Shown here piece by piece: positions 1-64,000 of a stretch of 64,000 nucleotides of DNA. Position 1 is the first letter of the stretch. Each line of letters begins with the position of its first letter. Source of the DNA: Scytonema millei VB511283. GTDB lineage: Bacteria; Cyanobacteriota; Cyanobacteriia; Cyanobacteriales; Chroococcidiopsidaceae. The notes under the pieces were generated by a model, which did not search any database, was not told where the DNA came from, and worked only from the letters and a program-made list of their open reading frames with translations. The stretch spans positions 628,242-692,241 of the forward strand of contig NZ_JTJC03000002.1 of NCBI RefSeq assembly GCF_000817735.3, read 5' to 3'. The position numbers were made by a program, and so were the translations under genes.

Positions 1-188
1 ATACTCCAAGTAACTACCCAGATCAGCAGCCAGTTAGGAGCAATACCAAGTAAAACTGTTCCTGGCAAGCGCATCGGTAGTAAGAGCAGACACAAACTCG
101 CCGAGCCAACAATCGCTACCCCATTAACAAACTGTCGCCAACCAGGAGACTTTTGCCACAGATATCGCAAAGATTTAAGTCCCTGCAT
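1..188 (-). CDS. mreD: MreD, rod shape-determining membrane protein (N-terminal part)
   Basis: Only the first 62 codons are inside the window; the gene runs off the left edge. The ATG at 188 opens a short basic stretch (MQGLKSLRYLWQKSPGWRQF) followed by a long hydrophobic helix with LLLLPMRLPG and then a second helix with a WLLIW core, as expected for the small polytopic MreD that works with MreB and MreC in the cell-elongation complex. It is the third gene of a minus-strand mreB-mreC-mreD run, 145 bp beyond the mreC stop. Assignment rests on gene order plus hydrophobicity; the visible sequence alone would not be decisive. Confidence 0.7.
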   Translation of the reverse strand, partial: MQGLKSLRYLWQKSPGWRQFVNGVAIVGSASLCLLLLPMRLPGTVLLGIAPNWLLIWVVTWS

Positions 189-333
189 AAAAAGAAGAGG
201 AGATTTTTTAAAATTTCAATTTTCAGAGCCTCGATCTTAAAGCAGCAAACGAAAATCGTAATTCAGACTTTGTAAATCGTAATTTTTATGTTTAGATCGA
301 GCAGGACGCACGACTAGCCATGCGCCCTACTTG

Positions 334-1083
334 CTAATGACTTTTAGAATAAACAACTACCCACTCTAGATGGGGAATGGGAGCGGAAAAGGAGACAATA
401 GCTTCGGGAGCGGGGCTTTTATTCAAGTCGATGGATTCAATCTTGCCTACGGGTAGTCCGGCGGGATAAATTTGGCTGTAGGTAGAAGTGACGATCGCAT
501 CGCCGCGTTTCACGTCAGGCACTTTATCAAAAAACTGCATCACGGCTTGACTTTCTGATAACCCGCGTAAAAATCCCGTATGACGGCTGCGACTGACTGT
601 CACCCCTAGCTGACTAGTGCGATCGCTAATTAACAGTACGCGGCTGGTACTGGGAGTGACGCTACTAATCTTACCCACCAATCCCCCAGGAGCAGTGACA
701 ATATCTCCGACTTTAATTCCCGTACTCGTACCGCGTCCCAAAGTTATTTGTTGCCACCATTGATCGGCACTACGTCCGATGACTGGAGCGACAATAGCTT
801 GTTCTAAACTATTAGCAGACTCATAACTAAGTAGTTTTTTCAACTGCTGGTTTTGGCTTTTGAGTTCTGCTAACTGAGCTTGCAGCTCTTGATTTTGAGC
901 ATCACTTAAACGCTCTGCTTGCACGGAAACCGAGCGATGAAATGGGTGAGTGATGAGCTGATAAATTTCAAAAATCAGTGCTGCTTGGGTCTGCCTGACA
1001 GTCCAAGCAGTACCAAGGGCAACAACGCATAGTAAGATCGGTAGGGCGCGTTTCTCCCACCACTGACGACGTTCGATATACAT
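334..1083 (-). CDS. mreC: Rod shape-determining protein MreC
   Basis: 249 residues. A single membrane helix lies near residues 13-30 (LPILLCVVALGTAW), followed by a coiled coil rich in Gln, Leu and Lys (about residues 55-85, e.g. LQAQLAELKSQNQQLKKLL) and then the beta-rich periplasmic domain with VAPVIGRSADQWWQQITLGRG and the glycine-rich GDIVTAPGGLVGKI segment typical of MreC. MreC is a bitopic scaffold linking cytoplasmic MreB filaments to periplasmic wall synthases. It lies 123 bp downstream of mreB on the same strand; that gap holds a GTTAAC/GTCAAC-type repeat. Length is normal for cyanobacterial MreC and no defect is seen. Confidence 0.93.
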   Translation of the reverse strand: MYIERRQWWEKRALPILLCVVALGTAWTVRQTQAALIFEIYQLITHPFHRSVSVQAERLSDAQNQELQAQLAELKSQNQQLKKLLSYESANSLEQAIVAPVIGRSADQWWQQITLGRGTSTGIKVGDIVTAPGGLVGKISSVTPSTSRVLLISDRTSQLGVTVSRSRHTGFLRGLSESQAVMQFFDKVPDVKRGDAIVTSTYSQIYPAGLPVGKIESIDLNKSPAPEAIVSFSAPIPHLEWVVVYSKSH

Positions 1084-1206
1084 AGGTTTTAGTAGTTAGC
1101 AGTCAACTCGATGGGCTGACTTAATAGGCTTTTAGGTTTAGATAACAGAGAGATATGCAATTTCGTTGACGGTTGACAGTTAACCGTTAACCGTCAACTG
1201 TTAACG

Positions 1207-2259
1207 CTAGCCGCGCCGAGAGCGATCGCTAAAGACTCGCTCCATTTGCTTAAATTTTTCCAATGCCAATCCCGTTCCTAAGACAACGCAGTGCATTGGC
1301 TCGGCTGCTACGTGGGTGACGATACCAGTCTCATGACTAATTAGCGTATCTAGTCCTTTTAACTTCGCGCCTCCACCCGCAAGCATAATACCTCGATCTA
1401 CAATGTCGGCTGCAAGTTCTGGTGGTGTCCGTTCCAGCGTCCGCTTGAGTGCTTCCACAATCACAGACAGCGGTTCTGACATACTTTCGCGAATTTCTGG
1501 TTCTTTAATTGTGACGCTGCGCGGCAAACCAGAAAGCAGATGCAATCCCCTGACTTCCATCATATTATCTTCGTCATCGCGGGAGGGATAGGCAGAGCCA
1601 ATCCGCAGCTTAATTTCTTCCGCCGTGCGTTCGCCGATGACTAGGTTGTAAATTTTCCGCATATACTGCATGATGGCTTCATTCAGCTCATCCCCTGCAA
1701 TCCGTACCGATTCGCTCAGTACCGTACCGTAAAGGCTGAGAACGGCGATTTCTGTTGTTCCACCCCCAACATCTACGATCATGCTGCCGATAGGTTCGGC
1801 AACAGGCAAACCCGCGCCGATTGCTGCTGCTAGTGGTTCATCAATCAAATAAACTTCTCTCGCACCTGCTTGAGATGCTGCATCCATTAATGCTCTGCGT
1901 TCTACCCCCGTAACTCCGCTGGGAATACCAATCACGACGCGGGGAGAGACAACCCTGCCTTCATGAACTTTTTGCATGAAATGCTTCAGCATCATTTCAG
2001 CGGCATCGAAGTCAGCAATGACTCCATCCCGTAGCGGACGAATTACCGAGACGTTCACGGGCTTGGTAGGCGTTCTACCAAGCATTTTTCTAGCTTCTTC
2101 TCCCACGGCAATCGATGATTTATCGCTTAAATCCAGCGCGATCGCCGAAGGTTCTTGCAGTACAATTCCTTTGCCAGAAACATAAATCAAGGTATTTGCA
2201 GTACCGAGATCGATACCCATATCTCTAGACAACGACAAACGGTTAAACAGACCAAACAT
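1207..2259 (-). CDS. mreB: Actin-like cell-shape protein MreB
   Basis: About 350 residues of the MreB actin family. The first phosphate loop is DMGIDLGTANTLIYV, the second is VDVGGGTTEIAVLSL, and the adenosine motif is MLAGGGAKLKGLD; RPLRDGVIADFDAAE is also diagnostic. MreB forms membrane-bound filaments that organise wall synthesis. I start at the ATG at 2259 (MFGLFNRLSLSRD), which matches the usual family N-terminus. A GTG at 2274 is in frame, but the GGGGGAG purine tract directly abuts it, which is too close for a ribosome site. First gene of mreB-mreC-mreD. The sequence looks intact. Confidence 0.96.
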   Translation of the reverse strand: MFGLFNRLSLSRDMGIDLGTANTLIYVSGKGIVLQEPSAIALDLSDKSSIAVGEEARKMLGRTPTKPVNVSVIRPLRDGVIADFDAAEMMLKHFMQKVHEGRVVSPRVVIGIPSGVTGVERRALMDAASQAGAREVYLIDEPLAAAIGAGLPVAEPIGSMIVDVGGGTTEIAVLSLYGTVLSESVRIAGDELNEAIMQYMRKIYNLVIGERTAEEIKLRIGSAYPSRDDEDNMMEVRGLHLLSGLPRSVTIKEPEIRESMSEPLSVIVEALKRTLERTPPELAADIVDRGIMLAGGGAKLKGLDTLISHETGIVTHVAAEPMHCVVLGTGLALEKFKQMERVFSDRSRRG

Positions 2260-2817
2260 ACCCACGCTTCTCACTCCCCCGTAAAAGCAAGATATAGTTT
2301 TTACACATCAGTAGAGTATTAGTAACTAGATCGGAATTCTCTTACCCCTCTAATTCGAGTTTAGTCGAGCCAACTAATTCTCGGTCAGGCTTAGTTGCAA
2401 TTCTTAGACTGGCTGACAAAAACACCCCTTCAGTTAAGAAAAGTTAACGCTTGTCCAACTAAATTCCCAAGGGTAATTTCACGGAATCTTTATACAAATT
2501 TAAGCCATTTTTTGCTTACTTTAAGTAATTCCACAGTTGTCAGTTATCAGTTATCAGTTATCAGTTATCAGTTACCGAAAAGCCAAGTTTCAATAGTTAG
2601 AAATTAGGCGGTCGGTATTAACACTTAATAGATTTGTGAAGAAACAAGTAAATGATTTACAGAAAGTAAATACATAAGTATTTTAATTTATAAAACAGTC
2701 GCTAGTACTTGACCAATGACCAATGACCAATGACAAATATACTTGCCAGTATAGGTACGGAATGAGCTACGATTGTGGTTATAGATTTCGAGTACAATTG
2801 TACTAAATTTGAGCGAT
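2260..2817. other. Divergent mreB-ssb intergenic region with repeats
   Basis: 558 bp between two divergent genes, so it should hold both promoters. It contains a TTATCAG heptad array at 2535-2574 and a short CCAATGA array at about 2711-2732. Both are members of repeat families seen in many other gaps here. Short reading frames across it are repeat translations. I see no RNA gene. Confidence 0.7.
2535..2574. repeat. TTATCAG heptad tandem repeat
   Basis: About five copies of CAGTTAT in tandem. The same heptad, in either orientation, recurs near 8766, 15488, 23415, 23967, 33790, 37209, 51835, 56324 and 59928, always in gaps between genes. Confidence 0.9.
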
Positions 2818-3186
2818 ATGAGTCTTAACGTTGTTACTCTCGTCGGTCGTGTTGGTGGCGACCCCGATATTAAGTATTTTGAGTCTGGTAGTGTCAAGTG
2901 CCGCATGACGCTAGCTGTAAGAAGACCTTCCAAAAATAGCGATGAACCAGACTGGTTCACGCTAGAAATTTGGGGTAAAACAGCGCAAACAGCCAAAGAT
3001 TACGTTCGCAAGGGAAGCCTAATTGGAATTAAGGGTTCCTTAAAGTTTGACACCTGGGACGATCGCAACACGGGTACACCGCGCTCAACACCAATCATTC
3101 TGGTGGACAAAATGGATCTTTTAGGATCTAAACGCGATAACGAAGGTGGCGGCTATAGCGGTTACAGTAGCGATGATAATTTTTGA
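2818..3186 (+). CDS. ssb: Single-stranded DNA-binding protein (OB fold)
   Basis: 122 residues from the ATG at 2818 (MSLNVVTLVGRVGGDPDIKY). An in-frame TTG nine bases upstream would only add MSD. The OB-fold features are the N-terminal NVVTLVGRVGGDP strand, the WFTLEIWGKTAQTAKDYVRKG core and IGIKGSLKFDTWDD. The tail is a short Gly/Ser-rich linker ending in an acidic SSDDNF tip, a reduced form of the usual DDDIPF tip that recruits partner proteins. SSB coats single-stranded DNA during replication and repair. Convergent with the SIMPL gene; a strong palindrome lies just after the stop. Confidence 0.93.
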   Translation: MSLNVVTLVGRVGGDPDIKYFESGSVKCRMTLAVRRPSKNSDEPDWFTLEIWGKTAQTAKDYVRKGSLIGIKGSLKFDTWDDRNTGTPRSTPIILVDKMDLLGSKRDNEGGGYSGYSSDDNF

Positions 3187-3202
3187 CCAAATTTACGCAT
3201 GT

Positions 3203-3230
3203 GTAGGGGCGCACAGCTGTGCGCCCCTAC
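3203..3230. repeat. Perfect 28-nt palindrome, probably also a terminator hairpin
   Basis: GTAGGGGCGCACAG followed immediately by its exact reverse complement. Two truncated copies of the right arm follow at about 3239-3251 and 3259-3268. It sits between the convergent ssb and SIMPL genes, where an RNA hairpin could end either transcript. There is no clear T tract, so terminator function is inference. Confidence 0.8.
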
Positions 3231-3277
3231 GATTCATCTGTGCGCCCCTACGATTCATCGCGCCCCTATATTATCGA

Positions 3278-4057
3278 TCAATAACCAATTTGCAGCGTCA
3301 CAGAAGCCTCTATTTGCTGTTCTCCACCAACTACAGGAGTCGCAGCAGCTTTATCAGCAAAAGCTGCTTCTCTTGCCATTAAAGGCATGGGAGGCTGTGG
3401 CGGGTTGGCGCTGTCGATCTGAATGCTGACAATTTCCTTTTGGCTGAAATTGAGGCTGCTAAAAACAGCACTCGCTTGCTGCTGAGCATCTTTTGTTGCT
3501 GCTTGCAGGGCTTGTTGTCTCGCTTTAGCGATCGCCTCATCTGTAGCAGTAAAACTCACCCCTTCGATCCGAGTTGCTCCAGTTTTGACGGCAGCATCAA
3601 TGATATTACCAGCTTGTGACGTTGGGACGCGGAAACTGACTGTATTTGTGGCAGAATAACCCGTAAGCCGTTGCTCGTTGTTGGCGTAATTATAAAGAGG
3701 GTTTAAATAAATTCCCGTAGTTTCTAGTTTTTCTACATTACGCGATTTCAATAAGTCCACAACTGCTGAAGATCGCCGCGCTGCTTCTTGCTGCACTTGT
3801 TGGGCTGTTTTGCCTTGTACTTCCACTCCCAAACGTACCTGAGCTAGGGTAGTGGGGATAGATTCTACCCCTCTACCCGTGACAGTGAGAGTTTTATAAC
3901 TTCGATCCATTTTTTCTGGAACTGTTTGCGCCCATACGGGAGAAATATAGCTGAGAGTTGCGATCGAGGCGATCGCAAGTAGCTGGGGAGTCAGAGATGG
4001 AAAAATAGCATTACGTTTGGTTAGAAACTTGTTTTCAGAAATTCGCGAGCGTTGCAT
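3278..4057 (-). CDS. SIMPL (DUF541) domain protein, periplasmic
   Basis: 259 residues. A basic N-terminus and a hydrophobic helix ending in SPVWAQT give a predicted signal peptide cleaved near residue 44. The mature part starts YKTLTVTGRGVESIPTTLAQVRLGVEVQGKTAQQVQQEAA, the characteristic opening of SIMPL/DUF541 proteins, and continues with VVDLLKSRNVEKLETTGIYLNPLY. The family includes BP26-like and YggE-like envelope proteins of uncertain function linked to stress tolerance. Monocistronic by appearance, convergent with ssb. No catalytic motif is known for the family, so a specific role cannot be given. Confidence 0.88.
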   Translation of the reverse strand: MQRSRISENKFLTKRNAIFPSLTPQLLAIASIATLSYISPVWAQTVPEKMDRSYKTLTVTGRGVESIPTTLAQVRLGVEVQGKTAQQVQQEAARRSSAVVDLLKSRNVEKLETTGIYLNPLYNYANNEQRLTGYSATNTVSFRVPTSQAGNIIDAAVKTGATRIEGVSFTATDEAIAKARQQALQAATKDAQQQASAVFSSLNFSQKEIVSIQIDSANPPQPPMPLMAREAAFADKAAATPVVGGEQQIEASVTLQIGY

Positions 4058-4206
4058 AGATTAAATTTGCCTCACACGTAGCCGTGCTGAATTAGAAAGC
4101 ATGGAGAAATAATTTGTTCCTAATCTGGCATCGAAGTCATTCAAATTCTGGATGCGTTACAGTTTCGGCAACAAATAGATTCACTTAGATTCGCCCAACT
4201 GACAAC

Positions 4207-5823
4207 TTACAACTTCTCTCCATTCCCCTTTCTCAGGGGAAGAATAACTGTCACTTCAGTTCCCTGCCCTACTTCGCTTTCTAAGCTAATTTCTCCACCG
4301 TGTAGGTCGATGCAAGCTTTGGCGATCGCCAGTCCTAAACCCGTGCCTGGAATGGTATCGACGTTGCTACCCCGACTGAAGGATTTAAATAGGTTGGCTC
4401 GATCTGCTGCGGGAATGCCAATACCTTCATCCTTGACAGAAAAGATTATTTGTGCATCGGTTGCTTTGAGGTCTACCTTGATACAACCACCTTGAGGAGA
4501 ATATTTAATGGCATTGGAAATTAAGTTGCTAAAGGTTTGCCGTAATAGTCGTCGATCGCCCCAAAAATTTTGCAGATCTCCTGTAGCTTGAAAGATCGAA
4601 TGGTGGCGATCGCTAGCTAGCTGTTTTTGCTCTGCGAGCGATTCCGAGCATAATTGCTTCAGATCGAGTAGCATCGGCTGAAGCTGCATCTTGCCCGACT
4701 CCGATTGATTGACGCTCAGCAGATCGTCAACCAGTTTTGCCATGTGCCGAGCTTTGTCTTCAATCAGTTGCAGAAACCGTTGCTGCTGCTTTTGGTGTAG
4801 TAAAGTGCTATTCTGCTTCAGGGTTGATGCTGATGCTAGGATGGCAGCTAGAGGCGTGCGATATTCGTGGGAAACAGTGGCAATAATTTGGGATTTCAAC
4901 GCATTGAGTTGTTTTTCTGCTGCTAATGCGGCTTGAGTCTGCGATAGAAGCTCTGCTTGCTGGATCGCGATCGCTAGCTGTACTGCCAGTTGTTGTAAGA
5001 TTTCTACCTCATCCGGTTGCCATTGCCACTCGCTAGTACTGTGGTGAGCAATTAGTAAACCCCAAGGTTGCGGGTTTGTGTAATTGTAACTGAGCTGAAT
5101 CGGTACGACTAAACTGGCTGGTGACTGAAACTTTTCTGGCAGGCGATCGCAAATTTCGCTCCAATTTGCCTCGTAGCCGCTACCAATTTGGGGGTACTCC
5201 CGAATAAAGTTACCTATTTCTAATTCGCAGCTAGACTTTGCCGAATCGGCTACAATTTGGCTGCCTTGGGTGGGAATGAACTGGCAAACCATGACGCGAT
5301 CGCATCTGAGCAGTTGGTGTACCTCTACCACTGCTGTATGTAAAATTTGCTCTACATTGAGCGACTGACGAATCCGCAACGCCGTAGTTGTAATCAAACG
5401 CTGTCGCTCTCGCGTTTTGTATAACTCGGTATGCAAGTACGATTGATTCAGGGCGTTACGCACCGCTAGCTGCAACACATCTGGCTTCAAATATTGCTTG
5501 ACAAGATAATCTCGCACGCCTTGTTTCATGGCTTGCACGGCGATCCCTTCGTTGCCTTGCCCCGTCAGCATAATCACCGCTGTCGGAGCTGCCAATTCTA
5601 GCTCTAACTTTTCCAAAAAATCTAACCCGCTCATATCTGGCAGGTAAAAATCGAGCAAAATCAAATCGCAGTATTTTTCTTGATATATTGCTAGTCCGTC
5701 TTTAGCTGAGTCAGCTTCTAGAATTTGGTAAGACTGGCGTGGATCTTTCAACAGATACCGACGATAAATTTTCCGATCTTCTGGACAGTCATCAACGATG
5801 AGTAGCGTCTGAGCGTTCGGCAT
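4207..5823 (-). CDS. Hybrid sensor kinase: REC-GAF-HisKA-HATPase
   Basis: About 538 residues. An N-terminal receiver domain (TLLIVDDCPEDRKIYRRYLL, phospho-acceptor Asp58 in CDLILLDFYLPD) is followed by a GAF domain (about 160-290) and a histidine kinase core with H-box ATVSHEYRTPLAA (His319) and HATPase boxes SNAIKYSPQGG, DEGIGIP and GTGLGLAIAKA. The GAF resembles cyanobacteriochrome GAFs (LVVPIQLS, WGLLIAHH) but shows no Cys-His bilin site, so it may not bind a chromophore. Third gene of the phytochrome operon, 200 bp after the regulator. The ATG at 5823 fits the receiver start; a TTG at 5844 preceded by AGGAGAG would add seven residues. Confidence 0.88.
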   Translation of the reverse strand: MPNAQTLLIVDDCPEDRKIYRRYLLKDPRQSYQILEADSAKDGLAIYQEKYCDLILLDFYLPDMSGLDFLEKLELELAAPTAVIMLTGQGNEGIAVQAMKQGVRDYLVKQYLKPDVLQLAVRNALNQSYLHTELYKTRERQRLITTTALRIRQSLNVEQILHTAVVEVHQLLRCDRVMVCQFIPTQGSQIVADSAKSSCELEIGNFIREYPQIGSGYEANWSEICDRLPEKFQSPASLVVPIQLSYNYTNPQPWGLLIAHHSTSEWQWQPDEVEILQQLAVQLAIAIQQAELLSQTQAALAAEKQLNALKSQIIATVSHEYRTPLAAILASASTLKQNSTLLHQKQQQRFLQLIEDKARHMAKLVDDLLSVNQSESGKMQLQPMLLDLKQLCSESLAEQKQLASDRHHSIFQATGDLQNFWGDRRLLRQTFSNLISNAIKYSPQGGCIKVDLKATDAQIIFSVKDEGIGIPAADRANLFKSFSRGSNVDTIPGTGLGLAIAKACIDLHGGEISLESEVGQGTEVTVILPLRKGNGEKL

Positions 5824-5932
5824 ATTCGGCGATCGGGAGAGCAATAACTCTCCTGAAGTTATATGTGTGCGTTCTTATAGAATTTTAAATAAAAATCAAC
5901 TAAATATAAATAAAATATTAAAACTTTACTTT

Positions 5933-6041
5933 TTGGTCATTGGTCATTGGTTGATGGTTGATGGTTGATGGTTGTTATTCTCCCTTGTCCCCCTTGTCCC
6001 CGTTCCCTGTTAACTGATAACTGTTAACTGATAACTGACGG
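5933..6041. repeat. Mixed short tandem repeats between two signalling genes
   Basis: Contains a TTGGTCAT repeat at about 5933-5950, then GGTTGATG copies, CCCTTGTCCCC copies, and a GATAACTGTTAACTGATAAC segment at about 6015-6038. The last element runs into the 3' end of the neighbouring response regulator and supplies its stop codon. Confidence 0.8.
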
Positions 6042-6476
6042 TGGCGTGTTGGCTTCGAGCCAGTATTCTACAAATGCTTGAACGGTTTTCTCTAACTCGC
6101 TAGAGTCCATTGGTTTGATTAAATAACCGTTTGCGCCTCTTTGATAGCACAATTCAACATCTTTAGGATTAGCAGATGTAGTAAATACGACTATAGGAAT
6201 TTCTTTGAAACTTATGTCTTGCTTCAGGCGCTCTAAGACATCGCGTCCGTCAATTCCTGGTAAGTTCAAATCGAGCAGGATAACTGAAGGTCTTGGCGCT
6301 ATAGCGGGGCTTTGATAATCTCCCGCCTGATACAGAAAGTCTAACACCTCATCCCCAGTCGTACAGCGATAAATGGGATTCTGCACAGTCATCCGCCGCA
6401 TTAGCCGTTGTAGCATTTTAAAATCTTCATTACTATCTTCAGCTACCAGCAACGGTTGATTCGGTCTAGTTGTCAT
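6024..6476 (-). CDS. Rcp1-like single-domain response regulator
   Basis: 150 residues, a stand-alone CheY-like receiver. The acidic pocket is in LLVAEDSNEDF, the phospho-acceptor is Asp69 (SVILLDLNLPGIDG), and the conserved Thr and Lys are in VVFTTSANP and GYLIKPMD. The pattern SNEDFKMLQRLMRR and RCTTGDEVLDFLY is typical of Rcp proteins that receive phosphate from cyanobacterial phytochromes. It lies 88 bp downstream of the phytochrome kinase gene on the same strand, making it the likely partner. The last residues (PPSVIS) and the TAA stop come from an intergenic TTATCAG-type repeat, so the C-terminus has probably been re-set by repeat insertion. Confidence 0.92.
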   Translation of the reverse strand: MTTRPNQPLLVAEDSNEDFKMLQRLMRRMTVQNPIYRCTTGDEVLDFLYQAGDYQSPAIAPRPSVILLDLNLPGIDGRDVLERLKQDISFKEIPIVVFTTSANPKDVELCYQRGANGYLIKPMDSSELEKTVQAFVEYWLEANTPPSVIS

Positions 6477-6564
6477 CCGTTCTTATAAAAACCACACGTT
6501 TTGTTACATAAGTTAATTATTTCAAGGAGTTTCACTAAGCATAAATACTTTTAGAAAGATTTAA

Positions 6565-8757
6565 TTATTGTAGGGAGAAATAAAATGTCGCTCCTGCTCC
6601 AGGGACAGATTCAACCCAGATCTTCCCACCGTGCAACTCTACAATCTTTTTGACGATCGCTAACCCCGCTCCGGTTCCCCCGCCGTATTTTTCCTGCGAG
6701 TGCAGCCGTTTGAAGAGTTTGAAAATGGTTTCGTGGTGATGGGCTTGAATGCCAATGCCGTTATCTCGGACGTAAAAGATTGTCGGTTCACCGGATCGCT
6801 CCCAATCGCCAATTTCTACCCAAGGATCTGCTTTATCGTTATATTTCAGGGCGTTACTCATTAAATTGCTGAAAACTTCGCTGACAAGAACTGGATCGCA
6901 CTCGATTGTTGGTAAACAACGGGGAATGCGAATGCTCATTTGCGCGTCTGGACGACTGGCAAATAAAACTGCGATCGCTTGTTGCAATAACTCGTTTAGA
7001 TTGGTAGCTTGTAAATTTAGTTGAGCTTTTCCTAGTAACGAGAGCCGCAGCAGAGCGTCAATCAGCGTTTCCATGCGCTGAGACAAACTCTTAATCGTTT
7101 GCAAGCAATCAACTCCGTCTAGATCCAGCAACGCCGCATAATCTTCTAGCAGAATGGTGGAGTAGTTGTAAATCCCCCGTAAAGGCTCTTTCAAATCGTG
7201 AGATGCAGCATAAGCAAAAGCAGCTAATTCGCGGTTGCTGCGCTCTAGTTCTTGGTTAATTTGGGCTAACTCTTCTGCCTTGCGTAGCACGACTCCCACG
7301 ATCGCAGTTTTTAAATCGTTGGCGCTATCGAGTTCGTAAGATTGCCAAGGCAATGACTTTAATTTAACTGTTTCCTGCCATCGTTCAAATGAATGGCGGG
7401 GTGACAGCCTTATACTCCCATTTTCTAGCTGAAACGACGAGTTTGGATCGCCTGCCCAAGTCACAGTTTGGATAACTTCGGGACGAAACCACAGGATGTA
7501 GTAGCAGCGAATCTTGGAAATTCGCAGTAACAGCAAGCCGCTGGCTGTAGCTTTAAATTCTACAGATGGGGGATAAATTTGTGGTAAAAAATCGGTAGCA
7601 AACAAGTTATCGCTTACCTGAGTATCTGCCCAGTCTATTAGCGATCGCACTTCTTCTAAGCTAGGTGTAGCTCCGACTAAAGAAATTTCATTTCCCAGAC
7701 AAACCGCTGCTCCCGTGGCGTTGGTGAGGCTCAACAGACGCGGTGCGGGTTGGATTAAAGCTTCAACAATATTACTCGCTTGGGAAATCGATTCGATTAG
7801 CTCGGATTGTAGCGATTTGAGCTTAACGCGATCGCTCAATTCCTGTTGACGAATTTTATTGGCTAACTCCAGCGAAGCCAACTGTCCCAAAAACTTGCAA
7901 GCAATCCGCACCTCAGAAGTAAGGTATTTAGGCGTATAGTGATGGCAGGCAATCAAGCCCCAAAGTTGCTGTTCCTGCATCAGGGCGATTACCAAGAGTG
8001 CTGCTACTCCCATATTGCGATGGTATTCTACGCAACAAGCATCCACACTCCTGAGAATTGACAAACTTAAGTCTACAGGTTGCTGGTTAAGCGTGACTAG
8101 ATCTACAGATGGAGCAGAGATATTGGGAATAAATCGCAGCCAACAGCGAGCGTATAATTCTCTGGCTGGCTGAGGTATATCTGTAGCAGGGTAGTGTAAC
8201 CCTAAATAGGGCGATAAATCGGCGCGTTTGGTTTCGGCAACAACGCAACCCGCACCAGTAGGATCGAATTGATAAACCATGACGCGATCGAATCCAGTCA
8301 GTTTTCTGACTTCCTCAGCAACTAATTGCAAAAATTCTGGCAAGCTAGACGTGCTTTGAATTTGAGACATTATACCCGCGATCGCTGCGTGAAAGCTGAA
8401 AAAACTAGTTTCGTGGGGCGAGTCGATTGGTTCTAGCTCTACAATTGCTTCATCTGCCGTACGATAGGCGATCGCGTCGAAATAACGTTTGCCTCGATCT
8501 GTTGAAATTGACAGCTTGAGGGGATTCCTGGTATTTTCTCCTGTTAACTGCTGCGCGATCGCGATCGCTTGTTGCGGATCTATTAAATAACTTAGAGGCT
8601 GACCGAGTAAATCTTGGGGTTGCAGCCCCAAATATGTATTGATATTACTGCTAACTTGCAATACCTTTAATTCTGGTTCTTCCAGTACCAATAGCATTCC
8701 GTGTGGCTGGATTGAGCCAGGAGCGTGAATCGGTTTTTCGTGGTTCGTCAGATTCAC
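6565..8757 (-). CDS. Phytochrome-family sensor histidine kinase (PAS-GAF-PHY-HK)
   Basis: 730 residues with phytochrome architecture: PAS domain opening KPIHAPGSIQPHGMLL; GAF domain with PATDIPQPARELY (the PASDIP-type motif) and SILRSVDACCVEYHRNMG; PHY domain with the tongue motif SPRHSFERWQE; then HisKA (AASHDLKEPLRG, His520) and HATPase (SNALKYND, DNGIGI, GTGAGLAIVKK). Cys241 aligns with the bilin-binding Cys of Cph1, and the N-terminal bacteriophytochrome Cys is absent. The residue after it, almost always His, is Cys242 here. First gene of an operon with an Rcp-like regulator and a second kinase. Expected to be a cytoplasmic red/far-red sensor, but the His loss makes its photochemistry uncertain. 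Confidence 0.93.
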   Translation of the reverse strand: MNLTNHEKPIHAPGSIQPHGMLLVLEEPELKVLQVSSNINTYLGLQPQDLLGQPLSYLIDPQQAIAIAQQLTGENTRNPLKLSISTDRGKRYFDAIAYRTADEAIVELEPIDSPHETSFFSFHAAIAGIMSQIQSTSSLPEFLQLVAEEVRKLTGFDRVMVYQFDPTGAGCVVAETKRADLSPYLGLHYPATDIPQPARELYARCWLRFIPNISAPSVDLVTLNQQPVDLSLSILRSVDACCVEYHRNMGVAALLVIALMQEQQLWGLIACHHYTPKYLTSEVRIACKFLGQLASLELANKIRQQELSDRVKLKSLQSELIESISQASNIVEALIQPAPRLLSLTNATGAAVCLGNEISLVGATPSLEEVRSLIDWADTQVSDNLFATDFLPQIYPPSVEFKATASGLLLLRISKIRCYYILWFRPEVIQTVTWAGDPNSSFQLENGSIRLSPRHSFERWQETVKLKSLPWQSYELDSANDLKTAIVGVVLRKAEELAQINQELERSNRELAAFAYAASHDLKEPLRGIYNYSTILLEDYAALLDLDGVDCLQTIKSLSQRMETLIDALLRLSLLGKAQLNLQATNLNELLQQAIAVLFASRPDAQMSIRIPRCLPTIECDPVLVSEVFSNLMSNALKYNDKADPWVEIGDWERSGEPTIFYVRDNGIGIQAHHHETIFKLFKRLHSQEKYGGGTGAGLAIVKKIVELHGGKIWVESVPGAGATFYFSLQ

Positions 8758-8765
8758 AACTTGCT

Positions 8766-8796
8766 CAGTTATCAGTTATCAGTTATCAGTTGTCAG
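8766..8796. repeat. TTATCAG heptad repeat upstream of the phytochrome gene
   Basis: About four copies of the CAGTTAT unit, the last one degenerate (CAGTTGT). It begins nine bases upstream of the phytochrome start codon, in its leader. Confidence 0.85.
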
Positions 8797-9035
8797 TGTA
8801 AAGACGTAATCTGTATTGTCTCTACAAAGCTTTTGAGGCAACAGTTGCAACTTCGTCATGCAGTAGATTTGAGACTGCTAACACTCGGGTAGTGCGCCTA
8901 TCATTATATTGTTAAGTTTTATCAAATATCAATAATAAGAGCTAAGAGCCATCGGGAGATCCACTCATCTAAAGGAACTGCCGAAGAGAAGAGAGCAACT
9001 ACTAACTACCAATTACCACTGCTGACTACTCACTC

Positions 9036-10238
9036 ATGACAAATGACCTTTTTCAGTACCTCATTCTGGGAGTGACATATATTAGTTTAGGACTGGGATA
9101 CTTCCCTGGCTTGCGGATGAATCGCGCGACGATCGCTTTTGTGGGGGCGGCTTGTCTAGTTGGTATTGGTAGTATAAGTCTTCAAGAGGCGTGGGAGGCG
9201 ATCGACGCAGGAACGATTGTTTTTCTGCTCAGCATTACGATCGTCAATGCCTACCTTACTAGCGCAGGATTTTTTCAACTTGCTTTGAATATTCTACTAC
9301 GTTATACTCGCAGTCCTTTTGGATTACTGACTGCTTTAACAATTGTCAGTGGATTTTTATCAGCTTTATTTCTTAATGATACGATTGCTCTAATATTTAC
9401 GCCTTTAACTCTTGGTCTAACTCTAGCTTTAAAATTAAATCCGATTCCCTATCTTTTAGCCTTAGCTGGAGCTACAGATATTGGCTCTGTTGCAACTTTA
9501 AATGGCAATCCTCAAAATATTTTAATTGCTTCTTTTTCAGAAGTTAGTTATTTAGAATTTACCCGAGCTTTAGCTCCCGTTGCTGTAGTAGGATTGCTCG
9601 TACAATTAGGCTGGTTATGGTGGCTGTATCCCGAAATTCGCTCTTTTAAACCTACTCTCAATCCTATTCATATCAGGCGGAAGCGTATACTGAAACCCGT
9701 TCTATATAAAAGTTTAATTATTACTGGAGGCATGTTAACAGCATTTTTACTTGGCGTTCCCCTTACAGAAGCAGCTTTGGTGGCGGCTGGATTGCTTTTA
9801 ATTACTCGTAGGTTAAAACCAGAACGGATCTTACCAGCGGTAGAATGGGATTTATTATTGATGTTTTCCGGCTTATTTGTTTTGACGTATGGGGTGAAGA
9901 ATTTAAATTTTCTGCAAAATTTTACAGCACTAGTAGGGGGTGATTTAGGTTTACTAGGCATGACAGTAGTGCTTTCTAACTTAATATCTAATGTTCCAGC
10001 AGTATTGTTGTTACAACCATTAATTCCTCAAAATAGTAACCAAGAATGGTTGTTACTGGCAGCTGGTTCAACTTTAGCTGGAAATATGACGCTTTTAGGT
10101 TCGGTGGCAAATATGATTGTGGCTGAAGCTGCGGCAAAACAAGGTTATCGCCTCAGTTTTTGGGAACATTTGCGCTTTGGCTTGCCTTTGACTTTAGTAA
10201 CATTAGGAATTGCTTATTTTTGGCTACAGAAATTATAG
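9036..10238 (+). CDS. SLC13/ArsB-type anion permease
   Basis: 400 residues, strongly hydrophobic, with about ten to eleven membrane helices. The arrangement FLSALFLNDTIALIFTPLTL and GATDIGSVATLNGNPQNILIA in the first half, and NLISNVPAVLLLQPLI with AAGSTLAGNMTLLGSVANMIV in the second, is the duplicated hairpin and substrate-site pattern of the ion-transporter superfamily that includes ArsB, NhaD and SLC13 carriers. The substrate cannot be read from sequence; it could be an organic or inorganic anion. Single gene; its leader (9001-9032) contains ACTACCAATTACC-type repeats right before the ATG. Confidence 0.85.
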   Translation: MTNDLFQYLILGVTYISLGLGYFPGLRMNRATIAFVGAACLVGIGSISLQEAWEAIDAGTIVFLLSITIVNAYLTSAGFFQLALNILLRYTRSPFGLLTALTIVSGFLSALFLNDTIALIFTPLTLGLTLALKLNPIPYLLALAGATDIGSVATLNGNPQNILIASFSEVSYLEFTRALAPVAVVGLLVQLGWLWWLYPEIRSFKPTLNPIHIRRKRILKPVLYKSLIITGGMLTAFLLGVPLTEAALVAAGLLLITRRLKPERILPAVEWDLLLMFSGLFVLTYGVKNLNFLQNFTALVGGDLGLLGMTVVLSNLISNVPAVLLLQPLIPQNSNQEWLLLAAGSTLAGNMTLLGSVANMIVAEAAAKQGYRLSFWEHLRFGLPLTLVTLGIAYFWLQKL

Positions 10239-10411
10239 CTGTACGGGCGAGTTTAATTGCAAAACTTTTTGTTGTGGCAAAGGTCTGTTCAAAAAACCCG
10301 TCCCTACGACTTCCGACTTCCCCTGCCCCTCACCACTCCCTAGAACAGATAGCCTAAATATAGTGCTTAATTTATGATTTAATTCAGCAAGCATTTCTTA
10401 GCAAACTATCC

Positions 10412-13240
10412 ATGTCTGCAACCCCTCATCCTAACCCAACACACGTTTGGCACGCCCTAGAAGTTGATAAAACTATACAAGTCTTAGAAAGCAATGCAGA
10501 AGCGGGTTTAAGCTCGTCTCAAGTCAAGCAACGCTTAGAGGAGTATGGAGCCAACGAACTGCAAGAGTCAGGAGGTCGCAGTCCGCTAGCGATCCTGATC
10601 GATCAGTTCAAAAATATTATGTTGCTGATGCTGATTGCAGTAGCAGTTGTATCGGCAGTGTTAGATATACGCAATAACGATTTTCCCAAAGACGCGATCG
10701 CGATTAGTTTAATCGTCGTACTCAACGGTATTCTCGGCTACGTGCAAGAAAGTCGGGCTGAAAAAGCTCTAGCAGCGCTGAAAAAACTGTCTGCCCCTTT
10801 AGTCAGAGTCATGCGCGACGGCAAACTGACAGAAGTTGCAGCAAAAGACCTCGTACCTGGGGACATCATGCTGATCGAAGCAGGAGTCCAACTCGCCGCC
10901 GATGGCAGGATTATCGAAGAATCAAACCTGCAAATTCGCGAGTCAGCATTGACGGGAGAATCCCACGCGGTAGAGAAACAAGCCGATATCCAAGTCCCGG
11001 AAGATACGGGATTGGGCGATCGCGTTAACTCAGTCTACCAAGGTACCGAAGTCACTCAAGGACGGGCGAAGGTCATCGTCACCAATACGGGGATGCAAAC
11101 GGAACTCGGTAAAATCGCTGCCATGTTGCAAGCCGTGGAAAGCGAGCCGACTCCCCTGCAACAACGGATGTCGCAATTAGGCAACGTTCTAGTTGCAGGG
11201 GCAATGGTTTTAGTGGCTTTGGTCGTTATAGGTGGCGTGTGGCGCTTGGGTTGGGGTGCGTTTGAAGAACTGCTGCAAGTATCTTTGAGTATGGCAGTTG
11301 CCGTAGTCCCAGAAGGCTTACCAGCGGTGATTACCGTGACTCTAGCGCTAGGAACGCAGCGGATGGTGAAGCGGAATGCTTTGATCCGCAAACTGCCTGC
11401 GGTGGAGACTTTAGGCAGCGTTACCACAATTTGCTCCGATAAAACAGGGACGCTGACGCAAAACAAAATGGTGGTGCAGGCAGTAGAGTTAAATCAAAAA
11501 TCTCTGCGGGTAACTGGCGAAGGTTATGCACCTCAAGGAGAATTTTTGAGCGACGGTCGAGCGATTGACGCAGACCGAGATACAGATTTACAAGCATTGC
11601 TAGTTGCCTGTGCTTTGTGTAACGATTCTTTCCTGCAAGAGGAACAAGGACAGTGGAAGATTGTCGGCGACCCCACCGAAGGGGCGTTGGTGACTTTAGC
11701 TGCTAAAGCTGGCATTCAAAAAGACCAGTGGTCGAGCCGTTTGCCCCGCGTGGCTGAGTTTCCCTTTTCTTCCGAACGCAAGCGGATGAGCGTGATGTGT
11801 CAAAAAGCGGCAGGTCATGGATCGTCAGGGGACTATACCAACTACCAATTACCAATTACCAATGACCCATCACCATATTTAATGTTTACAAAAGGGTCGC
11901 CAGAGTTGGCCTTGGAAAGGTGCGATCGCATTCATACAGGCGATCGCGCTGTGGCGATTAGCGAGGCTCAGCGGCAGCAAATTCTGGAAAAAAACAACCA
12001 GATGGCAAGTCAAGGGCTGCGGGTGTTGGGTTTTGCCTATAAGCCTCTAGCAGAGTTACCTCCAGAGGGATCGGAAGACACTTCAGAACGAGAATTAGTT
12101 TGGCTGGGATTGGTGGGAATGCTGGATGCACCCAGACCAGAAGTGAGGGATGCAGTGGCAAGATCTCGCGAAGCTGGGATTCGTCCGATCATGATCACGG
12201 GCGACCACCAGTTAACGGCAAGGGCAATCGGGATCGATTTAGGCATTGCTCAAGCAGGCGATCGCGCCGTAACTGGGCAAGAATTAGAACGGATGAGTCA
12301 AGCTGACTTGGAACGGGAAGTAGACCAAACAAGCATCTATGCTAGGGTGTCTCCCGAACATAAACTTCGCATCGTCCAGGCGTTGCAGCGCAAAGGTAAA
12401 TTTGTGGCAATGACGGGAGACGGGGTAAACGATGCCCCTGCCTTAAAACAGGCAGACATCGGGATTGCAATGGGTATTACTGGTACGGACGTGAGTAAGG
12501 AAGCTAGCGATATGGTATTGCTAGATGACAACTTTGCCACGATCGTCGCTGCCACTGAAGAAGGTCGAGTTGTTTACACCAATATCCGCCGCTTTATTAA
12601 ATACATTCTCGGTAGCAACATCGGTGAAGTGTTAACCATTGCTGCGGCTCCAATTCTCGGACTCGGCGGCGTACCGCTATCACCGTTACAAATTCTCTGG
12701 ATGAACCTGGTGACGGATGGTCTACCAGCGCTGGCTTTGGCAGTAGAACCAGCCGAACCCAACGTCATGAAGCGCCCGCCTTTTAGTCCCCGTGAAAGTA
12801 TTTTTGCCCGGGGCTTGGGCTGGTACATGGTACGGATTGGGGTTATCTTTGCCATTTTGTCAATTATTTTGATGGAGTGGGCGTATTTCCACGCGCAAGC
12901 GAATGTGATTCCGAACGAGCTGAGTCGCGATCGCTGGAAAACGATGGTATTTACCACGCTCTGTCTAGCACAGATGGGTCACGCTTTGGCGATTCGCTCC
13001 AACACCCGTTTGACAATTCAAATGAATCCGCTGTCCAACCCCTACGTTTTAGGAGCTGTAGGGTTAACCACAGTCCTACAACTGCTACTGATTTACGTTC
13101 CGCCCTTACGAGCTTTCTTTGGCACTCACTACATAACTCCGATAGAATTATTAATCTGCTTCGGCTTCAGCAGTTTAATGTTCGTCTGGATCGAGTTAGA
13201 GAAGGTGTTTATCAACTGGCAACAGCGACGAAAAGGATAG
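10412..13240 (+). CDS. P2A-type cation-transporting ATPase (Ca2+-ATPase, PacL-like)
   Basis: 942 residues. Order: N-terminal cation-ATPase domain ([14 protein letters not shown]), actuator domain with [11 protein letters not shown], helix 4 with [11 protein letters not shown], phosphorylation motif [12 protein letters not shown] (Asp343), nucleotide-binding motif FTKGSPE, hinge [13 protein letters not shown], and six C-terminal helices with [23 protein letters not shown] in helix 4 and NLVTDGLPA in helix 6 are typical of P2A SERCA/PacL pumps, so Ca2+ or Mn2+ export is likely. Residues about 468-488 (with [11 protein letters not shown]) are a translated intergenic repeat inserted just before the KGSPE motif in the nucleotide domain. 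The rest is complete. Confidence 0.92.
11814..11874. repeat. In-frame intergenic-type repeat inside the P-type ATPase gene
   Basis: ACTACCAATTACC/AATGACC repeat units lie within the ATPase reading frame and add about 20 residues without a frameshift. Matching units are found in gaps near 9003, 33965 and 37316. Confidence 0.8.
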
Positions 13241-13249
13241 AGTTAGCTG

Positions 13250-13301
13250 ACAGTTGACAGTTGACGGTTAACTGTCAACCGTCAACTGTCAACCGTCAAC
13301 A
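13250..13301. repeat. GTCAACTGTCAACC-type repeat before recF
   Basis: Alternating GTTAACTGTCAACC and GTCAACTGTCAACC units ending 14 bases before the recF start codon. The family also occurs at about 1167-1204 (between mreB and mreC) and about 33942-33975. Confidence 0.85.
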
Positions 13302-13314
13302 ATTCTCCCCCCAT

Positions 13315-14439
13315 ATGTTCCTCAAAACCCTCCACTTGAAGCAATTTCGGAATTATCAGGAGCAGCGAGTTGATTTCGTTGCTCCTAAAACAATCTTGGT
13401 GGGTAATAACGCTCAGGGTAAGTCAAATTTACTAGAAGCAGTGGAATTGCTGGCAACCTTGCGATCGCACCGTTTGGCACGCGATCGCGATCTTGTGAGG
13501 GATGGAGAGGCATTTGGGCAAATTCACGCCCAGCTAGAGCGACAAACAGGAATCATCGATCTATCTGTAACTTTACGCCGTCAGGGGCGGCGGACGGTAG
13601 CTCTCAATAGCGAACAACTGCGCCGCCAACTGGATTTTTTAGGTGTCCTCAATGCTGTAGAATTTTCCAGTTTAGATTTAGAACTGGTGCGGGGTGCGCC
13701 AGAACAGCGCCGTCACTGGGTAGATACGCTGTTAATCCAGTTAGAACCCATATACGCCCATATCTTGCAGCAATACAATCAAGTATTGCGGCAGCGAAAT
13801 GCATTTTTGAAAAGTAGAGGCGGGTTTCCAATGCCCGTACAGGAGAAGGAAGAACTAGTGGCTTGGGATGCGCAACTGGTAACTATTGGTTCGAGGGTAG
13901 TGAGGAGAAGGGCGCGGGCGATCGAACGTTTAGCACCCTTGGCTGCTGAGTGGCACGCTAGCATTAGCGATCGCGCCGAGGTTTTGCAAATTAGGTATGC
14001 TCCAAACGTACCGTTTGCCGAAACTCACCCTGAAGGAGTGCAGCAAGCTTTTTTGGACAAGATCGAGCAAAGAGCGATCGCCGAGCAGCATCAAGGTACA
14101 ACTTTGGTCGGTCCCCACCGAGATGAAATTGAATTGACAATTAATCAAACTCCTGCTAAACAATATGGTTCCCAAGGTCAACAGCGCACCTTAGTTTTAG
14201 CCCTGAAGCTAGCAGAATTGAAACTGATCGAAGCGGTTGTGGGAGAGCCACCGCTACTATTACTAGATGATGTCTTGGCAGAACTCGATCTCAACCGTCA
14301 AAATCAACTTCTAGAAGCAATTCAAGACCGTTTTCAAACTTTGATTGCTACAACTCATTTAGCTGCCTTCGATTCCCAGTGGCTCCAAGCCTCGCAAATT
14401 CTCTCAGTTAATGCAGGGCAGATATTCAGTGACCAGTGA
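13315..14439 (+). CDS. recF: DNA replication and repair protein RecF
   Basis: 374 residues from the ATG at 13315 (MFLKTLHLKQFRNYQEQ); the open frame upstream is only translated repeat. Walker A is LVGNNAQGKSNLLEAVELL, the signature motif is YGSQGQQRTLVLALKLAEL, and Walker B is PPLLLLDDVLAELDLNRQ, in the SMC-like order typical of RecF. RecF helps load RecA at single-strand gaps. It follows the cation ATPase by 74 bp of repeat. The extreme C-terminus (FSDQ) and the TGA stop are formed by a CAGTGACCAGTGACC repeat, so the last few residues are unlikely to be ancestral. Confidence 0.95.
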   Translation: MFLKTLHLKQFRNYQEQRVDFVAPKTILVGNNAQGKSNLLEAVELLATLRSHRLARDRDLVRDGEAFGQIHAQLERQTGIIDLSVTLRRQGRRTVALNSEQLRRQLDFLGVLNAVEFSSLDLELVRGAPEQRRHWVDTLLIQLEPIYAHILQQYNQVLRQRNAFLKSRGGFPMPVQEKEELVAWDAQLVTIGSRVVRRRARAIERLAPLAAEWHASISDRAEVLQIRYAPNVPFAETHPEGVQQAFLDKIEQRAIAEQHQGTTLVGPHRDEIELTINQTPAKQYGSQGQQRTLVLALKLAELKLIEAVVGEPPLLLLDDVLAELDLNRQNQLLEAIQDRFQTLIATTHLAAFDSQWLQASQILSVNAGQIFSDQ

Positions 14440-14468
14440 CCAGTTAATTCTGACTTACGACTTACGAC

Positions 14469-14933
14469 TTACCTCTTGGTCTGTCTTTCCAGTCTTTTAA
14501 ATACAGTCAAAACGATCAAAGCCAAGATAGAACTAACTAGACCCGTTTGCCACAAGCCGCAACCAGCAGCAATTCCCAAGCCAGCAGAAACCCAAATCGC
14601 TGCCGCTGAAGTGAGTCCTCGTACCCGATCTATGCGAGATTGTGCTTGAGTCTCGCGCAAAATTTCTCCAGCACCAATAAACCCTACTCCAGCAGCAATT
14701 CCTTGAATGACGCGACTAATCGCATCACGTCCTTCTTCTGCTGTTGCCACAATTTGCAGTGGAATCAGAATTAACAATGCCGAACCCAAACTGACTAGCA
14801 TATGCGTGCGTAAACCTGCTGGTTTGTGACCGATTTGGCGTTCTACACCGAGAATTGCCCCAAATACCAAAGCCATAGCAAGCCTGAAACAAATACTTAA
14901 CCAATCATCAGGGGCAAAAGATATGTTGGTCAT
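14469..14933 (-). CDS. MgtC/SapB family membrane protein
   Basis: 154 residues, about four membrane helices. The N-terminal block FRLAMALVFGAILGVERQ, then GHKPAGLRTHMLVSLGSALLILI and RVIQGIAAGVGFIGAGEIL, are the hallmark segments of MgtC/SapB proteins, followed by RVRGLTSAAAIWVSAGLGIAAGCG. The family is linked to Mg2+ homeostasis and acid stress, with exact function unsettled. This is the short form without a C-terminal ACT-like domain. The start codon and the first three codons (ATGACCAAC) lie inside a CCAATGACCAATGACC repeat, so the repeat supplies the translation start. Convergent with recF. Confidence 0.88.
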   Translation of the reverse strand: MTNISFAPDDWLSICFRLAMALVFGAILGVERQIGHKPAGLRTHMLVSLGSALLILIPLQIVATAEEGRDAISRVIQGIAAGVGFIGAGEILRETQAQSRIDRVRGLTSAAAIWVSAGLGIAAGCGLWQTGLVSSILALIVLTVFKRLERQTKR

Positions 14934-15060
14934 TGGTCATTGGTCATTGGTCGTTGGTCATTGGTCATTGGTCGTTGGTTGTTAGTTGCTACCACTCTCC
15001 TCCCTATTTCCTGTTCCCTGTTCCCTGTTCCCTGACAACTGATAACTGTTAACTGTTAAC
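14925..15060. repeat. TTGGTCA array plus TTCCCTG and TTAACTG units
   Basis: TTGGTCATTGGTCATTGGTCG units at 14928-14982, followed by CTATTTCC/CTGTTCC units at about 15001-15033 and AACTGATAACTGTTAACTG at about 15037-15060. The left end overlaps the mgtC start codon and the right end overlaps the 3' end of the next gene. Confidence 0.85.
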
Positions 15061-15432
15061 TGTCAAAAACTGCCGCAAGCGCAGCAATCCTAACGTCTGA
15101 GCCAAATTGAGTGGTAGCAAAGATACGCCTTCGATGCGCGATTGTACCCAGCCTTCGCCCCAGTACCATTCGTGAAATCCATCAATTCCACCGTGGAGTA
15201 ATAGGCGCAAACAATTTGGTTTTGCCACATCTACTTGATGTTCGATCGCTACAGGTCCAATCCAACTAGTAAAAGTCAGACCTGAATGGAGTTGTTCTGG
15301 CATTCCTGAAGCTAACCGTTGTGGCGATAGCCATTTTTGCATTTGTTCGGGACGCAACAAACTATCTTTAATTGCTGCTGCCGATGCCTCTACTTCAATC
15401 CGTAACTGACTGTTTTGAAAACTACCCCACAT
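15049..15432 (-). CDS. SRPBCC/START-like small protein
   Basis: 127 residues. LRIEVEASAAAIKDSLLRPEQMQKWLSPQRL followed by LHSGLTFTSWIGPVAIEHQVDVAKPNCLRLLLHGGIDGFHEWYWGEGWVQSRIEGVSLLPLNLAQTLGLLRLRQFL has the layout of helix-grip (SRPBCC) proteins: an N-terminal strand and helix, a series of strands with alternating hydrophobics, and a long C-terminal helix. No ligand or enzyme role can be assigned. The last residues (LTVNS) and the TAA stop are encoded by a GTTAACAGTTAAC repeat. It is upstream of and codirectional with mgtC but separated by 115 bp of repeats. Confidence 0.7.
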   Translation of the reverse strand: MWGSFQNSQLRIEVEASAAAIKDSLLRPEQMQKWLSPQRLASGMPEQLHSGLTFTSWIGPVAIEHQVDVAKPNCLRLLLHGGIDGFHEWYWGEGWVQSRIEGVSLLPLNLAQTLGLLRLRQFLTVNS

Positions 15433-15478
15433 AATTTATGACTCCAGTACTAATGCGATCGTAGCTTTTTACAGTGAC

Positions 15479-15575
15479 CAGTGACCAGTTATCAGTTATC
15501 AGTTATCAGTTATCAGTGACCAATTTGCAATTAATTCCGACTTCCGACTCCCGACTCCCGACTCCCGACTCCCGA
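15479..15575. repeat. CAGTGAC, TTATCAG and ACTCCCG tandem repeats
   Basis: Three repeat families side by side: CAGTGACCAGTGACC (15474-15488), CAGTTAT heptads (15487-15520) and ACTCCCG heptads (15541-15575). They fill the divergent gap between the SRPBCC gene and the subtilase. Confidence 0.85.
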
Positions 15576-15627
15576 AGTATTTTAGAGTAAAGTGTAAAGC
15601 TGAATTCCCTAGTTAAAGGAGGAATTG

Positions 15628-17262
15628 GTGAAAAAGCTGGTCTGGGTGGCAGGGGGGATCTGTTTGGCAGCTGTGGGGTTGGTGCGTCCTGTGTGGACGC
15701 AGGAAACGCTGTCTATCGGAGCCGCGGGAATTGATGCCCAACGGCTGCATGAATTACCTTACAACTTAATTGGGCGGAAAATCGCGATCGGTCAGGTGGA
15801 GATTGGACGACCTGGAAAGTTTGGCTTGGATAAGGCGGTTTCCAAAGAACCTGCGATCGCCCCAGCTGGTGTATTTTTGCGTAATGGTGCGGCTAAGGCA
15901 AATACGAATATTGACCCCCACGCCCAAAATGTTGCCAGCATTATGATTAGCGATCGCAAAACTTTGGCGGGGATAGCTCCAGGCGCTAGGTTATACTCGA
16001 CTGCGGTAGGCTCGGTGAAGTATGCCGGACAGCCGGAAGAATGTTTATCCGCACAATCAACAGCAAGCCGCAATAGCGGTGACGTGCGGGCGATTAATTT
16101 TAGTTTTGGTGAAACTTTGGAACGCGACCCGCGACCGGAGGCGAGATTAGATGGTAATTCTCTACTAACTCGCTGTCTGGATTGGTCTAGTCGCGTCCAC
16201 GATGTTTTGTATGTTATTGCCGGAAATCAGGGGAAGGGCGGAATTCCCATTCCTACCGATAATTACAACGGCATGAATATTGCTTTTTCCTCCCGTCAAG
16301 ACGGAATTTTCCGCAAAGTTGACGTGACTAATTTAAGTGCCACTGGTGGCGGTGTTAAGGGTAGATTGCGGGGACGGGAAATGAATCTCGGTACGCGGCA
16401 GTCGATTAGTTTGGTTGCTCCTGGCAATAGGGTTTTTGCCCTCAACCCCGATGCTAAGGTCAAGGAGGTTACGGGTACGAGTTTTGCCGCACCTCACGTT
16501 ACGGCTACGGTAGCGCTGCTACAGGAATATGGGGATAAACAGATTAAGACGGCGATCGCCTCTCGCCCCCCAATTCACAGCAGGGGGTTGAGGGGATCGC
16601 AGAATTGGAGTTTAGATGCGCGTCGCCATCAAGTGATGAAAGCGGTGTTGCTCAACTCTGCTGATAAAGTACAAGATGTGGGTGATGGCTTGCGATTAGG
16701 GATGAGTAAGACGATTATTGACAAACAGAATCGCAATTGGATCGATTCCGATGCTTACCGTCAGCCCAAAGTTTCTTTAAATTCTGAAATCGGTGCAGGT
16801 CAATTGAATGCTTTTCGCGCCTACGAACAGTTTAAAGCAGGACAGTGGCAATCTTTGCAACCAGTTCCAGCTCTGGGCTGGAACTATCATCAACTCAAAG
16901 CTAACTCTGCTGAAGATTACGTCCTCGCCGCACCTTTGAAACAGGGTAGTTATGTTGCAATTACTCTAGTATGGGATCGATTCGTAGAGTTGAGAGATAA
17001 AAATCAAAATAGTGAATTCGATCTCGGAGAAGATTTTCGCGATCGCGGTTTAAATAATCTCGACCTTTACTTATTAAATGTAGACTCCAACGCTGCTGCT
17101 AGTAAGATTTGTACCTCAACTAGTGAGGCTGATAGTATCGAGCATATTTTTTGTCCAGTTCCCACGACAGGCAATTACAAAATTCGCGTCCAATTTCGTC
17201 AACAAGTAAATCAACCCTCTCAACCTTACGCGATCGCCTGGTGGACTGTACCCGCTCAGTAA
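15628..17262 (+). CDS. S8 family subtilisin-like serine peptidase, secreted
   Basis: 544 residues from GTG at 15628, which has AAAGGAGG five bases upstream; a TTG three bases earlier is too close. A signal peptide (KLVWVAGGICLAAVGLVRPVWTQ) precedes the catalytic domain. The His motif is DPHAQNVASIM (His98), the oxyanion Asn is in VIAGNQGKGG (Asn200), and the Ser motif is TGTSFAAPHVTA (Ser285). The strand that normally carries the catalytic Asp reads IAIGQVEIGRPG, giving Glu58 where DTG is expected. A beta-rich C-terminal domain (about 390-544) contains KNQNSEFDLGEDFRDRGLNNLDLYL, which resembles P-domain-like modules. Likely periplasmic or cell-surface. Confidence 0.85.
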   Translation: MKKLVWVAGGICLAAVGLVRPVWTQETLSIGAAGIDAQRLHELPYNLIGRKIAIGQVEIGRPGKFGLDKAVSKEPAIAPAGVFLRNGAAKANTNIDPHAQNVASIMISDRKTLAGIAPGARLYSTAVGSVKYAGQPEECLSAQSTASRNSGDVRAINFSFGETLERDPRPEARLDGNSLLTRCLDWSSRVHDVLYVIAGNQGKGGIPIPTDNYNGMNIAFSSRQDGIFRKVDVTNLSATGGGVKGRLRGREMNLGTRQSISLVAPGNRVFALNPDAKVKEVTGTSFAAPHVTATVALLQEYGDKQIKTAIASRPPIHSRGLRGSQNWSLDARRHQVMKAVLLNSADKVQDVGDGLRLGMSKTIIDKQNRNWIDSDAYRQPKVSLNSEIGAGQLNAFRAYEQFKAGQWQSLQPVPALGWNYHQLKANSAEDYVLAAPLKQGSYVAITLVWDRFVELRDKNQNSEFDLGEDFRDRGLNNLDLYLLNVDSNAAASKICTSTSEADSIEHIFCPVPTTGNYKIRVQFRQQVNQPSQPYAIAWWTVPAQ

Positions 17263-17310
17263 GTTAAATATCAAAAGTGAAAAGTCAAAAAAGTGAAATT
17301 TTTCAACTTT

Positions 17311-17490
17311 CTAACTTTCTATTTGGAGAAGACGAGGAGCTTCAGGTTCAACTATTGGTGCAGTTAAAGCTGGCTTAATACTTTCGAGTTGCTGAGACTT
17401 TGGAGCTAATAACAAAGACAGTAGCTTAGGCAAGCTGAGACACAGAGCAATGTTAGCAAAAGTTAGAACTAGACAATCGAGAAAATTCAT
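17311..17490 (-). CDS. Small single-pass membrane protein, function unknown
   Basis: 59 residues from the ATG at 17490 (MNFLDCLVLTFANIALCLSLPKLLSLLL), with GGGAGG about 10 bases upstream. An open frame extends 28 codons further upstream but that part is basic and unlike a leader. One membrane helix, then a Ser/Gln/Glu/Pro-rich tail. Convergent with the subtilase gene; downstream, an AAGTTGAAAAATTTCACTT hairpin runs into six T on the minus strand, a weak terminator candidate. I do not recognise the family. Confidence 0.5.
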   Translation of the reverse strand: MNFLDCLVLTFANIALCLSLPKLLSLLLAPKSQQLESIKPALTAPIVEPEAPRLLQIES

Positions 17491-17860
17491 AGTTGCAATT
17501 GCCTCCCTAAAGATTCCCACTAAACGCTGTGCGTTTTTTGGATATCTTTTTAGTTTGCAGCATATTGAACCCAAAAGATCTAATCGATTCTTTTGAGTTT
17601 CTTTTCACTGCAATAAGCTAACTTTATTAATCAATTTGTTGCTATTGCCTGTATATTTAAAATATAACCTCTTCTGTAACAAAAAAGAAATATAAGAGGA
17701 AATTTATAGTAATTAAAGTAAAAAGTGAATAGATTAGGACAAGTCAATTGTCTATACCATTTTGTTATGACTGTACTACAGAAGATCCCGCCAACCCCCC
17801 TTAAAAAGGGGGCTATAGAGTGTAGGGAGGGCAATGCAAACCTTACGACGATCGTGGGAT
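17491..17860. other. Gap before the TamB-like gene
   Basis: 370 bp, AT-rich, between the small membrane protein start and the TamB-like stop. It contains one CCCCCC-TTAAAAA-GGGGG palindromic repeat (17795-17812), which would form a hairpin just downstream of the TamB-like gene. No supported gene. Confidence 0.6.
17795..17812. repeat. C6-TTAAAAA-G5 palindromic repeat
   Basis: Hairpin-forming CCCCCCTTAAAAAGGGGG. Related copies are at 26765-26781, 41213-41241 and 45367-45385, each downstream of a gene, so a role as transcript-end hairpin is plausible. Confidence 0.85.
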
Positions 17861-20800
17861 TTAAAACTGGACTTCATACTCAACTACAGCTTGCGTATCG
17901 TCGGCAAAATCTGTGGCGGCGCGGACGCGGGTGTTGTCGTTCAAGCGATAGCTCAAACCGAATTGAGCTGGTTGTTGTGCAGTTAAGAATGTCAAAACCG
18001 AGACATAAGCATTGCGCGTGATATCAACGCCAGCCTCAGCCGCTAGACCAAGAGTAGAAGAGCGCGATCGCTCCTCATTAGAAATAGAAGTGGGGAATAA
18101 ACGCAGCTCTGATAAACCCAAAGTATTGCCAATGTCGGTAAACGTATTTTGAAAGTTACCTAATATAGCTGTTCCTGCCAGATTAACTAGTCCCGTCGCC
18201 GTATCACCACCACCCTGTCCTGCCAAAGTTTGCGCGAAACCACCACCAATTAGAGCGATAATCTCTGATTGACTGCGGGAAGGGCTACTTGTCAGTTCCA
18301 AATTTTCAAATAATTGGCTAGCTGGTCCTTTAGCAATTGCCCGCACGCGAACGGTATTTACGGAACCGATATCTGTAGATAAAGTATTGTCGGAAACTTC
18401 GCTACTAATATTAGTAGAAGGAACTTGCGATCGCGTCACTTCTGGTACTGAGGCAATTAGCCGGACGTTCAGCGTCGGATCTAAGGCTTGTTTTGGTGTA
18501 AAGGTTGCTTTCTGTTCGTAACCCCGTTCTAACTCAAACTGAGTTGTAAACAAATTCACGCTGCCACGTTCTAACTCGATCGTTCCTTGAGGGCGCAGAT
18601 CGCCCAGCATACCATTTACCACCAGAGTTCCAGCCGCTTGAAAGTCCAGAATCGGTGGTAACGTTACAGAAACATTATTTCCTAAAGTCAAACGCAGATC
18701 GCTCAACTCCACAGGTGCTTCAGTAGCTCCCCCAGCTCCCCCAGCTCCCTCAGCTTCCCTAGCTCCCTCAGCTTTCTTCTGCCCCTGCGCCCCAGGCGTA
18801 ACCGGAGCATTGCTAGTCGGCAGAAAAACCTGACCGTCCGCCAGCAGAACTTGACCCCCGATTGTGGGGTTAAGTGCGGAACCAGTTACGGTGACTTTGC
18901 CATCAACGCCTCCTTGATACAAATTGGGTAAATTCAACCTCAGTCGATCTAAAGAGACGGTGAGGGGATTAGCAGCATCTGGGTCGTTCGCAGCCAGATT
19001 CTCAAAAATCGGAATCACGCCTTGGGCAACCACCTGACCCCTGGAAAAATCGCCTTGAATTCCCTTGACGAGAATGCGATCTTCGTTAAATAACACCGTA
19101 CTATTGACATTTGTCAATGGATCTGCTATAGCCGCAGCAGTAATAGTGGCATTTTTGACTTGAGCAATTCCCTTCGCTTCTGGCTGCTTGAGAGTACCGC
19201 GTACTTGCAGTTGAACTTGCCCTTCACCGCTTTTCCATGCCACTTGGTCGGTCAAAACATTGAGTAAGGCTAATCCTTGATTTTGGACGTTGACATCTAA
19301 ACGAATCTGGTCGCTATCCGGTTTAACCGAAGCGAAAGGTAATTGTAAGGGAATACTACCAGTCGCCGTTAATGGGTCGGGTCCAGCAATCAGAATGTTG
19401 CTACCGAAACCGAGACGGGCATTAGCATAGCTGAAACTAGCCGCAGCTGATTCTACGGGGTTTTGATTGATCGTGCCTTCACTGAGTTGAAATTCTCCGA
19501 CTGCTAAGGGGTTCTCGGTACTACCAGCAATGGTTGCCGTACCATCTACATTACCTGTCACGGCGATCGGTAATTCGACAAAATCATTGAGTAGGCTTAA
19601 CGGAAAGCCCCTGACTCGTAACTGACCTGATTGCTGTTCGCTGCTAAAACGACCAGTCAAAGCTACAGTGGTGTTTTCGTCCAATCTCACCCGCGCGGGG
19701 AGTAAGGTTAGCACTCCGTCATTAAAGTTACCAGTAGCAACGAGGCGATCGGCAGTATATTTGCCCCACTGCCACTTATCTCCTCTTAAATTGAAATCAG
19801 CGGCAATGCCCTGTTGGGGAGAACCACTAGCAGTAATTTCGCCACCAAAAGTCCCTTGAAGTTCAGCTAGAGCTGGAACTGGAAAAGCATCCTCACGTTG
19901 CTGGCGCTGCTGTTGGAGTAAAACTAAAACTTCCGAATAACGACGTAGTTGAGTTAATAGCGATCTATTTGGTGCGCCGACTTGTAAAATTCCTAAATCT
20001 TTTGCTGTAGCGTAATCGGGAGGCTGAAAACCGCGTTGCAGGTCTTCAAAGTCATAAATTTGCAGGGCGCTGAGGATATCTTGAATGTTGCCTTGGGCGA
20101 TATTCGCTTTAGCTTGAAATTGAGGACCTTGAGGAGTTTGGTTGAAGCTACCTGCTAAAGCATAGCGACTTTGACCTTTGACAAATTCACCATTAGTCAG
20201 CGTCCCGTCACCGTTCCCGTAACGAAATTGTGCCGCTAAGCGATCGCCCTGCAATCTACCTATACCAGGTTGAGTTACAGCCACATCTCCTTGAGCGGTT
20301 AGACGGTCGGGATTGACTGTCAAATCGGCTGATAAAATGCCACTGACTGGACCCGTGAGGTAGGGGTTAGCTGGTGCAGACAAATTCAGCACCCGTAAAG
20401 GAAAATTTTCGACATTAACTAATAAATTCTCGCCCTGACTTTTCCCAGTGGCGATCGCCTCATCCAATCTCACCGTAAAATTATTCGGGCGAAAGTCGGG
20501 GTCGAGACTAACAGCAACGCGATCGTTTTGATTCCCAACTAAATCTAAATTTAATCCCCTACCCGGTTGCAGCCGTAAATCTCCCGCTAATAGCGGATCG
20601 AAAGCTACATTATTGACGGCAAAGTTTTGTAGTCGCACGTTGCCTACAACATTCGGTACTGGTAAATTGCCCGTAACCTGTCCGACAAAACTGACTCTAC
20701 CCGCCACGCTACTATTAGGTGGCAACTGTACGGGAGCGTTTTTGAGATCGTAGTCCCGCGCTTTGACGTTAAAATTTAACCCCCTTATCGAGGCAACATT

Positions 20801-23128
20801 TTGCGGGTCAACACTAACTCTGCCGTTCGCTTGAATATTTCTAGATCTGAGTTGGGGAATATTTAAAGTGTTGCCATTCCAATTTAAGGAAGCAGTCAGA
20901 GGTTGTCCGATTAACTCTTCCGACAAGCGAACTCGCCCCGCTGCTGTAATTCCTGCCGGACTGAATTCGCTGATAGTTCCGGCTAAGTTGGCATCACCCG
21001 TGAGTAAACCTCGTAATTGTGGATTAAATCGATTGAGCTGGATTCCATTTGTATTAACAGCCACCTGCCAGCGACCGTTATTGAGTTGAATATCCCTAGC
21101 ATTAATCGTACCTCCGGCAACATTTAACCTCCCCGTGCCGCTACCCCGTAACGTTGCTGGAGTAAAAGCAGTGGTACTCCCCGATAGATTCAGCCTTCCG
21201 TTCAGACTTCCCGCATACTGAGGAGGTACGGGGGCAAGTCGTTCCAATTGTAACCCCGTTGCTTGCAATTGAGTCTGCCAGCGTCCGGCGGCTACCTGGA
21301 TACTAGGAACGTTAATCGTCCCCCCACCAATACCCGTTAATTGACCCGCACCTGTAGCAGTGAGTTGTTGTGGTTTAGCTGGGTCGAGCGTACCAGCAAG
21401 ATTAAACGTACCATTCACCGGATTTTGCAAGCTGGGCGGGACTTGCGTTAACTGTCCCAATCTCACCCCAGATGCTTTAATTGCTGCTTTCCAACGTTGG
21501 TTGACCAATTCCCCAGCCGCCGAGACATCGCCCCCAGCCACGCGGAAAATTGTATCGCGGAGGAAGAGGTTATTGGCGTTGTAAATAACGAGCTGTCCTT
21601 TACCTGGATAGGTTGCTTGGGGTGCTTGCCAATTGACCACTGTACGGGGTTTCTCTGGCGTACCTGTAACTTGGGCTTGGGCGGTGACAATTCCGACTTT
21701 TGCAGCTTGGTTAGTTACGCCATAGGCTTTGGCGATCGCATCCCCTGGAATATTATTAGCAATAAACTTAAAATTTAATCCTGCTGTCTGTTCTGGTTTG
21801 AGGGCTAATTTCAGCGTTCCGTCACCCGTCACCTTGCCCCCAGCGGCAGGCGTAGCTGATATATTCGGAAAATTTAACGTTCCCGCTCCCGTATCCAGGG
21901 TAAAATTCGTACTAACTCGACTGATATTTAACCGATCTAACCGAACTGGTTTGATGTTTACCACATCTCCAGTCAAAATAGCCGCTTCTACAGGTCCTGT
22001 CAGTTTGACTTGCGATCGAAAAACACCGTCAACAGGTACGGGTACTTGTAATTTTAAGCTGGAAATTGCGGCGGCGGCGCTGACAGCATCGACGTAAGCC
22101 GAAAGATTGAAGCCTTTTTCTATGTCCAGGGAGCCTTTAGCGACAGCTGGAATTTTGCCATAGCTACTGGAAACGTTATCTAGGTAAATTTCCGTTCCCT
22201 TAAACTGCAACCTTCCCTGCGAATTATTAAAGGCTTGCGGCAATTGGTTAACTTGAGCTGTAACCTTGTTGAGGTCGGCAGTACCGTACAAACCCAACAG
22301 TTTTACAGGCGTGAGTTCGGCTTTAAAATCGCTGTTGACTCGACCACCTTGAATGACTAACGGTAATTCAATCAGCCGCGTTAGATCGGAAGCTAAAAAT
22401 TCTTGCGTATTAATATTGATACTGGCTCGTCCCGAGTCGGCGCGAAAATCTCCATCAAGCTTTAGCTCTCCCCCTGTCTGCGGTTTTCCCGCTAAATTAA
22501 AATTAATTAGATTATAGTTCTCGCGAAAAGTTGCTTCTCCGTTAACTTGGTTGAGGGTGACAGTATTACGTGGTGTAGAACGAGTCAGTTGTTGAACGTT
22601 GGACACTAACACCGCTTGGGCATTCCGCCAGCCAATCCGATTGAGAGCAATTTGAATTGGACCTCCCGCTTCACCACCTGTAGCAATATCAGTATTTACC
22701 CAGCGTCCTTGGGTATCTTGCTGCACGTAAGCTTTTGGGTTAACAAGCGTGACATCTAAGGGTAAAGTGCGAGTCAAAAGCACTGATAAGGGGTTATAGT
22801 TTACCTCCACTGCTTCAATCGATGCCGTATCTGGGTCGGTAGCAGTAGCCGGGACAGAAGTAGCACCCAAGCGTAACCCCGTCAAACCAAACCGTTCGAC
22901 GCGCCCGACTTTAATCGGTCGTTTGAGGGTTTGGGAAAGATTTTTTTCGACAAGTGGCGATAGCTGTTCGTAAATGAATCGATTTATCCACCACGCACCA
23001 GCTGCTACCCCTACCAATATTGGTACGCCAATAACAACAGTAGTCCGACTAAATAAGATATTCTTGAGACGGTTCGGTCGGGGAGATTGGTGAGAATCTT
23101 CAGTTTCCGGCTCAGTGAAATTAGACAT
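17861..23128 (-). CDS. tamB: TamB-like translocation/assembly module protein
   Basis: 1755 residues. One N-terminal membrane helix (TTVVIGVPILVGVAAGAWWI, about 30-49) is followed by AsmA-like repeated beta segments such as NLAGTISEFSPAGITAAGRVRL and FNLAGTLDPAKPQQL, consistent with a long hydrophobic beta-groove, and a C-terminal DUF490/TamB domain with LDFQAAGTLVVNGMLGDLRPQG and IIALIGGGFAQTLAGQ. TamB-type proteins span the periplasm and help move lipids or outer-membrane proteins. Length is normal for cyanobacterial members. Residues about 1446-1472 (QKKAEGAREAEGAGGAGGA) are a low-complexity insert encoded by a GGGAGCT-type intergenic repeat. Single gene, no TamA neighbour. Confidence 0.9.
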   Translation of the reverse strand: MSNFTEPETEDSHQSPRPNRLKNILFSRTTVVIGVPILVGVAAGAWWINRFIYEQLSPLVEKNLSQTLKRPIKVGRVERFGLTGLRLGATSVPATATDPDTASIEAVEVNYNPLSVLLTRTLPLDVTLVNPKAYVQQDTQGRWVNTDIATGGEAGGPIQIALNRIGWRNAQAVLVSNVQQLTRSTPRNTVTLNQVNGEATFRENYNLINFNLAGKPQTGGELKLDGDFRADSGRASININTQEFLASDLTRLIELPLVIQGGRVNSDFKAELTPVKLLGLYGTADLNKVTAQVNQLPQAFNNSQGRLQFKGTEIYLDNVSSSYGKIPAVAKGSLDIEKGFNLSAYVDAVSAAAAISSLKLQVPVPVDGVFRSQVKLTGPVEAAILTGDVVNIKPVRLDRLNISRVSTNFTLDTGAGTLNFPNISATPAAGGKVTGDGTLKLALKPEQTAGLNFKFIANNIPGDAIAKAYGVTNQAAKVGIVTAQAQVTGTPEKPRTVVNWQAPQATYPGKGQLVIYNANNLFLRDTIFRVAGGDVSAAGELVNQRWKAAIKASGVRLGQLTQVPPSLQNPVNGTFNLAGTLDPAKPQQLTATGAGQLTGIGGGTINVPSIQVAAGRWQTQLQATGLQLERLAPVPPQYAGSLNGRLNLSGSTTAFTPATLRGSGTGRLNVAGGTINARDIQLNNGRWQVAVNTNGIQLNRFNPQLRGLLTGDANLAGTISEFSPAGITAAGRVRLSEELIGQPLTASLNWNGNTLNIPQLRSRNIQANGRVSVDPQNVASIRGLNFNVKARDYDLKNAPVQLPPNSSVAGRVSFVGQVTGNLPVPNVVGNVRLQNFAVNNVAFDPLLAGDLRLQPGRGLNLDLVGNQNDRVAVSLDPDFRPNNFTVRLDEAIATGKSQGENLLVNVENFPLRVLNLSAPANPYLTGPVSGILSADLTVNPDRLTAQGDVAVTQPGIGRLQGDRLAAQFRYGNGDGTLTNGEFVKGQSRYALAGSFNQTPQGPQFQAKANIAQGNIQDILSALQIYDFEDLQRGFQPPDYATAKDLGILQVGAPNRSLLTQLRRYSEVLVLLQQQRQQREDAFPVPALAELQGTFGGEITASGSPQQGIAADFNLRGDKWQWGKYTADRLVATGNFNDGVLTLLPARVRLDENTTVALTGRFSSEQQSGQLRVRGFPLSLLNDFVELPIAVTGNVDGTATIAGSTENPLAVGEFQLSEGTINQNPVESAAASFSYANARLGFGSNILIAGPDPLTATGSIPLQLPFASVKPDSDQIRLDVNVQNQGLALLNVLTDQVAWKSGEGQVQLQVRGTLKQPEAKGIAQVKNATITAAAIADPLTNVNSTVLFNEDRILVKGIQGDFSRGQVVAQGVIPIFENLAANDPDAANPLTVSLDRLRLNLPNLYQGGVDGKVTVTGSALNPTIGGQVLLADGQVFLPTSNAPVTPGAQGQKKAEGAREAEGAGGAGGATEAPVELSDLRLTLGNNVSVTLPPILDFQAAGTLVVNGMLGDLRPQGTIELERGSVNLFTTQFELERGYEQKATFTPKQALDPTLNVRLIASVPEVTRSQVPSTNISSEVSDNTLSTDIGSVNTVRVRAIAKGPASQLFENLELTSSPSRSQSEIIALIGGGFAQTLAGQGGGDTATGLVNLAGTAILGNFQNTFTDIGNTLGLSELRLFPTSISNEERSRSSTLGLAAEAGVDITRNAYVSVLTFLTAQQPAQFGLSYRLNDNTRVRAATDFADDTQAVVEYEVQF
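18716..18790. repeat. AGCTCCCTC-type repeat inside the TamB-like gene
   Basis: AGCTCCCCC/AGCTCCCTC units in frame within the TamB-like CDS encode the Ala/Gly/Glu-rich insert. The same unit occurs outside genes at about 57858-57900 and, on the other strand, at about 33865-33890. Confidence 0.8.
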
Positions 23129-23499
23129 AACCCCTCACGGCTGATCTGGACGGCTGGAGCTAGTGGCAAAAACCCACACCTGGGAGCAGCGCCAACTTTA
23201 AGGATAATTCAAGATTTGAAATGTGAAATTATCGTTACGGGATTGTTAACATCTATTTGCACAAAATAACCAAAAATATTACCCGTTCATCAAAAAAACT
23301 GCGTCTACATAAAGGTATATAAGAGGGAGCAGGGAGTAGGGAGCAGAGGAAGCTCCAGGAGCAGAGGAGAGATCGGAAGCAATTCTAGTCACTAGCCACC
23401 AGCCACTAGTCACTGATAACTGATAACTGATAACTGATTAAGATTATGGTTAACAAGAAAGGAAGGGATGACTAAAGGTAAATTGGAACGGAGGGAGTT
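23129..23499. other. Repeat-rich divergent gap between TamB-like and DUF3110 genes
   Basis: 371 bp containing GGGAGCA/GGGAGTA units (about 23326-23345), a CACTAGCCACCAGCCACTAG unit (about 23391-23412) and three CTGATAA heptads (23413-23437). Both promoters should be here. No gene is seen. Confidence 0.7.
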
Positions 23500-23898
23500 A
23501 TGATTGCACCCATGCGTGTATTTGTGTTACTGTTTAATGCCCGCACGGAAAATGAGGGCATTCATACTATTCAAACAGGCGATCGCAATAAGGTATTGAT
23601 GTTTGAGTCAGAAGATGATGCAGCACGTTTTGCCTTAATGCTAGAAGCACAAGATTTTCCCGCCCCTACGGTGGAAGCGATGGATGCAGAGGAAATCAAG
23701 GATTTTTGCGACAGTGCTGGCTATGACTGGGAAGTTGTTCCAGAAGGTGCGCTTGCACTTCCACCAGAAATCAACATAGAGCAAACCGACTGGCAATTAG
23801 ATGATGAAGGTAAACCCTTAGTTGAAGAAAAGTCTGACTCAGATATGTCCGATAATGAGTTGGATAGCATTAGGCGGCGGTTGGAAGGCTTATTGTGA
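23500..23898 (+). CDS. DUF3110 domain protein
   Basis: 132 residues. MRVFVLLFNARTENEGIHTIQTGDRNKVLMFESEDDAARFALMLEAQDFPAPTVEAMD is the conserved DUF3110 block found in cyanobacteria and plastids, followed by EEIKDFCDSAGYDWEVVPEG and an acidic, probably disordered tail ending in DNELDSIRRRLEGLL. The ATG at 23500 has GGAGGGAG five bases upstream. Soluble, with no catalytic motif; function is not known. It precedes murQ by 129 bp of repeat on the same strand, but the repeats make a shared transcript uncertain. Confidence 0.88.
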   Translation: MIAPMRVFVLLFNARTENEGIHTIQTGDRNKVLMFESEDDAARFALMLEAQDFPAPTVEAMDAEEIKDFCDSAGYDWEVVPEGALALPPEINIEQTDWQLDDEGKPLVEEKSDSDMSDNELDSIRRRLEGLL

Positions 23899-23966
23899 TT
23901 AGGGAGTGGATAGTTGTTGGTTGACAGTTGACAGTAAACGCTACGTTACACTGCGTGAAGACGGTT

Positions 23967-24022
23967 AACTGATAACTGATAACTGATAACTGATAACTGA
24001 TAACTGATAACTGATAACTGAT
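23967..24022. repeat. Eight perfect AACTGAT heptads abutting the murQ start
   Basis: 56 bases made of eight exact copies of AACTGAT, ending five bases before the murQ ATG. There is no Shine-Dalgarno sequence; the repeat occupies the position where one would be. Confidence 0.93.
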
Positions 24023-24027
24023 AGATT

Positions 24028-24930
24028 ATGGATCGCGGTCATCTACTAACAGAACAGGTTAATCCTAGCAGTCAGAATCTAGACAAACTCAGTTGTTTAG
24101 AGTTGGTAGAGTTATTTAACTGCGAGGATGCCAAAGCAGTAGCGGCGGTGGCAGAAGCGAAGCAAGAATTAGCTGAGGCGATCGCCCGTACAGCAAAATC
24201 GTTGCGTCACGGGGGGCGGCTGTTTTATATTGGAGCGGGAACGAGCGGACGTTTGGGTGTATTGGATGCTTCAGAGTGTCCGCCGACGTTTTGCACCTCA
24301 CCAGAAATGGTACAGGGAATTATTGCTGGGGGTGCGGCGGCTTTAGTTCGCAGTTCGGAAGACTTGGAGGATCGGGCGGAGGATGGCGTAGGTGCGATCG
24401 CCCAACATAAAATTACTCAATTAGATGTTGTTGTGGGCATTACCGCAGGGGGAACCACGCCTTACGTTCAGGGTGCGTTGCAAGCAGCCAAAGCTAGAGG
24501 AGCTACGACAATTTTTATCGCTTGCGTACCGCAAGAGCAAGTCCAAATTGATGTGGATGTAGATATTCGCCTGTTGGTAGGAGCGGAGATTTTAGCAGGC
24601 TCGACGCGACTCAAAGCCGGAACCGCTACTAAATTGGCATTAAATATTATTTCTACGGGGACGATGGTGCAGTTGGGCAAAGTTTACGGCAATCGTATGG
24701 TAGATGTTGCCGTGACAAATAACAAGTTACGCGATCGCGCTTTACGCATTTTACGCGACCTCACCGATTTAGAGCCCGATGCAGCTGAAACATTACTCGA
24801 TCGCAGTGGTAAATCGGTAAAATTGGCTTTATTAATGCACTGGACTGGGTTAGATAAAGCAGAAGGCGATCGGTTGTTAGTAGAACACAAAGGTAATCTC
24901 AGGGCTGCTGTTGCGAGTTGTCAGGGGTAA
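24028..24930 (+). CDS. murQ: N-acetylmuramic acid 6-phosphate etherase
   Basis: 300 residues with MurQ motifs: LTEQVNPSSQNLDKLS, the SIS-domain sugar-phosphate site GRLFYIGAGTSGRLGVLDASE, ECPPTFCTSPEMVQGIIAGG, and the C-terminal NNKLRDRALRILRDLT. The enzyme cleaves the lactyl ether of MurNAc 6-phosphate to give GlcNAc 6-phosphate during recycling of wall sugars. Length is typical. The leader is made entirely of TTATCAG-type repeat, so initiation is without a Shine-Dalgarno. No anhMurNAc kinase (anmK) gene is adjacent. Confidence 0.96.
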   Translation: MDRGHLLTEQVNPSSQNLDKLSCLELVELFNCEDAKAVAAVAEAKQELAEAIARTAKSLRHGGRLFYIGAGTSGRLGVLDASECPPTFCTSPEMVQGIIAGGAAALVRSSEDLEDRAEDGVGAIAQHKITQLDVVVGITAGGTTPYVQGALQAAKARGATTIFIACVPQEQVQIDVDVDIRLLVGAEILAGSTRLKAGTATKLALNIISTGTMVQLGKVYGNRMVDVAVTNNKLRDRALRILRDLTDLEPDAAETLLDRSGKSVKLALLMHWTGLDKAEGDRLLVEHKGNLRAAVASCQG

Positions 24931-25018
24931 ACCTCCTCTTTGTACGTAGCGATTATTTGGTCAGCAATTGAATAGTTAAATAACTGCGTCTAGTATTCCC
25001 TCGGCTCCCTACTCCCTT

Positions 25019-25046
25019 GTACGGGCGCACATCTGTGCGCCCCTAC
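25019..25046. repeat. Degenerate copy of the 28-nt GC-rich palindrome
   Basis: GTACGGGCGCACAT followed by CTGTGCGCCCCTAC, two mismatches from a perfect palindrome. It lies between murQ and the site-2 protease gene. Confidence 0.75.
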
Positions 25047-25122
25047 CGACTCCCCAATTTTCCAAGGGTGACGCACTCCGCTACAGTAGACTTATGCTCC
25101 CTAGCTGCGATCGCAATTCACA

Positions 25123-26652
25123 ATGTTTACTACGGCATCAGAAACCCCCATCATCCTCACCGTTGTCTTGGTTGCACTCGGTATCTTGAGTTGGGGCTTT
25201 ATCAGGGCGAGGCGATTTGGCAAACTCGGCATTCTTGCCTGGTTACAGTCAGTAGTGCTGATCTCTCCCTGGCTGCTATTCTTTGGCTTATTCGCCACCG
25301 GAATTTATCTCAATTTGGCGGGAGTGTTGCTGTTAATTGTCGCTTCGACAGCCATATATGTCTTTCTCGGCAATCGTCTCCGCGCCGCTGGTCAAGATGC
25401 TATTCTCCGCGCCAAAGCCACAGAAAAACTGTCAGGTAACTCGACAACCCCAGAACCAAATGCAGCAGATGATGGTTCGGTCAAGGCAGCAGAAATACTG
25501 AACAAACCGGAGGTGATGCCCATCCCAGATGAAGACCTGACTGCCATTCGCGGTATTTTTGGCATCGACACATTTTTTGCCACAGAGTCAATTCCCTATC
25601 AGGATGGCGTAATTTTCAAAGGCAACCTACGCGGAGAACCGGAAGCAGTTTACAATCGCCTCAATGCAACCTTGCAAGAACGCATGGGAACGAGCGAAAC
25701 AGCTCCAGAGAAACCCCGCTATCGCTTATTTTTGGTGGAAAATGTCGATGGTAGACCAGTCGTCATCATCCTTCCTAGCCGCAACGACCCCCGCCCCTCA
25801 ACCGTAGGACAAAAGATTTTCGCGCTAGTTCTCTTTCTGGCTACCATTGCTACTAGTTTAGAAACTGCTGGTATCCTGCAAGGATTTGACTTCTTTACAA
25901 CTCCAGCTCGTTTCCCCGAAGCTTTACCAATTGCATTGGGAATTTTGGCTGTTTTAGCCGCTCATGAAATCGGACATCGGGTATTAGCCCAGCGCTACCA
26001 AGTTCGCCTCAGTCCTCCCTTCTTCCTGCCAACGCTGCAAATTGGAGCATTTGGAGCAATCACCCGGATTGAGTCGCTACTACCTAATCGTACAGCCCTA
26101 TTTGACATTGCTATAGCTGGTCCCGTGGCTGGGGGTGTTGTTTCCTTACTCATGCTGTTTGCGGGTTTGATCCTCTCGCATCCTGGCAGTATGTATCAGG
26201 TTCCGTCGCAATTTTTCCAAGGCTCAATTTTGGTGGGAGCCTTATCTAAAGTTGTGTTAGGTTCTGCCGTCAACCAAGCTTTAGTAGACGTTCACCCGTT
26301 GACAATAATCGGTTGGTTGGGTTTAGTCATTACAGCACTGAATCTGATGCCAGCCGGACAGCTAGATGGCGGGCGAGTCGTACAAGCAATTTACGGGCGC
26401 AAAACCGCCGGACGCACGACTTTTGCAACCGTCATCGTTTTGGCGATCGCATCTTTAGCTAATCCGTTAGCTTTATACTGGGCAGTTGTTATCCTTTTCT
26501 TGCAACGAGATTTAGAACGCCCTAGCCTGAACGAGTTAACAGAACCAAATGACGCAAGAGCCGCATTAGGCTTACTCGCTTTATTCTTGATGATAGCTAT
26601 CCTCCTACCCCTCACACCCGCATTAGCAGGACGCTTGGGAATTGGTGGTTAA
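25123..26652 (+). CDS. Site-2 protease family (M50) membrane metalloprotease
   Basis: 509 residues. Two N-terminal membrane helices (about 8-27 and 45-85) precede a soluble region with PDEDLTAIRGIFGIDTFFATES and a folded domain, then the protease core: AAHEIGHRVLAQRYQ (zinc ligands His281 and His285, Glu282) and NLMPAGQLDGGRVVQA with the third ligand Asp. LPTLQIGAFGAITRIESLLPNR is characteristic of the cyanobacterial/plastid EGY-type branch. It probably cleaves membrane proteins within the bilayer. The order of domains and length match plant EGY proteins without the transit peptide. Intact. Confidence 0.9.
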   Translation: MFTTASETPIILTVVLVALGILSWGFIRARRFGKLGILAWLQSVVLISPWLLFFGLFATGIYLNLAGVLLLIVASTAIYVFLGNRLRAAGQDAILRAKATEKLSGNSTTPEPNAADDGSVKAAEILNKPEVMPIPDEDLTAIRGIFGIDTFFATESIPYQDGVIFKGNLRGEPEAVYNRLNATLQERMGTSETAPEKPRYRLFLVENVDGRPVVIILPSRNDPRPSTVGQKIFALVLFLATIATSLETAGILQGFDFFTTPARFPEALPIALGILAVLAAHEIGHRVLAQRYQVRLSPPFFLPTLQIGAFGAITRIESLLPNRTALFDIAIAGPVAGGVVSLLMLFAGLILSHPGSMYQVPSQFFQGSILVGALSKVVLGSAVNQALVDVHPLTIIGWLGLVITALNLMPAGQLDGGRVVQAIYGRKTAGRTTFATVIVLAIASLANPLALYWAVVILFLQRDLERPSLNELTEPNDARAALGLLALFLMIAILLPLTPALAGRLGIGG

Positions 26653-26764
26653 TCAGAGATTTCAAAGTCTCCTTTTTAAGGGGATTTAGGGAGTTCTCAA
26701 AGTCTTTATGAAGAATTTAGGGGTTCTCACAGTCTTTCTGGGGGATTTAAGAGGATTTCAAAGT

Positions 26765-26781
26765 CCCCCTTTTTAAGGGGG
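26765..26781. repeat. C5-TTTTTAA-G5 palindromic repeat
   Basis: CCCCCTTTTTAAGGGGG hairpin, same family as 17795-17812 in the opposite orientation, directly next to the 100-nt palindromic element. Confidence 0.8.
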
Positions 26782-26785
26782 ATCT

Positions 26786-26885
26786 TATAACCATTTTCAA
26801 TCAAATGAAACACATAGTTTGTAGGGGCGCACAGCTGTGCGCCCCTACCAGGATCGCGCAGGTAATTTTAGATAGATCGCTATAG
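26786..26885. repeat. MITE-like element with a perfect central palindrome
   Basis: Begins TATAACCATTTTCAAT and ends CGCTATAG, with the perfect 28-nt palindrome (GTAGGGGCGCACAG and its complement) at 26821-26848 in the centre. The element at 61199-61297 shares the left flank (TTTTCAAT, then AAACACA) as well as the palindrome, so the repeat unit is about 100 nt and not only the palindrome. No transposase is nearby; if mobile, it would be mobilised in trans. Confidence 0.65.
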
Positions 26886-27132
26886 ACATAACAAAAATTT
26901 GGACGAACCCAAAACTTGACTTCATACTTTCCACATCATACTTTTTAAAATTTTTATATATCTAATCTTACTTTGATAAATTTATTCATAACAATATTGC
27001 AATACATCCAAACCATATTCTCTCGCAAACTTCCATCATAAAAATTACAATAATTCCTCGTAAAAACTCAATGAAAAATCTGTACAAACGCTGAAAATAA
27101 GAAACCCTAAATTTCACTGAAGCGCTTGAATT

Positions 27133-30100
27133 TTGCCTGAGCCAGACTTGAACTCAACGAGTTCTATTAAAGTCTTTGGCTTTGTGTCAAAAGTTCTGAT
27201 TAGTCAATATCAAGCAGAAAGAGCAAGAATTATCCGCTCTGAAGGAACATTTCAAACAGATTCTTTGCGGATTGCTTTTCAAAAACTATTACATGAATAC
27301 TGCAAAAGTAAAGATTTTCAACTAATTCCCGAGTTAGATTATCAAACTAGAATTGGTAGAATTATTTACCCCAATGGTACAGTTAAAGATGCTCTGCGCC
27401 TAAATTGGGGTTATTGGAATAGAGAAGCTAATAATTTAGACCGAGAAATTGAAAATAAACTATCTCAAGGATATCCAGATAGCAATATTTTATTTGAAGA
27501 CTCACAAACGGCAGTTTTAATTCAAGCTGGAACTGAAGTGATGCGCATTTCCATGCAAGATGGAGACGCACTAGAGCAAATTCTCAATCGTTTTCTCAAC
27601 TATGTTCCTCCAGAAGTCAGAGATTTTCGCGCTGCGATTGAGACGTTCAAGCAAGACTTACCAACAATTCTCAATACACTACGAGACATGTTGGAACAAC
27701 AAAGCGCTAGAAATCCAGAATTTCAAAGGGCAAAACATCAAATTTGGGAAATTTGCAAAGAATCAATTAATCCTGAAATTTCTTTATTAGATATTCGGGA
27801 AATGATGGTTCAGCATATTCTAACGGAAGATATTTTTATCAATGTATTTAATGAAGCTCAACATCATCAAGAAAATAATATTGCTCGCGAATTACAACAA
27901 GCTTTAAATACCTTTTTGACAAGTAGTACAAAAAATAATCTGCTTAGTACCATAGAACGTTATTATGGTGTGATTAGAAGAAATGCTAATAATATCTACA
28001 ACCATTATGAAAAACAAAAGTTTTTAAAAGCTATTTATGAGAACTTTTATCAAGCATATAACCCCCAGGTAGCCGATCGCTTGGGAATTTTTTATACACC
28101 AAATGAGGTAGTGCGTTTTATCATTGAAAGCGTAGATAATTTACTAGAACGGTATTTTCGCAAGAAATTAGCTTCAAAAAATATCGAGATTCTCGATCCC
28201 GCAACTGGTACGGGAACTTTCATCACTGAATTAATTGAATACTTACCGAAGAATAAACTCACATACAAGTATAAAAACGAAATTTTTTGTAACGAGATTG
28301 CAATTTTACCTTATTACATAGCTAATCTGAATGTTGAATTTACTTACAAGCAAAAAATGGGGAGATATGAAGAATTTAAAAATATTTGTTTTGTCGATAC
28401 TCTAGAACACGCTTTTTTTGAAGGTAAGCAAGAAGATTTATTGAGCTTAAATATAGAAAACAACGAACGCATTCAACGCCAAAACAATCGCACCATTTCT
28501 GTAATTATTGGCAATCCTCCATATCATGCCGATCGCAACATTAGTTATACCGCGATCGATCGCCGCGTGAAAGAGACTTATATTAGAAATAGTCAAGCGC
28601 GGAAAACGAAAGCATACGATCTATACACTCGGTTTCTGCGTTGGGCATCCGATCGCTTGGGTAAAAATGGTATTATTGCTTTTGTTTCTAATAACTCTTT
28701 TATCGATGCTCGAACTTACGATGGCTTGAGAAAAGTCCTTGTTGAAGAATTTAACGAAATTTATATTATTAATCTTAAAGGTAACGCTCGCACGAGTGGC
28801 GATCGCAGGCATCGAGAAGGAGGTAATATATTTAATGATAAAATTCGTGTGGGAATTGCTGTTTATTTTTTAGTTAGAAAAGAACGTAGTTGCGGTTGTC
28901 AAATTTATTATCATGCTCTCCCTAACTACGCTACTACAGAGGAGAAAAATCTTTATTTAAGCGAACGGAAGTTTTCAGAAATTCAGTTCGAGCAGATCGT
29001 ACCAGATGCAGATAATAATTGGCTCGGTCAAGTAGATAATGATTTTTATACTCTCATCCCCCTCGCCGATCGCGAAACTAAGTTTAGTAAAACGCAACAG
29101 GAAGTCAAAGCGGTTTTTAAATTATTTACCCTTGGGGTTATTACTGCTAGAGATGAATGGGTGTATGCCGAGTCAGAAACTGCTCTAGAACAAAAAGTTA
29201 GATTCTTTATTGGTATTTATAATCAAGCAGTTGATAACCGAAACGCACGGGACAATTTCGATCGTACTATCAAATGGACGAGAAGATTAAAAAGGTATCT
29301 AAATCGAAGCATAAGATATCAATTTAAAACTAACAATATTCAAGACTGTTTATACAGACCATTTGTGACTAAAAAATTGTACTTTAGTCCAGGGTTGAAT
29401 GAGATGCAATATCAGCTAGGGCAAGTATTTGACAGCAACCGCCAAAATTTACTCATCGGTTTTACTGCACCTGGTTCAACTAAATCATTCATGACTTTAG
29501 CAAGCGATCGCATTCCAGATTATCATCTTATCGGTGATTCGCAATGCCTGCCTCTATATCGCTACGATGAAAATGGCAATTGCATTGATAATATTACCGA
29601 TTGGGGACTGGAGCAATTTCAAAATCATTACAACGAAGCAATTACAAAATTAGAGATTTTTCATTATACCTATGCCGTTCTACACTATCCTGCATATCGC
29701 ACAACATATCAGCAGAATTTAAACAGAGATTTTCCCCGCTTACCTTTCTACAACAATTTTCAACAGTGGGTGAATTGGGGACAACGGTTAATAGAATTAC
29801 ATATTAATTATGAAACAGTAGCACTCTATCCCCTCCAGCGCATCGATCTCCCAACACGCAACGCTATGAAAGTGAAATTGAAAGCAGATCGCGATCGCGG
29901 CAGAATTATTATAGATCCGGTGACAACCTTAGAAGGTATTCCCACAACAGCTTGGGAATATATGTTAGGAAACCACTCAGCTTTAGAGTGGGTGTTAGAG
30001 CAATATAAAGAGAAGAAACCTAAAGACGCAACTGTAGCCGCCAGATTTTATACTTACCGCTTTGCCAATTATAAAGAGCAAGCGATCGCATTGTTGCAAA

Positions 30101-30156
30101 GAGTCTGTACTGTCAGCGTCGAGACAATGCGGATCGTGCGAGAAATGAACAGTTAG
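27133..30156 (+). CDS. Type ISP-like restriction/modification N6-adenine methylase protein
   Basis: 1007 residues. An N-terminal nuclease-like region (ILFEDSQTAVLIQAG, about 115-130) and a helical linker are followed by a class gamma N6-adenine methylase: YTPNEVVRFIIESV, ILDPATGTGTFITELIE (about 353-369), VIIGNPPYHADRN (Asn461 of NPPY). A long C-terminal part should be the target recognition domain. No helicase motifs are present, so this is the short single-chain form. The start is TTG with a stop two codons upstream; no better start is apparent. The segment expected to carry a Glu-x-Lys nuclease motif reads GYWNREANNLD. HIP1 sites inside suggest long residence. Confidence 0.85.
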   Translation: MPEPDLNSTSSIKVFGFVSKVLISQYQAERARIIRSEGTFQTDSLRIAFQKLLHEYCKSKDFQLIPELDYQTRIGRIIYPNGTVKDALRLNWGYWNREANNLDREIENKLSQGYPDSNILFEDSQTAVLIQAGTEVMRISMQDGDALEQILNRFLNYVPPEVRDFRAAIETFKQDLPTILNTLRDMLEQQSARNPEFQRAKHQIWEICKESINPEISLLDIREMMVQHILTEDIFINVFNEAQHHQENNIARELQQALNTFLTSSTKNNLLSTIERYYGVIRRNANNIYNHYEKQKFLKAIYENFYQAYNPQVADRLGIFYTPNEVVRFIIESVDNLLERYFRKKLASKNIEILDPATGTGTFITELIEYLPKNKLTYKYKNEIFCNEIAILPYYIANLNVEFTYKQKMGRYEEFKNICFVDTLEHAFFEGKQEDLLSLNIENNERIQRQNNRTISVIIGNPPYHADRNISYTAIDRRVKETYIRNSQARKTKAYDLYTRFLRWASDRLGKNGIIAFVSNNSFIDARTYDGLRKVLVEEFNEIYIINLKGNARTSGDRRHREGGNIFNDKIRVGIAVYFLVRKERSCGCQIYYHALPNYATTEEKNLYLSERKFSEIQFEQIVPDADNNWLGQVDNDFYTLIPLADRETKFSKTQQEVKAVFKLFTLGVITARDEWVYAESETALEQKVRFFIGIYNQAVDNRNARDNFDRTIKWTRRLKRYLNRSIRYQFKTNNIQDCLYRPFVTKKLYFSPGLNEMQYQLGQVFDSNRQNLLIGFTAPGSTKSFMTLASDRIPDYHLIGDSQCLPLYRYDENGNCIDNITDWGLEQFQNHYNEAITKLEIFHYTYAVLHYPAYRTTYQQNLNRDFPRLPFYNNFQQWVNWGQRLIELHINYETVALYPLQRIDLPTRNAMKVKLKADRDRGRIIIDPVTTLEGIPTTAWEYMLGNHSALEWVLEQYKEKKPKDATVAARFYTYRFANYKEQAIALLQRVCTVSVETMRIVREMNS

Positions 30157-30182
30157 TAAAACTACAATTAAAACATAGATAT

Positions 30183-30213
30183 GTAGGGGCGCACAGCTGT
30201 AGTGCGCCCCTAC
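30183..30213. repeat. GC-rich palindrome with an internal three-base insertion
   Basis: GTAGGGGCGCACAGCTGT then AGTGCGCCCCTAC; the right arm carries extra bases relative to the perfect copies. Located 27 bases after the methylase stop codon. Confidence 0.75.
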
Positions 30214-30333
30214 TTACATTTTGCACATCACAAAAGCCACGATCGCGCAATTCGTATATTTACTGAAGTGATTAGAAAATTGTTAAGCCAAAATCAACGC
30301 AAGTGGACTTACCATTTTGCGAGATAACAGGCA

Positions 30334-32757
30334 ATGATTGTTCAAGCGCCTCAGCCTAACGTACAAAATTTGCAGCAAGAAGCGATCGCTTTATTCAAGG
30401 AAATTGGTTTTCTGATGGATAACGCCGCCAGCGCGCTCAGCACTGATAGTTCTAGCGATAAGTACAAAGACTTTCAGCAAGAGGTCTTGAGTGTATCTCA
30501 CAATGTGGAAAAATTAGAGCTGATGATGGCGATCGTTGCGCCGATGAAGGCTGGTAAGTCCACAATTATCAACGCCATTGCCGGACAGGAAATTCTTCCT
30601 AGTCGCAATGCAGCAATGACAACCCTACCAACACAAATTATTTTTAACCCGGATTTGACTCAGCCAACCTTAACCCTGAGTCCCGAAATTATCTCTGTTT
30701 ATCAACAAACGCTTCAGGCTTTACAAACAAAGATTCAAGCTTTGGGAATGCAGCGCATCCAAGATAAGATCGCGCAATATCCGCATTTACAAGATTTGCT
30801 GCCCAAAATTCAAGACCCCACAAGTCTACAGTTGCAGGAAATAACCTCTGGACGAGAGGAAATTATTCAGGTATTGATGAGTTTGAATGATATCGTTCGC
30901 CTTTGCAATACCATTGACCCATCTACAGACCCCTTGGGAAGGCTTACAGAAGTTCCCTGCATTCAGGTTCCACTCGGGCGATCGCGCAATTTATCTTCAG
31001 AGGATACAGCTAATAATAAGCCAGATCTAATTGGAAATTTGGTCATTGTCGATACCCCTGGACCCAACGAAGCGGGAGAAAACCTTAAACTTGCTACAGT
31101 AGTCGCCGAACAACTCAAGCAAAGCTCGATGGTGTTGATCGTTCTTGACTTCACCCAGTTGAAAACAGAAGCCGCCGAACAGGTAAAACGAGACGTACAA
31201 AGAGTTATCGATCTACGGGGTAAAGATAACCTGTACATTTTAGTGAACAAAGTCGATCAACGGCGCGAAGGCGACATGACATCAGAACAGCTGCGCCAAT
31301 TTATTGCAGCTGAATTTGGCATTGGCGATGACGATACAAACCAAGTATTTGAAGTCTCAGCTAGAAGGGCATTTTCTGCCGCTCACTTTACCCACGAACT
31401 AGAGCAGCACCCCGATCTTACTCTGAGTGAGATTCCCGCAGCACGGGTATTAGCTCAAGAAGTCTTCGGGATTGATTGGGAAGAAGAACTAGCAGAAGTC
31501 ACCTCAGAAGAAATTCGCAAAAAAGCGCAAAAATTATGGAATAAGTCTGGTTTTGAGCCATTTTTAGAAAAAGCTGTAAAAGCATTGATGGAGCGCGCCG
31601 CACCTAAGTGTTTGAAATCTGCCCTTAATCTCGGTCGCAGTCGTTTGGTACAACTAAGGGATGAAGTCAAACTCCGCAGTAGTGCCATTTGTCAAGATGC
31701 AGAGAAATTGCAGCTAGAGTTATATGCGCTAGAAGCCGATTTGCATCGCCTCGAATTGTGTCGCAGCCGCCTCAAGGATGTCGATTCGATCAAATCTCAA
31801 CTGCATCAAAATCTCCACGAACTGTTGCAAGTGCTGAAAAAAGAAGCAACTGTGAATTTAGAAATTTTCTTTGCCAAAGAAGAGTACCAACGGGCTGACT
31901 TAATTAAAAAGATGGACATGAGAGCGCGGGAACTTTTCTTAACTAATATTGGTGACTTTGAACTTTTTCCTAAGTGGGTATCGTCGCGTCTTAAATCGCA
32001 AGTTGAGTTTAAAACTTCTGGTTTATTTGAATTTGAGAGTCCCGAAGTAGCAGAAGAGTTTGTCGATCAGGCAGTCACGTATGTTAAACAGAGGGCAGAT
32101 AGTTTATTAAGCAGCGTCCGCGCTCGCACGAGTCAAGAAATCGAACAGGCGCGTCAAAGCCTATTAGAGCTTCTAGAACAAGAAACAAAGCCAATTATTG
32201 AAGGAGCTTGTCAGCGATTAAATGAAGCTTTCAACTTAGATTTATCTCTGCCGACAATGCAGTGGGAGTCTTTTGAGACAATGGGTTTTGTCAGACCTCC
32301 AGTTAAAAGGCAAAGTCGATTTGTCGATCGCGGTAATGTGGAAGTATTAAGAAATCAGCGTCAGTGGTGGCATTGGTTGTGGATAGTTCCCGTAGAAGTC
32401 AAAGTTCAGATCCGACGACCGCGAGTGATTGAAGATTACTATACTGTATCTTTAAATACGCTAATTGCCAAAGTGAATCAATCGATTGAAGGCAGTATTG
32501 ATAATATTAACTTGGAGATCGAGAAATATCTCGATAAAGATTTTCAGCAAAGAGTAGATGTATTTTTTGCAAATCTCGATACCTTTCTCCACAATTATAG
32601 AGATAATTTAAGTCAAGCTCAGGCAGATCAAAAACTATCTCTAGAAGAGAAAGAAAAATTGGTAGAAGAATTGAGTTTTCTTCTACCTGAAGCCACAGCG
32701 CAAATCCAAACCGCAGAGACCTATATTGAATATACAGACCAAATGCTGAGTGACTAG
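30334..32757 (+). CDS. Dynamin-like large GTPase
   Basis: 807 residues. The GTPase domain has the P-loop APMKAGKSTIINAI (about 70-83), MTTLPTQIIF for switch I, LVIVDTPGPNEAG for G3 (about 240) and ILVNKVDQRREGD for G4 (about 305). The remainder is long helical bundle and coiled coil (e.g. LQLELYALEADLHRLELCRSRLK). A Trp-rich patch (QRQWWHWLWIVPVEV, about 678-692) could be the membrane-contact paddle seen in bacterial dynamins. Such proteins remodel membranes and some have been linked to phage tolerance. It follows the methylase gene by 178 bp on the same strand. Confidence 0.88.
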   Translation: MIVQAPQPNVQNLQQEAIALFKEIGFLMDNAASALSTDSSSDKYKDFQQEVLSVSHNVEKLELMMAIVAPMKAGKSTIINAIAGQEILPSRNAAMTTLPTQIIFNPDLTQPTLTLSPEIISVYQQTLQALQTKIQALGMQRIQDKIAQYPHLQDLLPKIQDPTSLQLQEITSGREEIIQVLMSLNDIVRLCNTIDPSTDPLGRLTEVPCIQVPLGRSRNLSSEDTANNKPDLIGNLVIVDTPGPNEAGENLKLATVVAEQLKQSSMVLIVLDFTQLKTEAAEQVKRDVQRVIDLRGKDNLYILVNKVDQRREGDMTSEQLRQFIAAEFGIGDDDTNQVFEVSARRAFSAAHFTHELEQHPDLTLSEIPAARVLAQEVFGIDWEEELAEVTSEEIRKKAQKLWNKSGFEPFLEKAVKALMERAAPKCLKSALNLGRSRLVQLRDEVKLRSSAICQDAEKLQLELYALEADLHRLELCRSRLKDVDSIKSQLHQNLHELLQVLKKEATVNLEIFFAKEEYQRADLIKKMDMRARELFLTNIGDFELFPKWVSSRLKSQVEFKTSGLFEFESPEVAEEFVDQAVTYVKQRADSLLSSVRARTSQEIEQARQSLLELLEQETKPIIEGACQRLNEAFNLDLSLPTMQWESFETMGFVRPPVKRQSRFVDRGNVEVLRNQRQWWHWLWIVPVEVKVQIRRPRVIEDYYTVSLNTLIAKVNQSIEGSIDNINLEIEKYLDKDFQQRVDVFFANLDTFLHNYRDNLSQAQADQKLSLEEKEKLVEELSFLLPEATAQIQTAETYIEYTDQMLSD

Positions 32758-32849
32758 TGCAAGAGGACAAGGTGGACAACCTAGACAAGGGAGACAAGGG
32801 GATAATTCTAGCCACTAATCACCAGCCACCAGTCACTCACCCGACTGCC

Positions 32850-33536
32850 TCATTTTGCAGTAGCGCTATTACCCGTTTGTTTTTGTGCTTGTTGCAAATG
32901 CTCTTGCACTGTGGGTAAGACTTTAGCAGCAAAAGCTTTTAAATCTGGGTCTTGACCTTGTTTCGCCTGCTGGCTGAATAAAGCTTCTTGCTGGGCGTGG
33001 GCTTTAACTCCTGCCTCGTTCATATATGCCTTATCAAAAGCGCTGCCAGAAAGCTTTGATAGCTTTGCCCGTACAGCTTCATTTTTTTGACCGATCGTTT
33101 TTGGTGGAGTTACACCTTTTTGTTTTGCCAAAGCCATTAGCTCTTGATTAACTTTAGTATGCTCGTCAATCATCTGCTGAGCATAATCTTTTACCTCTTG
33201 GCTAGAGGCGCGTTGCAAGGCAAGTTTTCCGAGTTGGACTTCTGCCATTCCCCCTTGGGCTGCTTCAGCAATAAACTGCCGATCTTGAGTGCTGAGTTGC
33301 TGATTTTGCCCTGTTGTACTGGGTTGAGTCTGAGTTGAATCGCGATTAGGTTGGTTGATGCTGGGATTCGACTCAGTTGCACCTGGTTTAGAGCGAGTTG
33401 CATCAGGAACAGGTTGCGTCGTTGTCCCAGGAGAAGACTGAGTTGGAGATTGACTCGATTGTGCTAAGGTTTTGTATTCTAAAGAGACAAACAACCCGAC
33501 TGCCACAAGAGCAGCAGAGACAATTTTACGTTGCAT
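32850..33536 (-). CDS. DUF4142 protein, exported
   Basis: 228 residues. A signal peptide (KIVSAALVAVGLFVSLEYKTLAQ) is followed by a low-complexity Ser/Thr/Gln/Pro linker (about 25-80), then the DUF4142 helical bundle: DRQFIAEAAQGGMAEVQLGKLALQRASSQEVKDYAQQMIDEHTKVNQELMALAKQKG and AYMNEAGVKAHAQQEALF. DUF4142 folds are ferritin-like four-helix bundles of unknown function, common in envelope and stress-related proteins. Convergent with the dynamin gene; the gap contains CACCAGCCACCAG-type repeats. Confidence 0.88.
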   Translation of the reverse strand: MQRKIVSAALVAVGLFVSLEYKTLAQSSQSPTQSSPGTTTQPVPDATRSKPGATESNPSINQPNRDSTQTQPSTTGQNQQLSTQDRQFIAEAAQGGMAEVQLGKLALQRASSQEVKDYAQQMIDEHTKVNQELMALAKQKGVTPPKTIGQKNEAVRAKLSKLSGSAFDKAYMNEAGVKAHAQQEALFSQQAKQGQDPDLKAFAAKVLPTVQEHLQQAQKQTGNSATAK

Positions 33537-34005
33537 TGTTACTAAACTTCCTTGCTTTGTAATGCTTATGTATTCCTCACACCCTCAGTCATGCCGTCAA
33601 GAGACTGACAGATCGCGGGTGTTTGTTAAGCGATTGTTAAAGATGCGGCGATCGCATTTGACTAGTACATCTGCTTCGCTCACACCTATTCTCTATTTGC
33701 AATCTCCCAGCGATCGCCAACCTCTACCTGAAGAGTCATTCGTCATTCGTCATTCGTCATTCGTCATTTGTTATATTGACTACAAAAAATCAGTTATCAG
33801 TTATCAGTTATCAGTTATCAGTTATCAGGGAGCAGGGAGCAGGGAGCAGGGAGCAGGGGGAAGAAAGCTGAGGGAGCTGAGGGAGCAACAACCGTCTTCA
33901 CGTAGCTTGCTTCCCCGAAGGGGTAGTGTAGCGAGCGCGTTTACCGTTAACCGTCAACAATCAACAATCAACTACCAACTACCACGTAACAACAACGAAT
34001 TTAAG
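33537..34005. other. Composite repeat block upstream of the propeller protein
   Basis: 469 bp almost wholly made of repeats: TCATTCG heptads (about 33735-33770), TTATCAG heptads (33790-33827), GGGAGCA heptads (33828-33858), a GGGAGCTGA unit, an imperfect stem with CCCCGAAGGGG (about 33912-33922), and GTTAACCGTC/CAACAATCAA units. An open frame runs through it into the next gene but only reads repeat sequence. Confidence 0.75.
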
Positions 34006-35535
34006 ATGTCAGCTACTAAGTCTTGGTTCCAACCCATCGATCGCGTGGCGATCGCCCTGATATTCATTCTCAGTCTGCTGATTGGACTGTTGGTGTGGCG
34101 CGGGGATACAGTTGCACCCAAAGTGAGAGATTTTAGTTGGCAAGCTAAACAGATCGGTGCTGGCGATCGCTCTTTTAGCCTCACGTTTAGCCGTCCGATG
34201 AATACTAACAGCGTCGAGGCAAACTTACAAATCGATCCGCCACTACCAGGTAAAGTCAGTTGGGCAGGACGACGGTTAGCGTATACTTTGCTAGAACCAG
34301 CACCCTATGGCGCGACGTATCGCGTGCAGTTACGCTTTGCAAGGGATAAGTTTACACCTGAAACAGATCTGGGGCGGATGCTACAACCTTTTGAGGCAAC
34401 TTTTAGTACCCGCGATCGCGCTTTTGTCTATCTTGGTGTAGAAGGAGAGGAACAAGGCAGACTCGTCCTTTACAATTTCACCCAGCAGAAAAAAACGATT
34501 CTCACGCCGAAAAATCTAGCAGTCGTTGACTATAAGCTTTATCCTCACGGTGACAAAATTCTCTTTTCTGCTAGCGATCGCCAGAGCCAAAATCGACAAA
34601 ATCAAAATCCCCAAGGGTTACTTTCTGCCCAAATTTATACTGTCACGACCGGAATTTCTACCCCCGATCCGGATCGGACTCACTGGTTTTCTTTCTTGAA
34701 TCGTCAACAAGTCCCGTCTCCAGGCAAAATTGACCTAGTTCTAGATAACAAAGACTATCAAAATCTCAAATTTGACTTGTCTCCCGATGGCAATACTATA
34801 TTGGTGCAGCGTGTCAGCCAGCGTCAATCCGATCGATTTGGTTTTTGGATCGTCCGTCCCAATTCTCCGCCGCAAGAAATGGAAACGGAACCAGGGGGAG
34901 ACTTTTTAATTACTCCTGACAGTCAAACAGTGGCAGTTGCCCAAGGACAAGGAGTCGCAATTTTACCTTTACAAGCTGATGCAAAAAAGCCCTTAGAATT
35001 TCTCCCTCAATTTGGTATGGTACTGGACTTTGCTCCTGATGGTACGCAAGGGGCAATGGTGCGGTTTAATTCTGATTACACGCGATCGCTATTTTTAGTT
35101 ACAAACCAAGGGGTACAAAGAGAATTATTCCGCACGACTGGTTCTATTCTCAGCGCCCAGTTCGATCCTCGTACCGGAATTCTCTACTGCTTGCTGACGC
35201 AGTTAATGCAGGGAAATACTTATGAGGAACAGCCGTATTTAAGCGCGATCGATCTCAAAACAGGAAAACAAACACCTTTAGTGGTGCTACCCAATCAAAG
35301 AGATATTCAGTTAAGTCTAGCGCCCGATGGCTTGGGTTTACTATTCGATCAAGTCGTGACAGCAGCCAACGCTAACCCATCTCCAACTTTACCCCGTACC
35401 GAGCAAGGACAGGCGATCGCCACCAGTCATTTATGGCTACTCCCACTCCCTGAAACTATAGATGCGAATCTCGCCAACCAATTGCGACCCGAACAGTTGC
35501 CCTTACCTGGCTTTCGTCCCAGATGGATACCTTAG
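34006..35535 (+). CDS. Membrane-anchored protein with Ig-like and propeller-like regions
   Basis: 509 residues from ATG 34006. One membrane helix (VAIALIFILSLLIGLLVW, about 14-31) anchors an extracytoplasmic part. FSWQAKQIGAGDRSFSLTFSRPMNTNSVEANLQIDPPLPGKVSWAGRRLAYTLLEPAPYGATYRV matches the bacterial Ig-like (SbsA/CalX-type) pattern, and the rest has repeating segments such as KLYPHGDKILFSASDRQ, FDLSPDGNTILVQRVS and LLFDQVV that recall TolB/PD40 propeller blades. The frame continues upstream but only through repeats. Role unknown; possibly envelope-bound ligand or protein binding. Confidence 0.75.
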   Translation: MSATKSWFQPIDRVAIALIFILSLLIGLLVWRGDTVAPKVRDFSWQAKQIGAGDRSFSLTFSRPMNTNSVEANLQIDPPLPGKVSWAGRRLAYTLLEPAPYGATYRVQLRFARDKFTPETDLGRMLQPFEATFSTRDRAFVYLGVEGEEQGRLVLYNFTQQKKTILTPKNLAVVDYKLYPHGDKILFSASDRQSQNRQNQNPQGLLSAQIYTVTTGISTPDPDRTHWFSFLNRQQVPSPGKIDLVLDNKDYQNLKFDLSPDGNTILVQRVSQRQSDRFGFWIVRPNSPPQEMETEPGGDFLITPDSQTVAVAQGQGVAILPLQADAKKPLEFLPQFGMVLDFAPDGTQGAMVRFNSDYTRSLFLVTNQGVQRELFRTTGSILSAQFDPRTGILYCLLTQLMQGNTYEEQPYLSAIDLKTGKQTPLVVLPNQRDIQLSLAPDGLGLLFDQVVTAANANPSPTLPRTEQGQAIATSHLWLLPLPETIDANLANQLRPEQLPLPGFRPRWIP

Positions 35536-35537
35536 TC

Positions 35538-36947
35538 TCAAATCAAAGCCTTCAGTAACGCTTGCAATTTCAACTGGACTTCGGCAATTTCTCGATCGGG
35601 ATTAGAGCCAGCAACAATTCCAGCACCAGCATACAACCTCGCGCGATCGCCATCAATTAAAGCCGAACGAATTCCCACAATAAACTCGCTATCTCCTTGA
35701 TGATTTACCCAACCTAAAGGTGCGGCATATAAACCTCTTTCAAATTTTTCGTAGGTGCGAATTTTTTTACAAGCGAGTTGTCTGCTAACTCCCCCTACTG
35801 CTGGAGTTGGATGTAAAGCGGCAACAATTTCTAATGGATGAACGTTTAGGGGAACTCTAGCTTGAATTGGTGTCCATAAATGTTGAATATTGGCTAGTCG
35901 CCGTAACCGAGGCGATAGTAATTGTGGAGCAATACTCAGTTCTTGCAAACTTTGCGTAATAAAGTCAATTACGACTCGGTGTTCGTGCCTTTCTTTTTCA
36001 CTCTGCAATAATTGATTTGCTAATACTGCATCTTCCGCCGTTGTTTTTCCTCGCGAAATTGAACCAGCTAATGCATCGGTAAATAGTTGGCGATCGCGAA
36101 TGCTAATTAATCGTTCTGGACTTGCGCCGATAAAGTTTTGTCCTTTCCCATTGTGAGTAGAAAACACATAACAATCGGGATACATTTGTCGCAAGCGGTT
36201 GAGGCAATTAAATAAGTTAAAGTCTGTATTTACCTGCACATCAATTGCATGAGCCAGAACGACTTTACTTAGTTGTTGTTTGTAAATTAATTCCGAACAA
36301 TCAATGACTGCTTGTTTAAAGCGAGCGATACTACTAACATTGACTTGACTGAATTCTCGTTGAAAATGATTTTCTTCATTTTCTGGCTGTTCTATTGAGG
36401 TAATCTCATGAATCTTACGCCATAAGTGTTGGATGAATATATCTATATTTGTATCTGCTTCAATTGGCAAGTTAGCAACTAATACGCAGCGATCGCCTTG
36501 TCTAGCAATCTGCCAACGGGGGAGAAACACTGTAGCGACTGGAAAGGGAGAATCTGCTGTAGCCTCTGAGAAAAAACTAAAACTACAAAAGAAATGTGGT
36601 TTAGCAAAAGTATGGTTAGAAGAATCAAAAATCTCAATCTCTTTTAAACAAGAGCAAATAAACTTTTGAGTCAGATGAAAACGATTTGCACCTGCCAATT
36701 GTAACTGTGCTACAGCATCAATAGCAGCGATCGCCTCTCCTTTGCTTTTATTCTCAAAATAGAAATTTAATTGACGGGGTCGAGCTAGTTTTTCTAGTAC
36801 AACCAGCGGATCGATCGAATCGATCTCCAGAGAAATGCTGACGATTTGAGAGCAATTTCGATCGCAGTTTTTTTGCGAAGCTACAAGAAACTGGTATAGC
36901 TTCTGGCAGTTTAAGTGGTAGTTGGCAGGGCGCGGTAAAAGGAGCAT
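35538..36947 (-). CDS. menF: Isochorismate synthase MenF
   Basis: 469 residues of the chorismate-binding family. NFIGASPERLISIRDRQLFTDALAGSISRG, KERHEHRVVIDFI, HLWTPIQARV, LEIVAALHPTPAVGG and FIVGIRSALIDGDRARLYAGAGIVAGSNPDRE give the Mg2+-binding Glu residues and the active-site fold. It converts chorismate to isochorismate, the first step to phylloquinone. Divergent from menA (397 bp apart) in a cluster holding menA, menC, menE and a DHNA-CoA thioesterase. The N-terminal third is variable, as is usual. Its stop lies 3 bp past the stop of the convergent propeller gene. Confidence 0.93.
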   Translation of the reverse strand: MLLLPRPANYHLNCQKLYQFLVASQKNCDRNCSQIVSISLEIDSIDPLVVLEKLARPRQLNFYFENKSKGEAIAAIDAVAQLQLAGANRFHLTQKFICSCLKEIEIFDSSNHTFAKPHFFCSFSFFSEATADSPFPVATVFLPRWQIARQGDRCVLVANLPIEADTNIDIFIQHLWRKIHEITSIEQPENEENHFQREFSQVNVSSIARFKQAVIDCSELIYKQQLSKVVLAHAIDVQVNTDFNLFNCLNRLRQMYPDCYVFSTHNGKGQNFIGASPERLISIRDRQLFTDALAGSISRGKTTAEDAVLANQLLQSEKERHEHRVVIDFITQSLQELSIAPQLLSPRLRRLANIQHLWTPIQARVPLNVHPLEIVAALHPTPAVGGVSRQLACKKIRTYEKFERGLYAAPLGWVNHQGDSEFIVGIRSALIDGDRARLYAGAGIVAGSNPDREIAEVQLKLQALLKALI

Positions 36948-37344
36948 GAATGTTAAAGTAAACTATTTTTGCATCCAAGTTTAGTAAATTTTTTTAACTG
37001 TAAATTTTTTTTAACTTCTGTTCCTAAAGATTATTAAATCGTGATGGGATGGCTACAGGCGATCGGTTTGCATAGTGAGGAGCGAAGAGTGTTAGCAAAG
37101 CAGGACGAAGTCCGAAGCGAGAGAAAACCGCTAGAAGGCAGGCAACATAGGGGTGACAGCTACTCTCATGCCGCAAATGCACCGATCCCTATAGTACAAG
37201 AAATGGGGACAGTTATCAGTTGTCAGCTGTCAGTTATCAGTTATCAACGACTAGTGGCTCGTGACTGGTGACAAGAATTGAGTCAAGCCACTAGCCACCA
37301 GCCACTAGTCCCTGTCAATTACCAATTACCAATTACCCTTTAAA
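36948..37344. other. Divergent menF-menA gap with a structured segment and repeats
   Basis: 397 bp. Left: AT-rich, with the menF promoter expected. Middle: a non-repetitive, GC-richer segment (37061-37187) closed by a long-range stem. Right: TTATCAG heptads (37209-37246), CACTAGCCACCAGCCACTAG units (about 37250-37310) and AATTACC units (37316-37337), ending just before menA. Confidence 0.7.
37061..37187 (+). ncRNA. Candidate structured RNA or leader upstream of menA
   Basis: GATCGGT at 37061-37067 pairs with ACCGATC at 37181-37187, and GCAT (37070-37073) continues the stem with ATGC (37177-37180). Inside are small hairpins such as GGAC-GAA-GTCC and AGCG-...-CGCT. The segment is not one of the tandem repeats and no known riboswitch class is recognised. 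Strand is assumed from the following menA gene. Could also be an uncharacterised dispersed repeat. Confidence 0.35.
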
Positions 37345-38253
37345 ATGACAACAAAGCTGATTGCATATTCTAATTCTCAACCCAAATCAAAGTTGTGGAT
37401 GGCAGCGATTAAACCACCAATGTATAGCGTTGCCATTATTCCAATTTGGGTAGGAACAGCGGTAGCAGTTGCGCAAACAAAAAGTTTGAATGCAGGTGTA
37501 TTTTCGACTTTTCTCACTGCTGCTATTTGTATTGTAGCTTGGAGTAATATCAGTAATGATGTTTTCGATTCTGAAACGGGAATCGATAAAAATAAAGCTC
37601 ACTCTTTAGTGAATTTAACTGGAAACAAACGCCTAATTTTCTGGATTGGGAATCTGTTTTTGACTTTGGGTTTATTGGGTATTTTAGCGATCGCCTGGTG
37701 GCAACGAGACTTAACTATAATTGGAATTATCCTCGCGTGCTGCGCGATCGGCTACGCTTATCAGGGACCACCTTTTCGCTTAGGATATCACGGTTTAGGG
37801 GAAATTCTCTGCTTTGTGGCTTATGGTCCGCTTGCAGTTTCAGCAGCTTACTATAGTCAAACTCAATCTTGGTCAATAACAAATTTAGCTGCTTCAATTA
37901 TTGTCGGAATTGTCACTAGCTTAATTTTATTTTGTTCTCACTTTCACCAAGTCAAGGACGATCTCGCTGCCGGAAAGCGATCGCCTATTGTTCGTTTGGG
38001 TACGGCTTTATCTGCTAATTTATTACCCTGGATTTGTGGTAGTATTTACGCTTTAACTAGTTTATTAGCAGTTTTAAATATATTTCCAACATGGACTTTA
38101 CTCAGTTGGTTAAGTTTACCCTTTGCAATTAAGTTGTGTCGGCACGTTCTACAATATCATGACCAACCAGAGAAAGTCAGCAATTGTAAGTTTATTGCCG
38201 TAGGATTGCATTTTGTCTGCGGATTACTGTTAGGATTGGGATTTATGTTGTGA
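37345..38253 (+). CDS. menA: 2-carboxy-1,4-naphthoquinone phytyltransferase MenA
   Basis: 302 residues, about eight to nine membrane helices of the UbiA prenyltransferase family. The two Asp-rich motifs are NISNDVFDSETGIDKNK and HFHQVKDDLAAGKRSP, which bind the Mg-diphosphate of phytyl-PP. AIKPPMYSVAIIPIWVGTAVA at the N-terminus is typical for cyanobacterial MenA. It joins the phytyl tail to the naphthoate ring of phylloquinone, the photosystem I cofactor, in the membrane. First of three codirectional men genes, 60 bp before menC. Confidence 0.93.
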   Translation: MTTKLIAYSNSQPKSKLWMAAIKPPMYSVAIIPIWVGTAVAVAQTKSLNAGVFSTFLTAAICIVAWSNISNDVFDSETGIDKNKAHSLVNLTGNKRLIFWIGNLFLTLGLLGILAIAWWQRDLTIIGIILACCAIGYAYQGPPFRLGYHGLGEILCFVAYGPLAVSAAYYSQTQSWSITNLAASIIVGIVTSLILFCSHFHQVKDDLAAGKRSPIVRLGTALSANLLPWICGSIYALTSLLAVLNIFPTWTLLSWLSLPFAIKLCRHVLQYHDQPEKVSNCKFIAVGLHFVCGLLLGLGFML

Positions 38254-38313
38254 GTGTCATTTGTCAGTTATCAGTGACTGGTGACTAGTGGCTGGTAGCT
38301 AGAGAAGATTTCC

Positions 38314-39272
38314 ATGACCCAATTCAATTTTCGCCCTTATCGACGACGATTTCAACCACCTCTACAAACAAATCATGGCGTTTGGGATGTGCGAGATGGG
38401 ATTATAATTCGATTGACTAGCGATTCAAATGTGGGATATGGTGAGATTGCGCCTATTAGTTGGTTTGGTTCAGAAACAGTAGAACAAGCTTTAGATTTTT
38501 GTCGCCAGTTACCAAAAGAAGTTTCTGAGGAAATTATTTTTTCAATTCCCGATCGCTTTCCTGCTTGTCAGTTTGGATTTGAATCCGCATGGGAAGATAT
38601 TAATTGTAGGGGCGTACAGATGTATGCCCCTATAATACCTCTTGCTTACAGTGCCTTACTTCCTGCTGGCAAAGCCGCCTTATCAACTTGGCAAAGTTTA
38701 GCAAAAGACGGTTACAGCACCTTTAAATGGAAAATTGGAGTCGATCCCATTGCTGAGGAATTGGCTATTTTTCACCATTTAATTGAAGTGCTACCAGAGG
38801 GAGTAAAACTGCGATTAGATGCTAATGGGGGACTGAGTTATGAAGAGGCAAATTTATGGCTTTATAACTGCGATAATATTATGGCAGCGGGGGCAGGCGG
38901 AGAAATTGAATATATCGAACAGCCGCTTGCTGTAAAAAATTTGACTGAAATGCAAGAGTTAAGTGACTACTATGCTACTGCGATCGCGCTCGATGAATCT
39001 GTGGCAAATCTGACTCAATTAGAGGCGTGTTATCAACGGGGATGGCGAGGAATTTTTACGATCAAACCCAGTATTGCTGGTTCGCCAAGCCGTCTGCGAA
39101 AGTTCTGTCAAGAACGTAAAATTGATGCGGTGTTTTCTTCCGTATTTGAAACTATTGTAGGTAGACAAGCAGCTTTAAAACTAGCAGCAGAACTATCTAT
39201 AAATCGCCGCGCAGTTGGTTTTGGCGTACATCACTGGTTAGAGGAAAACGAACAAACCTGGCTAGAACAATT

Positions 39273-39288
<16 letters not shown>
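38314..39288 (+). CDS. menC: o-Succinylbenzoate synthase MenC
   Basis: 324 residues of the enolase superfamily. Active-site elements in order: the KWKIGV Lys, LRLDANGG Asp, EYIEQPL Glu, ALDESVA Asp, FTIKPSIAGS Lys. It dehydrates SHCHC to o-succinylbenzoate. Residues about 98-108 (RGVQMYAPIIP) are encoded by a GGGGCGTACA/TGTATGCCCC palindromic repeat inserted in frame between the capping domain and the LAYSALLPAG segment. The 3' end overlaps the menE start by 16 bp, suggesting translational coupling. Confidence 0.93.
38606..38634. repeat. GC-rich palindrome copy inside menC
   Basis: GTAGGGGCGTACA, two bases, then TGTATGCCCCTAT. Differs from the intergenic copies at paired positions, with one G-U pair retained, so the hairpin persists although it is translated. 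Confidence 0.8.
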
Positions 39289-40700
<1,412 letters not shown>

Positions 40701-41212
40701 TTAGTTGTCGTCTGGTTCTGCTTTCAGGATCGATACAAACGTGTTCTGTCAAGACTTTGGCGACTTCGCGATCGCGTGCGTCAATTATTTTATACGTTAC
40801 CTCAAAATAATCGTCACCCATATATTTTGGTGTCAGATCGATTAAAATCTTATCGCCACAAAACATCGGACGGAAAAAATCTGCACTGGCATGAACGATC
40901 GGAATGGCAACCGATGATTTACCAAAAAATGCTTGAATGTTAACTCCCGATGCCGCTAAAGACTCTTCGTAAGCTTCATGGCATATAGATAGAACGCTGG
41001 CAAAGTAGACAACCCCAGCCGCGTCAGTATCCTGAAAGCGAATAGTACGAGTGTATGTAAATGTCATTTATCGAGGAATACGTTCACATCTATTTATCTC
41101 CGATAGTGCCAGAATTCGCCACTCATTTTTCTTTTTTTCTTAATTTTTAACGCCAATCCAGAGTGAAGAGGCATTAAATATTCTCCAACTTGCATAAAAA
41201 TAGAGTTTTATT

Positions 41213-41241
41213 CCCCCCTTTTTAAGGAGGGTTAGGGGGGA
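41213..41241. repeat. C6-TTTTTAA-G palindromic repeat with tail
   Basis: CCCCCCTTTTTAAGGAGGG followed by TTAGGGGGGATC, same family as 45367-45385. Located just after the ABC permease stop on the minus strand. Confidence 0.8.
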
Positions 41242-41255
41242 TCGAGAGTACTAGA

Positions 41256-42032
41256 TCACAATTTTCTCTCCACTATCAACATCCGCCGATAAGACAACCA
41301 TCCTCCCAGTACCATCAATGCCGTGAAGCCAACTAAAAAATAAAAATTCTCGGCGATTTCAGCAATCTCACTGCCATTAGCAGAAACTTTTAAAAAAGCT
41401 GTATTCATGTGATAAATCGGATTAAACTTGGCAATTTGTTGTAAATTTTTCGGAAACAAAAAAGCAGGGATAAAAGCACCGCCTAACATTAATAGCGGTA
41501 CGCCAAAAGCAGCAATTAAAGCATTCACATCCTCCGTACGACGGGCTAGTTGCGTGCCTAAAATAAAACCTAAACCTACGTATGCAGCGATACTCAGTAG
41601 AATAATTAAGCAGCCTAGAATAACGGAACCATTGAAACTCGCATTAAAAAATAATGAAGAAATCGTATAAATTAGCACAGCTTGTCCTATGCCTATACAA
41701 CTGTGAGCGAGAAAAATTCCTAAAAAGTAGGACGTGCCACTTAGAGGAGAAATGAATAGACGCTTAAGAGTTTGTTGTTCTCGTTCGGAAACGATCGCCG
41801 CAACCGTACCACCTAAACAACTGAAAAACAACGCTGCACCCACTAACGTTAAGGGCGCAGCGATATTAAAAGCTTGGTCTATTGACAGCTTGGCTCGTTC
41901 TGCCAAAATAAATCCGTTAAGTAACAATACAGAGACAGGAAAAATACTCCAAAAAATTAAGCTGCGACGGCGACGCAGTAGTTCAATTAAGATTCGTTGT
42001 GCGACAGCCAGCGTTTCTCGCCAGTATTTCAT
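41256..42032 (-). CDS. ABC-2 type transporter permease
   Basis: 258 residues, six predicted helices. The N-terminus (YWRETLAVAQRILIELLRRRRSLIFWSIFPVSVLLLNGFIL) and the core with VSEREQQTLKRLFISPLSGTSYFLG match ABC-2/DrrB-like permeases. No ATPase gene is adjacent; a DrrA-like ATPase is encoded 13 kb away at 55432-56283 and could be the partner (inference). Its start codon lies 23 bp from the start of the divergent CruE-like gene, so promoter elements must overlap coding sequence. Confidence 0.85.
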   Translation of the reverse strand: MKYWRETLAVAQRILIELLRRRRSLIFWSIFPVSVLLLNGFILAERAKLSIDQAFNIAAPLTLVGAALFFSCLGGTVAAIVSEREQQTLKRLFISPLSGTSYFLGIFLAHSCIGIGQAVLIYTISSLFFNASFNGSVILGCLIILLSIAAYVGLGFILGTQLARRTEDVNALIAAFGVPLLMLGGAFIPAFLFPKNLQQIAKFNPIYHMNTAFLKVSANGSEIAEIAENFYFLVGFTALMVLGGWLSYRRMLIVERKL

Positions 42033-42055
42033 CGTGATGGGAGTGAGGAGTTAAC

Positions 42056-44179
42056 TTGAATCCATTATCAAACGACGTGCTTTCGCAGCCAATTTCTCGA
42101 CGCACTTTATTTAAGTTATGTGGGATTGGTGCTGTCGGGGGAGTTGTGGGATACACTCGGTTCTCAAAACCACAGCCTACAGTACACCAACCAGATAGAT
42201 TCAATCTACCGCGATCGCTAACTCAATCGAAAAGCGTAGTTGTTGTCGGTGGAGGATTAGCGGGATTAGCTTGCGCCTACGAACTGAGTCAGCGCGGATT
42301 TGCCGTGACGCTATTAGAGAGATCGCCACAACTGGGTGGTAAGATTGCCAGCTGGCAGGTTGAAGCCGCAGGGGAAACTTTTATGATGGAACATGGCTTC
42401 CACGGTTTCTTTCCCCAGTACTACAACCTCAAAAGTATCGTGGCAGAACTGGAAATTCAGGACAATTTTCGGTCTTTAAATTCCTACGCCGTCCTCTATC
42501 GGGGAGAAAAGTACCAGCCAGAAGTTTTCCGTCCCAGCCACTCAGCGTTCCCGTGGAATATCGTCGATTTAGCGATCGCCTCTCCGAATCGGCTTAAATG
42601 GGGTATTAACCTGACAAAATGGGAACACTGGCAGGTGTTTCGGGCAATTACCGGATTTCAAACCCAAAAAACCTTTCAACGTCTAGATCATCTTTCCGTA
42701 GCTGAGTGGGTAGAACGGAGTTTTCCCCAAGGATTATACGATTTATACTTTTTACCCTTCGCCAAATCAAGCTTAAATGCTCCCGATCTCATGAGTGTAG
42801 GGGAATTAATGCAATTTTTCCACTTCTATTTTTTTGGCAATCCCGAAGGACTCGCTTTTAACGGTACGCGCTACGACATGGGTACGAGTTTAGTCCAACC
42901 AATTGCCCAGGCGATCGAGCAAAATGGTGGCAAGATCGTCACAGGTGCAATCGTCACCGCAATTCAGGCTCAAAATGGCAAGATTTCATCCCTTAGCTAT
43001 TCTCAGGGAGAAGGGGAGGATACACCGTTTTGGGTATCGGGAGTCGGGAGTCGGGAGTCGGTAGGGGCGGGTTTGGAAACCCACCCGTACGGGAGTAGGG
43101 GCGGGTTCACCCAAAATCTCAATTCCCCCGCAGATAAGTCTGGCAAACCCGCCCTTCCAGAGATCGACAGCGGCAAAAACATAGAATATTACGGTGCAGC
43201 CGATCGCATGTATGCTGTTTCTCCCGAATATAAAGAAGCCATCTCCCTCACTTGTACTCATCAAGGCTGTACGGTACAGCTAGCAGAAGATGGCAAGTTT
43301 CACTGTCCCTGTCATGGCGCAGTATACGATCGCCACGGAAAAGTCTTGAAAGGACCCGCACAAAAAGATTTACCCCGCTTTCAAGTCGTCAAACAGCAGA
43401 AAGAACGGTTACAGCTAGTAGCAGTAAACGGGAGTCGGGAGTCGGGAGTCGGGAGTCGGGAATTATTCAGCAACCAACTACCAACTACCAACTACCAACT
43501 ACCCATTACCAACTACCCATTACCAATTCAAGCCGATTACTACGTCTTCGCCACTGACGTACCAGGAGTACAACAATTATTTACCCTAGTTACGGGAGAA
43601 GTTAGCCAGCAAGTGCGATCGCAAGTCGAAAAATTATCTCTAGCCGATCCTTTCGCTGTCTGTCGCTTCTGGTTCGATCGCGATTTTGATTGGGAACACA
43701 GCAATTTTACCTCTTTATCTGGCTATCAACTCACCGATAGCATTACGCTTTATCACCGCATTCAGGAACCGTATATTGATTGGGCAAATAAAACAGGTGG
43801 TAGCGTCGTGGAGTTACACGCCTATTGTTACAAAGAAAAAGAGTTTCCCCACCAGCAAGCCTTATTAACAACATTCGAGCAAGAATTATATGAAATCGTA
43901 CCGCAGTTACAGCAAGCAAAAATGTTGCATCGGGAATTGGTCAATCAAAAGAATTTTTCTGGTTATCCACCAAATAGCTATAGCGATCGACCGGAAACAA
44001 GTACGGAGATTCCTAATTTAATATTCGCAGGTGATTGGGTCAAAATGCCATTTCCTTGCGGATTGATGGAAAGGGCAGTAAGTAGTGGGTTATTAGCAGC
44101 AAATGAGATTTTACATCGCGAAGGATTGCAAAGGCGATCTCTTTTCTCGGTTGATCCAGAGGGCATGTTGAAGATTTAA
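42056..44179 (+). CDS. CruE/CrtU-like carotene desaturase/methyltransferase with internal Rieske domain, Tat signal
   Basis: 707 residues. A twin-arginine leader (SRRTLFKLCGIGAVGGVVGY) precedes an FAD domain (VVVVGGGLAGLACAYELSQR). GFHGFFPQYYNLKSIV and SSLNAPDLMSVGELMQFFHFYF match CrtU/CruE enzymes that make aromatic carotenoid rings. A Rieske [2Fe-2S] domain with C400-T-H402 and C417-P-C-H420, plus disulfide Cys405/Cys419, sits inside the FAD domain; NLIFAGDWVKMPFPCGLMERAVSSG closes it. Two translated repeats (about 328-368 and 459-492) flank the Rieske domain. Start is TTG at 42056 with AGGAG five bases upstream. A related phytoene-desaturase-like role cannot be excluded. Confidence 0.72.
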   Translation: MNPLSNDVLSQPISRRTLFKLCGIGAVGGVVGYTRFSKPQPTVHQPDRFNLPRSLTQSKSVVVVGGGLAGLACAYELSQRGFAVTLLERSPQLGGKIASWQVEAAGETFMMEHGFHGFFPQYYNLKSIVAELEIQDNFRSLNSYAVLYRGEKYQPEVFRPSHSAFPWNIVDLAIASPNRLKWGINLTKWEHWQVFRAITGFQTQKTFQRLDHLSVAEWVERSFPQGLYDLYFLPFAKSSLNAPDLMSVGELMQFFHFYFFGNPEGLAFNGTRYDMGTSLVQPIAQAIEQNGGKIVTGAIVTAIQAQNGKISSLSYSQGEGEDTPFWVSGVGSRESVGAGLETHPYGSRGGFTQNLNSPADKSGKPALPEIDSGKNIEYYGAADRMYAVSPEYKEAISLTCTHQGCTVQLAEDGKFHCPCHGAVYDRHGKVLKGPAQKDLPRFQVVKQQKERLQLVAVNGSRESGVGSRELFSNQLPTTNYQLPITNYPLPIQADYYVFATDVPGVQQLFTLVTGEVSQQVRSQVEKLSLADPFAVCRFWFDRDFDWEHSNFTSLSGYQLTDSITLYHRIQEPYIDWANKTGGSVVELHAYCYKEKEFPHQQALLTTFEQELYEIVPQLQQAKMLHRELVNQKNFSGYPPNSYSDRPETSTEIPNLIFAGDWVKMPFPCGLMERAVSSGLLAANEILHREGLQRRSLFSVDPEGMLKI
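43038..43158. repeat. First in-frame repeat insert in the CruE-like gene
   Basis: GGGAGTCGGGAGTCGG units followed by a GTAGGGGCGGGTT/AACCCACCC palindrome and GGCAAACCCGCC. It is translated in frame and lies just upstream of the Rieske segment. Confidence 0.82.
43429..43529. repeat. Second in-frame repeat insert in the CruE-like gene
   Basis: Four GGGAGTC heptads, then about seven CAACTAC/CATTACC units, read as SRESGVGSRE and [13 protein letters not shown]. It lies just downstream of the Rieske segment. Confidence 0.85.
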
Positions 44180-44184
44180 CCAAA

Positions 44185-44212
44185 GTAGGGTGCATTATTC
44201 AACGCACCCTAC
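44185..44212 (+). repeat. GTAGGGTGC hairpin between the two redox genes
   Basis: GTAGGGTGC and GCACCCTAC arms (9 bp) around a 10-base loop, six bases after the CruE-like stop. It may limit readthrough into the next gene or stabilise the upstream message. Confidence 0.75.
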
Positions 44213-44250
44213 AAATTTCAAAATTATTAGATTCAAAAATATATAAAGCT

Positions 44251-45306
44251 ATGCAAACACCCTCACTAATTTCACAACAGCGCGATATTCGACAAACCGG
44301 AATTAATCCGAATCACTGGTATGCAGTCGCCCGAAGTAGTGAAGTTACTACTAATCCTATAGCCGTTACTCTTTGGCAGCAAGCGATCGCAATTTATCGT
44401 GGCAACGATGGTAAAGTCTATGCTTTAGAAGATCGATGTCCGCACCGTCAAGTCAAACTTAGTCACGGACGAGTTGTAGATAACAATATAGAATGTGCTT
44501 ACCACGGCTGGCATATAGGGGGAAATGGTGAATGTGTTGCCGTTCCTTATTTGGCAGCAAATCAAAAACTACCAAATTGCAAAATTCGCCATTATCCAGT
44601 ACGAGAACAGGATGGTTTTATTTGGATATTTCCTGGCGATTCCAATATATCTACACAAATTCAACCTTTGGGCTTACCAGAATGGGATCATCTCAACTAT
44701 ATTGCCACTGTTTCAATTATTGAATGTACCGCTCACTATTCTTATTTAATTGAAAACTTGATGGATATGTACCACGGGCATTTACATCAAAGTTGGCAAG
44801 CTTGGGCAGATCCAGTGTTGCAAGATATTTATGAAGATAACGGACGAGTTGACGCGCATTACCAAGCACAAAGTTATTATAAAATTGATAAAATCTGGTC
44901 GATATCACAATTATTTTTCCCTGCCTTACGTCGGCTTCACCCAGAACCTTTAGACGTGAGCTATATTTATCCCAATTGGACATCAACATTAGGAAATGAT
45001 TTTAAAATTTATTGTTTATTTTGCCCAATCAATGACATTAAAACTCGTGCCTATTTAATTCATTTTACTTCTCTCAATGCCTTCTGGCGCTTGCATAAAT
45101 TACCCGTAGCTTTTAGGAAGTTCGTCAAAAACAGTTTATTTGGTTCGGCACAGAAATTATTAGATGGATTAGTCCTTCAAGATGTACAAATGATTGAAGA
45201 GGAACAGCAAGCCTATCTCGCCCATCCAGAACAAAAAAATCATGAATTAAACCGCGCTTTAGTTAGCGTCCAAAAATTGATTAGAAGTCAAGCTAATACT
45301 GATTAG
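44251..45306 (+). CDS. Rieske non-heme iron oxygenase
   Basis: 351 residues. N-terminal Rieske centre C63-P-H65 and C82-A-Y-H85 (DRCPHRQVKLSHG, ECAYHGWHIG), lacking the disulfide cysteines, as in oxygenase-type Rieske domains. The mononuclear iron site is N169-x2-D172-x2-H175-x3-H179 (ENLMDMYHGHLHQ). It belongs to the ring-hydroxylating/pheophorbide-oxygenase-like group. Codirectional with the CruE-like gene 71 bp upstream. Synechoxanthin synthesis is known to use a Rieske protein (CruH) to oxidise aromatic-carotenoid methyl groups, so that role is a reasonable guess; homology to CruH was not tested. Confidence 0.85.
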   Translation: MQTPSLISQQRDIRQTGINPNHWYAVARSSEVTTNPIAVTLWQQAIAIYRGNDGKVYALEDRCPHRQVKLSHGRVVDNNIECAYHGWHIGGNGECVAVPYLAANQKLPNCKIRHYPVREQDGFIWIFPGDSNISTQIQPLGLPEWDHLNYIATVSIIECTAHYSYLIENLMDMYHGHLHQSWQAWADPVLQDIYEDNGRVDAHYQAQSYYKIDKIWSISQLFFPALRRLHPEPLDVSYIYPNWTSTLGNDFKIYCLFCPINDIKTRAYLIHFTSLNAFWRLHKLPVAFRKFVKNSLFGSAQKLLDGLVLQDVQMIEEEQQAYLAHPEQKNHELNRALVSVQKLIRSQANTD

Positions 45307-45366
45307 CGATCGCTCTTTTAACCTCATGCCACTTCTATTTGTTTTTGCACAGATCCCGTTCCATAG

Positions 45367-45385
45367 CCCCCCTTAAAAAGGGGGG
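45367..45385. repeat. C6-TTAAAAA-G6 palindrome between convergent genes
   Basis: CCCCCCTTAAAAAGGGGGG followed by TTGGGGGGATC. It lies between the Rieske oxygenase stop and the cysK stop, where it could terminate both. Confidence 0.85.
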
Positions 45386-45423
45386 TTGGGGGGATCTTCC
45401 GAGACACGGCTGAGAGAAAAGAT

Positions 45424-46398
45424 CTAAGCTGGCAACAGTCCCTTTTCTCCTAACCAGGCACGATTAAACAACCGCGATTGATAGCGCGTACCGCTATCGC
45501 ATAAAATTGTCACAATTGTATGACCTGGACCCAACTGCTTAGCTAATTCGATCGCCGCACCGACATTAATACCCGTAGAACCGCCGAGAAATAATCCCTC
45601 TTCTTGCAGCAAACGGTAGACAATTTGCACTGCTACAGTGTCAGTAACGCGAATTGCATCGTCAATCGGTGCGCCCTCCATGTTAGCAGTCACTCGACTA
45701 TTACCGATGCCCTCGGTGATAGAGTTACCCTCGCTTTTAGTTTCACCTGTCTTGATATAACTGTAAAGCGCGCTACCCATTGGATCGGCTAAAACTGTCT
45801 TGATAGCAGGATTTTTTTCTTTTAGGTACATTGCTACCCCTGCTAGCGTACCGCCAGTACCTGTGGATGTGACCCATACGTCAACTTTACCATCCGTCTG
45901 TTCCCAAATTTCTTTTCCAGTCGTTTCATAGTGCGCCGTGCGATTGGCTAAATTATCAAACTGGTTTGCCCAAATTGCGTTTTCCATCTCTTCGGCAATT
46001 CTACCGGAGAGCCTGACATAATTATTCGGGTCTTTGTATGGTACGGCAGGAACGGGACGCACCTCAGCCCCCAACAGCCTCAACGCATCCATTTTTTCTT
46101 GCGACTGGGTATCGGGAATCACAATTAAGCTTTTGTAGCCCTTAGCATTACAAATATGGGCAAGTCCGATGCCAGTATTTCCCGCTGTCCCTTCTACCAC
46201 CGTACCCCCAGGTTTGAGAATGCCTTTTTCTTCCGCATCCTTAATAATGTAAAGTGCGGCGCGGTCTTTCACCGAACCCCCAGGGTTAAGAAACTCTGCC
46301 TTACCAAGAATTTCACACCCAGTCTCTTCACTGAAGCGGTTAAGCCGGATCAGGGGTGTATTGCCTACAGTACCGACAAACCCGTTTTTGATATCCAT
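45424..46398 (-). CDS. cysK: Cysteine synthase A (O-acetylserine sulfhydrylase)
   Basis: 324 residues from ATG 46398 (MDIKNGFVGTVGNTPLIRLN); an upstream ATG at 46422 would add eight residues not found in the usual family N-terminus. PLP-Lys is in NPGGSVKDRAAL, the substrate loop is EGTAGNTGIGLAHI, and the phosphate-binding loop is TSTGTGGTLAGVAMYLKEKNP. It makes cysteine from O-acetylserine and sulfide in the cytoplasm. The C-terminal VTILCDSGTRYQSRLFNRAWL belongs to the cyanobacterial SrpG/CysK branch. Divergent from the HEAT-repeat gene. Confidence 0.93.
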   Translation of the reverse strand: MDIKNGFVGTVGNTPLIRLNRFSEETGCEILGKAEFLNPGGSVKDRAALYIIKDAEEKGILKPGGTVVEGTAGNTGIGLAHICNAKGYKSLIVIPDTQSQEKMDALRLLGAEVRPVPAVPYKDPNNYVRLSGRIAEEMENAIWANQFDNLANRTAHYETTGKEIWEQTDGKVDVWVTSTGTGGTLAGVAMYLKEKNPAIKTVLADPMGSALYSYIKTGETKSEGNSITEGIGNSRVTANMEGAPIDDAIRVTDTVAVQIVYRLLQEEGLFLGGSTGINVGAAIELAKQLGPGHTIVTILCDSGTRYQSRLFNRAWLGEKGLLPA

Positions 46399-46623
46399 TC
46401 CTAAACTACCGTTAATTATCATCTATAAAAATTCTGACTTATTGCGGTAGATGGTAGGGTGTATTGTTGCGATCTTCAGATGGCAGTCGCAAGTGCGATC
46501 GCAGATAAAAACATAAAGGAGTTAGCCGTAGGGTGTCGGGCAGAGTAAAATCATTGTAGCTAACTATATGGATCGCCAAGCCACATCAATTGATGGCAAA
46601 AGAACGCGGTGAACAGATCGCTC

Positions 46624-47382
46624 ATGTATGACGAAGACGACCTCAGCATATTAGATGAAGCAGTACAGCTAGATAGTCCCCTAGATCATCTGGGTGCTTT
46701 AACTGCTGATGCTGAAATTGCCAAACCTAACCCAGAGGAAATGCTTGCCTTACTAGAAAATCCTCAAACTCAGCAGAGGATGTTGGCAGCGCGTGCTTTC
46801 TGCGAAATTGAAGATGAGCGGGCAACGCCCCATTTAATTCGCTTATTAACAGATGCTTGTCCTTTAGTCAGAGTTAGTGCAGCCTATGCGATCGGACGCA
46901 ACCCCAGCCCAGAAGCGGTAGAGGCACTGATTCAACAATTAAATCGAGACTGGAACGGTTACGTGCGTAAGGGAGTTGTCTGGGCATTAGGCAACTGTCG
47001 CGATCGCCGTTCCCTCAAACCTTTAGCAGAAGCTTTGAGAACCGATATTCCCGCCGTGCGGCTGTGGGCTGCTAGCGCTTTAGCACAAATGGCAGAAATC
47101 GGTTACGAAGCAGTAGTCGGAGCCATGCCACCCCTGATTGAAGCTTTGGTACAAGACCCCGTAGCAGCAGTCAGGAGCAATTGCGCTTGGTCGGTAGGTC
47201 AATTATGTCGCGAACTCCCTTCTAACGTCGTCTATGCTACGGCAGTCGATGCATTAATCCAAGCTTTTGCCGAAGATGAAGATTTAGGCGTAAAAGAAGA
47301 TGCTAGAGCTGCCATTCTCGGTGTCGGCGATCCGCGAGGACTGCAATTGATCGAGACCTTGGAACAGGAAGGATGGTTTTAA
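46624..47382 (+). CDS. HEAT-repeat protein
   Basis: About 252 residues from ATG 46624 (MYDEDDLSILDEAVQLDSPLDHL); a GTG at 46609 is also in frame. An acidic N-terminus is followed by five or so HEAT repeats: LRTDIPAVRLWAASALAQMA, DPVAAVRSNCAWSVGQLC, LTDACPLVRVSAAYAIGR, NRDWNGYVRKGVVWALGN, AEDEDLGVKEDARAAIL. Similar repeats occur in bilin lyases (CpcE/NblB type), but nothing here ties it to phycobilisomes; the family is broadly kept in cyanobacteria. A protein-binding scaffold is the safe reading. Confidence 0.85.
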   Translation: MYDEDDLSILDEAVQLDSPLDHLGALTADAEIAKPNPEEMLALLENPQTQQRMLAARAFCEIEDERATPHLIRLLTDACPLVRVSAAYAIGRNPSPEAVEALIQQLNRDWNGYVRKGVVWALGNCRDRRSLKPLAEALRTDIPAVRLWAASALAQMAEIGYEAVVGAMPPLIEALVQDPVAAVRSNCAWSVGQLCRELPSNVVYATAVDALIQAFAEDEDLGVKEDARAAILGVGDPRGLQLIETLEQEGWF

Positions 47383-47387
47383 ATTTG

Positions 47388-47478
47388 TCATTTGTGAGTG
47401 GCTGGTAGCTGGTGGCTAGTGGCTAGTGGAACCAAACTCTTTACTAGTCACTAGCCACTAATCACTAGTCACTGCTCA
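47388..47478. repeat. GTGGCTAGTGG / CACTAGCCAC inverted repeats
   Basis: GTGGCTGGTAGCTGGTGG units and, after a short spacer, CACTAGCCACTAATCACTAG units in the opposite orientation, so the stretch can fold into a long hairpin between the convergent HEAT and GGDEF-EAL genes. Confidence 0.8.
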
Positions 47479-49719
47479 CTTAGAAACATAACAATCGCGA
47501 CCGGAGGCGATGAGATTCTTGGCAGCATCGCGATTGAGTGGTTTGGAGAATAAGTAGCCTTGAGCAAAGTGTTCTTGCCCAGATGTAGGCTGGAGGGAAC
47601 AGAGTTGAGCGAGTTGAGATGCGGTTTCTACCCCTTCGGCGACGACATCAATTTTCAAGCTATCGGCTAGGGAAACGATCGCCCGAATAATTTCTAAGCG
47701 CTCGGAACTAGTGTCTATATCTTGAATGAAGGAGCGATCGATTTTCAAAAAATTGATCGGAAAGCGACTTAAATACGATAAAGAAGAATAACCAGTGCCA
47801 AAATCATCAATGGAAACTTGAATGCCCAATTCTTGTAACTGGATCAGTTTGGCATTAGCAGATGTTAAATCTTCGACAATCGTGCTTTCGGTAATTTCCA
47901 GCTTTAAAGAATGCGGGTCAAAACGAGTTTCTGCTAGAATTTGGCGAATTTTATCGACTAAATCGACTTGGGCGAATTGCTTGCCAGAAATATTGACGCT
48001 GACTGATAGCGGTGGATGGGAAGGAAATTCTTCATGCCAAGTACGCATCTGAGTGCAGGCTTCTTGTAATACCCACATCCCTAATGGCAAAATCAGTCCT
48101 GTTTCTTCCGCAACACCAATAAATTCTATGGGCGGAATTAAGCCTTTATCTGGATGCTGCCAGCGAACTAAGGCTTCAAATCCGGTAATTTGGTTGTTAT
48201 GTAGTGCGACGATCGGCTGGTAGTGGAGTTGAAATTCTTGGTTGATAATTGCCTTGCGCAAGTCGGTTTCTAAGTGCAGCATGGCGACAGCGCGATCGCG
48301 CATGGTAATATCAAATATCTCATAACACCCACGTCCCCGTTCTTTTGCCCGATACATAGCTATATCTGCATCTCGTAGCAGATCTTCAGCACAGTCGTAG
48401 TTAGCCGTATCGATTAACACGCCGATACTCGCATTAGCGTAGACTTCTTGTCCGCTGAGGTGGAAGGGTAACTTAAATTCTTGCTGTATCCGTTCGACGA
48501 GGTGGATAATGTCGCCTTTGTCGTCCAAATCTTCGATCAGAATGGCAAATTCATCCCCGCCTAAGCGTGCCAATGTATCGCTGCTGCGGATACATGCTTT
48601 GAGTCTTTGAGCAATACTAATCAATAGGCGATCGCCTACCAAATGTCCCAAGCTATCGTTGATCGTTTTAAACCGATCGAGATCGACGAATAGCACGGCA
48701 AAAGAGAAAATGTTGTGACGTTTCGCCAGTTGCAAGACATATTCCAAGCGCTCTTGAAATAAAATTCTGTTGGATAAGCCCGTGAGTCGATCGTGTAAGG
48801 CATCATGACTTAACTGAGCTTCGGCACGATGGCGATCGGTAATATCAGTTTGAGAACCAGCCATGCGGTAAGCTTGTCCTTCCTCGTTCCTGACTGCCAA
48901 ACCGCGACTTAGTACCCAGCGATATGTTCCATCTTTATGTAAAATCCGGTGTTCCCGTTCAAAATGGCTAGTCGTACCATCTAAATGCCTGGACAACTCA
49001 AGTTGAAATTGCGCTTTGTCATCGGGATGAATCCGAGCGCGCCACTCGTCTAAGGTACTAGCAAGCTCATCATCTGCGTAGCCTAGCATGGCTTTCCAGC
49101 GCTGAGAAAAGTAAATTTCATGATTTTCGAGGTTCCAATCCCACAGTCCTTCATTCGCCCCTTGCATGACTAAATCGTATCGTTCTGAGGCGTTAAGAAA
49201 TAGGTTTTCTGCTTGTTGGCGCACTGCGTCAATTGCGGCAACTTGCGGTAACGTCGTCCAATAGGCGATCGCCACACTGACGAAAGCTAACGATACTAAT
49301 AAAAGTAGAAAAATTACACTGTTGTTGGCAATATATTTAATACTTAAGAGTTGTCGAAAACACCAACCAACTGCCGTAGCACCACAGACTAATAAAACTA
49401 AAATACTGAACTGAAGTAAAGCAAAATCTCGTAACGGGCGATCGCTTTTTGTTCGATAGCGCTCGATCCACCATTGAGAACGAAAAAACGTCCAGGGAAT
49501 GTAATTTATCACCTGAGACATAGTTAAAATGACTAGAAAAAATAGCAAGCCAACCGTCAAATTTTGCCAATTCCAAGTTCTACTACCAAAAATTGTTACG
49601 GCTGCTTCCAGTAAAAGAAAGACGAGCAACCACCACGCCCAGCGAACTACCGATCTCTCGAAATTCGCTCGCCATCCGAGATGAAATCTCATAATCGACA
49701 TCAGATATCCTGTAGGCAT
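47476..49719 (-). CDS. Membrane PAS-GGDEF-EAL cyclic-di-GMP protein
   Basis: 747 residues. Four N-terminal membrane helices (about 27-160) are followed by a PAS/PAC domain (GANEGLWDWNLENHEIYFSQRWKAMLGY to QTDITDRHRAEAQ), an intact GGDEF domain (ARLGGDEFAILIED, 387-391; RFKTINDSLGHLVGDRLL) and an intact EAL domain (GFEALVRWQHP, LKLEITES, SIDDFGTGYSSLSYL). It may both make and hydrolyse c-di-GMP. Start could instead be Met7, which has AGGA six bases upstream. Close in sequence to the REC-GGDEF-EAL protein at 58080. Confidence 0.92.
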   Translation of the reverse strand: MPTGYLMSIMRFHLGWRANFERSVVRWAWWLLVFLLLEAAVTIFGSRTWNWQNLTVGLLFFLVILTMSQVINYIPWTFFRSQWWIERYRTKSDRPLRDFALLQFSILVLLVCGATAVGWCFRQLLSIKYIANNSVIFLLLLVSLAFVSVAIAYWTTLPQVAAIDAVRQQAENLFLNASERYDLVMQGANEGLWDWNLENHEIYFSQRWKAMLGYADDELASTLDEWRARIHPDDKAQFQLELSRHLDGTTSHFEREHRILHKDGTYRWVLSRGLAVRNEEGQAYRMAGSQTDITDRHRAEAQLSHDALHDRLTGLSNRILFQERLEYVLQLAKRHNIFSFAVLFVDLDRFKTINDSLGHLVGDRLLISIAQRLKACIRSSDTLARLGGDEFAILIEDLDDKGDIIHLVERIQQEFKLPFHLSGQEVYANASIGVLIDTANYDCAEDLLRDADIAMYRAKERGRGCYEIFDITMRDRAVAMLHLETDLRKAIINQEFQLHYQPIVALHNNQITGFEALVRWQHPDKGLIPPIEFIGVAEETGLILPLGMWVLQEACTQMRTWHEEFPSHPPLSVSVNISGKQFAQVDLVDKIRQILAETRFDPHSLKLEITESTIVEDLTSANAKLIQLQELGIQVSIDDFGTGYSSLSYLSRFPINFLKIDRSFIQDIDTSSERLEIIRAIVSLADSLKIDVVAEGVETASQLAQLCSLQPTSGQEHFAQGYLFSKPLNRDAAKNLIASGRDCYVSK

Positions 49720-50319
49720 AATGGTGGTGGCAGCCCTAGTGCGCTCGCTGGCTTTAAATACTTAATAGTCATCTCAAAACTGAGTGACGTTGAATAAATT
49801 TCTCTTTTACAACATCAGGTGTTAACTATGCGTGGATCGGTACTTTCTGGCTAAAATTATCAATATATTTATCAAAAGAGATTTAATATTTTTTTAAAGT
49901 AACGATAAAACTTGCACTGAATTTATAATAACTTTATCCCTATACTGGTTGTACAGAAAATTGAATAGACATGACATGAGTGAAACTACAGTTTTTTATT
50001 CGTGCAGCAATAGACTCCAATCTAGCCGATCGCAGTAATTTCGCTGAATTATGTTGCTAGCGTGAAGACATAGCTGACTATAGACGAGAATATACGGAGA
50101 TACTTTGTAATTTTCTCATAGAGAAATTTCAGATCTCCCGCAATCTTACTTGGGTGTAGGAGTGGGCGATCGCGCAATTATGAAAAATACTAAAAATATT
50201 AAAATAAATCTTAAAATGATTGCGTTTTTGTCAGCAGATTGAAAAATTGTCAGGTACATATCTATGTATCCTGACAATCACATTATGAGAACATATCGTG
50301 TATCGTGGCGATCGCCTAG
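49720..50319. other. Gap between nrtP end and the GGDEF-EAL start
   Basis: 600 bp of mostly AT-rich sequence, unusually free of the short tandem repeats. It holds the nrtP terminator hairpin at its right end and should hold the promoter of the GGDEF-EAL gene at its left end. No open frame of interest. Confidence 0.6.
50242..50278 (-). terminator. Rho-independent terminator of nrtP
   Basis: On the minus strand, ATTGTCAGG pairs with CCTGACAAT and the stem continues through ACATA/TATGT with one bulge, then TTTTTC follows. It lies 42 bases after the nrtP stop codon. Confidence 0.8.
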
Positions 50320-51813
50320 CTATTTTGTTATCGATACTTTGGTGGCGATCGCTTCTGGAACACCTTCCGTACTATGAGAACCGGTTGGTTCTTTGAGGCA
50401 GAAAGCGCACAAACTAGTCACAATTAAACCCACCACTCCTAACATCTGGAAGAAAACGCGATCGCCTGTTGGATCGTTAGGCAAAAGACTATAAATAGTG
50501 AGAAAAGCAACTGCACCAACGTTACCATAAGCTCCCACGTTGCCAGCAATTTGTCCGGTGACGCGACGCTTTATTAAAGGTACGATCGCGTAAGTTGCCC
50601 CTTCTGCTGCCATCACAAAGAACGAAGCAAGCGCTGTCATGATTGCGACTACTGGTAGCGGAATATTTCCCCCTAAACTGCTAAAGATCAGATAGCCAAT
50701 TCCCATTCCAGCTAGCGTTACAACTAGCGTCCACTTACGACTGTTCACCTTGTCAGAAATCAATCCTCCACCAGGGCGGGCAAACAGATTCATAAACGCA
50801 TATATTCCGGCAACCGCCCCTGCTATAGTTGCATTTAAGCCAAAGCCGCGTTGGAAAAATGTCGGTAGCATGGAAACGACTGCTAACTCCGAACCGAAAC
50901 AGGCAACGTAAGCTAACTCTAAACTGGCAACTTGTGAAAATTGATAGCGATCTTCTGGAGGATAGCGTTTTTTACCCTGCATTAACTGCTTATTTGCTTG
51001 CCAGATATTGTAAGACTGGAATAGATATAGACACAGCAGCAGAAACCAAATGACATACATGGTTGTGGTGTTAAAAAATTGAACTTGATTTAAACGCCAA
51101 CCAAGTACGCCCAAAATGCCGACTAAAGGCACGTTCATTAGTAATAAAAACCAGAAGTCTTTCTTAGTAGTGACTTCCATTCCGGCACTACTAGCCGGAC
51201 GTTCGTAAACTTTACCTGGTGGTGTATCTTGGACGTTGAAAAAATAGAAGATGCCGTAGGCTGCCGCAATAATTCCTGTCAATGCGATCGCTAAGCGCCA
51301 GTTAATTTGTCCTCCGGCAAGAAAAGCTGTTGCTGCGGCAATAGAAGGTAAAGTGAAGGCAGCACCCGCAGAACCAAAGTTCCCCCAGCCACCATAAATT
51401 CCTTCTGCCAAGCCAATTTCTTTGGGAGGGAACCACTCAGCTACCATGCGAATACCAATGACAAATCCGCAACCGACAATACTCAAAGCTAAGCGGCTGT
51501 AAACCAATTGACTGAAATTTTGGGCAAAGGCAAATGCTAAACAGGGAATTGCTGCATATATTAGCAAGCAAGAATAGGTAATTCGAGGTCCAAATCGATC
51601 TAATATCATCCCTACAATAATTCGTGCTGGTACTGTTAAAGCCACGTTACAAAGGGCGATCGTTCTCAATTGGGCTTCGCTTAAACCGAGTTCTGCTTTG
51701 ACTGTTGGCGCGAAAGGGGCAAAGTTAAACCAGACGACAAACGTAAGAAAAAATGCCAGCCATGTTAAATGTAGAATGCGATAGCGTCCGCTGAATGACC
51801 ATATACCAGCCAT
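50320..51813 (-). CDS. nrtP: NrtP/NarK-type nitrate/nitrite permease (MFS)
   Basis: 497 residues, twelve membrane helices. LTWLAFFLTFVVWFNFAPFAPTVKAELGLS and the glycine signature GIYGGWGNFGSAGAAF, together with FVIGIRMVAEWFPPKEIGLAEG and the second half's GNVGAYGNVGAVAFL, mark the nitrate/nitrite porter family. A long cytoplasmic loop between helices 6 and 7 is present. It imports nitrate across the plasma membrane. A canonical NtcA-activated promoter lies upstream (51985-52026), predicting induction under nitrogen limitation. No nirA or narB is nearby. A TTATCAG array lies in its leader. Confidence 0.93.
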   Translation of the reverse strand: MAGIWSFSGRYRILHLTWLAFFLTFVVWFNFAPFAPTVKAELGLSEAQLRTIALCNVALTVPARIIVGMILDRFGPRITYSCLLIYAAIPCLAFAFAQNFSQLVYSRLALSIVGCGFVIGIRMVAEWFPPKEIGLAEGIYGGWGNFGSAGAAFTLPSIAAATAFLAGGQINWRLAIALTGIIAAAYGIFYFFNVQDTPPGKVYERPASSAGMEVTTKKDFWFLLLMNVPLVGILGVLGWRLNQVQFFNTTTMYVIWFLLLCLYLFQSYNIWQANKQLMQGKKRYPPEDRYQFSQVASLELAYVACFGSELAVVSMLPTFFQRGFGLNATIAGAVAGIYAFMNLFARPGGGLISDKVNSRKWTLVVTLAGMGIGYLIFSSLGGNIPLPVVAIMTALASFFVMAAEGATYAIVPLIKRRVTGQIAGNVGAYGNVGAVAFLTIYSLLPNDPTGDRVFFQMLGVVGLIVTSLCAFCLKEPTGSHSTEGVPEAIATKVSITK

Positions 51814-51834
51814 CTCAAATTCTCCCGTAACAAC

Positions 51835-51872
51835 AGTTATCAGTTATCAGTTATCAGTTATCAGTTATCAGT
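51835..51872. repeat. TTATCAG heptads in the nrtP leader
   Basis: About five CAGTTAT units, located between the predicted nrtP transcription start and its start codon, so they should be transcribed. Confidence 0.88.
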
Positions 51873-51984
51873 AACCAATAACTAATCGATCGCTACTTAT
51901 TAAGGCGGGATTGTGTTTTGAATTTAGTTGTTTGTGTCCGACATCATTACTATTTTCAGTTTTTTCTAGTTGTTGGCTTGTTCT

Positions 51985-52026
51985 AAGTTATAAAAGCTTT
52001 AACACGTTATTAGTATAAAATACTAC
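51985..52026 (-). promoter_or_regulatory. NtcA-activated promoter of nrtP
   Basis: On the minus strand GTA-N8-TAC (GTAGTATTTTATAC, 52026-52013) is followed by exactly 22 bases and TAACTT (51990-51985), which fits the canonical NtcA arrangement GTA-N8-TAC-N22-TAN3T. Transcription should begin near 51978, giving a leader of about 165 nt. Confidence 0.82.
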
Positions 52027-52616
52027 GGTTTGCTAATATTTATTGACGCAATTATTCAATTTTTGCAATTGCTACTGCATCGGTATATCATTTATTTTTT
52101 ATTGTTATTATTTCTTGATATATAAACTTAAGTTTCGCTAATGACTTTTAATTCTTAAACGTTCATTTATTGCGAGCCATCCAGAATTTTTATTTACTTT
52201 CAATGCTTGAAGCTCTTTTGTAACAATGTTTTTGGAAGTTTGATAAGCTTGTTTTTTATTCAATTGGGACAGATTTTAATTTAGATATAGCTCCCAATGA
52301 GTTTTGAATAATTATTTTTTAGATATGAATCTATTCCTGATTGCGTAGTTATCAATATCTCTTTTGATAGGTGAATTTAAATAGAAAGTTACTCTGACCT
52401 ACAGTCATCAAAAATATGCTCGATCGCTGCCTTTAAGCGATCGCAACTATCCGGTGCAAGCAGACAGGGGGTAAAAGAGAGGACTGAGAGTCTCGGAGAA
52501 GAATACGCTGATTTTGTAAATTTTTCTATATCTGGTTAATTTTGTAGTTTTAGATACAGAAAATAATTGTAATATTTAAATGAAAACAAACTTTTTTATG
52601 AACCTGGTGTTTAGCA

Positions 52617-52862
52617 ATGCAGACAAAAAGCAGATTAAGTCGGGAAGAAAGACTGAATCGGATAGCTATAGCTCAAGAGTGGATGGTAGAACTGCCCCAT
52701 CCTCATCCAGTCAGGCTAGTATTACTGGTGGTTTTATGTTCTTTTGCGGTAGGGTTGCTACCAATCGCTTATACTCTATCTACAGGAAAAGCGATCGTTA
52801 CTAACTCGGCGAACGCATCTGGAGAAGCAGGAGTGTGGGGTGTTTTGGGAGAGAAACAATAG
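52617..52862 (+). CDS. Small single-pass membrane protein, function unknown
   Basis: 81 residues. A charged N-terminus (SRLSREERLNRIAIAQEWMVELPHPHP) is followed by one helix (LVLLVVLCSFAVGLLPIAY) and a short Gly/Ala-rich tail. A second frame over the same bases is less protein-like. A bidirectional terminator follows the stop. I do not recognise the family. Confidence 0.5.
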   Translation: MQTKSRLSREERLNRIAIAQEWMVELPHPHPVRLVLLVVLCSFAVGLLPIAYTLSTGKAIVTNSANASGEAGVWGVLGEKQ

Positions 52863-52915
52863 TTTCTTAATTAGGAATAGAGAGTACATAGTTTTGACAA
52901 ACAAAAATCAAAAAT

Positions 52916-52943
52916 AAAAAGTACCCGATTTCAGGTACTTTTT
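52916..52943. terminator. Bidirectional Rho-independent terminator
   Basis: AAAAAGTACC, an 8-base loop, then GGTACTTTTT: a hairpin flanked by A5 and T5, so it can act on both strands. It sits between the convergent genes ending at 52862 and 53018. Confidence 0.85.
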
Positions 52944-53017
52944 ATACATATAAACTAGGTTGTTTATTCAGATTGTTTACCTAGTGCAGTATGTCAGAAA
53001 CTACTATGCAGTTTTGA

Positions 53018-53656
53018 TTAAGTATAGTTTCCGTTAGTACGAGGTTTACGCGCACCAGCCGCAGCACCAATCAGAGATGCAATTAAACCTAGCAAGGAAC
53101 CAAATACAAACCACCACAAACCTCTTGCAGTTGCATCAGCAGCTTCTTTTGCTTGTTCGGCAGTTAGGTTCCCACCTTGTGGTAAGTTGACTCCTTGTTG
53201 AACTTGGTTAGATATCGCCCCAGCAGCATTCGCAGCCGCATTAGTAGCAAGACCAAAAGCACCAGTAACTCCACTTGCCAACAACCAAGAGCTAAGTGCG
53301 AGAGTTGTTGCCCAGAGAATTGCACCATTAAGTAGTGCTGTAGAGCGATTCATCGGTCCACAAGCGCGGGCTGTAAACCAACCGCCTGTGAGCAGAGAAA
53401 TTAACAAACCGATAGCCGACCAGATACCAACATTTCCTGCAACGTTAGGGGCGTTGGTTCTAGGCGCGCCCGAACCAGCTACCGTGTCTGCTCCAATTGC
53501 ACCAAATAATGCACTTAAGATTAGTTGAGTTGCTAATGTAACAACTAACCCTGATAGAATTGGACCCCAGCGAACGCGATCGTGATAATCTGTGACTCTA
53601 GCTGCAACCGCTGGTTCGGTCATGACTTCATTTACTGGTCGATTGACATATGACAT
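53018..53656 (-). CDS. Four-helix membrane protein, function unknown
   Basis: 212 residues with four helices: WGPILSGLVVTLATQLILSALFGAIG, VGIWSAIGLLISLLTGGWFTARAC, GAILWATTLALSSWLLASGV and WWFVFGSLLGLIASLIGAAAGA. An Ala/Asn/Gln-rich loop lies between helices 3 and 4 (AISNQVQQGVNLPQGGNLTAEQAKEAADAT). AAAGGAG nine bases before the ATG supports the start. Resembles uncharacterised cyanobacterial YrzE/TIGR-type membrane proteins; no function is known to me. Confidence 0.7.
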   Translation of the reverse strand: MSYVNRPVNEVMTEPAVAARVTDYHDRVRWGPILSGLVVTLATQLILSALFGAIGADTVAGSGAPRTNAPNVAGNVGIWSAIGLLISLLTGGWFTARACGPMNRSTALLNGAILWATTLALSSWLLASGVTGAFGLATNAAANAAGAISNQVQQGVNLPQGGNLTAEQAKEAADATARGLWWFVFGSLLGLIASLIGAAAGARKPRTNGNYT

Positions 53657-54405
53657 AGCTATTAACTCCTTTGTTCTTTTTGTACTTTTGTAAGATTTTT
53701 TTTAGCTAATTCACCCTGAGCTTAATTTAGATTAAATTAGTAAATTACCTATCTATCAGTAGAAATAGTTGAGGTATCTGTCTTTAGAAGTAAAAACAAA
53801 CAATAAATTTTGAGAAAAGAGAACTTTTGATAATTATTGAAACTGTCGCTAGCTTTACTATATTTCCTGAACTAACAAGCAAGAAGAATTAATACTGTTT
53901 TTCTCGATACGCGCTTGGCTAATTTCTCTATAGCTGCTGTCGTCAAAGAAAGGATTGAAGGGAACGCCAGCGCTACGAAAACACATCTTAGCGTTTAACT
54001 CCAATAGTTTGCCTGCTGATAGAGAAATTAGCAGTAGTGACTCAATGTACTAGAGAGTTATACTAGCCGAGCTATGTATATAGAAATACTTTTTGACTTA
54101 GCGTGGGTCATTTCTTTTGTAACGAAGCTTAAAGTATTTGTCAATATTGCAAAAAAGGTGTGCTAATTAGATAGAGCAAAATTCAAAGCTGGCAACAGCA
54201 AAGATTTCAGTCAGCCAAAAGCTGTAGGGGTAAGGTTACCCAAAATCTCCCTTGGAGACAGAACTAATTAACGAACCTGCCCGTACAAAAGTCAAAATGT
54301 CTACTCGTAAAAGCAACAGCTATTTTAGCTGTTACAATGTGCTGGCTGAAAATCCGATCGCTGATAAACCTAGCAAAATTGACTGAATACCCTAGTAGAT
54401 TAACC
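53657..54405. other. Gap upstream of the TPR protein gene
   Basis: 749 bp, AT-rich, with no tandem repeats and no convincing gene. It serves two divergent genes. An upstream in-frame ATG for the TPR gene lies at 54337 but the stretch 54337-54405 does not look like a leader peptide. Confidence 0.55.
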
Positions 54406-55347
54406 GTGTCAAAACTAACTTTATTCGGAATTAATTTATTGTTACTAGCTGGATTGACTGCCATTGCTCCAGCACCAACTACGGCAAAAACAACGATCGC
54501 CCAAAAAAGCCCAAAAGCTGCCCTTCCCAGCAGCCCTGTCAAAAAACGCAAACTGCTGGAGAAGTTGTTGCAAGAAGGGCAAAGATTGATGGATACAGGC
54601 AAACTACCAGCCGCGATCGCTAAATATCAACAGGCAGCTAAAATATCTCCCAAAAATGCCCGCATCTACTCTACTATGGGTTACATTCAAGCATTACAAA
54701 AAAACTATTCTGCTGCTGTTGTCTCCTATCGTCGGGCGATCGCGGTTGCTCCCAATCATGCCGATTTTCATTATGCTTTAGGCTATTGTCTAGGGCAATT
54801 GCGGGATAATGCTGGAGCCGCAGCTGCTTACCGTCGCACGATCGAACTCGATCGCAATAACTTAAATGCCTATTTAGGATTAGGTGTGATTTCCTTCCGT
54901 CTGCGAGACTACGACGGTGCAGCCGAAGCATATCAACAAGTTTTAAACCGTGACTCCAATAACGCCTATGCGAACGAGTTAATGGGTTTGCTACTGCTAG
55001 AACAAGGAGAATATGATGCAGCGGGCGCTGCACTGCAAAAAGCAGTCACGCAAGCACCTAATAACCCAAAACTGCTGCAAGCTCTTGCCAAAGCCTGGAT
55101 TGCTCAAGGCAATACACCAGCAGCGCTCATGACTTTCAGACAGATTGCTCAACTTGAACCTCAAGACGCTAGAGTGTACTTGCAGATTGGTGATTTACTC
55201 AAGCAGCAAAACGACCTGAATGGCGCTCTTGCAGCCTACCGACAAGCTTTATCGATTAGACCAAATTTACCAGTAGCGCAAAAGGCAATTCGAGAAATCC
55301 TCATGACTTTACCAGCGACTAATCGTGGTACGGAACCGCAGCTTTGA
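54406..55347 (+). CDS. TPR-repeat protein, exported
   Basis: 313 residues from GTG 54406, which gives a clean signal peptide (SKLTLFGINLLLLAGLTAIAPAPTTA). About seven tetratricopeptide repeats follow: LDTGKLPAAIAKYQQAAKISPKN-type, NYSAAVVSYRRAIAVAPNHADFHYALG, DNAGAAAAYRRTIELDRNNLNAYLGLG, DYDGAAEAYQQVLNRDSNN, EYDAAGAALQKAVTQAPNNPK, and DLNGALAAYRQALSIRPNLP. A periplasmic or lumenal protein-binding scaffold. An ATG at 54337 would add a non-signal extension. Convergent with the ABC ATPase. Confidence 0.83.
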   Translation: MSKLTLFGINLLLLAGLTAIAPAPTTAKTTIAQKSPKAALPSSPVKKRKLLEKLLQEGQRLMDTGKLPAAIAKYQQAAKISPKNARIYSTMGYIQALQKNYSAAVVSYRRAIAVAPNHADFHYALGYCLGQLRDNAGAAAAYRRTIELDRNNLNAYLGLGVISFRLRDYDGAAEAYQQVLNRDSNNAYANELMGLLLLEQGEYDAAGAALQKAVTQAPNNPKLLQALAKAWIAQGNTPAALMTFRQIAQLEPQDARVYLQIGDLLKQQNDLNGALAAYRQALSIRPNLPVAQKAIREILMTLPATNRGTEPQL

Positions 55348-55348
55348 C

Positions 55349-55431
55349 TGAAAGTCAAAAGTCAAAAGTCAAAAGTCAAAATTTAGTAGCCAGGAATCGC
55401 TGATAACTGACAACTGACAACTGATAACTGT
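55349..55431. repeat. AGTCAAA and GATAACTGACAACTG repeats
   Basis: Four AGTCAAA-type units (55349-55380) and CTGATAACTGACAACTG units (55400-55430) between convergent genes. The right end touches the ABC ATPase stop codon. Confidence 0.82.
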
Positions 55432-56283
55432 TCAGTCCAGCCTTCGCCCTGTGAGTTCGACGAAAATATCTTCGAGGTTGGAGGGTCGTGCCATAATTCC
55501 GGTTTTGTTTTGTTGTTGGTTAATGAAAGTGTTGGCATCCTCTAAGCTAGGAAAGAAAAGGTATTCCCAGCGCTCCTCGACTTGCTTCATCACTAACCCT
55601 TCACCATACTGCGATCGCAGTTGTGATAAAGTTCCCAAGGAAATCAATTTGCCACCGTCCATAATTCCGATGCGGTTACACAAATACTCGACTTCCTCCA
55701 TGTAGTGTGTGGTTAGCAATATCGTCATTCCCTGCTTGTTGAGATCGAGAATAATTTCCCATAAGCGCCGCCTAGTTTGAGGGTCTAGTCCTACGGTTGG
55801 TTCATCTAAAAATAAAATCTGTGGTTGGTGTAACAAAGCTCTGGCAATCTGCAAGCGCCGCTTCATTCCTCCTGAGAGGGTTTTGACTAAACTATCGCGA
55901 CGGTCTGCTAACTCTACATATTCCAGCCATTGACCGATCCGCTGCTGGCGTTGAGGATTGGGAATGTGATGCAATCGTCCGTGCAATTCCATATTCTCCC
56001 AAACAGAGAGATCGTTATCGACGCTGATTTGCTGCAAGACTACGCCAATGTACTGCTTCACCATGATGGATTGACGCACGAGATCGAATCCTGCTACCTC
56101 AACTTGACCCTGGGTTGGTTTGGTCAGCGTTGTTAACATCCGAATCGTAGTTGACTTACCAGCGCCATTGGGTCCGAGTAAACCGAAAATTTCTCCTGGT
56201 TGGATGGTAAATGAAAGGTCGTTGACAACTGGAACGTTGTTGTATGACTTGTAGACGTTTTGCAGCGAGACAGCAGCAGACAT
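55432..56283 (-). CDS. ABC transporter ATP-binding protein (DrrA/NatA-type)
   Basis: 283 residues from ATG 56283 (MSAAVSLQNVYKSYNNV); a TTG 12 bases upstream is possible. Walker A GLLGPNGAGKSTTIRML, Q-loop VGVVLQQISVD, signature TLSGGMKRRLQIARALL, Walker B ILFLDEPTVGLDP, H-loop LLTTHYMEEVE. The C-terminal extension resembles DrrA-type exporter ATPases. No permease is adjacent; the ABC-2 permease at 41256 could pair with it (inference). Confidence 0.9.
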   Translation of the reverse strand: MSAAVSLQNVYKSYNNVPVVNDLSFTIQPGEIFGLLGPNGAGKSTTIRMLTTLTKPTQGQVEVAGFDLVRQSIMVKQYIGVVLQQISVDNDLSVWENMELHGRLHHIPNPQRQQRIGQWLEYVELADRRDSLVKTLSGGMKRRLQIARALLHQPQILFLDEPTVGLDPQTRRRLWEIILDLNKQGMTILLTTHYMEEVEYLCNRIGIMDGGKLISLGTLSQLRSQYGEGLVMKQVEERWEYLFFPSLEDANTFINQQQNKTGIMARPSNLEDIFVELTGRRLD

Positions 56284-56323
56284 GAATTGTTGCAATAAGT
56301 TAAGTTAATCCTCTCCTAAGTTA

Positions 56324-56368
56324 GCAGTTATCAGTTATCAGTTGACAGTTGACAGTTATCAGTTAACC
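56324..56368. repeat. TTATCAG/TTGACAG mixed repeat
   Basis: CAGTTATCAGTTATCAG, then TTGACAGTTGACAG and TTATCAGTTAACC, upstream of the ABC ATPase start. Confidence 0.8.
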
Positions 56369-56475
56369 GTCAGTTACCACTCTTGTCTAGTTTTGTGAAC
56401 TTGAGTAAGATTTTGTTTACCTTATTTGATATAGATAAATACTAAAGATTCAAAATTTACCATAATTGAAAAGCT

Positions 56476-57738
56476 ATGGATACCATCAAGCTGTTTGGTA
56501 TGCCTGCACACCGGGGTAGATGGCTGCTGATCCCATTAGGAATTGTCGTACTGCTCTGCCTGGGTACGGTCTATTCTTGGAGTATTTTCAGAAAACCTTT
56601 AGAAAAGTTACTTAATATCGGCGCAACAGAAAGTTTGTTGCCGTTTACGGTACTTTTAGTTGTTTTTGCACTGTTAATGCCGATCGCAGGCTTTTTAATC
56701 GATCGCTTTGGTTCCCGTGTTGTCACCGCTGTTGGTGGTGTAGTGATGGGAGTGGGTTATATTCTCACTAGCTTTGCTACCAACGAGCCAATGCTTGTCT
56801 TTGCCTACGGGTTAGTGGCTGGTGCGGGAATTGGAATTGCTTATGGAGTTCCGTTAGCTGTCTCGGCTAAGTGGTTTCCCGATAAGAAGGGGATAGCTGT
56901 AGGCTTGACGGTGATTGGGTTTGGACTGTCGCCGTTAATTACCGCACCTTTGGCTAAGAATTTAATCGATGCTTACGGAGTGCGGCAAACTTTTACGATT
57001 TTAGGCATTGTCTTTAGTGTTATTGTGGTCGCGATCGCCACGCAATTGAAAATGCCTCCTTCAGAATGGCAGCCTCCAGCAGGAAATGTAGGCTCGGCAA
57101 GGGTAACTTCAGTTAGAGCAATTACTGAAAAAATCTGGCAGACTCAAAGCTTTTACGGACTGTGGACTTGCTACACGATTGGAACATTTGTAGGACTATC
57201 TGCAATTGGCATTTCCAGTCCTGTAGCGCAAGAAATGATCGAACTCGACTCTACAACCGCAGCTATGACTGTCTCGCTATTTGCCATCTTTAACGGACTA
57301 GGACGACCGTTATTTGGCTGGGTAACAGATCGGTTCAATCCTAAAATAGCGGCGATCGCTTCTTACGTGCTAATTCTGATTGCTTCGATCTTGATGCTGA
57401 ATGCCCGTACTGGCGCTACATTGACATACATAGCGGCTTTTGCCTTATTTTGGCTGTCTTTAGGTGGATGGCTGGCGATCGCGCCAACTGCAACTTTAAC
57501 TCTATTTAGAGCCGAAAACTACGCCAAAAACTACGGAATTATCTTTACTGCCTATGGTGTTGGAGCATTTTTCGGTACGATCGTTGCTGGCAGAATTCGA
57601 GATATTTTCGGCAGCTATACTTACGCTTTTTATCCAATGGCAGGTTTAGCGATCGCGGGAACAATTGTTGCTGTATTTTTCCTGAAGCGTCTGCCTGCTG
57701 TGTCTGAAATCTTAGAAGAACCTGTTGCTAGAAGTTAG
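56476..57738 (+). CDS. OFA-family major facilitator transporter
   Basis: 420 residues, twelve helices. GTVYSWSIFRKPLEKLLNIGATE, AGFLIDRFGSRVVTAVGGVVMGVGYILTSF, GLVAGAGIGIAYGVPLAVSAKWFPDKKGIAVGLTVIGFG and LFGWVTDRFNPK fit the oxalate/formate-antiporter-like (OFA) subgroup of the MFS. The substrate is probably a small organic anion but is not readable from sequence. A GTA-N10-TAC motif upstream has the wrong spacing for NtcA. Confidence 0.85.
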   Translation: MDTIKLFGMPAHRGRWLLIPLGIVVLLCLGTVYSWSIFRKPLEKLLNIGATESLLPFTVLLVVFALLMPIAGFLIDRFGSRVVTAVGGVVMGVGYILTSFATNEPMLVFAYGLVAGAGIGIAYGVPLAVSAKWFPDKKGIAVGLTVIGFGLSPLITAPLAKNLIDAYGVRQTFTILGIVFSVIVVAIATQLKMPPSEWQPPAGNVGSARVTSVRAITEKIWQTQSFYGLWTCYTIGTFVGLSAIGISSPVAQEMIELDSTTAAMTVSLFAIFNGLGRPLFGWVTDRFNPKIAAIASYVLILIASILMLNARTGATLTYIAAFALFWLSLGGWLAIAPTATLTLFRAENYAKNYGIIFTAYGVGAFFGTIVAGRIRDIFGSYTYAFYPMAGLAIAGTIVAVFFLKRLPAVSEILEEPVARS

Positions 57739-58079
57739 TGCTATTTAAAGGGAGTAGGGAGTAGGGAGTAGGGAGTAGGGTGTGGGGTGTGGGGTGTAGT
57801 GGAGAGAATTCGGAATTCGGAATTCGGAATTAATGCGTGAATGCGTGAATTGTCTTGCTCCCTCAGCAACCTTGCGCTCCCTCAGCTCCCTCAGCTCTCT
57901 TTCCCCTACTCCCTGTTCGGGAACTTGTGAGTTTATTGAGAAATTATGGGCAAACTTTCTATATAGAAAGACTAGTGCGGCAATAGTACCTCAGCAGTTG
58001 TAAAAATACTGCGATCTCATCTTGCAAGCATTATTCGCTTCTGCCTTCTGTCTTCTGCTTTTTTGCACTAGTTTCATAT
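57739..58079. other. Repeat block upstream of the REC-GGDEF-EAL gene
   Basis: 341 bp with GGGAGTA heptads (57750-57780), GGTGTGGGGTGTGGGG units, GGAATTC heptads (57808-57831), AATGCGTGA units and AGCTCCCTC units (57858-57900). The last 150 bp are unique and should carry the promoter. Confidence 0.7.
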
Positions 58080-59924
58080 ATGCTCAGAAATTCTTCACAA
58101 CCAATGAATCAAGGGACGATTATTTGTGTTGACGACGAACGCAACATACTACTTAGCTTGCACGATAGCTTGAGTCAAATCGCTACTGGATATGCGATCG
58201 AGCTAGCAGAAAGCGGAGTAGCAGCCTTGAGCATAATTACTGAACTGAGCCAAAATAAAATTGAAGTTCCTCTGATTATCTGCGATCGCGCTATGCCTGA
58301 AATGGATGGAGCGACACTGCTAACCCATCTACATCAACAATTTCCCAAAACACCAAAAATTCTCATCACCGAACTAGTTGGGATCGGTGATGCCATCCAA
58401 GCGAGCGATCGCGCCAATCTTTACCGCTACATTACCAAACCTTGGGACGAGACAGACTTCAGTTTAACCGTGCGCGAAGCACTACGGAGTTACGAGCAAG
58501 CGAAACAAATAGCAGCACAAAACCAGACATTGAAACAAATGCATCTGGAACTCCAGCGAGAGATCGCCAATCGCCGTCGTGCAGAAGCCCTGTTAGTCTA
58601 TGATGCCCTTCACGATACCTTGACAGGATTGCCTAACCGCACGCTATTAGTAGAACGGATCGAGCAAGCAATTAGAACGGCACGATCCGACTCAACATAT
58701 CAATTTGCCGTATTGTTTATCGATCTCGATCGCTTCAAAATTGTCAACGATAGTTTGGGACATACAATAGGCGATGAGCTGCTAGTTGCAATTTCAACTC
58801 GCTTTCGCCAATGCCTGCGCAACACTGATATCATCGCTCGACTGGAAGGCGATGAGTTCGCTATCTTACTCGAAGGAATTCAAGATAGCAGCGACGCGAT
58901 CCAAATAGCAGAGCGCTTGCTAGAAAGCCTATGTACGCCATTTAATTTAAAAGGTCATACCGTTGCTGCCAGTGCCAGCATTGGCATTGTTGTGGGTTCT
59001 AGTTCCACTAACTATGACAGTGCTGCCGATTTGCTGCGAGATGCCGATCTAACCATGTACCATGCGAAGAAAACAGGCAGAGCTTGCTATGCCCTGTTCG
59101 ATCGCCAACTACACGTTCAAACCCTGAAACTACTACAAATTCAGAGCGACTTGCATCAAGCTCTAGAGCGGCAAGAATTTATTTTGTGTTATCAACCAAT
59201 TGTTTCTCTAAGTACGGGTAAACTCATGGGTTTTGAAGCCTTAGTACGCTGGCATCATCCCCAACAAGGTTTTATCTCTCCTGGCGAATTTATTTCTGTT
59301 GCCGAAGAAACAGGATTCATTATCTTTCTGGGAGAGTGGGTATTGCGAGAAGCCTGTCGCCAGATGCACCAGTGGCAGTTACAATTTCCTCTACATTCAC
59401 CATTAACTATTAGCGTCAATATTTCTGGCAAACAGTTTTCTCAAGTCAATTTCGTACAGCAGATCGAACAAATTCTTCTAGAAACTGGTTTTGATGCCCA
59501 CTTGCTCAAACTAGAGATTACCGAAAGCGTACTCATGGAAAATGCCCAGTCTTCAACTAGTATGCTTAGTCAATTACAAGCTTTGGGTATTCGGTTATCT
59601 ATTGATGATTTTGGCACGGGGTATTCGTCTTTAAGTTATTTACATCGCCTACGCCTCGATACTTTAAAAATCGATCGCTCCTTCGTGCGCGATGTCGATC
59701 GCAGTGTCGAACAAATTGAAATTATCCGTACCATCATTGCCCTGGCTTGGAACTTGGGGATGGATGTCGTTGCCGAAGGCATAGAGACAAAAAAACAACT
59801 CTTCCAACTGCGATCGCTCAAATGCGAATACGGACAAGGTTATCTATTTGCTAAACCTTTGGATCGAACCGCGATCGAAACCTTACTCTCCCAAGATCTG
59901 CCATTGCAATATTTAAGTCAGTGA
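58080..59924 (+). CDS. REC-GGDEF-EAL response regulator, cyclic-di-GMP related
   Basis: 614 residues. A receiver domain (TIICVDDERNILLSL; phospho-acceptor Asp69 in LIICDRAMPEMDG; TKPWDETDF) is followed by a coiled linker, a GGDEF domain whose active-site loop is EGDEF (256-260) and an intact EAL domain (GFEALVRWHHP, LKLEITES, SIDDFGTGYSS). The Glu in place of the first Gly suggests weak or no cyclase activity, so it may act mainly as a phosphodiesterase. Met9 is an alternative start. Closely related to the protein at 47476 in GGDEF and EAL parts. Confidence 0.9.
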   Translation: MLRNSSQPMNQGTIICVDDERNILLSLHDSLSQIATGYAIELAESGVAALSIITELSQNKIEVPLIICDRAMPEMDGATLLTHLHQQFPKTPKILITELVGIGDAIQASDRANLYRYITKPWDETDFSLTVREALRSYEQAKQIAAQNQTLKQMHLELQREIANRRRAEALLVYDALHDTLTGLPNRTLLVERIEQAIRTARSDSTYQFAVLFIDLDRFKIVNDSLGHTIGDELLVAISTRFRQCLRNTDIIARLEGDEFAILLEGIQDSSDAIQIAERLLESLCTPFNLKGHTVAASASIGIVVGSSSTNYDSAADLLRDADLTMYHAKKTGRACYALFDRQLHVQTLKLLQIQSDLHQALERQEFILCYQPIVSLSTGKLMGFEALVRWHHPQQGFISPGEFISVAEETGFIIFLGEWVLREACRQMHQWQLQFPLHSPLTISVNISGKQFSQVNFVQQIEQILLETGFDAHLLKLEITESVLMENAQSSTSMLSQLQALGIRLSIDDFGTGYSSLSYLHRLRLDTLKIDRSFVRDVDRSVEQIEIIRTIIALAWNLGMDVVAEGIETKKQLFQLRSLKCEYGQGYLFAKPLDRTAIETLLSQDLPLQYLSQ

Positions 59925-59927
59925 ACA

Positions 59928-59983
59928 GTTATCAGTTATCAGTTATCAGTTATCAGTTATCAGTTATCAGTTATCAGTTATCA
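59928..59983. repeat. Eight TTATCAG heptads
   Basis: Eight copies of CAGTTAT in perfect tandem. Immediately followed by GTAGAGACGTTACATGTAACGTCTCTAC-type arms (GTAGAGACGTTACA and its complement, 59987-60014), a strong hairpin between convergent genes. Confidence 0.9.
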
Positions 59984-60029
59984 GTGTAGAGACGTTACAT
60001 GTAACGTCTCTACAAGGTTGTTGGAACTC

Positions 60030-60818
60030 TTAGCTCTTAGCTCTTAAATTTTGAATTTTGAATTTTGCATTTTCTCCTACCTCTCCAACGTGTTGTTTGT
60101 ATTTTTGCAAAATAGAATTGCTGTACTTAGCGACAGAAGGATAGCGGTGTAATTTGCCGTCTGTTCCTCTATACCACTGAACTGTTTTAGATTTATATAA
60201 GTCAGGGCTACCGCTATACCAGTGGCTTGCTACTCTTAATACTGCTATCTCTTCATCACCCTGACTCGCAACTAGAGCGTCGTGCCAATATTGCTCTAAC
60301 TTGTAATGAATAATTTGCTTTTGAGCTGTAGGATTGCTGAGAAATTCATCAACAGATATGCGGTGACCGAGTGCTTCCTTGCTCCAAGCACCAATATTCG
60401 CAGGCATGATTTGAGCTAGTCCCAAAGCTTGAGAATGGGGATTAAGCGATTCATGATTATTCGTGCTTTCTTGATTAATAATGGCATGGCTGAGCGCATC
60501 TACTGGAGAAACCAAAATTGGTGCTGGTTGCGATCGAAAAGTACTCGCTTGGGATGACTGAGTTTGTAGCGATAGCAGCCATCTCGACAACAACAAACTG
60601 AGAACAACTGTAGGGATTAAAATAACTAACTTGTGCCAGCGATCGCGCTTCAGTCGTCGCTGGTGGCGAGGTGGATGTACCCGCGTATGTTGTATGAATG
60701 GTCTATTTACCAGCGATCTCTGCTTACATCTAGTAGGTTTAGAATGTGTCGAACGCTGTCTTTCCCGCTCGATTTGCTGCTGAGAAGCTAGCTCTAAAAT
60801 AATTTTTTGATGCCTCAT
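60030..60818 (-). CDS. Lytic transglycosylase (SLT fold), membrane-anchored
   Basis: 262 residues from ATG 60818 (MRHQKIILELASQQQ); an upstream TTG would add eleven. A basic, Arg/Gln-rich cytoplasmic stretch (about 10-65) precedes one helix (LVILIPTVVLSLLLSRWLLSL), then the SLT core: HAIINQESTNNHESLNPHSQALGLAQIMP with catalytic Glu in NQES, and VASHWYSGSPDLY. It cuts glycan strands of peptidoglycan from the outer face of the membrane. The last residues (AKFKIQNLRAKS) are encoded by a TTTTGAATTTTGAATTTTGC repeat. Confidence 0.85.
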   Translation of the reverse strand: MRHQKIILELASQQQIERERQRSTHSKPTRCKQRSLVNRPFIQHTRVHPPRHQRRLKRDRWHKLVILIPTVVLSLLLSRWLLSLQTQSSQASTFRSQPAPILVSPVDALSHAIINQESTNNHESLNPHSQALGLAQIMPANIGAWSKEALGHRISVDEFLSNPTAQKQIIHYKLEQYWHDALVASQGDEEIAVLRVASHWYSGSPDLYKSKTVQWYRGTDGKLHRYPSVAKYSNSILQKYKQHVGEVGENAKFKIQNLRAKS

Positions 60819-61198
60819 TACGTTACGAAAATCATATATCGTCACGAACAAGGGATTATAGAGGACAAAATTTTTTTTTCGTCGTTTTACAGGTTCTCTT
60901 TAGCTTTTGTGCAGCTATTTACAGGCGTAGTTGTGAGCAACTCGCGATCGAACAACACTGCGATCGGCAAAGATACTAATACTTCTCTATCCAATTGATA
61001 AATTTCGACTTGAGTAAAAAAATCGGTTTTTATAACAGGAAAATTGAAGTTGAAAATTAACCTCATTTTATGATACTGTTTTTTTATAATGGAAGTATAG
61101 TTAAAAATTTTGTTTTTGAAAGCATTGCCATTATTAAGTAACCCATTCCTGTAATTAAATATTATCACGAGCGATCGCAACTTTTTTATTAAAAAATT

Positions 61199-61297
61199 TA
61201 TAGCAGTTTTCAATTGGGTAAAACACACGATCTGTAGGGGCGCACAGCCGTGCGCCCCTCAAGTATCACGCACGCAATCGAGAATTACTATTAGATA
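61199..61297. repeat. Second MITE-like palindromic element
   Basis: Starts TATAGCAGTTTTCAATT and includes GTAGGGGCGCACAG...CGTGCGCCCCTC (61234-61259). The left flank matches the element at 26786 (TTTTCAAT, then AAACACA), though the right end is more divergent. Confidence 0.6.
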
Positions 61298-61323
61298 AAA
61301 AAATCAGGTGGGCAATGCCCACC
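61297..61323 (-). terminator. Rho-independent terminator of secA
   Basis: Minus strand: GGTGGGC-ATT-GCCCACC hairpin, then TGA and seven T. It begins 10 bases after the secA stop codon. Confidence 0.85.
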
Positions 61324-61332
61324 CTACAAAAT

Positions 61333-64000
61333 TTAAACCATTTCTGACTGCGCCGTAACTGGCGGCTCAATTTGAGGTTGGAATTGGAAGAGGGAGTAGA
61401 CCACATTTCGACGAATGTTGGTCATCATATCCAAGAACATTTCAAACCCTTCTGTCTTGTATTCGATCAGCGGGTCTTTTTGTCCGTAACCGCGTAAGCC
61501 TACAGATTCTCGTAGTCCATCCATTTGTTGCAGATGTTCTCGCCACAGGGTATCGATTTGTTGCAAGATAAAGAAGCGTTCGGCTTGGCGCATTAATCCG
61601 GGACGAATTTGCTCGATTTCGGCTTCTTTGATGTCGTAGGCGATTCTGACTTGTTCGTGCAGGAAAGCTTTAATGTCGCTGACCGTCAAATCTTCCATTT
61701 GCTCTGGTTCCAAGTCTGCCAGCAAATAGACAAACTCCTTAACTTTACTCACCAATTTCGGTATATCCCAATCTTCCGAAGGCAAGTCAGGATTGATGTA
61801 GTAATCGACAATTTCGTTCATTGTCTGCTCGCCGTACTTGAGTACCTGCTCTTTTAAGTCTTGACCTTCGAGGACGCGACGACGTTCGGCGTAAATTGCC
61901 CGCCGCTGTTTATTCATCACCTCGTCATACTCAAATACCTGTTTGCGGATGTCGTAGTAGTAGGTTTCTACTTTGCGCTGCGCCCCTTCTAAACTGCGCG
62001 TGAGCAATCCCGATTCAATGGGCATATCTTCTTCGACATTGAAAGCTTGCATCAACCCAGCAACGCGATCGCCACCAAAAATCCGCAATAAGTTATCCTC
62101 TAAACTGAGGAAGAACCTTGTCGAGCCAGGGTCGCCTTGCCGTCCCGCACGTCCCCGCAACTGGTTGTCAATCCGGCGCGATTCATGACGTTCCGTCCCA
62201 ATGACGTGCAGTCCACCTAACCCTACTACTTCATCGTGTTCTCTGGTGGTGAATTGCTCGTATTCGTGCTTGATTTGGTTGTAAACTTCCCGCAAACGTT
62301 GAACTACCACATCATCTGTAGGGGCTTTTTCGGAAGCAACAGCAACTTTGTCTTCGGCTTCGAGTTCCGATAGACTTCTTTCCCCATACTCTTGCGCGGC
62401 AACTTCTACCGCTGCTTTGAGCATTTGCTCGGTTTCTCGCGATAACTCTACGGGGTAAATTTGGGGCGATGCTTTCCAAGTCTTGACTTTCTTCCCAGGG
62501 ACAAAACCCTGACCGCTGCTACTACCTGTAGGTAAACCAGCCGCCCGTTGTACGGCAAATACGTCTTCATCATCTGGCATCACGATCCGAGGCATGAAGT
62601 ATTCCCGCAATTTCAGGCGTGCCATATAATCGGCATTACCACCCAAAATGATATCCGTACCTCGTCCTGCCATGTTGGTAGCAATCGTGACAGCCCCTTT
62701 TCTACCTGCTTGGGCGATAATCTCCGATTCCCGTTCGACGTTTTCCGGTCTAGCGTTAAGCAGGTTATATGGGATTTCTAACTGGTTGAGCAGCCGACTG
62801 AGAACTTCAGAGTTTTCCACGCTAGTCGTACCGACTAGGACAGGACGACCTTTTTCGTGCATCTCGGCACATTCTTGAGCGATCGCCCGCCACTTACCTG
62901 CTTCATTCTTGTAAACTACATCAGATAAGTCTCGCCGTTTTGTCGTTCTATTGGTAGGAATACTCGCAACTTCGAGTTTGTAAATCTTTTCAAACTCTGC
63001 CTGTTCTGTTTTTGCCGTCCCTGTCATCCCCGACAGTTTTGGATAGAGCAAAAATAGGTTTTGGTAGGTAATCGTGGCTAAAGTTTGAGTTTCCGGTTGA
63101 ATTTCTACCCTTTCCTTGGCTTCAATGGCTTGGTGCAACCCGTCACTCCAGCGTCTGCCTGGTAGCACCCGTCCGGTAAATTCGTCTACGATGACGATCT
63201 CGTCTTCGCGAACGATGTAGTTTACGTCCCCCAGGAATAATTCTTTGGCTTTGAGGGCGTTAAAAACGAAATGCGCCCAAGGATCTTCGGGGTTGAATAA
63301 ATCTGTAACTCCCAACAATTCTTCGGCAGCAGCAAAACCCTCATCTGTTAACAGCACGTTCCGCGCTTTTTCATCAACTTCGTAATGCTCGTCTTTTTGC
63401 AAGGCAGCAGCAATTTGAGAGGCACGGATATATTTTTCTGTCGGTTTTTCTACTTGTCCAGAAATAATTAAGGGCGTGCGTGCTTCGTCAATCAGAATCG
63501 AGTCTACTTCGTCAATGACGCAGAAGTTGAAGGGACGCTGCACGACATCATCCATGTGGGTAGCCATGTTGTCCCGCAGATAATCAAAACCTACCTCACT
63601 ATTGGTGACATAGGTAATATCGCAGGCATAGTTGCGCTTGCGCTCGTCTGGGGTCATGCTTTGTTGAATCAGTCCGACGCTCAACCCCAAGAAACGATGC
63701 ACTTGACCCATCCATTCAGCGTCCCGCTTTGCCAGGTAATCGTTGACGGTGACTACGTGCGCTCCTTTACCAGTCAATGCATTGAGGTAAGATGGCAAGG
63801 TTGCCACTAAAGTCTTACCCTCACCCGTTTTCATCTCGGCAATTTGACCTTGATGCAGGATAATACCACCTAATAGCTGTACGTCAAAGTGCCGCAGTCC
63901 CAATACTCTACGTCCCGCCTCGCGCACGACAGCAAATGCTTCTGGCAGAATGTCATCCAAGCTTTCACCTTTTTCGAGGCGCTGTTTAAACTCTGCTGTC
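61333..64000 (-). CDS. secA: Preprotein translocase ATPase SecA (N-terminus beyond the window)
   Basis: 889 codons are visible; the frame continues past position 64000 ([22 protein letters not shown] at the edge), so a TTG at 63960 is not the start. Walker [21 protein letters not shown]-box type [20 protein letters not shown], the preprotein cross-linking domain, and motif [15 protein letters not shown] with [20 protein letters not shown] are all present. The C-terminal zinc-binding tail is absent; the protein ends PVTAQSEMV, as in many cyanobacteria. It drives export through SecYEG. Confidence 0.97.

Follow-up and report, generated by a model that had tools for sequence, protein, structure and literature searches.

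The locus described here pairs a flavoprotein bearing a Rieske cluster and a twin-arginine N-terminus with a Rieske oxygenase, and raises the question of what the two enzymes make and on which side of the membrane the flavoprotein works. The pair lies in a 64,000-nucleotide stretch of Scytonema millei VB511283 DNA (the window; contig NZ_JTJC03000002.1, positions 628,242 to 692,241). It consists of an open reading frame of 707 residues with a TTG start and, 3' of it on the same strand after a spacing of 71 bp, one of 351 residues with an ATG start. The TTG agrees with the starts of homologues, about 14 residues ahead of the twin arginines. No other carotenoid genes were recognised by eye near the pair among the open reading frames of positions 36000–52000. 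The features of the locus are:

42046..42050, + strand: AGGAG, likely ribosome-binding site, five bases 5' of the cruE TTG (sequence)
42056..44179, + strand: cruE (crtU/sll0254 kind), probable beta-carotene desaturase/methyltransferase whose FAD fold is interrupted by a Rieske domain (Pfam, alignment, tree, model, fold search)
42056..42163, + strand: N-terminal twin-arginine (Tat-type) region of CruE, residues 1–36 (conserved arginines, model helix, hydrophobicity)
42248..42265, + strand: GGGLAG dinucleotide (FAD) binding motif, residues 65–70 (G65, G67, L68, A69 and G70 invariant in the 92-sequence alignment)
43037..43174, + strand, borders approximate: in-frame insertion 1, linker ahead of the Rieske domain (repeats, alignment, low pLDDT at 338–373)
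43184..43423, + strand: Rieske [2Fe-2S] domain of CruE, b6f/bc1 type (Pfam, NCBIfam, matches, alignment, model)
43430..43531, + strand, borders approximate: in-frame insertion 2, linker behind the Rieske domain (repeats, alignment, low pLDDT at 462–480)
44251..45306, + strand: cruH, Rieske non-haem iron oxygenase without signal sequence (Pfam, co-occurrence, clade, motifs)
44314-44565, + strand: CruH Rieske domain
44755-44787, + strand: CruH mononuclear-iron motif NLMDMYHGHLH

The pair is almost certainly cruE and cruH, and its product is most likely synechoxanthin, an aromatic-ring pigment. In this pathway CruE converts beta-carotene to renierapurpurin and CruH oxidises the C-18 methyl groups. 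Synechoxanthin formation is stated to require both proteins in PMC9958174, which cites Graham and Bryant (2008). Our overall explanation, to which we assign a probability of about 0.72, is that this pathway operates with CruE carried by the Tat system to the lumenal/periplasmic side, electrons leaving through its fused cluster, and CruH on the cytoplasmic side.

The preliminary description had proposed a CruE/CrtU-like flavoprotein from GFHGFFPQYYNL and FFHFYFFGNPEGL; both are present in the translation, as are CTHQGC and CPCHG, and the assignment is borne out by a tree. Pfam identified Amino_oxidase (7.7e-41) and Rieske (3.5e-10) domains. The tree was built with a "quick" method, included only one CrtP and one CrtQ, and had long branches flagged by the tool; in it, the window protein falls within the cyanobacterial clade (support 100), and a branch with support 97 separates CruE/CrtU (Thiodictyon L051, green sulphur bacterial and Streptomyces) from CrtP and CrtQ. 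The structure model (pLDDT 85.6, pTM 0.87) has the plant phytoene desaturase 5MOG as its closest solved fold, with Z 37.4 over 445/466 residues. Pfam, model and fold search thus agree on an FAD-binding amine-oxidase/phytoene-desaturase fold. Identity as CrtP or CrtQ was rejected by the tree and by NCBIfam scores of 87.1 against a cut-off of 569.4 (CrtP) and 66.1 against 622.15 (CrtQ). True CrtP and CrtQ are encoded elsewhere in the same genome, and cyanobacterial CrtP (482 residues), unlike CruE, has no Rieske insertion and lies far away in the tree. Hydroxysqualene dehydroxylase HpnE was likewise rejected (NCBIfam 154, cut-off 283.05; tree). Conversion of beta-carotene to the chi-ring is the most likely reaction predicted for the window CruE.

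The Rieske domain of CruE has the ligands C400, H402, C417 and H420 and the disulphide cysteines C405 and C419, all six invariant in 92/92 members, and the best matches of this part of the protein are PetC proteins. Its type is assigned from sequence, because the whole-model fold-search rows barely test the Rieske fold. Disulphide cysteines are a mark of exported bc-type Rieske domains, and a serine after CPCHG raises the potential of bc-type clusters. The earlier label "high-potential" holds for the motif and both disulphide cysteines, but not for that serine, which is replaced by alanine in the window CruE; family variants at the site are HGA (61/92), HAG (22/92) and HGS (4/92). That most members lack this serine weighs against the mechanism proposed below, and alanine in its place would predict a potential below that of PetC.

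The 92 non-redundant members comprise 59 cyanobacteria, 20 green and 8 purple sulphur bacteria and five metagenome-assembled genomes; L160, whose contig begins inside the gene, and the fragment L101 were left out. A Tat-type, Rieske-bearing CruE had been regarded as a special version of the enzyme. Instead, this combination is found in all 92 and, judged from the sequences, is the usual CruE/CrtU architecture in cyanobacteria and green and purple sulphur bacteria. A Rieske fusion peculiar to the strain was ruled out. The domain is present in all 155 loci passing a motif filter, which itself demands a Rieske domain and retains duplicates such as L102 and L170; only L101 of the 155 expected loci failed it, and its place in the count is taken by L048, a repeat entry for the window gene. 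Independently of the filter, 74 of 77 green sulphur bacterial matches align across the whole CruE query, Rieske part included. Seven loci (L102, L103, L105, L106, L111, L113 and L140) carry motif variants missed by a stricter motif, with the domain present on reading.

The twin-arginine N-terminus held up as well. CruE opens with SRRTLFK (RR codons at 42098–42103) followed by a hydrophobic helix, which spans residues 15–36 in the model. R15 and R16 are invariant in 92/92 aligned members with 31–77% identity to the window protein, so that a chance origin of the two arginines can be set aside on the alignment. An acidic residue falls within the h-region in only one of the 92, and CruE has the conserved twin-arginine motif and h-region of a Tat substrate. 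Export is predicted to depend on Tat, with indirect support from the lumen labelling of A1248 described below. Against this stand the no more than moderate hydrophobicity of the h-region (mean 1.39 for the best stretch of 15 residues, as an average across the 92) and the lack of any AxA motif within the first 45 residues. Basic residues flank the helix at both ends (RRTLFK ... TRFSKPQP), so the positive-inside rule leaves the topology unsettled.

In the mechanism that we propose, the Tat system would move CruE, preloaded with FAD and the Rieske cluster, across the thylakoid (or plasma) membrane, and the uncleaved N-terminal helix would keep it anchored there. The phytoene-desaturase-like FAD domain would draw hydride equivalents from the carotene beta-ring on the lumenal/periplasmic side, and ring oxidation with methyl migration would give the aromatic chi-ring. 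The Rieske cluster of the same chain would re-oxidise the reduced FAD and pass single electrons to a carrier on the same side, which in cyanobacteria may be cytochrome c6 or plastocyanin; both this route and the acceptor are inferred. The reaction would need no oxygen. CruH, which lacks a signal, would afterwards act on the cytoplasmic side and oxidise the methyl groups of the ring.

A lumenal/periplasmic site for ring desaturation and the methyl shift is likely. It had been called unexpected, yet proximity labelling in Synechococcus PCC 7002 had already indicated it: CruE (A1248) was enriched 5.88 with lumenal PsbU-APEX2, compared with 5.96 for PetC, and appeared in 0/2 cytoplasmic GFP-APEX2 samples (PMC7880944). 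Some cytoplasm-facing proteins of the PsaC/PsaD kind were likewise enriched by lumenal APEX2 (PMC7880944). This labelling concerns A1248 (alias crtU), which is likened to the window CruE, as the same kind of gene, by name. In Synechocystis, CruE and CruH both went undetected in a quantification (PMC9958174).

An unlikely alternative accepts both enzymes and places CruE on the cytoplasmic face, with the RR-helix serving as an anchor only and the Rieske domain either accepting electrons from ferredoxin or donating them to quinone. The basic residues on both sides of the helix would suit this arrangement. Related phytoene desaturases operate on the cytoplasmic/stromal face with quinone, and a cytoplasmic face is generally assumed for other carotenoid desaturases. 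The main text of a lumen APEX2 study of Synechocystis, moreover, names neither Sll0254, the CruE of that organism, nor CruE (PMC9764255). However, a mere anchor would not require exactly two arginines to be invariant in 92 diverse sequences, nor does it fit the equally invariant disulphide cysteines or the labelling of A1248 from the lumen and in no cytoplasmic sample (PMC7880944).

Homologues from other lineages bear on the chemistry of CruE. The CrtU of Thiodictyon syntrophicum CAD16 (okenone), 34–35% identical to the window protein, shares its twin-arginine start, FAD halves, Rieske insertion and conserved motifs. Its gene lies in the okenone cluster, adjoining crtY, crtD and a carotenoid 1,2-hydratase gene; CruH was not found in four other purple sulphur bacteria searched. 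Green sulphur bacterial CrtU, which makes phi-rings, is 31–36% identical and has the full-length architecture, an MxRREF-type start and the Rieske motifs; the single genome searched has no CruH. Green and purple sulphur bacteria are anaerobic phototrophs, and the same architecture in them (Thiodictyon, green sulphur bacteria) points to an O2-independent CruE/CrtU reaction. Streptomyces CrtU (isorenieratene) shares the FAD fold and the HAFFRQYYN motif with the window CruE and falls on the CruE side of the branch with support 97, where the tree does not fix its branching order among the groups. It has 515–522 residues and neither the Tat-type region nor the Rieske motif (3/5 examined; Pfam on one), which suggests that the cluster is dispensable for the chemistry as such; a separate Rieske-DUF5914 gene adjoins crtU in 4/5. 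Thiodictyon CrtU serves okenone synthesis from gamma-carotene (PMC10604819).

A lycopene cyclase/dioxygenase whose Rieske domain serves an oxygenase reaction, as in the CrtL-diox interpretation of Sll0254, is a highly improbable identity for the flavoprotein: homologues occur in anaerobic green sulphur bacteria, the Thiodictyon homologue stands beside a dedicated crtY, and the bc-type Rieske motif is accompanied by no oxygenase catalytic domain in Pfam. Sll0254, the best reciprocal BLAST hit of A1248 (PMC7880944), is called a reported lycopene cyclase/oxygenase in PMC4470828, according to which, however, no evidence of direct beta-carotene formation was found. It is still named crtL in PMC7296061, where its annotation is phytoene dehydrogenase Rieske iron-sulfur component.

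The second gene of the pair was proposed earlier to be CruH-like, and its distribution agrees. Pfam assigns it a Rieske domain (5.3e-24), and the Rieske and mononuclear-iron motifs occur in the window protein and in 38/38 orthologues examined. Among 291 cyanobacterial genomes, its group is present in 55/55 cyanobacteria with CruE and 0/236 without, the orthologue line (at least 50% identity, weakest E 3.6e-120) having been drawn once a gap was seen; the next full-length match is at 3.4e-73 (38%). Three CruE-free genomes hold remnants, none intact. In 14 of the 55, cruH shares its strand with cruE and lies no more than 2.3 kb 3' of it. Across the 20 genomes behind the named loci, CruH accompanies CruE in 11/11 cyanobacteria and 0/5 purple/green sulphur bacteria. 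Pheophorbide a oxygenase was rejected by clade analysis and by the lack of any PF08417 (PaO) match at E <= 0.001; this genome does encode that domain, in L040. A chance neighbour of another kind, such as a pheophorbide- or sterol-oxidising oxygenase, is hardly credible given this perfect co-occurrence, the recurrent placement downstream of cruE and the missing PaO domain, although NCBIfam ranks a 4beta-methylsterol monooxygenase model highest (200 bits, under its 600-bit cut-off). Thus the flavoprotein grouped with neither phytoene desaturases nor a non-carotenoid clade, and the oxygenase did not group with pheophorbide oxygenases, the outcomes named beforehand as contrary to the preliminary description.

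CruH probably works from the cytoplasmic side, and the PCC 7002 lumen study does not list A2246 in its main text (PMC7880944). In the window, cruH directly follows cruE; in PCC 7002 the locus numbers A1248 and A2246 are distant.

Geological markers such as isorenieratane derive from chi- and phi-ring carotenoids. The invariant twin arginines and disulphide cysteines across three groups yield a testable claim, that ring formation is a lumenal/periplasmic, oxygen-independent step coupled to c-type cytochromes. Chances are about even that aromatic rings form outside the cytoplasm in cyanobacteria and green and purple sulphur bacteria alike, with electrons entering the lumenal/periplasmic c-type cytochrome pool and CruH oxygenation on the opposite face. 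If so, a full-length gene expressed in a foreign host may depend on export by Tat and on loading of the iron-sulphur cluster. A search of open papers turned up no mention of which carrier accepts the electrons of this step or on which side of the membrane it occurs; key papers in J. Bacteriol., JBC and PNAS lay outside that search and may already contain one.

Two in-frame insertions around the Rieske domain would set the window CruE apart from A1248 and Sll0254. The first contains GGGAGTC heptamers and a GTAGGGGCGGGTTT palindrome, and makes the linker longer than in eight aligned homologues. The second, with GGGAGTC heptamers and CCAACTA-type repeats, is missing from all eight. Both are built from genomic repeats and are a feature particular to the CruE of this strain.

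The window holds the following gene pair:

42056–44179, + strand: cruE, an ORF of 707 aa with a TTG start, with an amine-oxidase/FAD domain and a Rieske domain
44251–45306, + strand: cruH, an ORF of 351 aa with an oxygenase-type Rieske domain

The two ORFs are 71 bp apart. AGGAG lies five bases 5′ of the cruE TTG, whose position agrees with homologue starts; the start-codon choice was guided by the twin arginines, which were themselves read in frame from the DNA. The gene is single-copy in the source genome, where the next-best FAD matches, which include L003 and L004 (CrtP and CrtQ by curated cut-offs), are partial, with 27–28% identity over ~245 residues and up to 45% over shorter stretches. 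The parts flagged in the preliminary description and its assignment of the pair to CruE and CruH are confirmed by the ORFs, domains, tree and co-occurrence. Upstream of the pair (35538–41067), ORF reading suggests a run of men/phylloquinone-like genes, for isochorismate synthase, a prenyltransferase, o-succinylbenzoate synthase, a CoA ligase and a thioesterase.

The family alignment contains 92 CruE/CrtU members (93 at <88% identity, minus L160, a locus whose contig begins inside the gene) from 59 cyanobacteria, 20 green and 8 purple sulphur bacteria and 5 MAGs. Residues R15, R16, C400, H402, C405, C417, C419 and H420 are invariant, despite identity to the window protein down to 31%. With the first arginine numbered 1, position 4 or 5 is hydrophobic in 92/92 members, K/R/Q/N/H is found at positions 5–8 in 88/92, and an acidic residue occurs at positions 8–20 in 1/92. 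A Tat-type, Rieske-bearing CruE had initially been regarded as unexpected; with twin arginines and cluster residues invariant in all 92, it is instead the usual design in phototrophs. The family-wide export signal and fused Rieske cluster are a feature worth bench testing, rather than a strain oddity.

Judged by its matches, the CruE Rieske domain is of the b6f/bc1 type, with PetC as the best curated model (1.1e-13), followed by TIGR01416 and the arsenite-oxidase small subunit, and a b6f Rieske protein as the best sequence match with a solved structure (2e-12). C405 and C419 are the disulphide cysteines typical of exported Rieske proteins of the bc type. A serine after the CPCHG-type motif raises the potential of bc-type Rieske clusters; it is mostly missing in this family (HGA in 61/92, HAG in 22/92, HGS in 4/92), and Y or F follows shortly after the motif in every member (92/92). 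An AlphaFold2 model of the window CruE, built on 91 sequences, has a mean pLDDT of 85.6 and a pTM of 0.87, with a helix at residues 15–36, the Rieske strands between residues 377 and 456, and pLDDT < 50 at residues 1–10, 338–361, 363–373, 462–474 and 478–480. The closest solved fold, also first in Foldseek, is rice phytoene desaturase (5MOG; Z 37.4, rmsd 2.7, 445/466 residues); therefore, the Rieske domain is, according to the model, an insertion within a phytoene-desaturase fold.

A CruE homologue (E ≤ 1e-40) is present in 55 genomes of a phylum-wide sample of 291 cyanobacteria, and in 33/113 genera. Sixteen plasmid records matched (one Calothrix, one Candidatus Thiodictyon syntrophicum, 14 Streptomyces and kin), the Calothrix match being annotated ‘putative phytoene dehydrogenase Rieske iron-sulfur component’. 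The plasmid-borne cruE of Calothrix sp. NIES-4105 (L050:8001–9953) adjoins a carotenoid oxygenase gene. The Thiodictyon match sits in a photosynthesis/okenone cluster, beside crtY, two crtD-named genes and a carotenoid 1,2-hydratase gene; the available text of PMC10604819 assigns it as crtU, making the okenone chi-ring, and argues that it should be named cruE. In the three annotated plasmid loci inspected from Streptomyces and kin, genes for lycopene cyclase and phytoene desaturase lie next to crtU-type genes. The best 80 of 295 loci in the named-genome scan comprise 57 cyanobacteria, 17 Chromatiaceae-type (Chromatium okenii, Lamprocystis, Thiocystis, Thiocapsa marina and others), one Chlorobiaceae MAG, in whose class 77/98 genomes match (74/77 over the whole query), and five MAGs named proteobacteria. 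CrtU homologues with a Rieske domain occur in MAGs named as proteobacteria at L103, L104, L105, L106 and L111; the text of PMC10576062 reports CrtU/CruE in phototrophic Myxococcota.

Phylogenies of CrtU, CruE and CruH are already in print (text of PMC9342728; Figure S13 legend, PMC2889829). In our tree of 39 proteins, built by a quick method with a tool warning of long branches, the window protein lies within a cyanobacterial clade (support 100) with Gloeobacterales at its base. A second branch (92) unites purple and green sulphur bacterial and MAG proteins, and a third (100) consists of Streptomyces CrtU, in an order that the tree does not fix. The proposed grouping of the flavoprotein with CruE/CrtU holds, one CrtP and one CrtQ falling outside (97 and 99).

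The CruH orthologous group (≥50% identity, weakest E 3.6e-120) is clearly separated from full-length paralogues (≤39%, best E 3.4e-73). Its distribution coincides with that of CruE, all 55 CruE genomes having it and none of the other 236 (Fisher p 9e-61, a statistic that ignores relatedness); each search drew 291 genomes, with identifiers matching as far as listed. The CruH-like call also stands, given this co-occurrence; the group forms one clade (99, with long branches flagged), separate from the source genome's PaO-type protein. Rieske and mononuclear-iron motifs are kept in 38/38 CruH orthologues examined. The N-terminus of the window CruH is not strongly hydrophobic: within its first 60 residues the highest 15-residue mean is 0.83, vs 1.73 in CruE. 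Among the 20 genomes behind named loci, CruH is found in 11/11 cyanobacteria; 0/5 purple/green sulphur bacteria give a hit of any kind at E ≤ 1e-15, and in the four proteobacterial MAGs the hits are limited to distant oxygenases (≤29% over full length, ≤38% over the Rieske part). CruH remnants in three CruE-less genomes, G272 (C14:17572–18000, a fragment), G066 (C5:466245–466556) and G121 (C83:103993–104268), the latter two with stops, look like traces of a lost pathway. A second oxygenase family, ~34–39% identical to CruH and represented in the source genome by L039 (G000:C3:239562–240551), occurs in several other genomes with and without CruE; the best NCBIfam match of L039 is a 4beta-methylsterol monooxygenase model, below cut-off.

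By coordinates, cruE and cruH are same-strand neighbours in that order, with a gap <2.4 kb, in 14/55 genomes. They are linked in at least 21/57 named cyanobacterial loci (flanks up to 8 kb, some contigs ending early); the flanks of 29 further loci (23 non-cyanobacterial, one plasmid, 5 other genomes) contain no CruH. Pairs in two Gloeobacterales MAGs, in a MAG labelled Aphanocapsa lilacina on the same branch and in a Gloeomargaritaceae MAG indicate that the pairing is probably old. These four loci (L108, L115, L117, L113), placed close to the base of the cyanobacterial clade, have gaps of 0, 3, 6 and 162 bp.

Locus A2246 of Synechococcus PCC 7002 is taken here to be its CruH. In the text of PMC7880944, A1248 (crtU, beta-carotene desaturase; homologue sll0254) has an enrichment of 5.88 with lumenal PsbU-APEX2, PetC has 5.96 in the same labelling, and A1248 appears in 0/2 cytoplasmic GFP-APEX2 samples; A2246 is not in the main text. 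The labelling is not fully selective, as cytoplasm-facing PsaC and PsaD are also among the PsbU-APEX2-enriched proteins (PMC7880944). Synechocystis CruE and CruH were located to thylakoid membranes (text of PMC6878006), and the Rieske part of Sll0254 is already a known annotation (text of PMC7296061). Against a lumenal side, Sll0254/CruE is missing from the main text of a Synechocystis lumen study (PMC9764255), and the available text of PMC9958174 gives CruE and CruH as undetected. The open-licence literature searched, which lacks key papers, contained no statement on Tat export of CruE/CrtU or on a role for its Rieske domain.

To the parts, conservation and co-occurrence established in this analysis, others add that CruE and CruH are needed for synechoxanthin (as cited in the text of PMC9958174) and the lumen labelling (text of PMC7880944). 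CruE would be exported by Tat, folded and cofactor-loaded, as for PetC; its FAD would remove hydride, and single electrons would exit via the Rieske cluster to a lumenal or periplasmic carrier. The reaction may have no need of oxygen, because CruE homologues occur in anaerobes, and CruH would act on the opposite membrane face.

In contrast to the window CruE, Streptomyces CrtU has neither the Tat-type region nor the Rieske motif (3/5 examined). A Rieske-DUF5914 gene adjoins crtU in 4/5 Streptomyces plasmids, with the Rieske domain confirmed by Pfam in two:

L052:7439–8455: Rieske-DUF5914 gene beside crtU, with a CPHLG..CHWH motif
L056:6419–7432: Rieske-DUF5914 gene beside crtU
L054 and L055: Rieske-DUF5914 genes beside crtU

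Its product may serve the Rieske-less CrtU as a separate redox partner, and this adjacency hints at a possible replacement of the partner instead of its loss. No mention of DUF5914 was found in the open-licence literature searched.

Particular to Scytonema millei VB511283 are two repeat-derived insertions around the CruE Rieske domain, located by alignment with homologues and by repeats:

~43037–43174: in-frame insertion 1, linker before the Rieske domain
~43430–43531: in-frame insertion 2, linker after the Rieske domain

Both keep the frame, are predicted to be disordered, and are made of multi-copy repeats found genome-wide. The source genome contains (GGGAGTC)3 65 times forward and 64 times reverse, overlapping matches counted (reversed control, 0), and the GTAGGGGCGGGTTT palindrome 25+25 times with up to two mismatches, the strands largely counting identical sites. 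The linker at the insertion-1 site varies in length and is also enlarged in homologues L009 and L037.
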